Assembly (NCBI RefSeq): GCF_036669915.1
Contig: NC_089319.1
Location: 18,721,885-18,785,884 of the forward strand
DNA length: 64,000 bases
From: Pocillopora verrucosa
Lineage: Eukaryota; Cnidaria; Anthozoa; Scleractinia; Pocilloporidae
Direction of reading: 5' to 3'
Under the pieces are notes generated by a model. It saw only the letters and a program-made list of their open reading frames with translations. It was not told where the DNA came from and searched no databases. Positions 1 to 64,000 of the stretch are shown here, in pieces. Positions within the stretch are counted from its first letter, which is position 1; each line of letters opens with the position of its first letter. Both the position numbers and the translations under genes were made by a program.

Positions 1-42
1 CCTAACCTAAAATTCTCTGAGATGAAAGTAAGGCATAACTGA
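1..42 (+). CDS. 3' end of a FReD gene (copy 0, partial)
   Basis: Only the last 13 codons and the stop of a fibrinogen-domain exon are inside the window. The frame ends in SEMKVRHN followed by TGA, the same ending as the five complete FReD genes downstream. The few visible codons (PNLKFSEM) match copy 3 (stop at 43062) and differ from copies 1, 2, 4 and 5. The rest of the gene lies to the left of the window. Confidence 0.85.
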   Translation, partial: PNLKFSEMKVRHN

Positions 43-769
43 ACAAAACTGCTATAGTCACCATAGTTCACCTTCAAGGATGCAAGGAACTCGACGAAGA
101 GATCTGGGCACTAACTAATGTAGCCTTTATAGAATTTGCAATGGCAACTCAAGTTGTCATGTAACGCCCAGTGCTGCGTGGCGTTACAACCAAAAACAGC
201 TGCGAAGGTGACTGAAATCCATTGATATATTATTAGCATAATAATATATTGACACATAATTTAGTCTTGCGCTAGGTTTTAAATATCGACACGAAATCGC
301 TTTCTTCAACTTGAAATGAAATGTGAAACCTTTCCTTCTAATGGTGATGTTTCATTAGCACCCCACGAACAGATGTCACACATTATAAACAGACGATCAT
401 GTTTAATCCTGTTTCAAGACACCAAGAGACCAAAACAAAGTGAAGCGATCAAAAGCAAACCTTGAAGTCACAGGCCAACCACGTTTCAAAAACTGTTATT
501 TACAAATGGTCTGGTTTTATAGCCGTGTTAGTGAAAAAGGCTTCTACTTTCTTGAAAATAAAAATCATAAAAAAGTGTTTGTAAAATAAAGCCTCGGCAA
601 CTTCCCTGAACTTTCAAGCATATCGTTATATCATACTAATTTAAAAGCCCACGAATATGTAACAAGTGCAAATCTAACTTGAAGACTCCACACTAAGTTT
701 CTTATACGTAAGTACTATTAGTGCCGATAAAGAGCTGTACAAGACAGTTTCTCTTATTGCCAAAATGAT
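43..769. other. FReD copy 0 3' flank / spacer
   Basis: No coding region is supported here. The stretch is the 3' untranslated and downstream flank of the copy-0 FReD gene. A candidate poly(A) signal AATAAA lies at 585-590, and equivalent signals occur about 550 bp after the FReD stop in other units. Compared with the spacer after copy 1, this spacer lacks about 0.9 kb (the counterpart of roughly 11950-12858). The same deletion is found in the unit starting at 43063, so those two spacers share a recent ancestor. Confidence 0.6.
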
Positions 770-1237
770 TTATTTGAGAGTAATAGTGCAGGCCTCACTG
801 CACTCACCCTGTCGTCCATTAACATCAGTAGCACGTACCAAGAAGTGGTACTTATTGCCGGGTGATAACTGAGTCAGAATGCAAGCTATAGGAAGCGTCA
901 ACGCCTTGACGACTCCAATCTTCTTCCACTGGTGAGGGTTCTCCGTTGTGCCGCCGTCCTGAAGGGCAAACAGTTGCTAGTTCATTGTAGGCGCGTGTCT
1001 CTCCTCAAGAGCCATGTACCACGACAAAACGATACCACTTGGAGCCACCGCTATGGAGACATTAGGTTTCGGAGGAGGGTCTTTAGTCTCTGTTGCAGGA
1101 GATACGGGGGATGTTGCCCTAAACTCGGCGGTAGACCCTGTTGGGGTCTTGTAGATAATTGTGAATAGCTTTGCAAGGCGAATAACAAAGGATAAAAGGA
1201 GTTTGAGTAGCCAATCAGAGCGCGCCTTCATTGCCAT
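770..1237 (-). pseudogene. ATF7IP-like fibronectin III exon, broken copy 1
   Basis: Read on the minus strand, this resembles the C-terminal FN3 domain of ATF7IP/MCAF1, the nuclear cofactor that works with SETDB1 and MBD1. Recognisable stretches are [36 protein letters not shown] and [11 protein letters not shown]. The reading frame has a TAG stop directly after APTMN, where copy 2 has a Tyr codon. Copy 1 keeps NKYHF in the domain, which copy 2 lacks through a 6-nt deletion. A possible splice donor (CAGG|GTGAGT) follows the NGRQG codons, so the last residues before the apparent stop at 770 may be intronic. No upstream ATF7IP exons were found, so this is a gene fragment. Confidence 0.7.
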
Positions 1238-1636
1238 CCACCGTTTAAAGTATAAACAAATTTCTAAATCAAATTCAATGGCAGATCTCTCCCTTCAAGG
1301 AAGGGGTGCCACTTATAAAACATTTTTCACAAAAAAAGCACCTTGTTACCTAGGTCTCACAGTCTTTGATTTTGCTTCCATCTTCCCTTTTATCCATTGT
1401 ATCATGAACCTGTACGTTTATTTTACACAGTCTTGAGACATGGTTTGAGGACCAATGCTAACCTGGGCTCAGTTGTTGGAGGGCTGATTAGTGCTAACCC
1501 AGGGTTCAGTTTTAATTCAGGTTTCCTTACTGCTTTGTTAAAAAGCCTTTTTTGGATAATTTTTTTTATTTTTTAAAAGGTATCCAATCATCAAATCGTA
1601 GACGAAACAAATTATAATGAATTTTCTTCTATAGCT

Positions 1637-1829
1637 TTAACCCTATAACTCTCAAGATCTGATTATTAATTTCCTCCTCTACCTGCTTAACATTTCCTTG
1701 TAAATTAGTTGCGAGAATTTGGTGTTAAATCAAGATAACAACTTCTACCTTCTCATTATTTGCTGGATAGTGCACAGATATTGTAAGGAGAAGTTACATG
1801 TGAATCACTTCTGGGAGTTTGAGGGTTAA
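1637..1829 (-). repeat. MITE-like element, TTAACCC termini (type 2)
   Basis: A segment of about 190 bp begins TTTAACCCTATAACTC and ends GAGTTTGAGGGTTAA, so its ends are inverted repeats. Near-identical copies lie at 27109-27305 and 44659-44855. A reverse-oriented relative lies upstream of FReD genes 2-5 (for example 19198-19409). It sits between the ATF7IP-like and NTHL1-like fragments and has no coding capacity. Confidence 0.6.
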
Positions 1830-2749
1830 GATCTGATATCAGATTTCACACTAACCATGAGGCTACCTCAACCCAGCTTTGCACAACATGGCCCAGGGCT
1901 AAAGACAAGGACAGCCTAAGTTAAAGTAAAACTTAATTTCCCCTTAAATCTTAGTGTCCTTTCTATCCTTTCTGGGTGAAAGTTTCTTCTTAGTTTCCTC
2001 CTCAGCTTTTCCTCTGCTCCTTCTTTAACCTTCATGACAGATCTTGGAGTTAAGACAGAACTTGCACATTGGACTTACAGGAAGACATGTCTGTTGACCA
2101 AATCCAACCAACAATACATTCAGTTCATCCCACTTCTCTCTGAGAAAACAGAAAAAGAGTTCAATAATTTAGTCTCTGAAGACATACACTCTAATTATTT
2201 AACTGTTGGTTATGGGTAAACAGCATATGATAGTCAAGGTTTGCTATGCATCTAGAGAATCTTGAACCTAGGTCTGAAAGTCCTTAAAGTTTTCCTTTTT
2301 GCATTCTGCTCCTTGAAAGTCAGGAAGGACCAAAAGCCTGTTTATTTCAGAATATTTGTAAAAGTTGTTTGGAACTTGCACAATAGCTGGGTCTCTAAAA
2401 TGTGGCAGTAAGTGAAAAGGCTTTGGCAAGGAAGGAGCAAAACACCTGGTGAAGAGAATTTGTGTAACTTGGTATCATTCAAAATCACTTTTCACCAGCT
2501 TTCTACAGCAATTCTAGTTTCCTCTGGCAGTTTAGTACGTTTTTTGACCCATCCTGGTCTGTTAGAAATTCTATGAACATGAGTATCAACTCCAGTTCCA
2601 GTCACTTGTCCCCAAGCCACATTCATGGTAATATGCACCATTTTTGGGCCCACACCTGGAAGTTTGCAGAAAGTGGAGCTATGCTATTGGTGAGAATATG
2701 GTGACAGAACAATAGTGTAGTTCCACTTTCTGCATATAAATCCACACAC

Positions 2750-2830
2750 AACCCACAATTCCTCCAATTGCTCTGATGAAGGGCTAATGCTCGAAATGTC
2801 AGCTTTTTTAGCCTTTAATTACGCCAGTCA
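2750..2830. repeat. dispersed repeat inside an NTHL1-like intron
   Basis: A block containing GATGAAGGGCTAATGCTCGA and AATGTCAGCTTTTTT abuts the helix-hairpin-helix exon. It recurs at the equivalent places in the other units (around 14780, 28250, 45290 and 54720). It looks like the fixed end of an interspersed repeat that replaced exon or intron sequence upstream of [10 protein letters not shown] cannot assign it to a named family. Confidence 0.45.
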
Positions 2831-3368
2831 ATTTTGCTTGTTGATGTTGTAAGAATGTTCTCTTTTGTTAACCCATAAGCCTTGAATTTTTCCATTGCAG
2901 CAAAAGTAACTTGGTCTTTTGTTTGACTTGACAGCATGAGGGAGATAAGTACTTGATATCAGACTGACAGCAAAAGTGAGGAGAGATGAACCATTGATAC
3001 TGGACTGTCTTAACCCTCTTTCCCCTAAGAGTGACTGGCTTCTAATTTCTCCTGACAGTTTCACCCTTGCATCTAATACTTAAAATCATGAAAATAAAGG
3101 AAATGATGTCCAATTCTAGAAGCTCCTGATTATCAAACAAATTCTCCTCATAAATTTCAGATGGTATGCAGCATAGTCAATTAGTTTTCATTGTTTGTGA
3201 TAGGACAATGGTAGAATTATACTAATATTTGTAAGCACTCTCTTTCTTCTGAACAAACTCTTCAGTTGAGTCTGATGATGTGGCAAGCTTAATCAGCAGA
3301 CTTTGTCTTCTGATTAGAAGGGAAATTTCAATCTTATATGCAAGGTAAGATTTCTGACTGGCTACTCT

Positions 3369-3580
3369 TTAACCCTTTACACACTAACATCAGTATGCAT
3401 ATTCTCCACACTGTTCTTTATACATTTCCCAAGGTGCTGACAGGGAGAATTTGTTTGCCAATAAAAAGGGTTCTTTCCTGATGACCATTTCCTTAATTCT
3501 CATGACCTTAATGAGTGATTCAGGAGTGATATTGTAGGGAGAAATTAGATGTTACTCATCCTTTGGGTTTAAAGGGTTAA
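3369..3580 (+). repeat. MITE-like element, TTAACCC/GGGTTAA termini (type 1)
   Basis: About 212 bp running from TTAACCCTTTACAC to TTTAAAGGGTTAA, with inverted-repeat ends of about 14 bp. Counterparts are at 15949-16160, 28847-29045 and 55860-56063. The internal motif CAGTATGCATATTCTCCACA recurs in reverse complement in the neighbour at 3912-4106, so the two are family members in opposite orientation. No coding capacity. Confidence 0.65.
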
Positions 3581-3911
3581 ATAAGAAACTTAAGAATGGT
3601 TGCCAGGATGAGGGTGTATCCTTACAACTTTTATCCCAGTAGCTCATACATGGAGATCTCTATTGTTGCAAGTGAGAAGAAAAGAAACCAAAATCATCAC
3701 AAAAAATTTGACAAATAAACATCAGTAAGGCAAGATATCTGAAAAAAGACTGGCCCAGTTGTCCAGGTTTTTATGAGGAGACCTCAACCTCATCCCAGGC
3801 TGCAGAGTATGGCAGATCTTGACACAATGCAGCAATTTTGGCATGTAATTGACTTTTAAAAGGGAACTTGTGCATGCACTGCCATACTCTGCAAACTGAT
3901 CCTCACCCACC

Positions 3912-4106
3912 TTAACCCTTAAGAGTGACTAAAATCTAATTTCTCATTACTCTATAACCCTTGAACTCTTGAAAAAAAAAGGAAATGATCACCAAGCAAA
4001 GAAGCTCCTGATTGGTACACAAATTCTCCTTGTCATTACCTTAGGATATGTGGGGAGAACAGTATGGAGACTATGCATACTATAATGTTGGGGTGTAAAG
4101 GGTTAA
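3912..4106 (-). repeat. MITE-like element, type 1, inverted copy
   Basis: Begins TTAACCCTTAAGAGTGACT and ends GGGGTGTAAAGGGTTAA. Its reverse complement aligns with the element at 3369-3580 through shared AAGGAGAATTTGT-like and TATGCATA motifs. A third, degenerate relative starts at 3009 (CTTAACCCTCTTTCCCC). Together they make the NTHL1-like introns repeat-rich and potentially able to form a hairpin. Equivalent inverted copies are at 16491-16704, 29381-29574 and 56394-56607. Confidence 0.6.
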
Positions 4107-4813
4107 ACATATAGCTGTTGAACTATTTTTCATTATTTATCATATAACTCAAATGAAAAGTGGGATGCAATCAATTGCTGGGGGTAAATGAATGTGTTGA
4201 CATTGACCAAGCAAAAAGTGGTAACATTTCTACACAGCCCCATCCTACCTCATGCATTAAGTTCTTGGATAGAGAAAACAATAACAAAAACATTACATTA
4301 CCATTAGGAAAACAGATTTATTTTACAACAGTATGGGGCTGTGCAGAAATTTTACCCAAAGCGTTTGTTCCTCTCATAAATCAGCTTAGTTGTATCCGAG
4401 GAGACCACTGTGTCGGATCTTCCCTTACCCCACCCCACTGGACTGCCAATTTCATCTCCTCTCACCTCTGGTGACTGGCTCTCATCAGCTGTCTTCTCGC
4501 ATCCTTGTGAATCAACTGGGGCATCGCGTGTTTTTCTTATTTCACGAATATTAGCCAGCTACTCTCTCCAGTTAAGAGGCTGCCAAGTTGAACCTTGTGT
4601 TTGTGCCGTGGACGTGTCTTTTTTACGCTTTTTGGCAGCAACATCTTCAGTTTTCTTGTCGTCCTTAGACGAGTCTTCTTCATGTCGCTTCTCGTATTCG
4701 ATTTTGATGTGCCTTCTTGGTTCCTTTTGGTTCGTTGACAAAGCTACGATTGCTTCTCTAGCCGCCGAGCGTGTTTGTCTTCCTTTTGAGGTGAAATACG
4801 GGGAAGCGCTCAT

Positions 4814-5640
4814 CCTGGAAATCCGTGAAAACAAACTGATCATATGTTTGAATCGTCAGTCTCCCCTGCATCTGCCTTAAACCAGTACTATTGTGAACAG
4901 TCCTTCCCGTTCTCGCCATGGAACGCTAATTTTGTCGGAAAAGTGATGTCACTCGACCAGCTGATTACGTAATTAGTCACTACATAAAAGCCGGAGATTT
5001 GCCGTAGAATAAAACAAAATAAAACTAATTCCCTATTAGCACATCCTCTCCATTGAATTTTCTCCACACTGAACCCAAAAGAGCAAAGAATAGGCGTCAA
5101 CAAGAGAATAGAACCTTACAATCTCTTGTTTGGCATCAAATACCATCTGATGAAATTTTACTGAAAATTTTGAGCTTAAGAAGTGTTCATGATTGAAATT
5201 TACACGAACTTGAGTGGCAAACACGAGAATAATGAAACATCAAAATTTTACCATATTAAAACAACAAACTAAATCAATGGTTTTAACAGAAAACCCATGT
5301 CACTTGCCTTTAGATGGGGCGGTTTCAGATGAAATGAATGAGATTGGAAGGGAGTCGTCTTTAGATCATGATTTAATGATAATTGACAAGAAGATTGCGC
5401 TGTTTTAAACCTTAGTTTCTACATGTTCGTCCGATTCAGTTAAATAGTGACTGAAAAAAGTAAGTTAAAAAAAGGCTTACTACACGAGATATAAATTTTT
5501 CCATCAATCTTCTATGGCGCTTTGATTTGTCTTTTCTCTTCCCCAGTGTTAACTCCAAAGGTCTTTTTCCGTCTCGCTGTAAATAATTTATTATGGAGTT
5601 CAAAAGTCAAAATAGGTGTTGTTTTCTTCCGTTTTAGGAT
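4814..5640. other. intergenic spacer upstream of the NTHL1-like copy 1
   Basis: This lies between the N-terminal NTHL1-like exon (minus strand) and the repeat field. It contains GATTTTGGCGG-like and TGATGTCACTCGACC-like sequence, with a palindromic TGACATCA-type core next to the presumed NTHL1 start, which could be a CRE-like promoter element; this is inference. A 64-residue frame at 5214-5408 is identical in unit 3 but broken in units 2, 4 and 5, and I do not regard it as a gene. Confidence 0.4.
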
Positions 5641-7150
5641 GAAGCATTTGCACATATGTCTTACCCGGTATATACTAAATAATTTATGTAGAGAGCTGTC
5701 TCACCTTATTTCTTCAAACTTTAATATAGAAGTACAATTTTTATTTATTTGTAAGTTTTTCCTTCTGAAAGTTTTATTTATGCTAAGATTGCGTTTTAAG
5801 CGATGTTTAGTCGATCGGTAGGATGTTAATGTTATTCCTGAAGGAACAGGACGAATCATCAAGCTCATAATTTGGAGTTTGCGTGCAGTTTGGAAGAAAT
5901 CAGTATTTATTTCACAAGGATTCAAATTGAGGTTTAGCGTCCTTTAGCGCCTTTGCGTATTTATGTATAAAGAGAATATACCCCTTACAGACTATACAAT
6001 TCGTACGTTGCGGGTCAGTATTATTCCGATATTTATCCGATCGTAATAACGTTATTCCTGAACCCAAACAGGAAGAAGCACCAAGCTCAGGATGTAAACT
6101 TTTTATTGCTGAGAGGTTACGTAGCAGGTGAATAAAAGAGATTGTCTAATAAACTAACTTTTAACCTCAGTATGCTTAATATAGCTGGGAACTGGACGTG
6201 CAATAACGAACAGTTTCTCAAGGACCTTCATGTTTTGGTCCCCCGTCTGCTTGCTTTGATGTTTATTTAAAGTAGCGCCTTCGCGCATTTATAGATAAAG
6301 GTTAAAAATAAATACCCCAGTCTCTACAATTCTTACATTGCGGGTCAGTACCTTTTCGCATCGGGACTTCAAATTTATATGTATATCTCGCCTGGCAAAT
6401 ACTTAATAATTTATGTAGAGGAGAGCTGACTCACGTTATTTCTTTAAATTTTAATAAAAGCAGAATTTTATTTATATGTAGTTTTTCTTTTGAAAATTTG
6501 TACGCTAAGCTTGCGTTTTGAACGATGTTTACCTGATCGCTTAAGTGTTATTCCTGAAAGTAGACAAAGTAAGGTCAGGGCTTAAACTCTTCAGAGATTG
6601 ATAAGAGGTTACTTTTAGTTTACCAAAAAGTTAGGTAAATTAACTTTTAACCTCAGTATGCTTAATAAAGCTGGCAACAAGACGTGCAATAACGAAGTTT
6701 CCCAAGGACCTTCATGTTTTGGCCCCCTGTTGGCTTGCTTTGATGTTAATTTAAAGTAGACTTGAATTCACGTTACGTGCGTTCTTTAGCGCCTTCGCAC
6801 ATTTATGTCTAAAGGTTTTAAATAAATACCCTATACAGTCTCTACAATTCTTACATTGCGGGTCAGTACTTTTTCGTATCAGGACTTCAAATTTATTCGT
6901 ATATCTCGCCTGGTAAGTACTTAATAATTCATGTAGATGAGAGCTGTCTCACGCTATTTCTTGAAATTTTATTAAAAGCGGAATTTTATTTATATGAAGT
7001 TTTTCTTTGGAAAATTTGTACGCTGAGCTTTCGTTTTGAACGATGTTTACCTGATTGCTAAAGTGTTATTCCTGAAAGTAGACAAAGTAAGGTCAGGACT
7101 TAAACTCTTCAGAGAATGATAAGAGGTTAAATAACGTGCATATGACATCA
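5640..7150. repeat. degenerate tandem repeat field upstream of FReD gene 1
   Basis: Three diverged copies of a block about 0.5-0.7 kb long follow one another. Landmarks recur in the same order: AATAATTTATGTAGA (about 5675, 6398, 6920), then GTTATTCCTGAA, then TTGCGGGTCAGTA (about 6008, 6338, 6855). The same field precedes the other FReD genes with different copy numbers. Short open frames here differ between units and carry no recognisable domain. Confidence 0.6.
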
Positions 7151-7414
7151 ATATGCTTTACCCATTAACTCCCCTAAGTGACTAACATGTAACTTCTCCC
7201 TGTAACATTCACGCGTTATCCAGCCAACATGTAATGACAATACTCAAACTCATCGAGTAGAAGTTTTAACTAGTCTTGATTTTACACCAAATTCTCGTGA
7301 CTTATTTACAAGGAAATGTGTAGCAGCTAGAGATTCTAGACATTCTACTATTATCTGGTTTTAAATTCTAGACTACTAAACCCAAGGGTAATTATTTGCA
7401 GGATAAAAGCTCCA

Positions 7415-7950
7415 CAAAACCCGGAAAACTGTTAAGTTAATTAATTCCATGGCAATTGAAAAGAAAAGAATGCTATAATTAGCGCACGAACAAGTTCAGT
7501 CAGTGAACCAATGTCGTGAAATGTTATCAATGTCTTCCTCAGAAAACCATTCTCACTTATTTTCCTTCCTTATACTGTTCAATCGTTCTTCAATAGAAAT
7601 GAAAGAGAATCCTTCATAAATATGTCAAATTTTGAAATTGATCGAGCTTTTAATAAAGAATGTTATTCGTGAGACTCCTGAAACAAAAAACCTAGAAAAC
7701 TGTTAAATTAATTAATTCCATGGCAATTTAAAAGAAAAAGAAGGCTATAATTAGCGCACGAACTGGTTCAGTCAGTGAACCAATGTCGTGAAATGTTATC
7801 AATGTCTTCCTCAGAAAACCATGCTCACTTATTTCCCCCCTTAAACCGTTTAATCTTTCTTCAATAGAAATAGAAGAGAATCCTCAATAAGTGTGTCAAA
7901 TTTTGAAGTTGATCGAGCTTTTAATAATTAATGTTATTCGCCAGTCTCCT
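7415..7950 (+). repeat. 269-bp direct repeat, two copies
   Basis: Two consecutive copies (7415-7683 and 7684-7950) each start near AAAACTGTTAA and ATTAATTCCATGGCAATT, continue through GGTTCAGTCAGTGAACCAATG and end in GATCGAGCTTTTAATAA. Unit 3 carries the same doublet at about 32805-33290 with a shortened first copy. Units 2, 4 and 5 carry one copy or rearranged parts. The palindromic GGTTCAGTCAGTGAACC lies within each copy. No genes. Confidence 0.6.
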
Positions 7951-8126
7951 GCTAAGTTTCTAGACCCTAACACATAAACAAACTGTGGATAAGAATTATT
8001 TTCACTCGAAAATTATTCATTTTCATGTCGACGCACTAGCGACTAATTGAGATCAAAGCTTCCTTATCACGACTTTATCTTGATCGTGAACTAATGCAAA
8101 AGCCGAGTGGAAGTAACCTGAAAACA

Positions 8127-11100
8127 ATGCAGCGACTCACTTTACTCTTCCATTCTCAGTTTCTCCTGTGCTGGAAGTTTGCAACTCCCTCAGCTCAAAG
8201 CCTAACAGGAACGTCGAACCCTGGTCGGTTGTCTTGTTTAAAAAGATCTGAAAATCCTGAAAAAGGTAAAGCTTGACTCAAACACGTAATATGCGCACCG
8301 TAAATAATGGCAAAAATAAATCTTAGACTACACAAAGAATAAAAAACTTGACGCAGATCCAATGTGAACCGAGAAGATTTGTCGAGACTATTTAATTAGT
8401 GGGGTTGAAGGTAATGTAATCGTAATGCGCTGACTTTAATTCATCAGTTACGACACAAGAAATTCAGTTTCGTATTTTAGCGAAAAACACCTAAATACCG
8501 AGTCGCGAGTCGAAGCACTTCAACTAACAAAGCATTCAGTTATTTTTCTCTTAACGTGAGTTAGTTTCAAGCTGTCAAATTCGGCTTTTCGTGTCGTGCA
8601 TTCCTCTCTGGTATCGCTTCGCTTGTAGCTGTAATGGAATAAAGTTAACTTCGCTCGAAAATCTCAGAGATGAACTCTTTTCACTTGTATGGTCACTTTT
8701 AGTAATGATGGAATTTTATTCACCTTCGAACGGATCTACTTCAAGTTAACGTGTTCCAGACACGATCAAACTAGAGTAAACCATGGCCGATGAGGATGAA
8801 TAGGAAGACCGGCGACCAAATTCGCTGTGATCGGAGTATAAAATCGTCTGATGAGTGGGAATCTTAATTATAGGGGTTTCCAGAATTAAGAACCAACAAC
8901 TTTGAAAGCTTGTGTATTCCCTTGTTGTGTATCGAAGAGTTGCGAACAGCCTAAGATAGAACTGGCCGAAATTTACGAAACTGAGACTGAGTAATTTTCG
9001 AAACATGAGAAAAATAATTCCATGTAAAAATATGTTAATATTTAAGCAATACTTTTCACTTCCTGTCGGTTTTCAGACGCAAAACTCACACGGGATGTTA
9101 CTGAGAACACAAGGAAAAGTTGTAAATCACGACCCGAGGGTGCATGATTACCAACGTTCCAAGTGCACTGACGCCTAAAAAAATGATAGAAAGTGCGCCT
9201 TCTAGCTTTTAAAAATGGAGCCCTGAGTTTACTAGTACAATGAACGATAGGCTTTCGATCAATCAAAGTGTTCCTAATATCTTATAAATTTTTACGATTT
9301 TCATCAAGTCCTCAATGTCCTCTTGATTTCTCTCTTTTTGTTTCCTGTAAGATATATCTTGAAGAAAACTCTCCTATATGACGATATGTTTGCATCTGTT
9401 TTAGGCTACACTCTGGTTAATCACGTGATTGCTACGCCCACTGTCACGTGCCCGATAGACTGTACGTGGGAATGCCTACGGGATGCACGCTGTCGATCGT
9501 TTAATTATGCAAACTCAGGGAAAACATGTGAATTAAGTGACCAATCAAAAGCGACAGCCCCAAATGACTTTGTTTTAAGAAAAGGCATCACTTACTACGA
9601 GCCAACGACACAGATGGTGAGTCATAGAAATTTACAGATCAGTTAGAAACTTAATCATCAGTGCTAAACCTACCAAGCGCAGGAACCTTTGAGGTCTTCG
9701 GTTTTTCAAATTCCATCTTCTGAGCAAGGTGGTGTCAAAATCATATCGAGAGGTCAAATAAATGCCTTTATCTCAGAGAACGGTATGGCTGCCTAAAACT
9801 GAACATTTACACAGAGCAGCGTTTGTAAGACCTTCATTTATAGCCCGAAACACAGTAAGTTGAAATGTGGTGGAACTCAGTGGGCGGGAGTACAATTCAG
9901 GCAGCAATCGGGCGAATGATTTGAAATTACGAGCAGGAACGAAAACTTTAATTTAAACATGCGCACATGAATTGATTCATATAGCAAATGTTCAGGTCGG
10001 AAGTCTAAACGTTGTTAGAAATATCGAATGCTTAATGCACTTCAGATATTTTTTTCCATTTTGACTGGCTAACTTTTGCTAAGTGCTTACAATTGGACAG
10101 GTGAAATCAAACAATTAGGACATGGAACAGCCAATCAAGCCGCAAATAAGAGCTGCTTTACTGATGAAAGAACCACTCATTCTCGAGAATTTTGTTATTG
10201 ACACAATTGATGTCATAAAATGCCTATTTTCTAGAAGGAAATCCTGGGCAAATATAATTTGCTCAAATAGAGACAAAATCGTTGCTCGATATACAAAACT
10301 TTGAAAATATCAAACTTCTATACTCATTTTGAAAGAGAAACGTTAGCTCTAAGAACGAGAATATATTTCAACCAAAGAAGGTATTGTCATGGTAAGTTTC
10401 GCCTCATAAAAGGATGAAAGTGCGTTTAACTATTCTTCCCATTTTCACCCAGGGAGGAAATAGACCTGTTTGCACCTCGGCTTTATGTCAAAATGGTGGA
10501 ACATGTGTTGACGCGTGTTGGAATCGCCGGATGTTCACGTGTGAATGTCGACAGGATTATAAAGGAGTGTACTGCGAAGAGCACAGCGGAGGTGGGTAAC
10601 TCGTGACTAAATAGAAGAGAAGAACACTTAAATTTGCGATAATTTTCTTTCAGCAACAAGTCTCATATTATGTTTCCTTTGTTCCCCGTACAGTGAGAAG
10701 CTGTCAGCAGCTGAAAACCCTAGGAGCGAATCAGAATGGCATTTATAAAATCAACCCAGATGGTCAAGGGGTCATAAACGTGTACTGTGACCAAACCACA
10801 GATGGAGGTGGGTGGACTGTGGTTCAGAGACGTTCCCGTCCATACAAGCAAAGCTTTAGACGAACGTGGGTAGAGTATCGAGTAGGCTTTGGCGACTTGT
10901 CCAAAGAATTCTGGATTGGAAACGACAACTTGCACCGAATAGCCTCTTCTGACAGCATTCTTCGAATAGATCTGCACCGAACCAACGGCCAAAAGGGATA
11001 TGCCAAATATGGTGGGTTTCGGGTAGCTGACGAAACAGAAAAGTATCGATGCGACATGACTTCGTACGAAGGAAACATCGGAAATGGGTTTTATGGTAAT

Positions 11101-11310
11101 ACAAATCCTAAATTGAATATCCGAGGGATGAAATTCGGCACACCAGACCAAGATAATGACAACTTCCTTGGAAAGTGTTTTCCTGATGGTGCATGGTGGG
11201 CAAACCAATGTGGCGAGGTTAATCTCAATTCAAGGGATGGTCCAAACTGGCGTCCTTGGGATACTCACCCTAACCTAAATCTCTCTGAGATGAAAGTAAG
11301 GCATAACTGA
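8127..11310 (+). CDS. secreted PAN-EGF-fibrinogen domain protein, FReD gene 1
   Basis: Four coding exons: 8127-8265, 9405-9616, 10453-10591 and 10694-11310 (368 codons plus stop). Exon phases 1, 0 and 1 match across all junctions, with consensus GTAAAG, GTGAGT and GTGGGT donors. Exon 1 encodes a signal peptide (MQRLTLLFHSQFLLCW, cleavage probably after PSAQS). The ATG at 8127 is chosen because the in-frame ATG at 8094 is absent from copies 3 and 4. Exon 2 is a PAN/apple domain (CPIDCTWECLRDARCRSF). Exon 3 is an EGF-like domain (CQNGGTC, CEC, GVYC) with one extra Cys at VDAC. Exon 4 is a whole FReD: paired Cys at RSC/VYC and KCF/NQC, a Ca-site-like DQDND, GAWW, and the terminal SEMK motif. An additional Cys (KYRC) has no canonical partner. 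Likely a secreted lectin-like or adhesive recognition protein; the ligand is unknown. Confidence 0.9.
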
Positions 11311-12955
11311 ACAAAACTGCTATAGTCACCATACGTCACCTTCAGGGATGCAAGGAACTCGACGAAGAGATCTGGGCACTAACTAATGCAGCCTTCATAG
11401 AATTTGCAATGACAACTCAAGTTGTCATGTAACGCCCGGTGCTGCATAGCGTTACAACCAAAAACAGCTGTGAAGGTGACTGAAATCCATTGATATATTA
11501 TTAGCATAATAGCATAGCATACATTGACACATAATTTAGTCCAGCACTAGGTTTTAAATATCGACATGAAATCGCTTTCTTCAACTTGAAATGAAATGTA
11601 AAACCTTTCCTTCCAATGGTGATGTTCCATTAGCACCCCACGAACAGATGTCACACATTATAAACAGACCATCATGTCTAATCCTGTTTCAAGACACCAA
11701 GAGACCAAAACAAAGTGAAGCGATCAAAAGCAAACCTTGAAGTCACAGGCCAACCACATGTTTCGAAAACTGTTATTTACAAATGGTCGGGTTTTATAGC
11801 CGTGTTAGTGAAAAAGGCTTTTACTTTCTTGAAATAAAAATAATAAAAAAGTGTTGGTAAAGTAAAGCCTTCGCAACTTCTCTGAACTTCTAAGCATGTC
11901 TTTATATCATAGTAATTTAATAGCCCACGAATATGTAACAAGTGCGACGCCAATTGTTGCCATCGATGCTGGAAGTATGTACATACAAAAAGCACATTTC
12001 CTGAAGGACTGTTAAAACTATCCGTAAAAGAGGCCAGTATGTTTTTTTACAGACTTAGTTACCACAGTCGTTAGAGAAAGGCAAAATAAAAGTAATGCTT
12101 TCTGAATTTTTTTGAGGGGCGTCGGAATATTTTGGCTGCTAAATCCTCCGCGAATCTGATCTCCTCCCTTCAACGTATTGTCGAGCAAAAAAAAATTAGA
12201 CAAAAAAAGAAAGTATTGCAAGTTAGATGTTCACGAATGGTAGAACTGAAAGATTTCACTCAAGTCAAACGAAGTTCGGGGGAGCTTTCTATGACTTGAA
12301 AAAAAAAAAAAAAAAAAAAAGAAAAAAAAAAGGAAGGGGAGAGGGCCTCCTCTCCAGGGTTCTATCTGTTTTCCCTCAAGGTTCATGCTGGAGAGGACTG
12401 GGAAACAGGTTGACATCGCGATTTTACATTTAGCCTAAGGATTTAAGCGATCGAGTTTAAAATCCCAACACCCACACCATCTTATGATGATCCCCTATTG
12501 TTGAAAATAACACATCAAAAGGGTTGATCAATAGTTCGTTCTACCCGTCATTATACGACGACAAAAAAAAAAAAAAAAAAAACGACGGCAACACATTCTT
12601 AAAATACCTCATTTCTAAAAGCAAACAAAATCTACAAATCAGTAAAATCGATTAATTCATATCCTTGGCGTAACAAATTTCACGCATCTGAGATCGCGAT
12701 TCTTTCCTCCGAAAGCAAAAGATGTAAATACGTTTGGCTTCAGCGGCGTATAACAACGGCAAAGAAGACATATATTAAATTTCAATTCACAAATACTCCA
12801 AGTTCAGTACTGTACAGATTGTCTATCATTGATTGCCGTTGTATTCTTGGGGTATAAATCTAACTTGAAGACTCCACACTAAGTTTCTTATACGTAAGTA
12901 CCAATAGTGCCGATAAAGAGCTGTACAAGACAGTTTCTCTTATTGCCAAAATGAT
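11311..12955. other. FReD gene 1 3' flank and spacer
   Basis: Non-coding. AATAAA-type signals occur near 11835-11850, about 530 bp after the FReD stop. A long A-rich tract lies at about 12300-12331 and another A run at about 12563-12582; both lengths differ between units. The frame at 12227-12433 is mostly translation of the A tract and is not a gene. The segment of roughly 11950-12858 is missing from the units that start at 43 and 43063. Confidence 0.55.
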
Positions 12956-13369
12956 TTATTTGAGAGTAATAGTGCAGGCCTCACTGCACTCACCCTGTCG
13001 TCCATTAACATCAGTAGCACGTACCAAGAAGTGGTTTCCGGGTGATAACTGAGTCAGAGTGCAAGCCATAGGAAGCGTCAACGTCTTGACGACTCCAATC
13101 TTCTTCCACTGGTGAAGGTTCTCCGTTGTGCCGCCGTCCTGAAGCGCAAAAAGTTGATAGTTCATTATAGGCGCGTGTCTCTCATCAAGAGCCATATACC
13201 ACGACAAAACGATACCGCTTGGAGCAACCGTTATGGAGACATTAGGTTTCGGAGGGGGTTCTTTAGTCTCTTTTGCTGGGGATACAGGGGAATGTTGCCC
13301 TGAACCTGGCGGTAGACCCTGTTGGGGTCTTATAGATACTTGTGAATAGCTTTGCAAGGCGAATAGCAA
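12956..13369 (-). CDS. ATF7IP-like C-terminal FN3 fragment, the only open copy
   Basis: The minus-strand frame is 137 codons and ends at TAA (12956-12958). It matches the C-terminal fibronectin-III domain of ATF7IP/MCAF1: [54 protein letters not shown]. In ATF7IP this domain binds partner proteins such as MBD1 in heterochromatin complexes. Unlike copies 1, 3, 4 and 5 it has no internal stop, but NKYHF has shortened to NHF through a 6-nt loss. The frame's first Met is unlikely to be a true start: the sequence is an internal or penultimate exon, and a GTGAGT donor lies after NGRQG. No other ATF7IP exon is in the window, so it is a partial gene, possibly still decaying. Confidence 0.6.
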   Translation of the reverse strand: MLFALQSYSQVSIRPQQGLPPGSGQHSPVSPAKETKEPPPKPNVSITVAPSGIVLSWYMALDERHAPIMNYQLFALQDGGTTENLHQWKKIGVVKTLTLPMACTLTQLSPGNHFLVRATDVNGRQGECSEACTITLK

Positions 13370-15948
13370 AGGATAATAGGAGTTTGAGTAGCCAATCAGA
13401 GCGCGCCTTCATTACCATCTACCGTTTAAGTATAAACTAATTTCTGAATCAAATTCAACGGCAGATTTCTCCCTTTAAGGAAGGGGTGCCACTTATAAAA
13501 TATCTTTCACAAAAAAAGCACCTTGTTACCTAGGTCTCACAGTCTGTGATTTTGCTTCCATCTCGCCTTTTATCCATTGTATCACGAACCTGTACATTTA
13601 TTTTACACAGTTGGAACCAGTCTTGAGACATGGTTTGAGGACCAATGTTAACCTGGGCTCAGTGGTTGGAAGGCTGATTAATGCTAACCCAGGGTTAAAT
13701 TTTAATCCAGGTTTCCCTACTGCTTTGTTAAAAAGCCTTTTTTGGATCATTTTCTTTATTCTACCTTCTCATTACCTGTTTGCTGGATAGTGCACGGATA
13801 TTGTTAGGAAAAGTTATATGAATCACTTTTGGGAGTTAAGATCTGACATCAGATTTCACACTAACCATGAAGCTACCTTAACCCAGCTTTGCACAACGTG
13901 GCCCAAGGCTAAAGACAAGGACAGCCTAAGTTAAAGTAAAACTTGATTTTCTCTTAAGAATTAGTGTCCTTTCCATCCTTTCTGGGTGAAAGTTTCTTCT
14001 TAGTTTCCTCCTCAGCTTTTCCTCTGCTCCTTCTTCGACCTTCATGACAGATCTTGGGGTTAAGACAGAACTTGCACATTGGACTTACAGGAACACATGT
14101 CTGTTGACCAAATCCAACCAATAATACATTCAGTTCATCCCACTCGCCTCTCCGCAAAACAGAAAACGAATTCACTAATTTAGTCTCTGAAACCATACAC
14201 TCTAATTATTTAACTGTGGGTTATGCCTAAACAGCATATGATAGTCAAGGTTTGCTATGCATCTAGAGAATCTTGAACCTAGGTCTGAAAGTCCTTAAAG
14301 TTTTCCTTTTTGCATTCTGCTCCTTGAAAGTCAGGAAGGAACAAAAGCCTGTTCATTATAGAATACTTGTAAAAATTGTTTGGAACTTGCACAATAGCTG
14401 GGTCTTTAAAATGTGTCAGTAAGTGAAAAGGCTTTGGCAAGGAAGGAGCAAAATACCTGGTGAAGAGAATTTGTCTAACTTGGTATCATTCAAAATCACT
14501 TTTCACCAGCCTTCTACAGCAATTCTAGTTTCCTCTGGTAGTTAAGTACGTTTTTTGACCCATCTTGGTCTGTTAGAAATTCTATGAACACAAGTATCAA
14601 CTCCAATTCCAGTCACTTGTCCCCAAGCCATGTTCATGGTAAAATGCACCACTTTTGGGCCCACACTTGGAAGTTTGCAGAAAGAGGACCTACGCTATTG
14701 GTGAGAATATGGTGACGAAACAATAGTGTAGTTCCACTTTCTGCATATAAACCCACACACAACCCACAGTTCCTCCAATTGCTCTGATGAAGGGCTAATG
14801 CTTGAAACATCAGCTTTTTTACCCTTTATGCTAGCCAATTTATGTTTTCAACTCAGTTGTTAACACTAAATTACCCATTATTAGCATAAGTTTCATATTG
14901 ATAACCTCTGGAAGTTAAAGGGTTACAAGTTAAAAAGGAAGCTCAGTGTCATAGATTTTGAGCCATTTTTGTTGCTTCTTTTTCTACTTCTAAACTTCTG
15001 CTAGTGGTTTATATGATAAAGGGGGGGGAGAGGGAGGGAGGGAACTCAGAGGGTTCTATGGAGGATATATATCAACCAATCTACCCCTCTTTGTAGGTGA
15101 AAAAGTGACAAGTGAAAATAATAAAACAACTTGGTATAACCCCCTTGTTTCAGTAACATGCTAATATAAGACCCCCCTGAACCCTGTTTAACATGACTGA
15201 TGATGAAAAAAATTATTATCAGTAGCTTTTCTAAAGAGCCCCACTAGTAAGTTTTTAAAAGATGTTCACAACTTTTATTTAATAAGGGGAGAGAAGGCCT
15301 TCAGACTATTCTGCAAGTTACTTTTCTAGTGAGTAAATTCTGTCAAAATCAAGTTCCTAACTAACATAAAAATTTACTCACCTTCCAGAAGCCAACAGGG
15401 TAGATAAGTTCAGCAATTTTTTCTTGTTGATGTTGTGAGAATGTTCTCTATTGTTAACCCATAAGCCTTTAACTTTCCCATCGCAGCAAAAGTAACTTGG
15501 TCTTTTCTTTGACTTGACAGCATGAGGGAGATAAGTACTTGATACCGGACCATCTGAAATTGTGAGGAGAGATGAACCATTGATACTGGACTGTCTTAAC
15601 CCTCTTTCCCCTAAGAGTGATTGGCTTCTAATTTCTCCTAACAGTTTCATCCTTGCATCAAATACTTAAAATTGTGAATAAAGGAAATGATGTCCAATTC
15701 TAGAAGCTCCTGATTATCAAACAAATTCTCCTCGTAAATTCCAGATGGTATGTAGCATAGTCAATTAGTTTTCATTATTTGTGATAGGATGATGGTAGAA
15801 TTATACTAATATTTGTAAGCCCCTTCTTTCTTCTGAACAAACTCTTCAGTTGAGCCTGATGACATGGCAAGCCTTATCAGCAGACTTTGTTTTCTGATTA
15901 GAAGGGAAATTTCTTATATGCAAGGTAAGATTTCTGACTGGCTACTCT

Positions 15949-16160
15949 TTAACCCTTTACACCCTAACATCAGTATGCATATGCTCCACACTGTTCTTTA
16001 TACATTTCCTAAGGTGCTGACAAGGAGAATTTGTTTGCCAATAAAAAGGGTTCTTTCCAGATGACCATTTCCTTAATTCTCATTACCTTAATGTACGATT
16101 CAGGAGTGATATTGTAGGGAGAAATTAGATGTTACTCATCCTTTGGGTTTAAAGGGTTAA
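15949..16160 (+). repeat. MITE-like element, type 1 (unit 2)
   Basis: Starts TTAACCCTTTACACCC and ends TTTAAAGGGTTAA, about 212 bp. It is orthologous in position to 3369-3580 in unit 1, so it predates duplication of the unit. No coding content. Confidence 0.65.
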
Positions 16161-16490
16161 ATGGGAAATTTAAGAATGGTTGCCAGGAGGAGAGTGTATC
16201 CTTACAACTTTTATCCCAGTAGCTCATACATGAAGATCTCTATTGTTGCAAGTAAGAAAAAAAGAAACCAAAATCATCGCAAAAAATTTGATAAATAAAC
16301 ATCAGTAAGGCAAGATCTCTGAAAATAGACTGGCCCAGTTGTCCAGGTTCTTATGAGGAGACCTAAACCTCATCCCAGGCTGCAGAGTAAGGCAGATCTT
16401 GATGCAATGCAGTGATTTTAGCATGCAATTGACTATTAAAAGGGAACTTGTGCATGCACTCCATACTCTGCAAACTGATCCTCACCCACC

Positions 16491-16704
16491 TTAACCCTTT
16501 GACACCTAAGAGTGACTAACATCTAATTTCTCATTTCTCTATAACCCTTGAATCACACATCAAGGTCATGAGAAAAAAGGAAATGATCACCAAGCAAAGA
16601 AGCTCTTGATTGTTACACAAATTCTCCTTGTCATTACCTTAGGATATGTGAGGAGAACAGTATGGAGACTATGCATACGATAATGTTGGGGTGTAAAGGG
16701 TTAA
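16491..16704 (-). repeat. MITE-like element, type 1, inverted copy (unit 2)
   Basis: Starts TTAACCCTTTGACACC and ends GGTGTAAAGGGTTAA, about 214 bp, in inverted orientation to 15949-16160. This copy keeps more of the left end (TTTGACACCTAAGAG) than the unit 1 copy, so it is closer to the full-length element. It lies in the NTHL1-like first intron. Confidence 0.65.
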
Positions 16705-17405
16705 ACATATAGCTGTTGAACTATTTGTCATAATTTATCTTATAACTCAAATGAAAAGTGGGATGCAATCAATTGCTGGGGGTAAATGAATGTGTTGACA
16801 CTGACCAAACAAAAAGTGGTAAAATTTCTGCACAGCCCCATTCTACATTATGCATTCAGTTCTTAAGTAGAGAAAACAATGACAAAAACAATACATTGCC
16901 ATTGGGAAAACAGATTTGTTCTACAACAGTATGGGGCTGTGCAGAAATTTTACCCCAAACGTTTCTACCTCTCATAAGTAAGCTTAGATGGCTCAGAGGA
17001 GACCACTGTGTTGGCTTTTCCCTTACCCCACCCCACTGGATCGCCAATTTCATCTCCTCTCACCTCTGGTGACTGGCTCTCATCAGCTGTCTTCTCGCAT
17101 CCTTGTGAATCAACTGGGGTATCGCGTGTTTTCTCATTTCACGAATATTAGCAAGCTGCTCTCTCCAGTTCAGAGGCTGCCAAGTTGAGCCTTGTGTCTG
17201 TGCTGTGGATGTGTCTTTTTTACGCTTTTTGGCAGCAACATCTTCAGTTTTCTTGTCGTCCCTAGACGAGTCTTCTTCATGTCGCTTCTCGTATTCGATT
17301 TTGATGTGCCTTCTTGGTTCCTTTTGGTTCGTTGAAAAAGCTGCTTCTCTAGCCGCCGAGCGTGTTTGTCTTTCTTTTTGAGGTGAAATACGGGGAAGCA
17401 CTCAT

Positions 17406-18230
17406 CCTGGAAATCCGTGAAAACAAACTGATCATATGTTTGAATCGTCAGTCTCCCTCATGTCTGCCATTATCAGTATTATGGTGAGCAGTCCTCCCCG
17501 ATTTCGCCATGGAACGCTGATTTTGGCGGGAAAGTGATGTCACTCGACCAGCTGATTACATAATTAGTCACTACAAAAAGCCGGAGATTTGCCGAAGAAT
17601 AAAACTGATTCCCTATCAGCACATCCTCTCCATTGAATTTTCTCCACACTGAACCCAAAAGAACAAGAAATAGGCATCAACAAGAGAATAGAAACTTTAT
17701 AATCTCTTGTTTGGCATCAAATATCGTCTGATGAAATTTTACTGAAAATTTTGAGCTTAAGAAGTGTTCAATTTACACGAACTTGAGTGGCAAACATGAA
17801 AATAATGAAACATCAAAATTTTACTATATTAAAACAACAAACTAAATCAATGGTTTTAACAGAAACTAATTAACGTTTAGATGGGGCGGTTTAGATGAAA
17901 TGAATTGAGATTGGAAGGGAGTCCTCCTTAGATCATGATTTAATGATAATTGACAAGAAGATTGCGCTGTTTTAAACCTTAGTTTCTACATGTTCGTCCG
18001 ATTCAGTTAAATAGTGACTGAAAAAATAAGTTAAAAAAAGGCTAACTACACGAGATATAACTTTTTCCATCAATCTCCTATGGCGCTTTGATTTGTCTTT
18101 TCTCTTCCCCAGTGTTAACTCCAAAGGTGTTTGTCCATCTCGCTGTAAATAATTTATTATGGAGTTCAAAAGTCAAAATAGGTATTGTTTTCTTCCGTGT
18201 TAGGATGAGGCATTTGTAAATATGTCTCAC
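17406..18230. other. intergenic spacer upstream of the NTHL1-like copy 2
   Basis: Non-coding spacer equivalent to 4814-5640. The palindromic TGATGTCACTCGACC region is retained next to the presumed NTHL1 promoter. Short frames are broken relative to unit 1, which argues against small genes in this stretch. Confidence 0.45.
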
Positions 18231-20817
18231 CCGGTATATACTAAATAATTTATGTAGAGAGCTGTCTCATCTTATTTCTTCAAACTTTAATATAAAAGCA
18301 CAATTTGTATCTATTTGTAAGTTTTTCCTTCTAAAAGTTTTATTTATGCTAAGATTGCGTTTTAAGCGATGTTTAGTCGATCGGTAGGATGTTAATGTTA
18401 TTCCTGAAGGAACAGGACGAATCATCAAGCTCATAATTTGGAGTTTGCGTGCAGTTTGGAAGCAATCAGTATTTATTTCACAAGGATTCAAATTTAGGTT
18501 TATCGTCCTTGAGCGCGTTGGCGTATTTATGTATAAAGAGAATATACCCCTTACAGACTATACAATTTGTACGTTGCGGGTCAGTATTATTCCGATATTT
18601 ACCCGATCGTAATAACGTTATTCCTGAACCCAAGCAGGAAGAAGCACCAAGCTCAGGATGTAAACTTTTTATTGCTGAGAGGTTACGTAGCAGGTGAATC
18701 AAAGAGATTGCCTAATAAACTAACTTTTAACCTCAGTATGCTTAATATAGCTGGGAACTGGACGTGCAATAACGAACAGTTTCCCAAGGACCTTCATGTT
18801 TTGGTCCCCCGTCTGCTTGCTTTGATGTTTATTTAAAGTAGCGCCTTCGCGCATTTATAGATAAAGGTTAAAAATAAATACCCCATACAGTCTCTACAAT
18901 TCCTACATTGCGGGTCAGTACCTTTTCGCATCAGGACTTCAAATTTATACGTCTATCTCGCCTGGTAAGTACTTAATAATTTATGTAGAGGAGAGCTGAC
19001 TCACGTTATTTCTTTAAATTTTAATAAAGGCAGAATTTTAGTTATATGTAGTTTTTCTTTTGAAAATTTGTACGCTATGCTTGCGTTTTGAACAATCGCT
19101 TAAGTGTTATTCCTGAAAGTAGACAAAGTAAGGTCAGGACTTAAACTCTTCAGAGATTAATAAGAGGTTACATAACGCGCGGATTACCTCAAAATGCTTA
19201 ACCCTTTAACTCTCATAAGTGACTAACATGTAACTTCTCCCTATAACATCCATACATTACCCGCCAACATGTAATGAGAATACTCAAACTTATCATGTGG
19301 AAGTTAATAGTCCTGATCTTACATCGAATTCTCGTGACTTATTTACTAGGAAATGTGTAGCAGCTAGAGGGGAGGATTAACAATCAGATCTTGGGAGTTC
19401 AAGGGTCAACATAGCTGCGGCTGAACCCACAATAAAGATCAAATAAAACCTTCATGTTTTGTTTCTTTTTTCTAACATGATCAATCTGTTTTTATCTAAT
19501 TTTATCTAGTTTTAATTAAATTCTATCTTTATAGTTTCAAATTCTAGACTTCTATTATTTAGTTTTAAATTCTAGACTACTGAACCCAAGGGTAATTATT
19601 TGCAGGATAAAAGCACCACAAAACCCAGAAAACTGTTAAGTTAATTAATTCCATGGCAATTGAAAAGAAAAGAAGGCTATAATTAGCGCACGAACAAGTT
19701 CAGTCAGTGAACCAATGTCGTGAAATGTTATCAATGTCTTCCTCAGAAAAAATTTCCTTCTGAAAGTTTTTTTTATGCTAAAGTTGCGTTTTAAGCGATG
19801 TTTAGTCGATCGGTAGGATGTTAACGTTATTCCTGAAGGAACAGGTCGAATCATCAAGCTCATGATTTGGAGTTTGCGTGCAGTTTGGAAGTAATCAGCA
19901 TTTATTTCATAAGGATTCAAATTGAGGTTTAGCGTCCTTTAGCGCCTTTTACGTATTTATGTATAAAGAGAATATACCCCTTACAGACTATGCAATGCGT
20001 ACGTTGCGGGTCAGTATTGTTCCGACTTGAATTCATGTTACGTGCGCTCTTTAGGGCCTTCGCGCATTTATAGATAAAGGTTAGAAATAGATACCCCATA
20101 CAGTCTCTACAATTCTTACATTGCGGGTCAGTGCCTTTTCGCATCAGGACTTCAAATTTATACGTATATCTCGCCTGGTAAATACTTAATCATTTATGTA
20201 GAGGAGAGCTGACTCACGTTATTTCTTTAAATTTTAATGAAAGCAGAATTTCATTCATATGTAGTTTTTCTTTTGAAAATTTGTACGCTATGCTTGCGTT
20301 TTGAACGATCGCTTAAGTGTTAAGTGACTAACATGTAACTTCTCCCTATAACATCCATACATTACCCGCCAACATGTAATGAGAATACTCAAACTTATCA
20401 TGTGGAAGTTAATAGTCTTGATCTTACACCAAATTCTTGTGACTTATTTACAAGGAAATGTGAAGCAGCTAGAGGGGAGAATTAACAATCAGATCTTGGG
20501 AGTTCAAGGGTCAACATAGCTGCGAACTGAACCCACAATATAGATCGGATTAAACCTTCATGTAAAACCTTCATGTTTTGTCTATATGGATGCAATCGGT
20601 TTTTATCTAATTTTATCTAGTTTTAACTAAATTCTATCTTTATCTAATTTCAAATTCAAGACTTCTATTATTTAGTTTTAGATTCTAGAGCACCACAAAA
20701 CCCAGAAAACTGTTAAGTTAATTAATTAATGGCAATTGAGAAAAAAGAATGCTATAATTAGCACACGAACTGGTTCAGTCAGTGAACGAATGTCGTGAAA
20801 TGTTATCAATGTCTTCC
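18230..20817. repeat. rearranged repeat field upstream of FReD gene 2
   Basis: The field contains the TTGCGGGTCAGTA blocks seen in unit 1, followed at 19198-19409 by a type 2 MITE-like element (TTAACCCTTTAACTC to AGTTCAAGGGTCAA). At about 19750 the sequence jumps from the TCAATGTCTTCCTCAG block back into a TTCCTTCTGAAAG block, so roughly 1 kb is duplicated: 18300-19740 is partly repeated as 19750-20810. A second, 5'-truncated type 2 element starts near 20320. No genes seen. Confidence 0.55.
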
Positions 20818-20820
20818 TAA

Positions 20821-21359
20821 AGGCCTATTTACACGGTACGACTTTGTCGCATGCGACAAGCTTACGACAGGCCTACGACACGAATTGTATCGTGTAAATC
20901 AAACCTACCACTCGCTTACGACTGTCGTGCACGTCACGAAAAATGTCGTAGGATTTTAAAACATGTTTTAAAACGCTGCGACAATCGTAGCCGAAATTGA
21001 TGGAAAATGACGTATTTTGTGACAAATTTCTACTGAGTAGGGGAGGAAGGTGAAATTTTCTTGCGTCAAAATGGCAGAGGAAGTCGCCTCCGGAAAGTCG
21101 AAGACTGCTTCCAAAGCGAAAAATACATTCTCAGATGAGGAAACAGAGAATATTATATCACTGTGGAGCGAGGAAGAGGTTCTTTTCCTTCTCTTGCAAA
21201 TTATTGAAACAATGACCGCGGCCAAAACGAGTGGAATTGCACGCGATTTTGGCATGTCGTAGGTGAAAATGTCGTGCGCGTGTAAATTGTCCTAAGTCAT
21301 GTCGTAGGCCTGTCGTAAGCTTGTCGCATGCGACAAAGTCGTACCGTGTAAATAGGCCT
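20821..21359 (+). mobile_element. PIF/Harbinger-like non-autonomous DNA transposon
   Basis: The element is 539 bp. Its first and last 60 bp (20821-20880 and 21300-21359) are a perfect terminal inverted repeat, starting AGGCCTATTTACACGG. It is flanked by TAA on both sides (20818-20820 and 21360-21362), the 3-bp TWA target duplication typical of PIF/Harbinger elements. Empty sites exist in the other units, where TCTTCCTCAG is followed directly by AAAACC. A 16-bp palindrome, TTGTCGCATGCGACAA, lies in each TIR. Only a short Myb/SANT-like frame remains inside and there is no transposase, so it would need an autonomous partner. The perfect TIRs argue for a recent insertion, after the units separated. 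Confidence 0.85.
21071..21262 (+). CDS. truncated Myb/SANT-like ORF within the Harbinger-like element
   Basis: A 63-codon frame from ATG 21071. The start of the domain reads FSDEETENIISLWSEEEVL, resembling the first helix of the Myb/SANT-like DNA-binding protein that accompanies PIF/Harbinger transposases. The other helices are missing: the frame runs through GIARDFGMS into subterminal repeat sequence and stops. A Lys/Ser-rich N-terminus precedes the domain. An upstream in-frame ATG at 21050 is possible. It is probably a deletion remnant and not a functional protein; the family call rests on this single helix plus the TIR and TSD context. Confidence 0.5.
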   Translation: MAEEVASGKSKTASKAKNTFSDEETENIISLWSEEEVLFLLLQIIETMTAAKTSGIARDFGMS

Positions 21360-21676
21360 TAAGAAAACCTTGCACACTTACTTTCCCCCCTTAAACCGTC
21401 TAATCTTTCTTCAATAGAAATAGAAGAGAATCCTTACTAAGTGTTTCAGATTTTGAAGTTGATCGAGCTTTTAATAATAAATGTTATTCACCAGTCTCCT
21501 GCTAAGTTTCTAAAACCCAGCACATAAAAAAACTGTGGATGAGAGTTATTTTTACTCGAACATTATTCATTTTCAAGTTGACGCACCAGCGACTAATTGA
21601 GGTCAAAGCTTCCTTATCACGACTTTATCTTGATCGTGAACTAATGCAAAAGCCGAGTGGAAGTAACTTGAAAACA

Positions 21677-24600
21677 ATGCAGCGACTCACTTTACTCTTC
21701 CATTCTCAGTTTCTCTTGTGCTGGAAGTTTGCAACTCCCTCAGCTCAAAGTCTAACAGGAACGTCGAACCCTGCTGGTCGGTTACCTTGTTTAAGAAGAT
21801 ATGAACATCCTGAAAGAGGTAAAGCTTGACTTAAACACTTAATTTGCGCACTGAAAATAATGGCAAAAATAGATCTTAGACTACACAAATGTAGAAAACT
21901 TGACGCAGAACCAATGTGAACCGAGAAGATTTGTTGAGGTTATTTAACTGAATAGTGGGGTTGAAGGTAATGTAATCGTGATGCGCTGACTTTAATTCAT
22001 CAGTTACAACACAAACAAATTTTCGTATTTTAGCGAAAAACACTTTAATACCGAGTCGCGAGTCGAAGCACTTCAACTAGAAAAGCATTCAGTTATCTTT
22101 CTCTTAACGTGAGCTCGTTTCAAGCTGTCAAATTCGGCTTTTCGTGTCGTGCATTCCTCTCTGACATCGCTTTGCTTGTAGCTGTAATGGAATAAAGTTA
22201 ATGGTAAGGATGGAATTTTATTCACCTTCAAATGGAACTACTTCAAGTTAACGTGTTTCAGACACGATCAAACTTAAGTAAACCATGGCCAACAAGGACG
22301 ATGAGGATGAAAAGGAAGACCGGTGATCGAATTCGCTGTGATCAGAACATAAAATCGTCTGATGAGTGGGAATCTTAATTATAGGGGTTTACAGAATTAA
22401 GAACCAACAACTTTGAAGCCTTGTGTATTCGCTTGATGTGTATCGAAGAGTTGCGAACAGCCTAAGATAGAACTGGCCGGAAATTTAAGAAAACCGAGAC
22501 TGAGTAATTTTCAAAACATGTCAAAAACGATTCCATGTAAAAATATGTTAACATCTAAGCAATATTTTCACTTCCTGTCTGTTTTCAGACGCAAAAACTC
22601 ACACGGGATGTTAGGAGAACACAGGGAAAAGTTGTAAATCACGACCCGAAGGTGCATGATTACCAACGTTCTAAGTGCACCAACGCCTGAAAAATGATAG
22701 AAAGTGCCCTTTCTATTTTTTAAAAATGGAGCCCTGAGTTTACTAGTACAATGAACGATAGGCTTTCGACAATCAAAGTGTTCCTAGTATCTTATAAATT
22801 TTTACGATTTTCATCAAGTCGTCAATATCCTCTTGATTTCTCTCTTTTTATTTCGTGTAAGATACATCTTGAAGAAAACTCTCATATATGACGATATGTT
22901 TGCATCTGTTCCAGGCTACACTCTGGTTAATCACGTGATTGCTACGTACACTGTCACGTGCCCGATAGACTGTACGTGGGAATGCCTACGGGATGCACGC
23001 TGTCGATCGTTTAAGTATGCAAACTCAGGGAAAACATGTGAATTAAGTGACCAATCAAAATCGACAGCCCCAAATGACTTTGTTTTAAGAAAAGGCGTCA
23101 CTTACTACGAGCCAACGACACAGATGGTGAGTCATAGAAATTTACAGATCAGTTAGAAACTTAATCATCACTGCTCAACCTGCCAAGCGCAAGAACCTTT
23201 GAGGTCTTCGGTTTTTCAAATTCCATCTTCTGAGCAAGGTGGTGTCAAAATCATATCGAGAGGTCAAATAAATGCCTTTATCTCAGAGAACGGTATGGCT
23301 GCCTAAAACTGAACATTTACACAGAGCAGCGTTTGTAAGACCTTCATTTCTAGCCCGAAAACACAGTAAGTTGAAATGTAGTAGGACTCAGTGGGTGGTA
23401 GTACAATTCATGCAGCAATCGGACGAATGATTTGAAATCACGAGCAGGAATGAAAACTTTCATTTACACATGCGCACATGAATTGATTCGTATAGCAAAA
23501 GTTCAAGTCGTAAGTCTAAATATTGTTAGAAATATCCAATGCTCAAAGCACCTCAGAAATTTCTTCCATTTTGACTGGCTAACATTTGCTAAGTGCTTAT
23601 GATTGAACAGGTGAAATCAAACAATTTGGACATGAAACAGCCAATCAAGCCGCAAATAAGAGCTGTTTTATTGATAAAAGAACCACTCATACTCGAGAAT
23701 TTTGTTATTGACACAATTTCACATGTTACTGACACATTTTCTCTCAGGGAGGAAATGGACCTGGTTGCGCCTCGGCTTCATGTCAAAATGGTGGAACATG
23801 TGTTGACGAGTGTTGGAATCCCCGGATGTTCACGTGTGAATGTCGACAGGATTATAAAGGAGTGTATTGCGAAAAACATAGCGGAGGTGGGTAACTCGTG
23901 ACTAAATAGAAGAGAACACCTAACTTTGCGATAATTTCCTTTAAGCAACAAGTGTCATACTATGTTTCTTTTTTTATGTACAGTGAGAAGCTGCCAGCAG
24001 CTGAAAACCCTTGGAGCGAATCAGAATGGCATTTATAAAATCAACCCAGATGGTCAAGGGGTCATAAATGTGTACTGTGACCAAACCACAGATGGAGGTA
24101 GGTGGACTGTGGTTCAGAGACGTTCCCGTCCATACGAGCAAAGCTTTAGACGAACGTGGGTAGAGTATCGAGTAGGCTTTGGTGACTTGTCCAAAGAATT
24201 CTGGTTTGGAAACGACAACTTGCACCGAATAGCCTCTTCTGACAGCATTCTTCGAATAGAGCTGCACCGAACCAACGGCCAAAAGGGATATGCCAAATAT
24301 GGTGGGTTTCGGGTAGCTAACGAAACAGAAAAGTATCGATGCGACATGACTTCGTACGAAGGAAACATCGGAAATGGGTTTTATGGAAATACAGATCCTA
24401 AATTGAACATCCGAGGGATGAAATTCGGCACACCAGACCAAGATAATGACAACCACCCTGGCAAGTGTTTTCCTAATGGTGCATGGTGGGCAAACCAATG
24501 TGGCGAAGTTAATCTCAATGGAAAGTATGGTCCGGACTGGGGTCCTTGGGTTTCTTACCCTGACCTAAATTTCTCTGAGATGAAAGTAAGGCATAACTGA
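21677..24600 (+). CDS. secreted PAN-EGF-fibrinogen domain protein, FReD gene 2
   Basis: Coding exons 21677-21818, 22915-23126, 23748-23886 and 23984-24600 (369 codons plus stop), with phases 1, 0 and 1 as in copy 1. Exon 1 has one additional codon (NPAGR). The PAN exon is nearly identical to copy 1. The EGF exon is more divergent at its start (GPGCASASC versus RPVCTSALC) and has VDEC. Intron 2 is about 215 bp shorter, with a different 3' end (ACACATTTTCTCTCAG). The FReD keeps Cys pairs, DQDND and GAWWANQC; it has GGRW where others have GGGW, FWFG, and a variable patch GKYGPDWGPWVSYPDLNF. No disabling mutation is visible. Gene 2 lies directly after the Harbinger-like insertion, which is about 320 bp upstream of its start codon and may lie in its promoter region. 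Confidence 0.9.
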
Positions 24601-26235
24601 ACAAAACTCCACAAAAAAAGTCACCATACGTCACCTTCAGGGATGCAAGGAACTTGACGAAGAGATCTGGGCACTAACTAATGTAGCCTTCATAGAATTT
24701 GCAATGGCAACTCAAGTTCTCATGTAACGCCCGGTTCTGCGTGGCGTTACAACCAAAAACAGCTGCGAAGGTGATTGAAATCCATTGATATATTATTAGC
24801 ATAATAATAATTTGACACATAATTTAGTCTTGCACTAGGTTTTAAATATCGACATGAAATCGCTTTCTTCAACTTGAAATGAAATGTGAAACCTTTCCTT
24901 CCAATGGTGATGTTCCATTAGCACCCCACGAACAGATGTCACACATTATAAACAGACGATCATGTCTAATCCTGTTTCAAGACACCAAGAGACCAAAACA
25001 AAGTGAAGCGATCAAAAGCAAACCTTGAAGTCACAGGCCAACCACGTTTCAAAAACTGTTATTTACAAATGGTCTGGTTTTATAGCCGTGTTAGTGAAAA
25101 AGGCTTTTACTTTCTTGAAAATAAGAATCATAGTAAAAGTGTTTGTAAAATAAAGCCTTAGCAACTTCCCTGAACTTTTAAGCATGTCTTTATATCATAG
25201 TAATTTAATAGCCCACGAATATGTAACAAGTGCGACGCCAGTTGTTGCCATCGACACATCTCCTGAAGGACTGTTAAAACTATCCCTAAAAGAGGCCAAT
25301 ATGTTTCTTTACAGACTTAGTTACCACAGTCGTTAGAGAAAGGCAAAATAAGAGTAATGCTTTCTGAATTGTTTTGAGGGGCGTCGGAATATTTTGGCTG
25401 CTAAATCCTCCGCGAATCTGATCTCCTCCCTTCAACGTATTGTCCAGCAAAAAAAAAAGTAGACAAAAAAAGAAAGTATTGCAAGTTAGATGTTCACGAA
25501 TGGTAGAACTGAAAGATTTCACTCAAGTCAAACGAAGTTCGGGGGAGCTTTCTATGACTTGAAAAAAAAAAAAAAAAAAAAAGAAAAAAAAAAGGAAGGG
25601 GAGAGGGCCTCTTCTCCAGGGTTCTATCTGTTTTCCCTCAAGATTCATGCTGGAGAGGACTGGGAAACAGGTTGACATCGCGATTTCACATTCAGCCTAG
25701 GGTTTTAATCGATCGAGGTTAAAATCCCAACACCCACACAATCCTATGATGATCCCCCATTGTTGAAGATAACACATCAAAAGGGTTGATCAATACTTCG
25801 TTCTGCCAGTCATTATACGACGACAAAAAAAAAAAAAAACGTCGGCAACACATTCTTAAAATCTCCCATTTCTAAAAGCAAACAAAATCTACAAATCACT
25901 AACTATCAATACTGTAAAAAATCGATTAATTCATATCCTTGACGTAATAAAACAAATTTCACGCATCTGAGATCGCCATTCTTTCCTTCAAAAGTAAAAA
26001 GATGTAAATACGTCTGGCTTCAGCGGCGTATAACCACGGCGAAGAAGACATATATTAAATTTCGATTCACAAATACTACAAGTTCAGTGCTGTACAGATT
26101 GTCTATCACTGATTGCCGTTGCATTCTTGGGGTATAAGTCTAACTTGAAGACCCCACACTAAGTTTCTTATACGTAAGTACTATTAGTGCCGATAAAGAG
26201 CTGTACAAGACAGTTTCTCTTATTGCCAAAATGAT
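24601..26235. other. FReD gene 2 3' flank and spacer
   Basis: Non-coding. A poly(A) signal AATAAA is at 25149-25154, about 550 bp past the stop. An A-rich tract lies at about 25562-25594 and another at about 25825-25839. The sequence follows the spacer after gene 1 closely, with small indels. Confidence 0.55.
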
Positions 26236-26640
26236 TTATTTGAGAGTAATAGTGCAGGCCTCACTGCACTCACCCTGTCGTCCATTAACATCAGTAGCGC
26301 GTACCAAGAAGTGGCACTTATTGCCGGGTGATAACTGAGTCAGAATGCAAGCCATAGGAAGCGTCAACGCCTTGACGACTCCAATCTTCTTCCACTGGTG
26401 AGGGTTCTCCGTTGTGCCGCCGTCCTAAAGGGCAAACAGTTGCTAGTTTATTATAGGCGCGTGTCTCTTCTCAAGAGCCATGTACCACGACAGAACGATA
26501 CCGCTTGGAGCCACCGCTATGGAGACATTAAATTTCGGAGGGGGTCTCTGTTGCTGGAGATACTGGGGGATGTTGCCCTGAACTCGGCGGTAAACCCTGT
26601 TGGGCAGGCGGTTGGGGTCTTATAGATAATTGTGAATAGC
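26236..26640 (-). pseudogene. ATF7IP-like FN3 exon, broken copy 3
   Basis: Minus-strand match to the same ATF7IP C-terminal FN3 domain. The frame carries TAG after APIIN, a second in-frame TAG shortly after (QLFAL then stop), and a small deletion before PPPKFNVS, so it cannot encode the domain. It shares the first stop with copies 1 and 4, so that lesion is inherited; the second stop is its own. Confidence 0.7.
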
Positions 26641-27108
26641 TTTGCAAGGCGAATAGCAAAGGAGTTTGAGTAGCCAATCAGAGCGCGCCTTCATTGCCAT
26701 CCACCGTTTAAAGTATAAACTAATTTCTAAATCAAATTCAATGGCAGATCTCTCCCTTTAAGGAAGAGGTACCACTTATAAAAAATCTTTCACAAAAAAA
26801 GCACCTTGTTACCTAGGTCTCACAGTCTTTGATTTTGCTTCCATCTCGCCTTTTATACATTGTATCATGAACCTGTACATTTATTTTACACAGTTGGAAC
26901 CAGTCTTGAGACATGGTTTGAGAACCAATGCTAACCAGGGCTCAGTTGTTGGAAGGCTGATTAGTGCTAACCCAGGGTTAAATTTTAATTCAGGTTTCCT
27001 TACTGCTTTGTTAAAAAGCCTTTTTGGATAATTTTCTTTATTCTTTAAAAGGTAACCAATCATCAAATCGTAGACAAAACAAATTGTTATGAATTTTCTT
27101 CTATAGCT

Positions 27109-27305
27109 TTAACCCTATAACTCACAAGATCTGATTATTAATTTCCTCCTTTACCTGCTTAACATTTCCTTGTAAATTAGTTTCAAGAATTTGGCGTTAG
27201 ATCAAGAGAACAACTTCTACCTTCTCATTACCTGTTTGCTGGATAGTGCACAGATATTGTAAGGAGAAGTTACATGTGAATCACTTCTGGGAGTTTGAGG
27301 GTTAA
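27109..27305 (-). repeat. MITE-like element, type 2 (unit 3)
   Basis: From TTTAACCCTATAACTCAC to GAGTTTGAGGGTTAA, orthologous to 1637-1829 and 44659-44855. In units 2 and 5 the left half of this element is missing (sequence jumps from TTTCTTTATT to CTACCTTCTCATTACC). Confidence 0.6.
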
Positions 27306-28846
27306 GATCTGATATCAGATTTCACATTAACCATGAGGCTACCTCAACCCAGCTTTGCACAACATGGCCCAAGGCTAAGGACAAGGACAGCCTGAGTTAA
27401 AGTAAAACTTAATTTCCCCTTAAGTCTTAGTGTCCTTTCCATCCTTTCTGGGTGAAAGTTTTTTCTTAGTTTCCTCCTCAGCTTTTCCTCTGCTCCTTCT
27501 TCGACTTTCAGGACAGATCTTGGAGTTAAGACAGAACTCACACATTGGACTTACAGGAAGACATGTCTGTTGACCAAATCCAACCAACAATACATTCAGT
27601 TCATCCCACTTCTCTCTGAGAAAACAGAAAAAGAGTTCAATAATTTAGTCTCTGAAGCCATACACTCTAATTATTTAACTGTGGGTTATGGGTAAACAGC
27701 ATATGATAGTCAAGGTTTGCTATGCATCTAGAGAATCTTAAACCTAGGTCAGAAAGTCCTTAAAGTTTTCCTTTTTGCATTCCGCTCCTTGAAAGTCAGG
27801 AAGAACCAAAAGCTTGTTTATTTCAGAATATTTGTAAAAGTTGTTTGGAACTTGCACAATAGCTGGGTCTCTAAAATGTGGCAGTAAGTGAAAAGGCTTT
27901 GGCAAGGAAGGAGCAAAACACCTGGTGAAGAGAATTTGTGTAACTTGGTATCATTCAAAATCACTTTTCACCAGCTTTCTACAGCAATTCTAGTTTCCTC
28001 TGGCAGTTTAGTACGTTTTTTGACCCATCCTGGTCTGTTAGAAATTCTATGAACATGAGTATCAACTCCAGTTCCAGTCACTTGTCCCCAAGCCACATTC
28101 ATGGTAATATGCACCATTTTTGGGCCCACACCTGGAAGTTTGCAGAAAGTGGAGCTATGCTATTGGTGAGAATATGGTGACAGAACAATAGTGTAGTTCC
28201 ACTTTCTGCATATAAACCCACACACAACCCACAATTCCTCCAATTGCTCTGATGAAGGGCTAAATTGCTCGAAATGTCAGCTTTTTTAGCCTTTAATTAT
28301 GCCAGTCAATTTTGCTTGTTGATGTTGGAAGAATGTTCTCTTTTGTTAACCCATAAGCCTTGAATTTTTCCATTGCAGCAAAAGTAACTTGGTCTTTTGT
28401 TTGACTTGACAGCATGAGGGAGATAAGTACTTGATATCAGACTGACAGCAAAAGTGAGGAGAGATGAACCATTGATACTGGACTGTCTTAACCCTCTTTC
28501 CCCTAAGAGTGACTGGCTTCTAATTTCTCCTAACAGTTTCACCCTTGCATCAAATATTTAGAATCATGAGAATTAAGGAAGTGATGTCCAATTCTAGAAG
28601 CTCCAGATTATCAAACAAATTCTCCTCGTAAATTTCAGATAGTATGCAGCATAGTCAATTAGTTTCCATTGTTTGTGATAGGATGATGGTAGAATTATAC
28701 TAATATTTGTAAGCACTCTCTTTCTTCTGAACAAACTCTTCAGTTGAGTCTGATGATGTGGCAAGCTTAATCAGCAGACTTTGTCTTCTGATTAGAAGGG
28801 AAATTTCAATCTTATATGCAAGGTAAGATTTCTGACTGGCTACTCT

Positions 28847-29045
28847 TTAACCCTTTACACCCTAACATCAGTATGCATATTCTCCACACTGTTCTTTATA
28901 CATTTCCCAAGGTGCTGACAGGGAGAATGTTTGCCAATCAAAAGGTTTCTTTCCTGATGACCATTTCCTTAATTCTCATGACCTTAATGTATGATATTGT
29001 AGGGAGAAATGAGATGTTACTCATCCTTTGGGTTTAAAAGGTTAA
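28847..29045 (+). repeat. MITE-like element, type 1 (unit 3)
   Basis: TTAACCCTTTACACCC to TTTAAAAGGTTAA, about 199 bp, positional counterpart of 3369-3580; about 13 bp shorter through internal deletions. Confidence 0.6.
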
Positions 29046-29380
29046 ATGGGAAATTTAAGAATGGTTGCCAGGATGAGGGTGTATCCTTACAACTTTTATC
29101 CCAGTAGCTCATACATGAAGATCTCTATTGTTGCAAGTAAGAAAAAAAGAAACCAAAATCATCACAAAAAATTTGACAAATAAACATCAGTAAGGCAAGA
29201 TATTTGAAAAAAGACTGGCGAAGTTGTCCAGGTTCTTATGAGGAGACCTCAACCTCATCCCAGGCTGCAGAGTATGACAGATCTTGACACAATGCAGCAA
29301 TTTTGGCATGCAATTGACTTTTAAAAGGGAACTTGTGCATGCACTGCATGCTATACTCTGCAAACTGATCCTCACCCACC

Positions 29381-29574
29381 TTAACCCTTAAGAGTGACTA
29401 ACATCTAATTTCTCATTACTCTATAACCCTTGAACCCTTGAGAAAAAAGGAAATGGTCACCAAGCAAAGAAGCTCCTGATTGGTACACAAATTCTCATTG
29501 TCGTTACCTTAGGATATGTGAGGAGAACTGTATGGAGACTATGCATACTATAATGTTGGGGTGTAAAGGGTTAA
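29381..29574 (-). repeat. MITE-like element, type 1, inverted copy (unit 3)
   Basis: TTAACCCTTAAGAGTGACT to GGGGTGTAAAGGGTTAA, positional counterpart of 3912-4106, including the same loss of the TTTGACACC part of the left end. Confidence 0.6.
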
Positions 29575-30278
29575 ACATATAGCTGTTGAACTATTTGTCA
29601 TAATTTATCTTATAACTCAAATGAAAAGTGGGATGCAATCAATTGCTGAGGGTAAATGAATGTGTTGACACTGACCAAGCAAAAAGTGGTAAAATTTCTA
29701 CACAGCCCCATTCTACATCTTGCATTCAGTTCTTGGATAGGGAAAACAATGACAAAAACAATACATTGCCATTAGGAAAACAGATTTGTTTTACAACAGT
29801 ATGGGGCTGTGCAGAAATTTTACCCAAAACGTTTCTACCTCTCATAAATCAGCTTAGTTGTCTCAGTGGAGACCACTGTGTCGGATCTTCCCTTACCCCA
29901 CCCCACTGGACTGCCAATTTCATCTCCTCTCATCTCTGGTTACTGGCTCTCATCAGCTGTCTTCTCGCATCCTTGTGAATCAACTGGGGCATCGCGTGTT
30001 TTTCTCATTTCACGAATATTAGCCAGCTACTCTCTCCAGTTAAGAGGCTGCCAAGTTGAACCTTGTGTTTGTTCCGTGGACGTGTCTTTTTTACGCTTTT
30101 TGGCCGCAACATCTTCAGTTTTCTTGCCGTCCCTAGATGAGTCTTCATGTCGCTTCTCCTATTCGATTTTGATGTGCCTTCTTGGTTCCTTTTGGTTCGT
30201 TGACAAAGCTGCGATTGCTTCTCTAGCCACCGAGCGCGTTTGTCTTCCTTTTGAGGTGAAATACGGGGAAGCACTCAT

Positions 30279-31100
30279 CCTGGAAATCCGTGAAAACAAA
30301 CTGATCATATGTTTGAATCTTCAGTCTCCCCTGCATCTGCCTTTACCAGTACTATTGTGAACAGTCCTCCCCGTTCTCGCCATGGAACACTGATTTTGGC
30401 GGGAAAGTGATGTCACTCGACCAGCTGATTACGTAATTAGTCACCACATAAAAGCCGGAGATTTGCCGTAGAATAAAACTAATTCCCTATCAGCACATCC
30501 TCTCCATTGAATTTTCTCCACACTGAACCCAAAAGAGCAAAGAATAGGCATCAACAAGAGAATAGAAACTTTACAATCTCTTGTTTGGCATCAAATATCA
30601 TGTGATGAAATTTTACTGAAAATTTTGAGCTTAAGAAGTGTTCATGATTGAAATTTACACGAACTTGAGTGGCAAACACGAGAATAATGAAACATCAAAA
30701 TTTTACCATATTAAAACAACAAACTAAATCAATGGTTTTAACAGAAAACCCATGTCACTTGCCTTTAGATGGGGCGGTTTCAGATGAAATGAATGAGATT
30801 GGAAGGGAGTCCTCCTTAGATCATGATTTAATGATAATTGACAAGAAGATTGCGCTGTTTTAAACCTTAGTTTCTACATGTTCGTCCGATTCATTTAAAT
30901 AGGAACTGAAAAAAGTAAGTTAAAAAAAGGCTAACTACACGAGATATAAATTTTTCCATCAATCTTCTATGGCGCTTTGATTTGTCTTTTCTCTTCCCCA
31001 GTGTTAATTCCAAAGGTCTTTGTCCGTCTTGCTGTAAATAATTTATTATAGAGTTCAAAAGTCAGGTGTTGTTTTCTTACGTTTTAGAACGAGGCATTTG
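30279..31100. other. intergenic spacer upstream of the NTHL1-like copy 3
   Basis: Non-coding spacer matching 4814-5640 closely, including an identical 64-codon frame at 30669-30863. That frame is not kept in units 2, 4 or 5. Confidence 0.45.
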
Positions 31101-33300
31101 CACATATATCTCACCCGGTAAATACTAAATAATTTATGTAGAGAGCTGTCTCACCTTATTTCTTCAAACTTTAATATAAAAGCACAATTTTTACTCATTT
31201 GTAAGTTTTTCCTTTTGAAAGTTTTTTACACTAAGCTTGCGAATGAAGCGATGTTTAGCTGATCGTTGGGATGTTAATGTTATTCCTGAACGAACAGAAC
31301 AAAGCACCTAGCTCAGGATTTGGAGTTTTCTTGTAGTTTGGAAGCAATCAGTGGTTTTTTTTTTACAAGGATTCAAATTGAGGTTGAGTGTTCTTGAGCG
31401 CGTTGGCGTATTTATGTATATACAGAATATACCCCTTACAGACTATGCAATTCGTACGTTGCGGGTCAGTATTGTTACGATATTTGCCCGATCGTAATAA
31501 TGTTATTCTTGAATCCAAGCAGGAAGAAGCACAAAACTCAAGGTTAAGGTTAAAATAAATGCCCCAAACAGTCTCAACAATTCTTACGCTGCGGGTCAGC
31601 ACAGTTTGATCGCATTAGGACAAAATTTATACGTATATCTCGGCTGGTAAGTTCTTAATAATTTATGTAGACGAGAGCTGACTCAAATTTAAATAAAAGT
31701 ATAATTTTATTCATATAGAGATTTTCTTTTGAAAATTTGTACGCTAAGCTTGCGTTTTGAAGGATGTTTACCTGATCGCTTAAGTGTTATTCCTGAAAGT
31801 AAGGTCAGGACTTAAACTCTTCAGAGATTGATAAGAGGTTACTTTTAGTTTACCTAAAAGTTAGGTAAACTAACTTTTAACCTCAGTATGCTTAATAGAG
31901 CTGGGAACTAGACGTGCAATAACGAAGTTTCCGAAGGACCTTCATGTTTTGGCCCCCTGTTGGCTTGCTTTGATGTTAATTTAAAGTGGTCTTGAATTCA
32001 CGTTACGTGCGTTCTTTAGCGCCTTCGCACATTTATGTCTAAAGGTTAAAATAAATACCCCATACAGTCTCTACAATTCTTACATTGCGGGTCAGTACTT
32101 TTTCGCATCAGGACTTCAAATTTATTCGTATATCTCGCCTGGTAAGTACTTAATAATTCATGTAGACGAGAGCTGTCTCACGCTATTTCTTTAAATTTTA
32201 ATAAAAGCGGAATTTTATTTATATGAAGTTTTTCTTTGGAAAATTTGTACGCTAAGCTTTCGTTTTGAACGATGTTTACCTGATTGCTAAAGTGTTATTC
32301 CTGAAAGTAGACAAAGTAAGGTCAGGACTTAAACTCTTCAGAGAATGATAAGAGGTTACATAACGCGCATATGACATCAATATGCTTTACCCATTAACTC
32401 CCATAAGTGACTAACATGTAACTTCTCCCTGTAACATTCACGCGTTATCCAGCCAACATGTAATGACAATACTCAAACTCACTGGGTAGAAGTTACACCA
32501 AATTCTCGTGACTTATTCACAAGGAAATGTGTAGCAGCTAGAGGGGAGAATTAACAATCAGATCTTGGGAGTTCAAGGGTCGTTAATACAGCTGCAAACT
32601 AAACCCACAATAAAGATCAGACAGGGCAAACCCTTCATGTTTTGTCTCTCTTTTTCAGTATGGGTGCAATCTTTACCTAGTTTTAAATTCTAGACATTCT
32701 ACTATTACCTAGTTTTAAATTCTAGACATTCTACTATTATCTAGTTTTAATTTCTAGACTACTGAACCCAAGGGTAATTATTTGCAGGATAAAAGCACCA
32801 CAAAACCCGGAAAACTGTTAAGTTAATTAATTCCATGGTTCAGTCAGTGAACCAATGTCGTGAAATGTTATCAATGTCTTCCTCAGAAAATCATTCTCAC
32901 TTATTTTCCTTCCTTATACTGTTCAATCGTTCTTCAATAGAAATGAAAGAGAATCCTTAATAAATATGTCAAATTTTGAAATTGATCGAGCTTTTAATAA
33001 AGAATGTTATTCGTGAGACTCCTGAAACAAAAAACCTAGAAAACTGTTAAATTAATTAATTCCATCGCAATTTAAAAGAAAAAGAAGGCTACAATTAGCG
33101 CCCAAACTGGTTCAGTCAGTGAACCAATGTCGTGAAATGTTATCAATGTCTTCCTCAGAAAACCATGCTCACTTATTTCCCCCCTAAACCGTTTAATCTT
33201 TCTTCAATAGAAATAGAAGAGAATCCTCAATAAGTGTGTCAAATTTTGAAGTTGATCGAGCTTTTAATAATTAATGTTATTCGCCAGTCTCCTGCTAAGT
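31100..33300. repeat. repeat field upstream of FReD gene 3
   Basis: Degenerate TTGCGGGTCAGTA blocks (about 31459, 31590, 32088) are followed by a type 2 MITE-like stretch at about 32388-32582. A short minisatellite lies at 32674-32767: three copies of a 32-bp unit containing AGTTTTAAATTCTAGACATT. Then comes the 269-bp direct repeat in two copies, the first shortened, at about 32805-33290. No coding features are supported. Confidence 0.55.
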
Positions 33301-35760
33301 TTCTAGAACCTAACACATAAACGAACTGTGGATAAGAATTATTTTCACTCGAAAATTATTCATTTTCAAGTCGACACACCAGCGACTAATTGAGGTCATA
33401 GCTTCCTTATCACGACTTTATCTTGATCGTGAACTAATTTAAAAGCCGAGCGAATGTAACTTGAAAACAATGCAGCGACTCACTTTACTCTTCCATTCTC
33501 AGTTTCTCCTGTGCTGGAAGTTTACAACTCCCTCAGCTCAAAGTCTAACAGGAACGTCGAACCCTGGTCAGTTGTCTTGTTTAAGAAGATCTGAACATCC
33601 TGAAAAAGGTAAAGCTTGACTCAAACACTTAATATGGGCACCGTAAATAATGGCAAAAATAAATCTTAGACTACACAAAGAATAAAAAACTTGACGCAGA
33701 ACCAATGTGAACTGAGAAGATTTGTTGAGACTATTTGAATAGTGGGGTTGAAGGTAATGTGATCGTGATGCGCTGACTTTAATTCATCAGTTACGACACA
33801 AGCAAATTCAGTTTCGTATTTTAGCCAAAAAAAACCTAAATACCGAGTCGCGAGTCGAAGCACTTCAACTAGCAAAGCATTCAGTTATTTTTCTCTTGAC
33901 GTGAGTTAGTTTCAAGCTGTCAAATTCGGCTTTTCGTGTCGTGCATTCCTCTCTGGTATCGCTTCGCTTGTAGCTGTAATGGAATAAAGTTAACTTCGCT
34001 CGAAAATCTCAGAGATGAACTCTTTTCACTTGTATGGTCACTTTTAGTAATGATGGAATTTTATTCACCTTCGAACGGAACTACTTCAAGTTAACGTGTT
34101 CCAGACACGATCAAACTAGAGTAAACCATGGCCAACAAGGTCGATGAGGATGAATAGGAAGACCGGTGACCAAATTCGCTGTGATCGGAGTATAAAATCG
34201 TCTGATGAGTGGGAATCTTAATTATAGGGGTTTCCAGAATTAAGAATCAACAACTTTGAAAGCTTGTGTATTCCCTTTTTGTGTATCGAAGAGTTGCGAA
34301 CAGCCTAAGATAGAACTGGCCGGAAATTTACGAAACTGAGACTGAGTAATTTTCGAAACATGAGAAAAATAATTCCATGTAAAAATATGTTAATATCTAA
34401 GCAATACTTTTCACTTCCTGTCGATTTTCAGACGCAAAAACTCAAACGTTCCAAGTGCACTGACGCCTAAAAAAATGATAGAAAGTGCGTCTTCTAGCTT
34501 TTAAAAATGGAGCCCTGAGTTTACTAGTACAATGACCGAAAGGCTTTCGATAAATCAAAGTGTTCCCAATATCTTATAAATTTTTACGACTTTCATCAAG
34601 TCGTCAATGTCCTCTTGATTTCTCTCTTTTTGTTTCCTGTAAGATATATCTTGAAGAAAACTCTCATATATGACGATATGTTTGCATCTGTTTTAGGCTA
34701 CACTCTGGTTAATCACGTGATTGCTACGCACACTGTCACGTGCCCGATAGACTGTACGTGGGAATGCCTACGGGATGCACGCTGTCGATCGTTTAATTAT
34801 GCAAACTCAGGGAAAACATGTGAATTAAGTGACCAATCAAAAGCGACAGCCCCAAATGACTTTGTTTTAAGAAAAGGCATCACTTACTACGAGCCAACGA
34901 CACAGATGGTGAGTCATAGAAATTTACAGATCAGTTAGAAACTTAATCATCAGTGCTCAACCTACCAAGCGCAGGAACCTTTGAGGTCTTCGGTTTTTCA
35001 AATTCCATCTTCTGAGCAAGGTGGTGTCAAAATCATATCGAGAGGTCAAATAAATGCCTTTATCTCAGAGAACGGTATGGCTGCCTAAAACTGAACATTT
35101 ACACATAGCAGCGTTTGTAAGACCTTCATTTCTAGCCCGAAACACAGTAAGTTGAAATGTGGTGGAACTCAGTGGGCGGGAGTACAATTCAGGCAGCAAT
35201 CGGGCGAATGATTTGAAATTACGAGCAGGAACGAAAACTTTAATTTAAACATGCGCACATGAATTGATTCATATAGCAAAAGTTCAAGTCGGAAGTCTAA
35301 ACGTTGTTAGAAATATCGAATGCTTAATGCACTTCAGATATTTTTCCATTTTGACTGGCTAACATTTGCTAAGTGCTTATAATTGGACGGGTGAAATCAA
35401 ACAATTTGGACATGGAACAGCCAATCAAGCCGCAAATAAGAGCTGCTTTACTGATGAAAGAACCACTCATTCTCGAGAATTTTGTTATTGACACAATTGA
35501 TGTCATAAAATGCCTATTTTCTAGAAGGAAATCCTGGGTAAATATAATTTGCTCAAATAGAGACAAAATCGTTGCTCGATATACAAAACTTTGAAAATAT
35601 CAAACTTCTATACTCATTTTGAAAGAGAAACGTTAGTTCTAAGAACAAGAATATATTTCAACCTAAGAAGGTATTGTCATGGTAAGTTTCGCCTAATAAA
35701 AGGATGAAAGTACGTTTAACCATTCTTCCCATTTTCACCCAGGGAGGAAATAGACCTGTT

Positions 35761-35900
35761 TGTGTAGAGTGCGTGACATGTTTTGTTGAGTTCATGAACC
35801 ACAAAGGGTGTCGGGAAAAAAAAGAGAAAAGCATGTGCTCGGAGTTTTCGAATAAATACAACCTTGTGTTTAATTAATCTGGTGATTTGAGTGTGTAACA
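35761..35900 (+). repeat. 5' LTR
   Basis: 140 bp, starting TGTGTAGAGTGCG and ending GAGTGTGTAACA. It contains AATAAATAC near 35851, a possible poly(A) signal. LTRs this short are at the low end for Gypsy elements. It is identical to 42084-42223. Confidence 0.95.
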
Positions 35901-35901
35901 T

Positions 35902-35923
35902 TGGCGACCCCGCCAGGACTCGA
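35902..35923 (+). promoter_or_regulatory. primer-binding site
   Basis: Starts TGGCGACC one base after the LTR. The reverse complement of the 22 bases has the layout of a tRNA 3' end: the end of a T-loop, a T-stem CCTGG, a 7-nt acceptor strand, discriminator G and CCA. A discriminator G is typical of serine tRNA, so a tRNA-Ser-type primer is likely; the exact tRNA is not established. Confidence 0.75.
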
Positions 35924-36124
35924 CCGAAGAGGCTTATCATCGACGAAGAACTGCCTTGGGTTGTGAAGGACAAAGTAATTGGCACGCTTGGTTGATTCGT
36001 CGAGCGCGAGTTGGTTGTGGTCGATTGCTGTCGACGGCGGACTGATCTTGACGTAAAGTGTCGCATTTCTTTTGTGAACGGCTGATTGCACTATTGGTGA
36101 GTACGAAAGATTATTTTTGGAAGT

Positions 36125-37369
36125 ATGATGGATACCGAGAGTCTGCAGATCGAAATTCAGGCCGCGTTGTGTTCCTTGAGCGAGGAAAGGCTTAAAGAAG
36201 TTTGTAGTGGGCTGAACATTACTGTACCGCCTGAGAGCAAGGGAAGGTTGGTTTTTATCCGAGCTCTAAATAAATACCTCGAAACGGAAGAATTAGATAA
36301 TGAGAAGCTCAAAGTGTTGTCGTCGTCTCTAAGTATGCAGGGAAAATTTGTACCGGAACAGAAAACGGAACCGCCGAAAGCTTCTGAAAATAATAAAGCG
36401 ACCGTCAAAATAGAGCAAAATCCCGTGGTGTCAATTTCAAAATTCAAACGCGACTTCAAGATTTCGGGCCAGATTGGCGACGCGTCGCAGAAGGATCGTT
36501 TGAGTTTTTCCTCGCTAGTGCATCAAATTGAGAATGGTTTAAAGAACGACTATACAGAGGATGAAATTAAAGAGGCTGTGATAAAAGCGATAAATCCGGC
36601 GTTAAGCCTAAGAAGTTATTTGGAGGGTAAGGTAGATTTAACACTGGCCAAATTGAGGAGAATTATGCGTTCTCATTATCAGGAGAGAACAGCAACCGAA
36701 CTATATCATCAGTTGAGCTCAACTGTCCAACAGCCAAAGGAAAAACCTCAAGAATTCTTGATCCGCCTTCTCGATTTGAAACAGAAGATCTTGTTTGCAT
36801 CTCAAGAAACTGACTCGGACCTGAAATATGATCCTACCTTAGTACATGGCATGTTTGTCCATAGCTTTTCCCTTGGCCTGCAAAGTGAGAATATCAAGAT
36901 CGAAATGAAGCCTTACTTGGAAAAGAAATTTATAAGCGATGAAGAACTATTCGAGAAATTAAATGTGTGTTTCAGTGACGAACTGGAGCGATCACAGAAA
37001 TTCGGTTCACAGCTAACCCCCAAGGTAAATGCTGTTCAAAAGGGAGGGGACAAGCAGGAGACAAAGAATAATGGGGTGGAGGAAGGTCTCATGAAAGAAC
37101 TAAGGGAGCTCAAGGCAGAAGTGGCCGCAGTCAAAGAGAGAGTTCGGGCCCCACTCCGGGCTCAAACCCCCCTCACACAACAGCCTATGAGACAACCCCC
37201 ACTGTGTAGGACCTGCCAACAAAGTGGGAATGGATGGCCGTGCAACCATTGCTTCAGGTGTGGGGCGAGTGGCCATTATGTACGCGAGTGTAATGCCCAA
37301 TTCAGCCGACGCTCTCCGGCAGAATCTCAGGGAAACGGCCAGAGGTCACGCCCATGGGACAGGGTGTGA
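36125..37369 (+). CDS. retrotransposon Gag
   Basis: 414 codons from ATG 36125 (an ATG directly preceding it, ATGATGG, is in frame). The N-terminus has a SAP-like helical stretch ([15 protein letters not shown]). The central part is alpha-helical capsid-like sequence ([12 protein letters not shown]). A short coiled-coil ([17 protein letters not shown]) precedes a proline/glutamine-rich linker. A CCHC zinc knuckle, [14 protein letters not shown] (residues 376-389), binds nucleic acid. The stop at 37367-37369 lies inside the overlap with pol. The heptamer G GGA AAC at 37330-37336 is in the gag frame and positioned for -1 frameshifting. Confidence 0.9.
37330..37336 (+). promoter_or_regulatory. 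candidate -1 ribosomal frameshift heptamer G GGA AAC
   Basis: The heptamer obeys the X XXY YYZ rule, and its GGA and AAC triplets are exact gag codons. It lies 31 nt before the gag stop. The pol frame is the -1 frame and is open from 37294, just after a TAA at 37291-37293, so slippage here leads straight into pol. A downstream stimulatory structure could not be assessed by eye. Confidence 0.75.
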
Positions 37370-40300
37370 CCAGGCAAGAAAATCAGTCCCGTTACGTGCA
37401 GTGTGGAAAACAAAGCACAGACCATGTACCACTTAACCGCTGCGGAGCCTGTAAGATCAATAGATATTATTCAAAAGAATGTCAAGTAAAATACAGAACT
37501 GTGCATAAACCAGTTTGCATGGCTATACAGGAACTTGAGAAACAGAAAGCAGCCGGAGATGATGGCGATGATTTGAACACGACGTTTCCCTGCCACCTGA
37601 CGCCAAGGCAGCAGCTCGGACTGACGAAAATCGTGGGACGGAGGTGCGTGGTAAAATGCCTAATTCAAGGAAAGGAAGTGGAGGCATTATGGGATACAGG
37701 TTCCCAGGTTTGTGTTGTGTCAAGGAAGTGGCAACAAACTCACTTACCGCTGGAGGTGTTAAGAAATGTTGAAGAGTTGTTGGGAGCAGGAGAAGAGTTG
37801 AATTTGGAAGCGATGAATGGGACAAACATTCCATTTGACGGTTGGATTGAGGTCGGGTTTAAGTTGGCTGGAGATGATACAACTGCTCATGAGCTGACAG
37901 TTCCAGTACTGGTGGGACAAAAGGAACAAGAGTACCCAATCATTGGCTTCAATGTTATAGAAGAAGTCCTCGCTCAACATGGTGGAAACCACCAAGCGGC
38001 AAGTAACATCATTCAGCAGTCATTCCCTTCAATTCATCATACTCGCGTAGGTACCCTGATCAATCTGATCCAGTCAAGAACACAGGATACCGGTACTGCA
38101 GCTGTTAAAGTCGGAAAGAGAGATGTTATGCTGCCAAAAGGAGAGGCAACGACAGTTAAGTGTCAAACTCACCTCGGACCAGTTCCAGAGGGGATGCCAG
38201 TAATATTTGAGCCCAAGGAAGACAGCGAGCTCCCAGACGGACTGGAATTGGGCGAGGAACTTACTAAAATAACCCCGGGAACCTCTAGTCACGTGGCCGT
38301 CGTGGTCCAAAACAATACAGACAGAAACATCTTGTTAAAGCGCAGAACAGAATTGGGCCGGATACACCTGGTAAAGTCAGTTCTACCAATTCCAAATACT
38401 CCCGACTCGTACTCTCGAGGAGACGAGAATTTTTACCCTGAAGCTACCTTGCATCCTGGTCAGGAACAAGATGGATGGGAGCCACCAGTTGACTTGAGTC
38501 AGCTAGAAGACAATGAACAATTGATCGTCCACGAAATGCTACGGCAAGAAGCTGGTGCCTTTGCAAGAAACGACGATGAGGTTGGCTGCGTGGAGAACTT
38601 GGTGCTTGATATCCAGTTAAAGGACAATGAGCCAGTACAGAAGAACTATATCTCCATCCCCAAGCCACTCTATGGGGAAGTGAAAGAGTACTTAGAAGAC
38701 TTGATTAATCGAAATTGGATCTGCAAGTCCCGTTCGGCTTACTCCTCACCCATGGTCTGTGTTCGCAAAAAGGATGGAAGTCTGCGACTTTGTATTGATT
38801 ATCGAGAATTGAACAAGAAAACATATCCAGAACGACAGCCGATTCCCCGTATACAGGATATCTTAAATGGCCTAGGCGGCAACAAATGGTTTACAGTTCT
38901 GGACCAAGGGAAGGCCTACCACCAAGGCTTTATGACAGAAGAAAGCCGCCCCCTGACTGCATTCGTGACCCCCTGGGGATTGTATCAATGGAATAGAATA
39001 CCGTTTGGGCTAATGAATGCACCGGCGGCATTCCAAAGGTGCATGAATGAATGTCTAGATGGCTTACGTGACAACATCTGTATTCCCTACCTGGATGATG
39101 TCTTGGTGTATAGTAAGACCTTTGAGCAACACGTTCAGGATGTCCAACAAGTCCTGCGTCGACTGCAGGAACATGGGATAAAGTTAAAGCCATCAAAGTG
39201 CAAGTTCTTCCAACGACAAGTTAGATATTTGGGGCGGGTTGTTTCCGGCGATGGCTACTCTCTAGACCCAGAGGACACGGCTGCCGTACACAACTTGGCG
39301 AAACAGAAACCAGCAACAGTGGGTGATGTGCGTAAACTGCTAGGGTTCCTGAGTTACTACAGGCAATACATCCAGGATTTCTCACGCATAGCTAAGCCCC
39401 TGTACGATCTAATGGCTGGCCCTGATCTATTGGCTAATAATCATAAGGTAACATGGACAGAGGAACATCAGAAGCGGCTTGACATGCTGGTCGACCGACT
39501 GACTTCTCCTCCAGTGATGGCATTTCCCGACTTTACGAAGCCATTTGTACTTCACACAGACGCCTCGCAAGAGGGACTTGGAGCTGTATTGTATCAAGAA
39601 CAGGACGGGAAGCTCAGAGTTCTAGGTTATGCCTCTAGGACACTAACTCCAGCAGAGAAAAATTACCACATGCACGCGGGAAAATTGGAGTTCCTTGCCC
39701 TCAAATGGGCAGTAACTGAGAAGTTCCGTGATTACTTGTACTACTCCACCTTCTTCACTGTTTACACCGACAACAATCCACTAACTTACATTCTGTCGTC
39801 AGCTAAGTTGTCTGCAGTAGGGCACCGGTGGGTGGCAGAACTGGCAGATTTTAATTTTAACATCAAGTATCGGCCTGGCAAATCTAACATTGACGCGGAT
39901 GTACTATCCCGCCTACCGCTAGATTTCAGTGCATACATGGAAACCTGTATTGCAGAAATGGAAAAGGACGCAATTTGTGCAACAAGTCAAGCAGTGATCC
40001 ATCAGGAAACAGACGCCACACCCTGGGTGGCAGCAGTTTCAGCAAGAGTTGGCATTGCTCACGCAGAACCGGGCGTCACAGATTTGGTTTTTCGCCAACT
40101 TACGTTAGAAGAAATATTAAGGGCTCAACGGGAAGACCCCGACATCTCACGAATCCTGGCCTACAAGAAACGGGGATATCCCCCATCAGGAGGAGAGCGG
40201 AAAAATGAGACTCGTACAACATCTTGCTACTTGAGAGCATGGAATAAACTCCATATATCAGCGGACGGGATCCTGTGGCGCCAAATTAAGAGTCGATTGC

Positions 40301-41919
40301 AGCTAGTATTACCTACAAAGTTTAAACAGTTGGTTTACCAAGAACTTCACATTGAAATGGGTCATCTGGGTGCAGATCGAGTGGTGGACTTAGCGAGATC
40401 TAGGTTCTATTGGCCTTACATGCAAGAGGAAATCGAGTATTTCATCGCCAACAAGTGTCACTGCATCCAGCAAAAGAAGCCCCAAATCTCCCCTAGAGCA
40501 CCAATGGAGAGCATTACGACGACTGCCCCTTTTGAGATGGTGTCTATAGACTTTCTTCATTTGGAGAAAAGCCAACGGGGATTTGAATATATTTTGCTGA
40601 TAGTAGATCACTTCACAAGGTTTGCACAGGCCTACCCAACCCGAAACAAGACAGCACGAACGGTGGCTGAAAAGATTTACAATGACTTTGTACCACGATT
40701 CGGATTCCCAGCCCGTATACACAGTGATCAAGGAGGAGAATTTGAGAACAATCTCTTCCATCAACTACATAAGTTGTCTGGCGTTTCCAAGTCTCGCACC
40801 AGCCCCTACCACCCTCAAGGGAATGGGCAAGTGGAGAGGATGAACCGCACGCTATTGTCTATGCTGCGAACACTCCCAGATTTGAAGAAACGAAAGTGGG
40901 ATGAATCACTCAACAAGATGATCCACGCGTACAATTGCACTAAGCATGAGGCGACAGGATACGCTCCGTATTACTTGTTGTTTGGAAGAACACCCCGCCT
41001 GCCCATCGACCTGATTTTCAATTTGAATCAAGAGAGTGCAGAGGGAGATTATAACACTTACGTCCAAAACTGGCAGCATGATATGAAGGAGGCATACCGG
41101 ATAGCTCAACAGAATGCAAAGAAGACTGCCGAGCGCGGCAAGCAATATTACAACAAGAGAGTCTCAGGTGGCGTTCTTCAGCCAGGCGATCGGGTGCTAG
41201 TTAGAAACTTAACAGAGCGCGGTGGACCCGGAAAATTACGATCCCATTGGGAGTGCGCTATCCACGTTGTGGTTGAACGAATGGGGGCTCAAAGCCCAGT
41301 CTACAAAGTTAAGCCCGAGAGTGGAGGTGGCCGCGCAAGAGTGCTTCACCGGAATTTACTACTGCCTTGTGACGCTTTGGAAGCAGATGCCCCAAACCTG
41401 GGATTTGGTACGCGACCCCCAAAAACAGCAGTAGAGAAACGACCTTTGTCTGTTTCGGGAAATGACCTACAGAATTCGGGGAAAGATGATGATGATTTCG
41501 GTAGTGTGGACCTTGTAGAGGAAATACCTACTGAAGTAAGAACTTCAAACTCAGTGTCTCCAGGACGCGATTTGCCTTCAGAGTCAATTGAGGATTCTGC
41601 GACTACTGAGGGCACCAATGGGCCATCCAGCGAAATACAACTTGCAAATGAAGGAAGTGCTGACAATGACGGATCAGGGGGAGAGGACATTGCTGAGCAG
41701 GACATGTGGACTCGGCCGCAGCGCCAAAGGAGACCGCCGCAGATCTTAACTTACAACTCCCTGGGAAATCCACAGTACCAGTCGGCTGAGCCAGTATTCA
41801 GCAGTTCACGCGTTAACGCCATTCAAACTCCAGCTATCACAGCTATTCATCCGGGAATACCCCTGTATTTCTGGGTGTGGCCATGCTGTTTCCAACCTGT
41901 CTACTACCCGAGGGCTTGA
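37354..41919 (+). CDS. retrotransposon Pol (protease, RT, RNase H, integrase)
   Basis: 1521 codons if counted from the first ATG, but probably translated by -1 frameshift from gag. The N-terminus has a MYND-like finger (C17, C30, C33, C43, H51, C55). Protease: DTGS at D114. Reverse transcriptase: [18 protein letters not shown] and the YLDD box at 579-582. RNase H: HTDAS with D736, and TDNNPL. Integrase: HHCC-like finger (H999, H1004, a CHC cluster), catalytic D1066, D1125 and E1161 with exact D-x35-E spacing, and a GPY/F-like module. About 150 acidic, Ser-rich residues follow. The domain order PR-RT-RH-IN is that of Ty3/Gypsy. No internal stop or frameshift was seen. Confidence 0.95.
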
Positions 41920-42067
41920 GAGGAGCCTCTTATAAGACCCAAACATTAAAAAAAAAAAAGAAAAGCAAAAGCACGCAAGGTGCTGAAGGAGACAACGTCA
42001 AACAACAATTACAGTAGCTGCAGAGAACTCTGATAAATAGTTTTGTAATATTTAGAAGAACACTTTC

Positions 42068-42083
42068 ATTTTCGGCGGGGAAG
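42068..42083 (+). promoter_or_regulatory. polypurine tract
   Basis: The purine-rich run CGGCGGGGAAG directly abuts the 3' LTR, the expected place for the plus-strand primer of reverse transcription. Confidence 0.7.
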
Positions 42084-42223
42084 TGTGTAGAGTGCGTGAC
42101 ATGTTTTGTTGAGTTCATGAACCACAAAGGGTGTCGGGAAAAAAAAGAGAAAAGCATGTGCTCGGAGTTTTCGAATAAATACAACCTTGTGTTTAATTAA
42201 TCTGGTGATTTGAGTGTGTAACA
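42084..42223 (+). repeat. 3' LTR
   Basis: 140 bp, matching the 5' LTR at every base I compared, including the run of eight A. The host EGF exon resumes at 42224 with TTTGCACCTCGGC. Confidence 0.95.
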
Positions 42224-43062
42224 TTTGCACCTCGGCTTTATGTCAAAATGGTGGAACATGTGTTGACGCGTGTTGGAATCCTCGGATGTTCACGTGTGAA
42301 TGTCGACAGGATTATAAAGGAGTGTATTGCGAAAAGCACAGCGGAGGTGGGTAACTCGTGACTAAATAGAAGAGAACACTTAAATTTGCGATAATTTCCT
42401 TTCAGCAACAAGTCTCATATTATGTTTCCTTTGTTCCACGTACAGTGAGAAGCTGTCAGCAGCTGAAAACCCTGGGAGCGAATCAGAATGGCATTTATAA
42501 AATCAACCCAGATGGTCAAGGGGTCATAAACGTGTACTGTGACCAAACCACAGATGGAGGCGGGTGGACTGTGGTTCAAAGACGTTCCCGTCCATACAAG
42601 CAAAGCTTTAGACGAATGTGGGTAGAGTATCGAGTAGGCTTTGGCGACTTGTCCAAAGAATTCTGGCTTGGAAACGACAACTTGCACCGAATCGCCTCTT
42701 CAGACAGCATTCTTCGAATAGATCTGCACCAAACCAACGGCCAAAAGGGATATGCCAAATATGGTGGGTTTCGGGTAGCTGACGAAACAGAAAAGTATCG
42801 ATGCGACATGAGTTCGTACGATGGAAACATCGGAAATGGATTTTATGGTAATACAAATCCTAAATTTAACATTCGAGGGATGAAATTCGGCACACCAGAC
42901 CAAGATAATGACAACCACCCTGGCAAGTGTTTTCCTAGTGGTCCATGGTGGGCAAACCAATGTGGCAAGGTTAATCTCAATTCAAAGAATGGTCCGTACT
43001 GGGATCCCTGGACTTCTCAGCCTAACCTAAAATTCTCTGAGATGAAAGTAAGGCATAACTGA

Positions 43063-43791
43063 ACAAAACTGCTATAGTCACCATAGTTCACCTTCAAGGA
43101 TGCAAGGAACTCGACGAAGAGATCTGGGCACTAACTAATGTAGCCTTTATAGAATTTGCAATGGCAACTCAAGTTGTCATGTAACGCCCAGTGCTGCGTG
43201 GCGTTACAACCAAAAACAGCTGCGAAGGTGACTGAAATCCATTGATATATTATTAGCATAATAATATATTGACACATAATTTAGTCTTGCGCTTGGTTTT
43301 AAATATCGACACGAAATCGCTTTCTTCAACTTGAAATGAAATGTGAAACCTTTCCTTCTAATGGTGATGTTTCATTAGCACCCCACGAACAGATGTCACA
43401 CATTATAAACAGACGATCATGTTTAATCCTGTTTCAAGACACCAAGAGACCAAAACAAAGTGAAGCGATCAAAAGCAAACCTTGAAGTCACAGGCCAACC
43501 ACATGTTTCAAAAACTGTTATTTACAAATGGTCTGGTTTTATAGCCGTGTTAGTGAAAAAGGCTTCTACTTTCTTGAAAATAAAAATCATAAAAAAGTGT
43601 TTGTAAAATAAAGCCTCGGCAACTTCCCTGAACTTTCAAGCATATCGTTATATCATACTAATTTAAAAGCCCACGAATATGTAACAAGTGCAAATCTAAC
43701 TTGAAGACTCCACACTAAGTTTCTTATACGTAAGTACTATTAGTGCCGATAAAGAGCTGTACAAGACAGTTTCTCTTATTGCCAAAATGAT
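43063..43791. other. FReD gene 3 3' flank and spacer
   Basis: Non-coding. Nearly identical to 43-769, with the same 0.9-kb deletion and an AATAAA signal about 550 bp past the stop. Fewer than ten differences were noticed over the first 1.9 kb of the two segments. Confidence 0.6.
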
Positions 43792-44259
43792 TTATTTGAG
43801 AGTAATAGTGCAGGCCTCACTGCACTCACCCTGTCGTCCATTAACATCAGTAGCACGTACCAAGAAGTGGTACTTATTGCCGGGTGATAACTGAGTCAGA
43901 ATGCAAGCCATAGGAAGCGTCAACGCCTTGACGACTCCAATCTTCTTCCACTGGTGAGGGTTCTCCGTTGTGCCGCCGTCCTGAAGGGCAAACAGTTGCT
44001 AGTTCATTGTAGGCGCGTGTCTCTCCTCAAGAGCCATGTACCACGACAAAACGATACCACTTCGAGCCACCGCTATGGAGACATTAGGTTTCGGAGGAGG
44101 GTCTTTAGTCTCTGTTGCAGGAGATACGGGGGATGTTGCCCTAAACTCGGCGGTAGACCCTGTTGGGGTCTTGTAGATAATTGTGAATAGCTTTGCAAGG
44201 CGAATAACAAAGGATAAAAGGAGTTTGAGTAGCCAATCAGAGCGCGCCTTCATTGCCAT
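43792..44259 (-). pseudogene. ATF7IP-like FN3 exon, broken copy 4
   Basis: Same domain and same TAG after APTMN as copy 1. One difference from copy 1 is Arg for Pro in the VAxSG loop (VARSG). It retains the longer NKYHF form. Non-functional as read. Confidence 0.7.
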
Positions 44260-44658
44260 CCACCGTTTAAAGTATAAACAAATTTCTAAATCAAATTCAA
44301 TGGCAGATCTCTCCCTTCAAGGAAGGGGTGCCACTTATAAAACATTTTTCACAAAAAAAGCACCTTGTTACCTAGGTCTCACAGTCTTTGATTTTGCTTC
44401 CATCTTCCCTTTTATCCATTGTATCATGAACCTGTACGTTTATTTTACACAGTCTTGAGACATGGTTTGAGGACCAATGCTAACCTGGGCTCAGTTGTTG
44501 GAGGGCTGATTAGTGCTAACCCAGGGTTCAGTTTTAATTCAGGTTTCCTTACTGCTTTGTTAAAAAGCCTTTTTTGGATAATTTTTTTTATTTTTTAAAA
44601 GGTATCCAATCATCAAATCGTAGACGAAACAAATTATAATGAATTTTCTTCTATAGCT

Positions 44659-44855
44659 TTAACCCTATAACTCTCAAGATCTGATTATTAATTTCCTCCT
44701 CTACCTGCTTAACATTTCCTTGTAAATTAGTTGCGAGAATTTGGTGCTAGATCAAGATAACAACTTCTACCTTCTCATTACCTGTTTGCTGGATAGTGCA
44801 CAGATATTGTAAGGAGAAGTTACATGTGAATCACTTCTGGGAGTTTGAGGGTTAA
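44659..44855 (-). repeat. MITE-like element, type 2 (unit 4)
   Basis: TTTAACCCTATAACTC to GAGTTTGAGGGTTAA, the counterpart of 1637-1829 in the near-identical block. It keeps 4 nt (CCTG) that copy 1 has lost. Confidence 0.6.
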
Positions 44856-44941
44856 GATCTGATATCAGATTTCACACTAACCATGAGGCTACCTCAACCC
44901 AGCTTTGCACAACATGGCCCAAGGCTAAAGACAAGGACAGC

Positions 44942-46011
44942 CTAAGTTAAAGTAAAACTTAGTGTCCTTAGTGTCTTAGTGTCCTTTCTATCCTTTCTGG
45001 GTGAAAGTTTCTTCTTAGTTTCCTCCTCAGCTTTTCCTCTGCTCCTTCTTCGACCTTCATGACAGATCTTGGAGTTAAGACAGAACTTGCACATTGGACT
45101 TACAGGAAGACATGTCTGTTGACCAAATCCAACCAACAATACATTCAGTTCATCCCACTCCTCTCTGCAAAACAGAAAAAGAATTCATTAATTTAGTCTC
45201 TGAAACCATACACTCTAATTATTTAACTGTGGGTTATGGGTAAACAGCATATGATAGTCAAGGTTTGCTATGCATCTAGAGAACCTTCTCGAAACGTCAG
45301 CTTTTTTACCCTTTACGCGAGCCAATTTATGTTTTCAACTCAGTTGTTAACACTTCATTACCTTTTATAAGGAGAAGCTTCATATTGGTCACCTCTGGGA
45401 GTTAAAAGGTTACAAGTTAAAAAGGGAGTTCAGTGTCAGATTTTGAACCATTTTTGTTGCTTCTTTTTCTGCTTCTAGACTTCTGCTAATGGCTTTTATA
45501 ATAAAGGGGGGGGGGACTCAGAGGGTTCTATGGAAGATATCAACCAATGTACCCCTTTTTGTAAGTGAAAAAGTGACAAGTGAAAATAATAAAACAACTT
45601 GGTATAGCCCCCTTGATTCAGTAACATGCTAATAAAAGACCCCCCTGAACCCTGTTTAACACAACTGATGATGGAAAATTTATCATCAGCAGCTACTCTA
45701 AAAAGCCCTACTAGTAAGTTTTTAAAAAATGTTCAAAATTTTTATTTAATAAGAGGAGAGAAGGCCTTCAGACTATTTTGCAAGTTGCTTTTCTAGTGAG
45801 TAAATTCTGTCAAAATCAAGTTTCTATCTAACATAAAAATTTACTCACCTTCCAGAAGCCAACAGGGTAAGTTCACCAATTTGGCTTGTTGATGTTGTAA
45901 GAATGTTCTCTATTGTTAACCCATAAGCCTTTAACTTTTCCATTACAGCAAAAGTAACTTGGTGTTTTGTTTGACTTGACAGCATGAGGGAGATAAGTAC
46001 TTGATATCAGA
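44942..46011 (-). pseudogene. NTHL1-like pseudogene, copy 4 (shortest remnant)
   Basis: Only two exons remain. The C-terminal exon 45164-44942 has [10 protein letters not shown], the iron-sulphur spacing [17 protein letters not shown] and a Lys-rich tail extended to [11 protein letters not shown]. The LSSQTKD exon 46011-45849 has a small deletion turning [10 protein letters not shown] out of frame. The helix-hairpin-helix exon is deleted (the sequence jumps near 45283 from CTAGAGAACC to TTCTCGAAACG), and the N-terminal exon is deleted near 46234. This explains much of the short length (8.4 kb) of the unit. Confidence 0.85.
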
Positions 46012-48500
46012 CTGTCAGCAAAAGTGATGAGAGATGAACCATTGATACTGCACTGTCTTAACCCTCTTTCTCCTAAGAGTGACTGGTTTCTAATTTCTCC
46101 TAACAGTTTCACCCTTGCATCAAATACTTAAAATCATGAAAATAAAGGAAATGATGTCCAATTCTAGAAGCTCCTGATTGTCTAACAAATTCTCCTCGTA
46201 AATTGCAGATGGTATGCGGCATAGTCAATAAGTTTTTTGATTTTGGCGGGAAAGTGATGTCACTCGACCAGCTGATTACGTAATTACGTAATTAATAAAA
46301 CTGATTCCTTATTAGAACATCCTCTCCACTGAATTTTCTCCACACTGAACCAAAAATAGCAAAGAATAGGCGTCAACAAGAGAATAGAAACTTTACAATC
46401 TCTTGTTTGGCATCAAATATCATCTGATGAAATTTTACTGTAGATTTTGAGCATAAGAGGTGTTCATGATTGAAATTTACACGAACTTGAGTGGCAAACG
46501 CGAGAATAATGAAACATCAAAATTTTACCATATTAAAACAACAAACTAACTAAACTAAATTAATGGTTTCAACAGAAAACCCATGTCACTTGCGTTTAGA
46601 TGGGGCGGTTTAGATGAAATGAATGAGATTGGAAGGGAGTCCTCCTTAGGTCGTGATTTAATGATGTTGACAAGAAGATTGCACTGTTTTAAACCTTAGT
46701 TTCTACATGTTCGTCCGATTCAGTTAAATAGGAACTGAAAAAAGTAAGTTAAAAAAAGGCTAACTACACGAGATATAAATTTTTCCATCAATCTTCTATG
46801 GCGCTTTGATTTGTCTTTTCTCTTCCCCAGTGTTAACTCCAAAGGTGTTTGTCCGTCTCGCTGTAAATAATTTATTATGGAGTTCAAAAGTCAGGTGTTG
46901 TTTTCTTCCGTTTTAGAACGAGGCATTTGCACATATGTCTCACCCGGTAAATACTAAATAATTTATGTAGAGAGCTGTCTCACCTTATTTCTTCAAACTT
47001 TAATATAAAAGCACAATTTTAATTTATTTGTAAGCTTTTCCTTCTGAAAGTTTTTTTTTATGCTAAAATGTTTGGTCGATCGGTAGGATGTTAACGTTAT
47101 TCCTGAAGGAACAGAACGAATCATCAAGCTCATGATTTGGAGTTTACGTGCAGTTTGGAAGCAATCAGCATTTATTTCATAAGGATTCAAATTTAGGTTT
47201 AGCGTTCTTTAGCGCCTTTGCGTATTTATGTCTAAAGAGAATATACCCCTTACGGACTATACAATGCGTACGTTGCGGGTCAGTGTTGATCCGACTTGAA
47301 TTCACGTTACGTGCGTTCTTTAGGGCCTTCGCGCATTTATAGATTAAGGTTAAAAATAAATACCCAAAACAGTCTCTACAATTCTTACATTGCGGGTCAG
47401 TACTTTTTCGCATCAGGACTTCAAATTTATTCGGATATCTCGCCTTGTAAGTACTTAATAATTCATGTAGACGAGAGTTGACTCACGTTATTTCTTTAAA
47501 TTTTTAATAAAAGCAGAATTTTATTTATATGTAGTTTTTCTTTTGAAAATTTGTACGCTAAGCTTTCTTTTTGAACGATGTTTACCTGATCGCTTAAGTG
47601 TCATTCCTGAAAGTAGACAAAGTAAGGTCAGGACTTAAACTCTTCAGAGATTGATAAGAGGTTATGTAACGCGCGGATTACCTCAAAATGCTTTACCCTT
47701 TAACTCTTATAAGTGACTAACATGTAACTTCTCCCTATAACATCCATACATTGTCCGCCAACATGTAATAAGAATACTCAAGCTTATCATGTGGAAGTTA
47801 ATAGTCTTGATCTTACACCAAATTCTCGTGACTTGTATACTAGCAAATGTGTAGCAGCTAGAGGGGAGAATTAACAATCAGATCTTGGGAGTTTAAGGAT
47901 CAACATAGCTGCAAACTGAACCCACAATAAATATCAGATAAAACCTTCATATTTTGTCTATGTTTTGTAACATGGTCAATCTGTTTTTATCTAATTTTAT
48001 CTAGTTTTAACTAAATTCTACCTTTATCTAATTTCAAATTCTAGACTTCTATTATTTAGTTTTAAATTCTAGACTACTGAACCCTTGGGTAATTATTTCC
48101 AGGATAAAAGCACCACAAAACCCAGAAACTGTTAAGTTAATTAATTCATGGCAATTGAGAAAAAAGAGAATGCTATAATTAGCACACGCACTGGTTCAGT
48201 CAGTGAACGAATGTCGTAAAATGTTATCAATGTCTTCCAAAGAAAACCTTGCACACTTATTTTCCCCCTTAAACCGTTTAATCTTTGTTCAATAGAAAAA
48301 GAAGAGAATCCTTACTTAGTGCGTCAAATTTTGAACTTGATCGAACTTTTAATAGTAATGTTATTTGCCAGTCTCCTGCTAAGTTTCTAAAACCCAAAAC
48401 ATAAAAAAACTGTGGACGAGAGTTATTTTTACTCGAACATAATTCATTTTCAAGCTGACGCACCAGCGACTAATTGAGGTCAAAGCTTCCTTATCACGAC
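46012..48500. repeat. spacer and repeat field upstream of FReD gene 4
   Basis: After the deletion junction at about 46234 the sequence enters the TGATGTCACTCGACC spacer, here with a short duplication (TTACGTAATTACGTAATT). TTGCGGGTCAGTA blocks occur near 47273 and 47391, and a type 2 MITE-like stretch at about 47692-47913. No genes are supported. Confidence 0.5.
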
Positions 48501-48553
48501 TTTATCTTGATCGTGAACTAATGTAAAAGCCGAGTGGAAGTAACTTGAAAACA

Positions 48554-51473
48554 ATGCAGCGATTCACTTTACTCTTCCATTCTCAGTTTCTCCTGTGCTG
48601 GAAGTTTACAACTCCCTCAGCTCAAAGTCTAACAGGAACGTCGAACCCTGGTCGGTTGTCTTGTTTAAGAAGATCTGAACACCCTGAAAAAGGTAAAGCT
48701 TGACTTAAACACTTAATTTGCGCACTGCAAATAATGGCAAAAATAGATCTTAGACTACACAAAGATAGAAAACTTGACGCAGAACCAATGTGAACCGAGA
48801 AGATTTGTTGAGACTATTTAAATAGTGGGGTTGAAGGTAACGTAATCGTGGTGCGCTGACTTTAATTCATCAGTTACAACACAAGCAAATTTCGTATTTT
48901 AGCGAAAAACACTTTAATACCGAGTCGCGAGTCGAAGCACTTCAACTAGCAAATCATTCAGTTATCTTTCTCTTAACGTGAGCTCGTTTCAAGCTATCAA
49001 ATTCGGCTTTTCGTGTCGTGCATTCCTCCCTGACATCGCTTTGCTTGAAGCTGTAATGGAATAAAGTTAATGGTAAGGATGGAATTTTATTCACCTTGAA
49101 ATGGAATTACTTCAAGTTAACGTGTTTCAGACACGATCAAACTAAAGTAAACGATGGTCAACAAGGACGATGAGGATGAAAAGGAAGACCGGTGATCGAA
49201 TACGCTGTGATCGGAGCATAAAATCGTCTGATGAGTGGGAATCTTAATTGCAGGGGTTTCCAGAATTAAGAACCAACAACTTTGAAGGCTTGTGTATTTG
49301 CTTGCTGTGTATCGAAGAGTTGCGAACAGCCTAAGATAGAACTGGCCGGAAATTTACGAAAACTGAGTAATTTTCGAAACATGAGAAAAATAATTCCATG
49401 TAAAAATATGTTAATATCTAATTTCTCTCTTTTTATTTCGTGTAAGATACATCTTGAAGAAAACTCTCATATATGACGATATGTTTGCATCTGTTCTAGG
49501 CTACACTCTGGTTAATCACGTGATTGCTACGCACACTGTCACGTGCCCGATAGACTGTACGTGGGAATGCCTACTGGATGCACGCTGTCGATCGTTTAAT
49601 TATGCAAGCTCAGGGAAAACATGTGAATTAAGTGACCAATCAAAAGTGACAGCCCCAAATGACTTTGTTTTAAGAAAAGGCGTCACTTACTACGAGCCAA
49701 CGACACAGATGGTGAGTCATAGAAATTTACAGATCAGGTAGAAACTTAATCATCACTACTCAAACTGCCAAGCGCAAGAACCTTTGAAGTCTTCGGTTTT
49801 TCAAATTCCATCTTCTGAGCAAGGTGGTGTCAAAGTCATATCGAGAGGTCAAATAAATGCCTTTATCTCAGAGAACGGTATGGCTGCCTAAAACTGAACA
49901 TGCACACAGAGCAGCGTTTGTAAGACCTTCATTTCTAGCCCGAAAACACAGTAAGTTGAAATGTAGTAGGGCAGGAGTACATTTCAGGCAGCAATCGGGA
50001 GAATGATTTGAAATTACGAGTAGGAATGAAAACTTTAAATTACACATGCGCAATTGATTCATATAGCAAAAGTTCAGGTCGTAAGTCAAAATATTGTTAC
50101 AAAACATCCAATGCTCAATGCACTTCAGAAATTTTTTCCATTTTGACTGGCTAACATTTGCTAACATTTTTATAATTGAACAGTTGACATCAAACAATTC
50201 GGACATGAAACAGCCAATCAAGCCGCAAATAAGAGCTGTTTTATTGATAAGAGAACCACTCATACTCGAGCATTTTGTTATTGACATAATTGATGTCATA
50301 AAATGCCTATTTTCTAAAAGGAAATCCCGGGTAAATATAATTGCTAAAATAGAGACAAAATTGTTGGTCGATATACACCTGAAACGAAATTTCATTTGAA
50401 GGAAAACAGGAGAGGGAAAGATGAATTCCTACTCAAAACTTTGGAAATATCAAACTTCTATACTCATCTTGAATTAAGGGTACAGACCACCATCGAAGAG
50501 AAACGTTAGCTCTAAGAACGAGAATGTATTTCAACCTAATGAGGTATTGTCATGGTAAGTTTCACCTTATAAAAGGATGAAAGTACGTTTAACCATTCTT
50601 CCCATTTTCTCCCAGGGAGGAAATAGACCTGTTTGCGTCTCAGCTTTATGTCAAAATGGTGGAACATGTGTTGACGCGTGTTGGAATCCCCGGATGTTCA
50701 CGTGTGAATGTCGACAGGATTATAAAGGAGTGTATTGCGAAAAGCACAGCGGAGGTGGGTAACTCGTTACTAAATAGAAGAGAGGAACACTTAAATTTGC
50801 GATAATTTCCTTTCAGCAACAAGTCTCATATTATTTTTCTTTTGTTCCATGTATAGTGAGAGGCTGTCAGCAGCTGAAAACCCTGGAACCGAATCAGAAT
50901 GGTATTTATAGAATCAACCCAGATGGTCAAGGGGTCATAAACGTGTACTGTGACCAAACCACAGATGGAGGTGGGTGGACTGTGGTTCAAAGACGTTCCC
51001 GTCCATACAAGCAAAGCTTTAGACGAACGTGGGTAGAGTATCGAGTAGGCTTTGGCGACTTGTCCAAAGAATTCTGGCTTGGAAACGACAACTTGCACCG
51101 AATCGCCTCTTCCGACAGCATTCTTCGAATAGATCTGCACCGAACCAACAGCAAAAAGGGATATGCCAAATATGGTGGGTTTCGGGTAGCTGACGAAACA
51201 GAAAAGTATCGATGCGACATGACTTCGTACGAAGGAAACATCGGAAATGGGTTTTATGGTAATACAGATCCTTATTTGAACATCCGAGGGATGAAATTCG
51301 GCACACCAGACCAAGACAATGACAACCTCCTTGGAAAGTGTTTTCCTGATGGTGCATGGTGGGCAAACCAATGTGGCGAGGTTAATCTCAATGGAAAGTA
51401 TGGTCCGGACTGGGGTCCTTGGGCTTCTCACCCTGATCTAAATTTCTCTGAGATGAAAGTAAGGCATAACTGA
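48554..51473 (+). CDS. secreted PAN-EGF-fibrinogen domain protein, FReD gene 4
   Basis: Coding exons 48554-48692, 49500-49711, 50616-50754 and 50857-51473 (368 codons plus stop), phases 1, 0 and 1. An upstream in-frame ATG like that at 8094 is followed here by TAA, which supports the ATG at 48554 as the start. Intron 1 is about 330 bp shorter than in copy 1 (a deletion near 49421). The PAN domain has ECLLDARC and SKVTAP. The EGF domain starts PVCVSALC. The FReD begins RGCQQLKTLEPNQ, has NSKKGYAKY and DPYLNIRG, and carries the patch GKYGPDWGPWASHPDLNF, closest to gene 2. Cys pairs, DQDND and GAWW are conserved. No lesions seen. Confidence 0.9.
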
Positions 51474-52893
51474 ACAAAACTACACAAAAAAAGTCACCAT
51501 ACGTCACCTTCAGGGATGCAAGGAACTTGACGAAGAGATCTGGGCACTAACTAATGTAGCCTTCATAGAATTTGCAATGGAAACTCAATTTGTCATGTAA
51601 CGCCCGGTGCTGCGTGGCGTTACAACCAAAAACAGCTGTGAAGGTGACTGAAATCCATTGATATATTATTAGCATAATAATATATTGACACATAATTTAG
51701 TCTTGCACTAGGTTTTAAATATCGACATGAAATCACTTTCTTCAACTTGAAATGAAATGTAAAACCTTTCCTTCCAATGGTGATGTTTCATTAGCACCCC
51801 ACGAACAGATGTCACACATTATAAACAGACCATCATGTCTAATCCTGTTTCAAGACACCAAGAGACCAAAACAAAGTGAAGCGATTAGAAGCAAACCTTG
51901 AAGTCACAGGCCAACCACATGTTTCAAAAACTGTTATTTACAAATGGTCGGGTTTTATAGCCGTGTTAGTGAAAAAGGCTTTTACTTTCTTGAAAATAAA
52001 AATCATAAAAAAGTGTTTGTAAAATAAAGCCTTGGCAACTTCCCTGAACTTTTAAGCATATCGTTATATCATACTAATTTAATAGCCCACGAATATGTAA
52101 CAAATGCGACGCCAGTTGTTGCCATCGATGCTGGAAGTATGTACATACAAAAAGCACATTTCCTGAAGGACTGTTAAAACTATCCGTAAAAGAGGCCAGT
52201 TTGTTTCTTTACCGACTTAGTTACCACAGTCGTTAGAGAAAGGCAAAATAAAAGTAATGCTTTCTGAATTGTTTTGAGGGGCGTCGGAATATTTTGGCTG
52301 CTAAATCCTCCGCGAACCTGATCTCCTCCCTTCAACGTATTGTCGAGCAAAAAAAAATTAGACAAAAAAAGAAAGTATTGCAAGTTAGATGTTCACGAAT
52401 GGTAGAACTGAAAGATTTCACTCAAGTCAAACGAAGTTCGGGGGAGCTTTCTATGACTTGAAAAAAAAGGAAGGGGGTAAGGCCTCCTCTCCAGGGTTCT
52501 ATCTGTTTTCCCTCAAGGTTCATGCTGGAGAGGACTGGGAAACAGGTTGACATCGCGATTTCACATTCAGCCTAAGTATTTAAGCGATCGAGTTTAAAAT
52601 CCCAACACCCACACCATCTTATGATGATCCCCTATTGTTGAAAATAACACATCAAAAGGGTTGATCAATAGTTCGTTCTACCCGTCATTATACGACGACA
52701 AAAAGACATATATTAAATTTCGATTCACAAATACTCCAAGTTCAGTACTATACAGATTGTCTATCATTGATTGCCGTTGTATTCTTGGGGTATAAATCTA
52801 ACTTGAAGACTCCACACTAAGTTTCTTATACGTAAGTACCAGTAGTGCCGATAAAGAGCTGTACAAAACAGTTTCTCTTATTGCCAAAATGAT
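51474..52893. other. FReD gene 4 3' flank and spacer
   Basis: Non-coding; includes the TTTTGGCTGCTAAATCC segment. The A tract found at the equivalent place in units 2 and 3 is reduced to a short run near 52462, and about 120 bp are missing around 52702. An AATAAA signal lies about 550 bp after the stop. Confidence 0.5.
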
Positions 52894-53307
52894 TTATTTG
52901 AGAGTAATAGTGCAGGCCTCACTGCACTCACCCTGTCGTCCATTAACATCAGTAGCACGTACCAAGAAGTGGTTTCCGGGTGATAACTGAGTCAGAGTGC
53001 AAGCCATAGGAAGCGTCAACGTCTTGACGACTCCAATCTTCTTCCACTAGTGAAGGTTCTCCGTTGTGCCGCCGTCCTGAAACGCAAAATGTTGATAGTT
53101 CATTATAGGCGCGTGTCTCTCTTCAAGAGCCATATACCACGACAAAACGATACCGCTTGGAGCAACCGTTATGGAGACATTAGGTTTCGGAGGGGGGTCA
53201 TTAGTCTCTGTTGCTGGAGATACACGGGAATGTTGCCCTGAACATGGCGGTAGACCCTGTTGGGGTCTTATAGATAATTGTGAATAGCTTTGCAAGGCGA
53301 ATAGCAA
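52894..53307 (-). pseudogene. ATF7IP-like FN3 exon, broken copy 5
   Basis: Matches the open copy at 12956-13369 closely, including the 6-nt shortening to NHF and a Tyr where copies 1, 3 and 4 have a stop. It carries its own TAG in place of Gln just before WKKIG. The lesion is therefore independent of the one in copies 1, 3 and 4. Confidence 0.7.
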
Positions 53308-55859
53308 AGGATAAAAGGAGTTTGAGTAGCCAATCAGAGCGCGCCTTCATTGCCATCCACCGTTTAAGTATAAACTAATTTCTGAATCAAATTCAACGGC
53401 AGATTTCTCCCTTTAAGGAAGGGGTGCCACTTATAAAAAATCTTTCACAAAAATAGCAACTTGTTACCTAGGTCTCACAGTCTTTGATTTTGCTTCCTTC
53501 TCGCATTTTTTTCAATGGATCACGAACCTGTACATTTATTTTACACAGTTGGAACCAGTCTTGAGACATGGTTTGAGGACCAATGCTAACCTGGGCTCAG
53601 TGGTTGGAAGGCTGATTAGTGCTAACCCAGGGTTAAATTTTAATCCAGGTTTCCTTACTGCTTTGTTAAAAAGCCTTTTTTGGATCATTTTCTTTATTCT
53701 ACCTTCTCATTACCTGCTTGCTGGATAGTGCACGGATATTGTTAGGAAAAGTTATATGAATCACTTTTGGGAGTTAAGATCTGATATCAGATTTCACACT
53801 AACCATGAAGCTACCTTAACCCAGCTTTGCACAACGTGGCCCAAGGCTAAAGACAAGGACAGCCTAAGTTAAAGTAAAACTTGATTTTCTCTTAAGTATT
53901 AGTGTCCTTTCCATCCTTTCTGGGTGAAAGTTTCTTCTTAGTTTCCTCCTCAGCTTTTCCTCTGCTCCTTCTTCGACCTTCAGGACAGATCTTGAAGTTA
54001 TGACAGAACTTGCACATTGGACTTACAGGAACGCATTTCTGTTGACCAAATCCAAACAACAATACATTCAGTTCATCCCACTCCTCTCTGCAAAACAGAA
54101 AACGAATTCACTAATTTAGTCTCTGAAGCCATACACTCTAATTATTTAACTGTGGGTTATGCGTAAACAGAATATGATAGTCAAGGTTTGCTATGCATCT
54201 AGAGAATCTTGAACCTAGGTCTGAAAGTCCTTAAAGTTTTCCTTTTTGCATTCTGCTCCTTGAAAGTCAGGAGGGAACAAGAGCCTGTTCATTTCAGAAT
54301 ATTTGTAAAAGTTGTTTGGAACTTGCACAATAGCTGGGTCTCTAAAATGTGGCAGTGAGTGAAAAGGCTTTGGCAAGGAAGAAGCAAAACACCTGGTGAA
54401 GAGAATTTTTGTAACTTGGTATCATTCAAAATAACTTTTCACCAGCTTTCTACAGCAATTCTAGTTTTCTCTGGCAGTTTAGTACGTTTTTTGACCCATC
54501 CCGGTCTGTTAGAAATTCTATGAACATGAGTATCAACTCCAATTCCAGTCACTTGTGCCCTGAAGCCATGTTCATGGTAATATGCACCATTTTTGGGCCC
54601 ACACCTGGAAGTTTGCAGAAAGTGGTCAGAATATGGTGACAGAACAATAGTGTAGTTCCACTTTCTGCATATAAACCCACACACAACCCACACACAACCC
54701 ACAATTCCTCCAATTGCTCTGATGAATGGCTAACGCTCAAAACGTCAGCTTTTTTACTCTTTACGCCGGCCAATTGATGTTTTCAACTCAGTTGTTAACA
54801 CTAAATTACCTATTATTAGGAAAAGTTTCATATTGATCACCTCTGCGAGTTAAAGTGTTACAAGTTAAAAAGGGAATTCAGTGTCAGATTTTGAACCATT
54901 TTTGTTGTTTCTTTTTCTACTTCTAGACTTCTGCTAATGGTTTTTATAATAAAGGGGGGGGGACTCAGAGGGTTGTATGGAGGATATCAACCAATCTACC
55001 CCCTTTTGTAGGTGAAAAAGTGACAAGTGAAAATAATAAATCAACTTGGAATAGCCCCCTTGATTCAGTAACATGCTAATATAAGACCCCCTGAACCCTG
55101 TTTAACATACCTGATGATGAAAAAATTATTATCAGTAGCTATTCTAAAATGCGCCCCTACTAGTAAGTTTTTAAAAAATATTCAAAACTTTTAGTTAATA
55201 AGGGGAGAGAAGGCCTTCAGACTATTCTGCAAGTTACTTTTCTAGTGAGTAAATTCTGTCAAAATCAAACTAACTAATATAAAAATTTACTCACCTTCCA
55301 GAAGCCAACAGGGTAGATAAGTTCACCAATTTTGCTTGTTAATGTTGTAAGAATGTTCTCTATTGTTAATCCATAAGCCTTTAACTTTTCCATTGTAGCA
55401 AAAGTAACTTGGTCTTTTGTTTGACTTGACAGCATGAGGGAGATGAGTACTTGATATCAGACTGTCAGTAAAAGTGATGAGAGATGAACCATTGATACTG
55501 GACTGTCTTAACCCTCTTTCCCCTAAGAGTGACTGGCTTCTAATTTCTCCTAACAGTTTCACCCTTGCATCAAATACTTAAAATCATGAAAATAAAGGAA
55601 ATGATGTCCAATTCTAGAAGCTCCTGATTGTCTAACAAATTCTCTTCGTAAATTCCAGATAGTTATGCAGCATAGTTTTCATTGTTTGTGATAGGAGAAT
55701 GGTAGGATTATACTAATATTTGTAAGCTCCCTCTTTCTTCTGAACAAACTCTTCAGTTGAGTCTGATAATGTGGCAAGCTTAATCAGCAGACTTTGTTTT
55801 CTGATTAGAAGGGAAATTTCAGTCTTATATGCAAGGTAAGATTTCTGACTGGCTACTCT

Positions 55860-56063
55860 TTAACCCTTTACACCCTAACATCAGTATGCATATTCTCCAC
55901 ACTGTTCTTTATACATTTCCTAAGGTTTTCTATTTGTTTGCCAACAAAAAGGTTTCTTTCCTAATAAACATTTCCTTAATTCTCATGACCTTAATGTGTG
56001 ATTCAAGAGTGATATTGTAGGGAGAAATGAGATGTTACTCATCCTTTGGGTTTAAAGGGTTAA
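55860..56063 (+). repeat. MITE-like element, type 1 (unit 5)
   Basis: TTAACCCTTTACACCC to TTTAAAGGGTTAA, about 204 bp, positional counterpart of 3369-3580 with a rearranged GGTTTTCTATTTG stretch. Confidence 0.6.
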
Positions 56064-56393
56064 ATGGGAAATTTAAGAATGGTTGCCAGGATGAGGGTGT
56101 ATCCTTACAACTTTTATCCCAGTAGCTCATACATGAAGACCTCTATTGTGGCAAGTAAGAAAAAAGAAACCAAAATCATCACAAAAAATTTGACAAATAA
56201 ACATCAGTAAGGCAAGATCTCTGAAAATAGACTGGCCCAGTTGTCCAGGTTCTTATGAGGAGACCTCAACCTCCTCCCACGCTGCAGAGTATGGCAGATC
56301 TTGATGCAATGCAGCAATTTTGGCATGCAGTTGACTTTTAAAAAGGAACTTGTGCATGCACTGCCATACTCTGCAAACTGATCCTCACCCACC

Positions 56394-56607
56394 TTAACCC
56401 TTTGACACCTAAGAGTGACTAACATCTAATTTCTCGTTACCCTATCACCCCTGAATCACACATCAAGGTCACAAGAAGAAAGGAAATAATCACCAAGCAA
56501 AAAAGCTCCTGATTGTTACACAAATTCTCCTTGTCATTACCTTAGGATATGTGAGGAGAACTGTATGGAGAATATGCAGACTATAATGTTGGGGTGTAAA
56601 GGGTTAA
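56394..56607 (-). repeat. MITE-like element, type 1, inverted copy (unit 5)
   Basis: TTAACCCTTTGACACC to GGTGTAAAGGGTTAA, about 214 bp, full left end like the unit 2 copy. Confidence 0.6.
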
Positions 56608-57186
56608 ACATATAGCTGTTGAACTATTTGTCATAATTTATCTTGTAAATCAAATAAAAAGAGGGATGCAATCAATTGCTGAGGGTAAATGAATGTGTTG
56701 ACATTGACCAAGCAAAAAGGGGTAAATTTTACCCAAAACGTTTCTACTTCTCATAAACAAGCTTAGTTGGCTCAGAGGAGACCACTGTGTCGGCTCCCCT
56801 TACCCCACCCCACTGGACTGCCGATTTCATCTCCTCTCACCTCTGGTGACTGGCTCTCATCAGCTGTCTTCTCGCATCCTTGTGAATCAACTGGGGCATC
56901 GCGTGTTTTTCTCATTTCACGAATATTTGCAAGCTGCTCTCTCCAGTTAGGAGGCTGCCAAGTTGAGCCTTGTGTCTGTGCCGTGGATTTGTCTTTTTTA
57001 CGCTTCTTGGCCGCAACATCTTCAGTTTTCTTGTCGTCCCTAGACGAGTCTTCATGTCGCTTCTCGTATTCGATTTTGATGTGCCTTCTTGGTTCCTTTT
57101 TGGCTCGTTGACAAAGCTGCGATTGCTTCTCTAGCCGCCGAGCGTGTTTGTCTTCCTTTTGAGGTGAAATACGGGAAAGTATTCAT

Positions 57187-59400
57187 CCTGGAAATCCGTG
57201 AAAACAAACGGATCAAATGTTTGAACCGTCAGTCTCCCTGATGTCTGCCATTATCAGTATTATCGTGAGCAGTCCTCCCCGATCTCGCCATGGAACGCTG
57301 ATTTTGGCGGGAAAGTGATGTCACTCGACCAGCTGATTACGTAATTAGTCACAACAGAAAGCCGGAGATTTGCCGCAGAATAAAACTGATTCCCTATCAG
57401 CACATCCTCTCCATTGAATTTTCTTCACACTAAACCCAAAAGAACAAAGAATAAGCATCAACAAGAAATTAGAAACTTTACAATCTCTTGTTTGGCATCA
57501 AATATCGTCTGATGAAATTTTACTGAAAATTTTGAGCTTAAGAAGATCGTGATTTAATGATGTTGACAAGAAGATTGCGCTGTTTTAAACCTTAGTTGCT
57601 ACATGTTCGTCCGATTCAATTAAATAGTGACTGAAAAAAATAAGTTAAAAAAAGGCTAACTACACGAGATATAAATTTTTCCATCAATCTTCTATGGAGC
57701 TTTGATTTGTCTTTTCTCTTCCCCAGTGTCAACTCCAAAGGCCTTTGTCCGTCTCACTGTAAATAATTTATTATGGAGTTCAAAAGTCAAAATAGGTGTT
57801 GTTTTCTTCCGTGTTAGGATGAGGCATTTGCACATATGTCTCACCCGATAAATACTAAATAATTTATGCAAAGAGCTGTCTCACCTTATTTCTTCAAACT
57901 TTAATATAAAAGCACAATTTTTATTTATTTGGAAGTTTTTCCTTCTGAAAGTCTTTTTTTTATGCTGAGATTGCGTTTTAAGCGATGTTTAGTCGATCGG
58001 TAGGATGTTAATGTTATTCCTGAAGGAACAGGACGAATCATCAAGCTCATGATTTGGAGTTTACGTGCAGTTTGGAAGCAATCAGTATTTATTTCACAAG
58101 GATTCAAATTTAGGTTTAGCGTCCTTCAGCGCCTTTGTGTATTTATGTATAAAGAGAATATACCCCTTACAGACTATGCAATGCGTACGTTGCGGGTCAG
58201 TATTGTTCCGACTTAAATTCACGTTACGTGCGTTCTTTAGCGCCTTCGCGCATTTATAGATAAAGGTTAAAAATAAATACCCCAAACAGTCTCTACAATT
58301 CTTACATTGCTGGTCAGTACCTTTTCGCATCAGGACTTAAAATTTATACGTATATCTCGCCTGGTAAGTGCTTAATAATTTATGTAGACGAGAGCTGACT
58401 CACGTTATATCTTTAAATTTTAATAAAAGCAGAATTTTATTCATATTTAGTTTTTCTTTCGAAAATTTGTACGCTAAGCTTGCGTTTTGAACGATGTTTA
58501 CCTGATCGCTTAAGTGTTATTCCTGAAAGTAGACAAAGTAAGGTCAGGACTTAAACTCTTCAGAGATTGATAAGAGGTTACATAACGCGCGGATTGCCTC
58601 AAAATGCTTTACCCTTTAACTCCCATAAGTGACTAACATGTAACTTCTCCCTATAACATCCATACATTACCCGCCAACATGTAATGAGAATACTCAAACT
58701 TATCATGTGGAAGTTAATAGTCTTGATCTTACACCAAATTCTCGTGACTTGTTTACTAGGAAATGTGTAGCAGCTAGAGGGGAGAATTAACAATCAGATC
58801 TTGGGAGTTCAAGGGTCGTTAATACAGCTGCAAACTAAACCCACAATAAAGATTAGATAAAACCTTCATGTTGTGTCTATGTGGATGCAATCGGTTTTTA
58901 TCTAATTTTATCTAGTTTTAATTAAGTTCTATCGTTATCCAGTTTCAAATTCTAGACTACTATTATTTAGTTTTGAATTCTAGACTACTATTATTTAGTT
59001 TTAGATTCTAGACTACTGAACCCAAGGGTAATTATTTGCAAGATAAAAGCACCACAAAACCCAGAAAACTGTTAAGTTAATTAATTCCATGGCAATTGAA
59101 AAAAGATAATGCTATAATTAGCGCACGAACTGGTTCAGTCAGTGAACGAATGTCGTGAAATATTATCAATGTCTTCCTCAGAAAACCTTGCACACTTACT
59201 TTCCCCCCTTAAACCGTCTAATCTTTCTTCAATAGAAATAGAAGAGAATCCTTACTGAGTGTTTCAAGTTTTGAAGCTGATCGAGCTTTTAATAATAAAT
59301 GTTATTCGCCAATCTCCTGCCAAGTTTCTAAAACCCTAACACATAAACAAACTGTGGATGAGAAATATTTTCACTCGTAAATTATTCATTTTCAAGTCGA
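57187..59400. repeat. spacer and repeat field upstream of FReD gene 5
   Basis: Contains the TGATGTCACTCGACC spacer, TTGCGGGTCAGTA-type blocks near 58189 and 58308, and a type 2 MITE-like stretch at about 58608-58816. A minisatellite at 58940-59018 has three copies of a 29-bp unit containing AATTCTAGACTACTATTATT. One copy of the GGTTCAGTCAGTGAAC block follows. No genes. Confidence 0.5.
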
Positions 59401-59495
59401 CGCACTAGCGACTAATTGAGGTCAAAGCTTCCTTATCACGACTTTATCTTGATCGTGAACTAATGCAAAAGGCGAGTGGAAGTAACTTGAAAACA

Positions 59496-62400
59496 ATGCA
59501 GCGACTCACTTTACTCTTCCATTCTCAGTTTCTCTTGTGCTGGAAGTTTACAACTCCCTCAGCTCAAAGTCTATCAGGAACGTCAAACCCTGGGCGGTTG
59601 TCTTGTTTAAGAAGATATGAACATCCTGAAAAAGGTAAAGCTTGACTTAAACACTTAATTTGCGCACTGCAAATAATGGTAAAAATAGATCTTGGACAAC
59701 ACAAAGATAGAAAACTTGACGTAGAACCAATGTGAACCGAGAAGATTTGTTGAGACTATTTAACTGAATAGCGGGGTTGAAGGTAATGTAATCGTGGTGC
59801 GCTGACTTTAATTCATCAGTTACAACACAAGCAAATTTTCGTATTTTAGCGAAAAACACTTTAATACCGAGTCGCGAGTCGAAGCAAAGCATTCAGTTGT
59901 CTTTCTCTTAACGTGAGCTCGTTTCAAGCTGTAAAATTCAGCTTTTTGTGTCGTGCATTCCTCCCTGACATCGCTTTGCTTGTAGCTGTGATGGATTAAA
60001 GTTAATGGTAATGATGGAATTTTATTCACCTTCAAATGGAACTACTTCAAGATAACGTGTTGCAGACACGATCAAACTAGAGTAAACCATGGCCAACAAG
60101 GACGATGAGGATGAAAAGGAAGACCGGTGATCAAATTCACTTTGATAGAGCATAAAATCGTCTGATGAGTGGGAATCTTAATTATAGGGGTTTCCAGAAT
60201 TAAGAACCAACAACTTCGAAGGCTTGTGTATTTTCTTGTTGCGTATCGAAGAGTTGCGAACAGCCTAAGATAGAACTGGCCGGAAATTTACGAAACTGAG
60301 ACTGAGTAATTTTCGAAACATGAGAAAAATAATTCCATGTAAAAATATGTTAATATCTAAGCAATACTTTTCACTTCTTGTCGGTTTTCAGACGCAAAAA
60401 CTCACACAGGATGTTACTGAGAACACAAGGAAAAGTTGTAAATCACGACCCGAGGGTGCATGATTACCAACGTTCCAAGTGCACTGACGCCTAAAAAAAC
60501 GATAGAAAGTGCACCTTCTCGCTTTTAAAAATGGACACCCCGAGTTTACTTGTACAATGAACGATAGGCTTTCGATCAATCAAAGTGTTCCTAATATCTT
60601 ATAAATTTTTTTGATTTTCATCAAGTCGTCAATGTTCTCTTGATTTCTCTCTTTTTGTTTTATGTAAGATATATCTTGAAGAAAACTCTCATATATGACC
60701 ATATGTTTGCATCTGTTGTAGGCTACACTCTGGTTAATCACGTGATTGCTACGCACACTGTCACGTGCCCGATAGACTGTACGTGGGAATGCCTACGGGA
60801 TGCACGCTGTCGATCGTTTAATTATGCAAACTCAGGGAAAACATGTGAATTAAGTGACCAATCAAAAGCGACAGCCCCAAATGACTTTGTTTTAAGAAAA
60901 GGCGTCACTTACTACGGGCCAACGACACAGATGGTGAGTCATAGAAATTTACAGATCAGTTAGAAACTTAATCATCAGTGCTAAACCTACCAAGCGCAGG
61001 AACCTTTGAGGTCTTCGGTTTTTCAAATTCCATCTTCTGAGCAAGGTGGTGTCAAAATCATATCGAGAGGTCAAATAAATGCCTTTATCTCAGAGAACAG
61101 TATGGCTGTCTAAAACTGAACATGTACACAGAGCAGCGTTTGAAAGACCTTCATTTCTAGCCCGAAACACAGTAAATTGAAATGTGGTGGAACTCAGTGG
61201 GCGGGAGTACAATTCAGGCAGCAATCGGGGGAATGATTTGAGATTACAAGCAGGAATGAAAACTTTAATTTAAACATGCGCACATGAATCGATTCATATA
61301 GCAAAAGTTCAAGTAGGAAGTCTAAACGTTGTTAGAAATATCGAATGCTTAATGCACTTCAGATATTTTTCCATTTTGACTGGCTAACATTTGCTAAGTG
61401 CTTATAATTGGACAGGTGAAATCAAACAATTTGGACATGGAACAGCCAATCAAGCCGCAAATAAGAGCTGCTTTACTGATAAAAGAACCACTCATTCTCG
61501 AGAATTTTGTTATTGACATAATTGATGTCATAAAATGCCTATTTTCTAGAAGGAAATCCTGAGTAAATATAATTTGCTCAAATAGAGACAAAATTGTTGC
61601 TCGATATACAAAACTTTGAAAATATCAAACTTCTATACTCATTTTGAAAGAGAAACGTTAGCTCTAAGAACGAGAATATATTTCAACCTAGGAAGGTATT
61701 GTCATGGTAAGTTTTGCCTCATAAAAGGATGAAAGTACGTTTAACCATTCTTTCCATTTTCACCCAGGGAGGAAATAGACCTGTTTGCACCTCGGCTTTA
61801 TGTCAAAATGGTGGAACATGTGTTGACGCGTGTTCGAATCCCTGGATGTTCACGTGTGAATGTCGACAGGATTATAAAGGAGTGTATTGCGAAAACCACA
61901 GCGGAGGTGGGTAACTCGTGACTAAATAGAAGAGAAGAACACTTAAATTTGCGATAATTTCCTTTCAGCAACAAGTCTCATATTATGTTTCTTTTGTTCC
62001 ATGTACAGTGAGAAGCTGCCAGCAGCTGAAAACCCTTGGAGCGAATCAGAATGGCATTTATGAAATCAACCCAGATGGTCAAGGGGTCATAAACGTGTAC
62101 TGTGACCAAACCACAGATGGAGGTGGGTGGACTGTGGTTCAGAGACGTTCCCGTCCATACGAGCAAAGCTTTAGACGAACGTGGGTAGAGTATCGAGTAG
62201 GCTTTGGCGACTTGTCCAAAGAATTCTGGCTTGGAAACGACAACTTGCACCGAATCGCCTCTTCTGACAGCATTCTTCGAATAGATCTGCACCGAACCAA
62301 CGGCACAAAGGGATATGCCAAATATCATGGGTTTCGGGTAGCTGACGAAACAGAAAAGTATCGATGCGACATGACTTCGTACGAAGGAAACATCGGAAAT

Positions 62401-62625
62401 GGGTTTTATGGAAATACAGATCCTAAATTGAACATCCGAGGGATGAAATTCGGCACACCAGACCAAGATAATGACAACTTCCTTGAAAAGTGTTTTCCTC
62501 ATGGTGCATGGTGGGCAAACCAATGTGGCGAGGTTAATCTCAATGCAAGGAATGGTCCATTCTGGCTTCCTTGGGCTACTAACCCTGACCTAAATCTCTC
62601 TGAGATGAAAGTAAGGCATAACTGA
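59496..62625 (+). CDS. secreted PAN-EGF-fibrinogen domain protein, FReD gene 5
   Basis: Coding exons 59496-59634, 60722-60933, 61768-61906 and 62009-62625 (368 codons plus stop), phases 1, 0 and 1. The signal peptide is as in the other copies. The PAN domain ends GVTYYGPTTQM. The EGF domain has VDACSNPWMF. The FReD has YEINPDGQ, GTKGYAKYHGF and NFLEKCFPHGAWW, and a private patch ARNGPFWLPWATNPDLNL. Framework Cys and DQDND are conserved, as is the odd KYRC cysteine. Intact on reading. Introns follow genes 1 and 3 more closely than genes 2 and 4. Confidence 0.9.
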
Positions 62626-63904
62626 ACAAACCTGCTGTAGTCACCATACGTCACCTTCAGGGATTCAAGGAACTCGACGAAGAGATCTGGGCACTAACTA
62701 ATGTAGCCTTCATAGAATTTGCGATGGCAACTCAAGTTGTCATGTAACGCCCGGTTCTGCGTAGCGTTACAACCAAAAACAGCTGCGAAGGTGACTGAGA
62801 TCCATTGATATACTATTAGCATAATAATATATTGACACATAATTTAGTCTTGCACTAGGTTTTAAATATCGACATGAAATCGCTTTCTTCAACTTGAAAT
62901 GAAATGTGAAACCTTTCCTTCCAATGGTGATGTTCCATTAGCACCCTACGAACAGATGTCACACATTATAAACAGACCATCATGTTTAATCCTGTTTCAA
63001 GACACCAAGAGACCAAAACAAAGTGAAGCGATCAAAAGCAAACCTTGAAGTCACAGGCCAACCACATGTTTCAAGAACTGTTATTTACAAATGGTCGGGT
63101 TTTATAGCCGTGTTAGTGAAAAAGGCTTTTACTTTCTTGAAAATAAAAATCAATAAAAAATAAAGCCTTGGCAACTTCCCTGAACTTCTAAGCATGTCTT
63201 TATATCATAGTAATTTAATAGCCCACGAATATGTAACAAGTGTGACGCCAGTTGTTGCCATCGATGCTGGAAGTATGTACATACAAAAAGCACATTTCCT
63301 GAAGGACTGTTAAAACTATCCGTAAAAGAGGCCAGTATGTTACTTTACAGACTTAATTACCACAGTCGTTAGAGAAAGGCAAAATAAAAGTAATGCTTTC
63401 TGAATTGTTTTGAGGGGCGTCGGAATATTTTGGCTGCTAAATCCTCCGCGAACCTGATCTCCTCCCTTCAAAGTATTGTCGAGCAAAAAAAAAATTAGAC
63501 CAAAAAAAAGGATTGTAAGTTAGATAACGAAGGGGGGAGGGCCTCTTCTCCAGGGTTCTATCTGTTTTTTCTTAAGGTTCATGTTGGAGAGGACTGGGAA
63601 ACAGGTTGACATCGCGATTTCACATTCAGCCTAAGGATTTAATCGATCGAGTTTAAATCCCAACACCCACACCATCTTATGATGATCCCCCATTGTTGAA
63701 AATAACACATCAAAAGGGTTGATGAATAGTTCGTTCTGCCAGTCATTATACGACGACAAAAAAAAACGACGGCAACACATTCTTAAAATCTCCCATTTCT
63801 AAATGCAAACAAAATCTACAAATCAGTAACTATCAATACTGTAGAAAATCGATTAATTCATATCCTTGACGTGATAAAACAAATTTCACGCATCTGAGAT
63901 CGCG
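62626..63904. other. FReD gene 5 3' flank and spacer
   Basis: Non-coding. Follows the spacer after gene 1 with small indels; an AATAAA occurs at about 63157-63163. The A tract at the equivalent of 12300 is nearly absent. Confidence 0.5.
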
Positions 63905-64000
63905 ATTCTTTCCTCCAAAAACAAAAAAACAATACATTGCCATTGGGAAAACAGATTTGTTTTACAATAGTATGGGGCTGTACAGAAATTTTACCCAAAA
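63905..64000. other. deletion junction into NTHL1-intron sequence
   Basis: From about 63918 the sequence no longer follows the spacer. It matches the first-intron region of the NTHL1-like copies (16882-16970 in unit 2: ACAATACATTGCCATTGGG). About 4.2 kb are missing relative to unit 2, including the ATF7IP-like exon and the 3' exons of the NTHL1-like copy. The break lies in an A-rich ACAAAAA stretch common to both sides. Confidence 0.7.

Follow-up and report, generated by a model that had tools for sequence, protein, structure and literature searches.

Among proteins with a fibrinogen-related domain (FReD), such as TL5A, the ficolins and FIBCD1, the ligand pocket of human FIBCD1 is composed, in the excerpted text of PMC3908420, of Tyr405, His415, Tyr431 and Trp443 with Ala432 at its base, and the acetyl group is held there by the main-chain nitrogens of Cys414 and His415 together with Tyr431; an excerpt of PMC10825690 extends the site by Asn413, Arg412 and His396. 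TL5A and the L- and M-ficolins carry a tyrosine in place of FIBCD1 Trp443. In snails, a large FReD family is linked to immunity, and for these FREPs of Biomphalaria glabrata excerpts of PMC7588048 place IgSF domains before a relatively conserved fibrinogen domain and report gene conversion and point mutation behind FREP3-type diversity. Positively selected sites were likewise reported for the Anopheles FReD gene FBN8 (PMC2811201, in excerpt). In cnidarians, tachylectin-2 of the coral Oculina was described as positively selected, possibly by coral-associated microorganisms; it is the homologue of a different horseshoe-crab lectin and was studied as 244 alleles, not as a tandem array (PMC2880987, in excerpt). 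The CniFL proteins are defined by collagen, Ig and fibrinogen domains (PMC5094078, in excerpt). Immune-related tandem duplications were found in the genomes of Pocillopora and Porites (Noel et al., 2023, PMC10236652); an excerpt of that paper calls gene conversion very rare in corals, and the word 'Fibrinogen' does not occur in its main text.

Snail FReDs are already known to diversify, and a coral lectin to be under positive selection. Selection at coral FReD loops was not seen in the open-licence PMC literature among the matches listed, and what is new relative to these matches is the focal selection on the ligand loops of coral FReDs and, in one array, the disappearance of the acetyl pocket.

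Results

A tandem array of PAN-EGF-FReD genes

The window, a stretch of 64,000 nucleotides of the Pocillopora verrucosa genome that was analyzed as a whole, contains five gene copies, each with four exons for a likely signal peptide (judged by eye), a PAN domain, an EGF domain and a FReD. The genes and elements are as follows:

1-42, plus strand: last bases of the FReD exon of L024, the copy that precedes copy 1 and whose FReD protein equals that of copy 3
8127-8265, plus strand: copy 1 exon 1, likely signal peptide (by eye) and linker
9405-9616, plus strand: copy 1 exon 2, PAN domain
10453-10591, plus strand: copy 1 exon 3, EGF domain
10694-11310, plus strand: copy 1 exon 4, FReD
21677-24600, plus strand: copy 2 gene, open frame (exons 21677-21818, 22915-23126, 23748-23886 and 23984-24600)
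33470-43062, plus strand: copy 3 gene (exons 33470-33608 and 34697-34908, EGF exon interrupted by an LTR element, open FReD exon 42446-43062)
35761-42228, plus strand: LTR retrotransposon within the copy 3 EGF exon (some flanking sequence may fall in this range)
48554-51473, plus strand: copy 4 gene, open frame (exons 48554-48692, 49500-49711, 50616-50754 and 50857-51473)
59496-62625, plus strand: copy 5 gene, open frame (exons 59496-59634, 60722-60933, 61768-61906 and 62009-62625)

The frames of copies 1, 2, 4 and 5 are open. The retrotransposon that splits the EGF exon of copy 3, which we take to be Ty3/gypsy-like, has terminal direct repeats of 145 bases that are 99% alike as well as matches to reverse transcriptase and integrase, and its insertion probably disables copy 3 in this haplotype. 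Positions 1-2263 and 43021-45287 were 98.7% identical; L024 and copy 3 are recent duplicates.

The window copies scored 171-176 bits against the Fibrinogen_C profile (PF00147), for which the curated cut-off is 22, and the only Pfam matches of copy 1 at E up to 0.01 were PAN_1, EGF/EGF_2 and Fibrinogen_C. At this threshold copy 1 had no Ig match, one or two IgSF domains being the mark of snail-type FREPs, and neither the collagen nor the Ig match that would be expected of CniFL, with which the array shares a cnidarian host, a fibrinogen domain and a variable copy number (PMC5094078, in excerpt). As in the snail FREPs, a large FReD family is involved; unlike them, the coral array places PAN and EGF before the FReD and holds most of its diversity in the ligand loops. 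The array proteins are probably secreted.

A genome search with the FReD exon gave 40 matches, comprising 17 short ones (75-107 bases) elsewhere and 23 that were full-length or nearly so, all of the latter on the plus strand of contig C8 between 18,549,864 and 18,804,511. The array thus consists of 23 PAN-EGF-FReD copies over 255 kb, with 18 of them outside the window. Uninterrupted four-exon frames were found in 16 of these 18, the others being L009, whose frame was not assembled, and L025 (C8:18789500-18794500), whose FReD exon is interrupted by two stop codons and which was excluded from counts and tests. The remaining 22 in-frame FReD exons were used. The closest named protein is the Pocillopora verrucosa fibrinogen-like protein A, P0004, which belongs to the same array: L021 encodes the FReD of P0004 exactly, from the second residue of P0004 on. 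The segments 22285-22323, 49154-49192 and 60089-60127 match residues 1-13 of the NCBI model P0004, a start that differs from the signal-peptide exon; an alternative first exon or a model error is possible.

Amino-acid changes cluster at two sites of the FReD exon

The FReD exon of 204 codons is open in all five window copies. An earlier note on this DNA had described a focused amino-acid diversification in 18 of its codons, which are codons 179-196 (the patch), and all five of its coordinate pairs were correct and in frame. Beyond this patch, we found a second, smaller variable segment at codons 156-166, where 5 of the 11 codons varied in amino acid among the five copies. The positions of both are:

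11230-11283, plus strand: hypervariable patch, copy 1 (FReD codons 179-196)
24520-24573, plus strand: hypervariable patch, copy 2
42982-43035, plus strand: hypervariable patch, copy 3
51393-51446, plus strand: hypervariable patch, copy 4
62545-62598, plus strand: hypervariable patch, copy 5
11161-11193, plus strand: second variable loop, copy 1 (codons 156-166)
24451-24483, plus strand: second variable loop, copy 2
42913-42945, plus strand: second variable loop, copy 3
51324-51356, plus strand: second variable loop, copy 4
62476-62508, plus strand: second variable loop, copy 5

Comparison of the five copies reproduced the counts behind that description. Exactly 11 of the 18 patch codons were changed in amino acid (about 11 had been given) and two were changed only silently (about two), and the fixed codons lying between the variable ones were 182, 183, 185, 187, 188, 192 and 194, all unchanged in amino acid. 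Outside the patch, 25 of the 186 codons varied in amino acid and 14 only silently, and the difference in replaced codons (11/18 vs 25/186) was significant (Fisher P = 1.6e-5); the patch was also the best 18-codon window of the exon (scan permutation P = 0.0014). It is unlikely that the variable codons are clustered by chance. The sequence before the patch was indeed far less variable and the introns and flanks much alike, as had been observed: mean nucleotide divergence among the five copies was 20% in the patch, 3.7% in FReD codons 1-150, about 6% in the introns and 3′ flank and 1.8% in the PAN exon, and the 27 bases that follow the patch did not differ at all.

Codon models with five copies and with all copies

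In a two-partition model of the five window copies, the omega of the patch was 4.2-6.0 on all 15 topologies, and the M1a/M2a comparison gave P values between 4e-6 and 4e-5 on the three topologies to which it was applied. Both of these first models take the silent rate from the exon as a whole. Most of the support was gone once the local silent rate was freed: the likelihood ratio was 3.3-3.8 on three topologies (P = 0.05-0.07), or 4.4-6.3 on four topologies when a constrained class was added (P = 0.01-0.04), the patch alone had an omega of 2.5-2.9 (P = 0.06-0.10) when fitted to the three best topologies, and the best model was 1.6-1.9 lnL units ahead of one with omega set to 1 and a local rate of 3.5-3.9. 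We therefore discarded the five window copies alone as proof of selection; the clustering of replacements on which the earlier note had built stands, and the proof by dN/dS from these copies does not. Since the five-copy test was weak, more copies of the array were sought.

The 22 in-frame exons gave 20 distinct exons and 16 distinct patches. Codon models were fitted with custom code, not PAML, with kappa fixed at 2 in the rate-freed five-copy tests, the all-copy tests and the tests of contig C3 described below. For the 16 distinct patches with their own branch lengths, omega was 2.83 on the patch tree and 2.87 on the exon tree, and omega 1 was rejected on both (P = 0.0039 and 0.0020, respectively). 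M2a was better than M1a (P = 6e-4 on the patch tree, 2.8e-5 on the exon tree), a comparison to be read with the fact that the models assume one tree and leave recombination outside, which is evident here and can inflate M2a. The FReD body (175 codons, 20 exons) had an omega of 0.49. With the 20 exons, codons 156-166 alone were borderline (omega 2.58, P = 0.051), and both loops together gave omega 2.72 (P = 2.3e-4). Minimum-change counts of replacement to silent changes, a coarser and less decisive measure, were 41:9 in the patch vs 78:43 in the other 186 codons (P = 0.017), and the sites with four or more residues among the 20 distinct proteins, nine of 204, all fell in the patch or in the second loop (codons 157-166).

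Within the limits of codon models, these data show an excess of amino-acid over silent change in two FReD loops, and the additional copies largely settle the ambiguity that the five copies had left about selection. The diversifying selection proposed for the patch is borne out by an omega of 2.83-2.87, above 1 (P = 0.002-0.004), in 16 patches against 0.49 in the body. Neither a patch dN/dS of 1 or less nor an intron or silent divergence equal to that of the patch, the results named beforehand as contrary to the proposal, occurred. Median divergence was 22% in the patch (20 copies) vs 7.5% in the intron 2 region (19 copies). In the 3′ flank of 20 copies, means were 9-16% and medians were 4.6-6.2% up to 520 bases and 11% further out, the high means arising mostly because the flanks of L013 and L019 are unlike.

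The variable loops lie at a modified ligand site

The AlphaFold2 model of the FReD was confident throughout (pLDDT 96.4) and matched the listed ficolin, TL5A and FIBCD1 chains with query TM scores of 0.87-0.92; by this model, the window proteins have the FReD fold. Both variable loops aligned with the S1 ligand site of FReDs, and the counterparts of FIBCD1 Asp393 and Asp395, presumably calcium-binding residues, were retained. In fold, aspartates and position of the loops at the S1 region the coral proteins resemble TL5A, the ficolins and FIBCD1. Unlike these, they lack the S1 acetyl pocket as judged at Tyr405, His415, Tyr431, Ala432 and Trp443: in the alignment the counterparts of FIBCD1 Tyr405, Tyr431 and Ala432 are absent, His415 is replaced by Gly173, and Trp443 aligns to the variable codons 190-191. 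The patch is the remnant of the acetyl-pocket loop, with Pro-x-Trp-x-x-Trp fixed in it and a conserved frame of Gly-Pro-x-Trp-x-Pro-Trp. By text pattern, the short loop was present in 34 of 296 fetched proteins and a longer one in 93, leaving 169 unclassified.

The proposal that the patch lines the ligand pocket is thus supported by its alignment to S1, and fails in so far as the acetyl pocket is largely deleted; the ligand therefore need not be an acetylated sugar. From the alignment, the variable residues are predicted to be exposed on the surface, and the loops would form the binding surface.

Loops and bodies are decoupled between copies

Over 20 copies, the distances measured in one half of the FReD body correlated at 0.60 with those in the other half, as compared with 0.12 between body and patch (Mantel P = 0.12); the correlation between codons 156-166 and the patch was 0.35 over 22 copies. 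This shows that patch distances between copies barely track the distances of the exon body. L013 and L016, for instance, differ at 4 of 465 body bases and at 14 of 54 patch bases and have unlike loops, L021 and copy 4 have unlike bodies and alike patches, and the informative sites in the five window copies switch partner along the gene. We infer gene conversion or unequal crossing-over behind these decoupled segments, the pattern being that expected of either process if the loops escape homogenisation. The excerpt of PMC10236652, by contrast, describes gene conversion as very rare in corals.

Selection in FReD genes outside the array

The whole genome contains at least 187 FReD exon-level matches, many of them in tandem clusters, with contigs C1, C3, C5, C6 and C14 represented. 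We fetched 40 further FReD loci, 20 on C3 and 20 on C1, of which 19 (15 on C3, 4 on C1) had a ligand-half exon readable by a text pattern that favours canonical exons. After the C1 loci were dropped, 14 C3 loci of equal length were analyzed (12 from 25.98-26.21 Mb and 2 from 29.98-30.16 Mb). These C3 genes encode the FReD in two exons and retain the canonical loop.

The ligand halves (14 exons, 69 codons) had at least 84 replacement and at least 26 silent changes, vs 41 and 44, respectively, in the scaffold halves (12 exons, 95 codons; Fisher P = 4.5e-5). Among the 13 distinct ligand halves, 30% of sites fell in a class with omega 5 (M1a/M2a P = 2.5e-13; overall omega 1.32); in the scaffold half omega was 0.24 and the selected class was not significant (P = 0.48). 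Ahead of the first cysteine of this segment the C3 proteins are one residue longer than FIBCD1, and the site map was corrected by hand for this difference. The 18 C3 sites with a posterior above 0.9 include the counterparts of Tyr405, Arg412, Asn413, Tyr431 and Trp443, that is, five of the nine named FIBCD1 contacts; the counterparts of Cys414, His415, Ala432 and His396 were not listed. Since Cys414 and His415 bind via the main chain, their side chains need not follow.

At the protein level, the patch was variable at 11/18 sites vs 24/186 in five clusters, P0001-P0005, with the same best window. P0004 is itself a member of the array and its patch is common to P0003 and P0004, and this replication is therefore only partly independent. 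The excess did not reach significance in seven coral proteins at 60-75% identity (13/18 vs 93/186, P = 0.059, scan P = 0.95), nor after scanning in P0012-P0014 (10/18 vs 52/186, P = 0.018, scan P = 0.59), and a clear second case was not found among these other coral proteins. No relatives were found in viral contigs.

Discussion

The array is likely to be a germline lectin-like repertoire under diversifying selection, in which loops and bodies are exchanged between copies. The variable lectin system that the earlier note had considered possible is supported in the form of differences between germline gene copies, both here and among the C3 genes: the loops, with omega 2.72, and the body, with 0.49, behave as in a diversified germline recognition family, the C3 genes likewise, both under one-tree models. 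Under this explanation, tandem duplication would supply the copies (23 in the germline), selection would favour new residues on the predicted binding face, exchange would reassort loops among bodies, and each copy would display its own face on a shared PAN-EGF stalk as the constant part. The copies may bind different ligands, most likely, by analogy with the family, glycans on the surface of microbes or algae. The pattern requires no special mutation mechanism. A targeted mutator was considered and set aside; some variable patch columns have no A in any of the five copies, and the sole reverse transcriptase match, when nine window frames were compared with Pfam, belongs to the LTR element in copy 3.

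The same diversification could serve a surface outside immunity, with the loops binding a fast-evolving protein in reproduction, allorecognition or the matrix. We consider this rather unlikely. Some FReD relatives do bind proteins, as the tenascin-PTPRZ and angiopoietin entry titles among the fold matches attest, and nothing in this analysis identifies the ligand; the selected sites of the C3 genes, however, include counterparts of FIBCD1 glycan contacts, and the positive selection on coral tachylectin-2 was attributed possibly to coral-associated microorganisms (PMC2880987, in excerpt).

It is improbable that a local mutation hotspot, or great age of the segment, explains the patch, with all its sites diverging about four times as fast and without net selection for replacements. 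In the five copies, omega 1 with the raised local rate lay close to the best model, as given above, and silent change is somewhat higher in the patch (tree length 2.15 vs 1.38), but omega 1 was rejected for the 16 patches on their own branch lengths. A uniformly faster segment is also at odds with codons 182, 183, 185, 187 and 188, which show zero replacements in 22 copies although two of them change silently, with the adjoining 27 bases 3′ of the patch, whose mean divergence in 20 copies is only 1.9%, and with the similar focus shared by the unlike C3 genes.

Haplotypes misplaced in tandem by the assembly, which would make the copies partly alleles, are a very improbable source of the pattern. 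Codons 1-155, codons 156-166 and the patch are identical in L024 and copy 3 and in L011 and copy 5, as such an error would predict. Yet the 22 in-frame exons comprise 20 distinct sequences and 16 kinds of patch, the copies do not, in our reading, follow one another along the contig as a repeated block, and alleles under such selection would be diversified anyway. Finally, that a dispensable loop has drifted neutrally since the acetyl pocket was lost is scarcely credible: the canonical pocket residues are indeed lost in the array and, among the 23 copies, one has FReD stop codons and one a retroelement, but neutral drift should not pass the silent rate as the loops do, Gly182, Pro183, Trp185, Pro187 and Trp188 are invariant in 22 copies, and mean divergence of the patch is about threefold that of intron 3 (20.6% vs 6.8%).

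Returning to a germline repertoire diversified by selection and exchange, we tentatively extend it, as a possibility somewhat short of probable, to the whole genome: an inherited set of FReDs in which selection and exchange would renew mainly the ligand-facing loops, and one branch of which may have swapped the acetyl pocket for a variable face on a Trp-Pro frame, in the manner of variable immune receptors but in the germline. How animals without antibodies distinguish many microbes and algal partners is an open question that is acute for corals. In both the array and the unlike C3 FReD genes, the sequence itself points to candidate contact residues, a few codons on a constant scaffold, partly at positions that touch sugars in human FIBCD1, and specificity is therefore testable by the glycan binding of a few expressed copies. 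The loops could also serve as markers in studies of coral resistance or symbiont choice.

Two further observations concern the remainder of the window. A minus-strand frame at 12956-13408 contains a fibronectin-III type domain (PF16794, scored for this frame only), and similar frames recur in other units at 977-1294 and 43999-44316. The PAN exons at 9405-9616, 22915-23126, 34697-34908, 49500-49711 and 60722-60933 are flanked by introns that differ by 6%. Replaced vs silent codons numbered 7:0 in the PAN exons (five copies) and 9:3 in the EGF exons (four copies); as both vary mainly by replacement, selection may not be limited to the loops, and selection or conversion may act in the PAN exons too.
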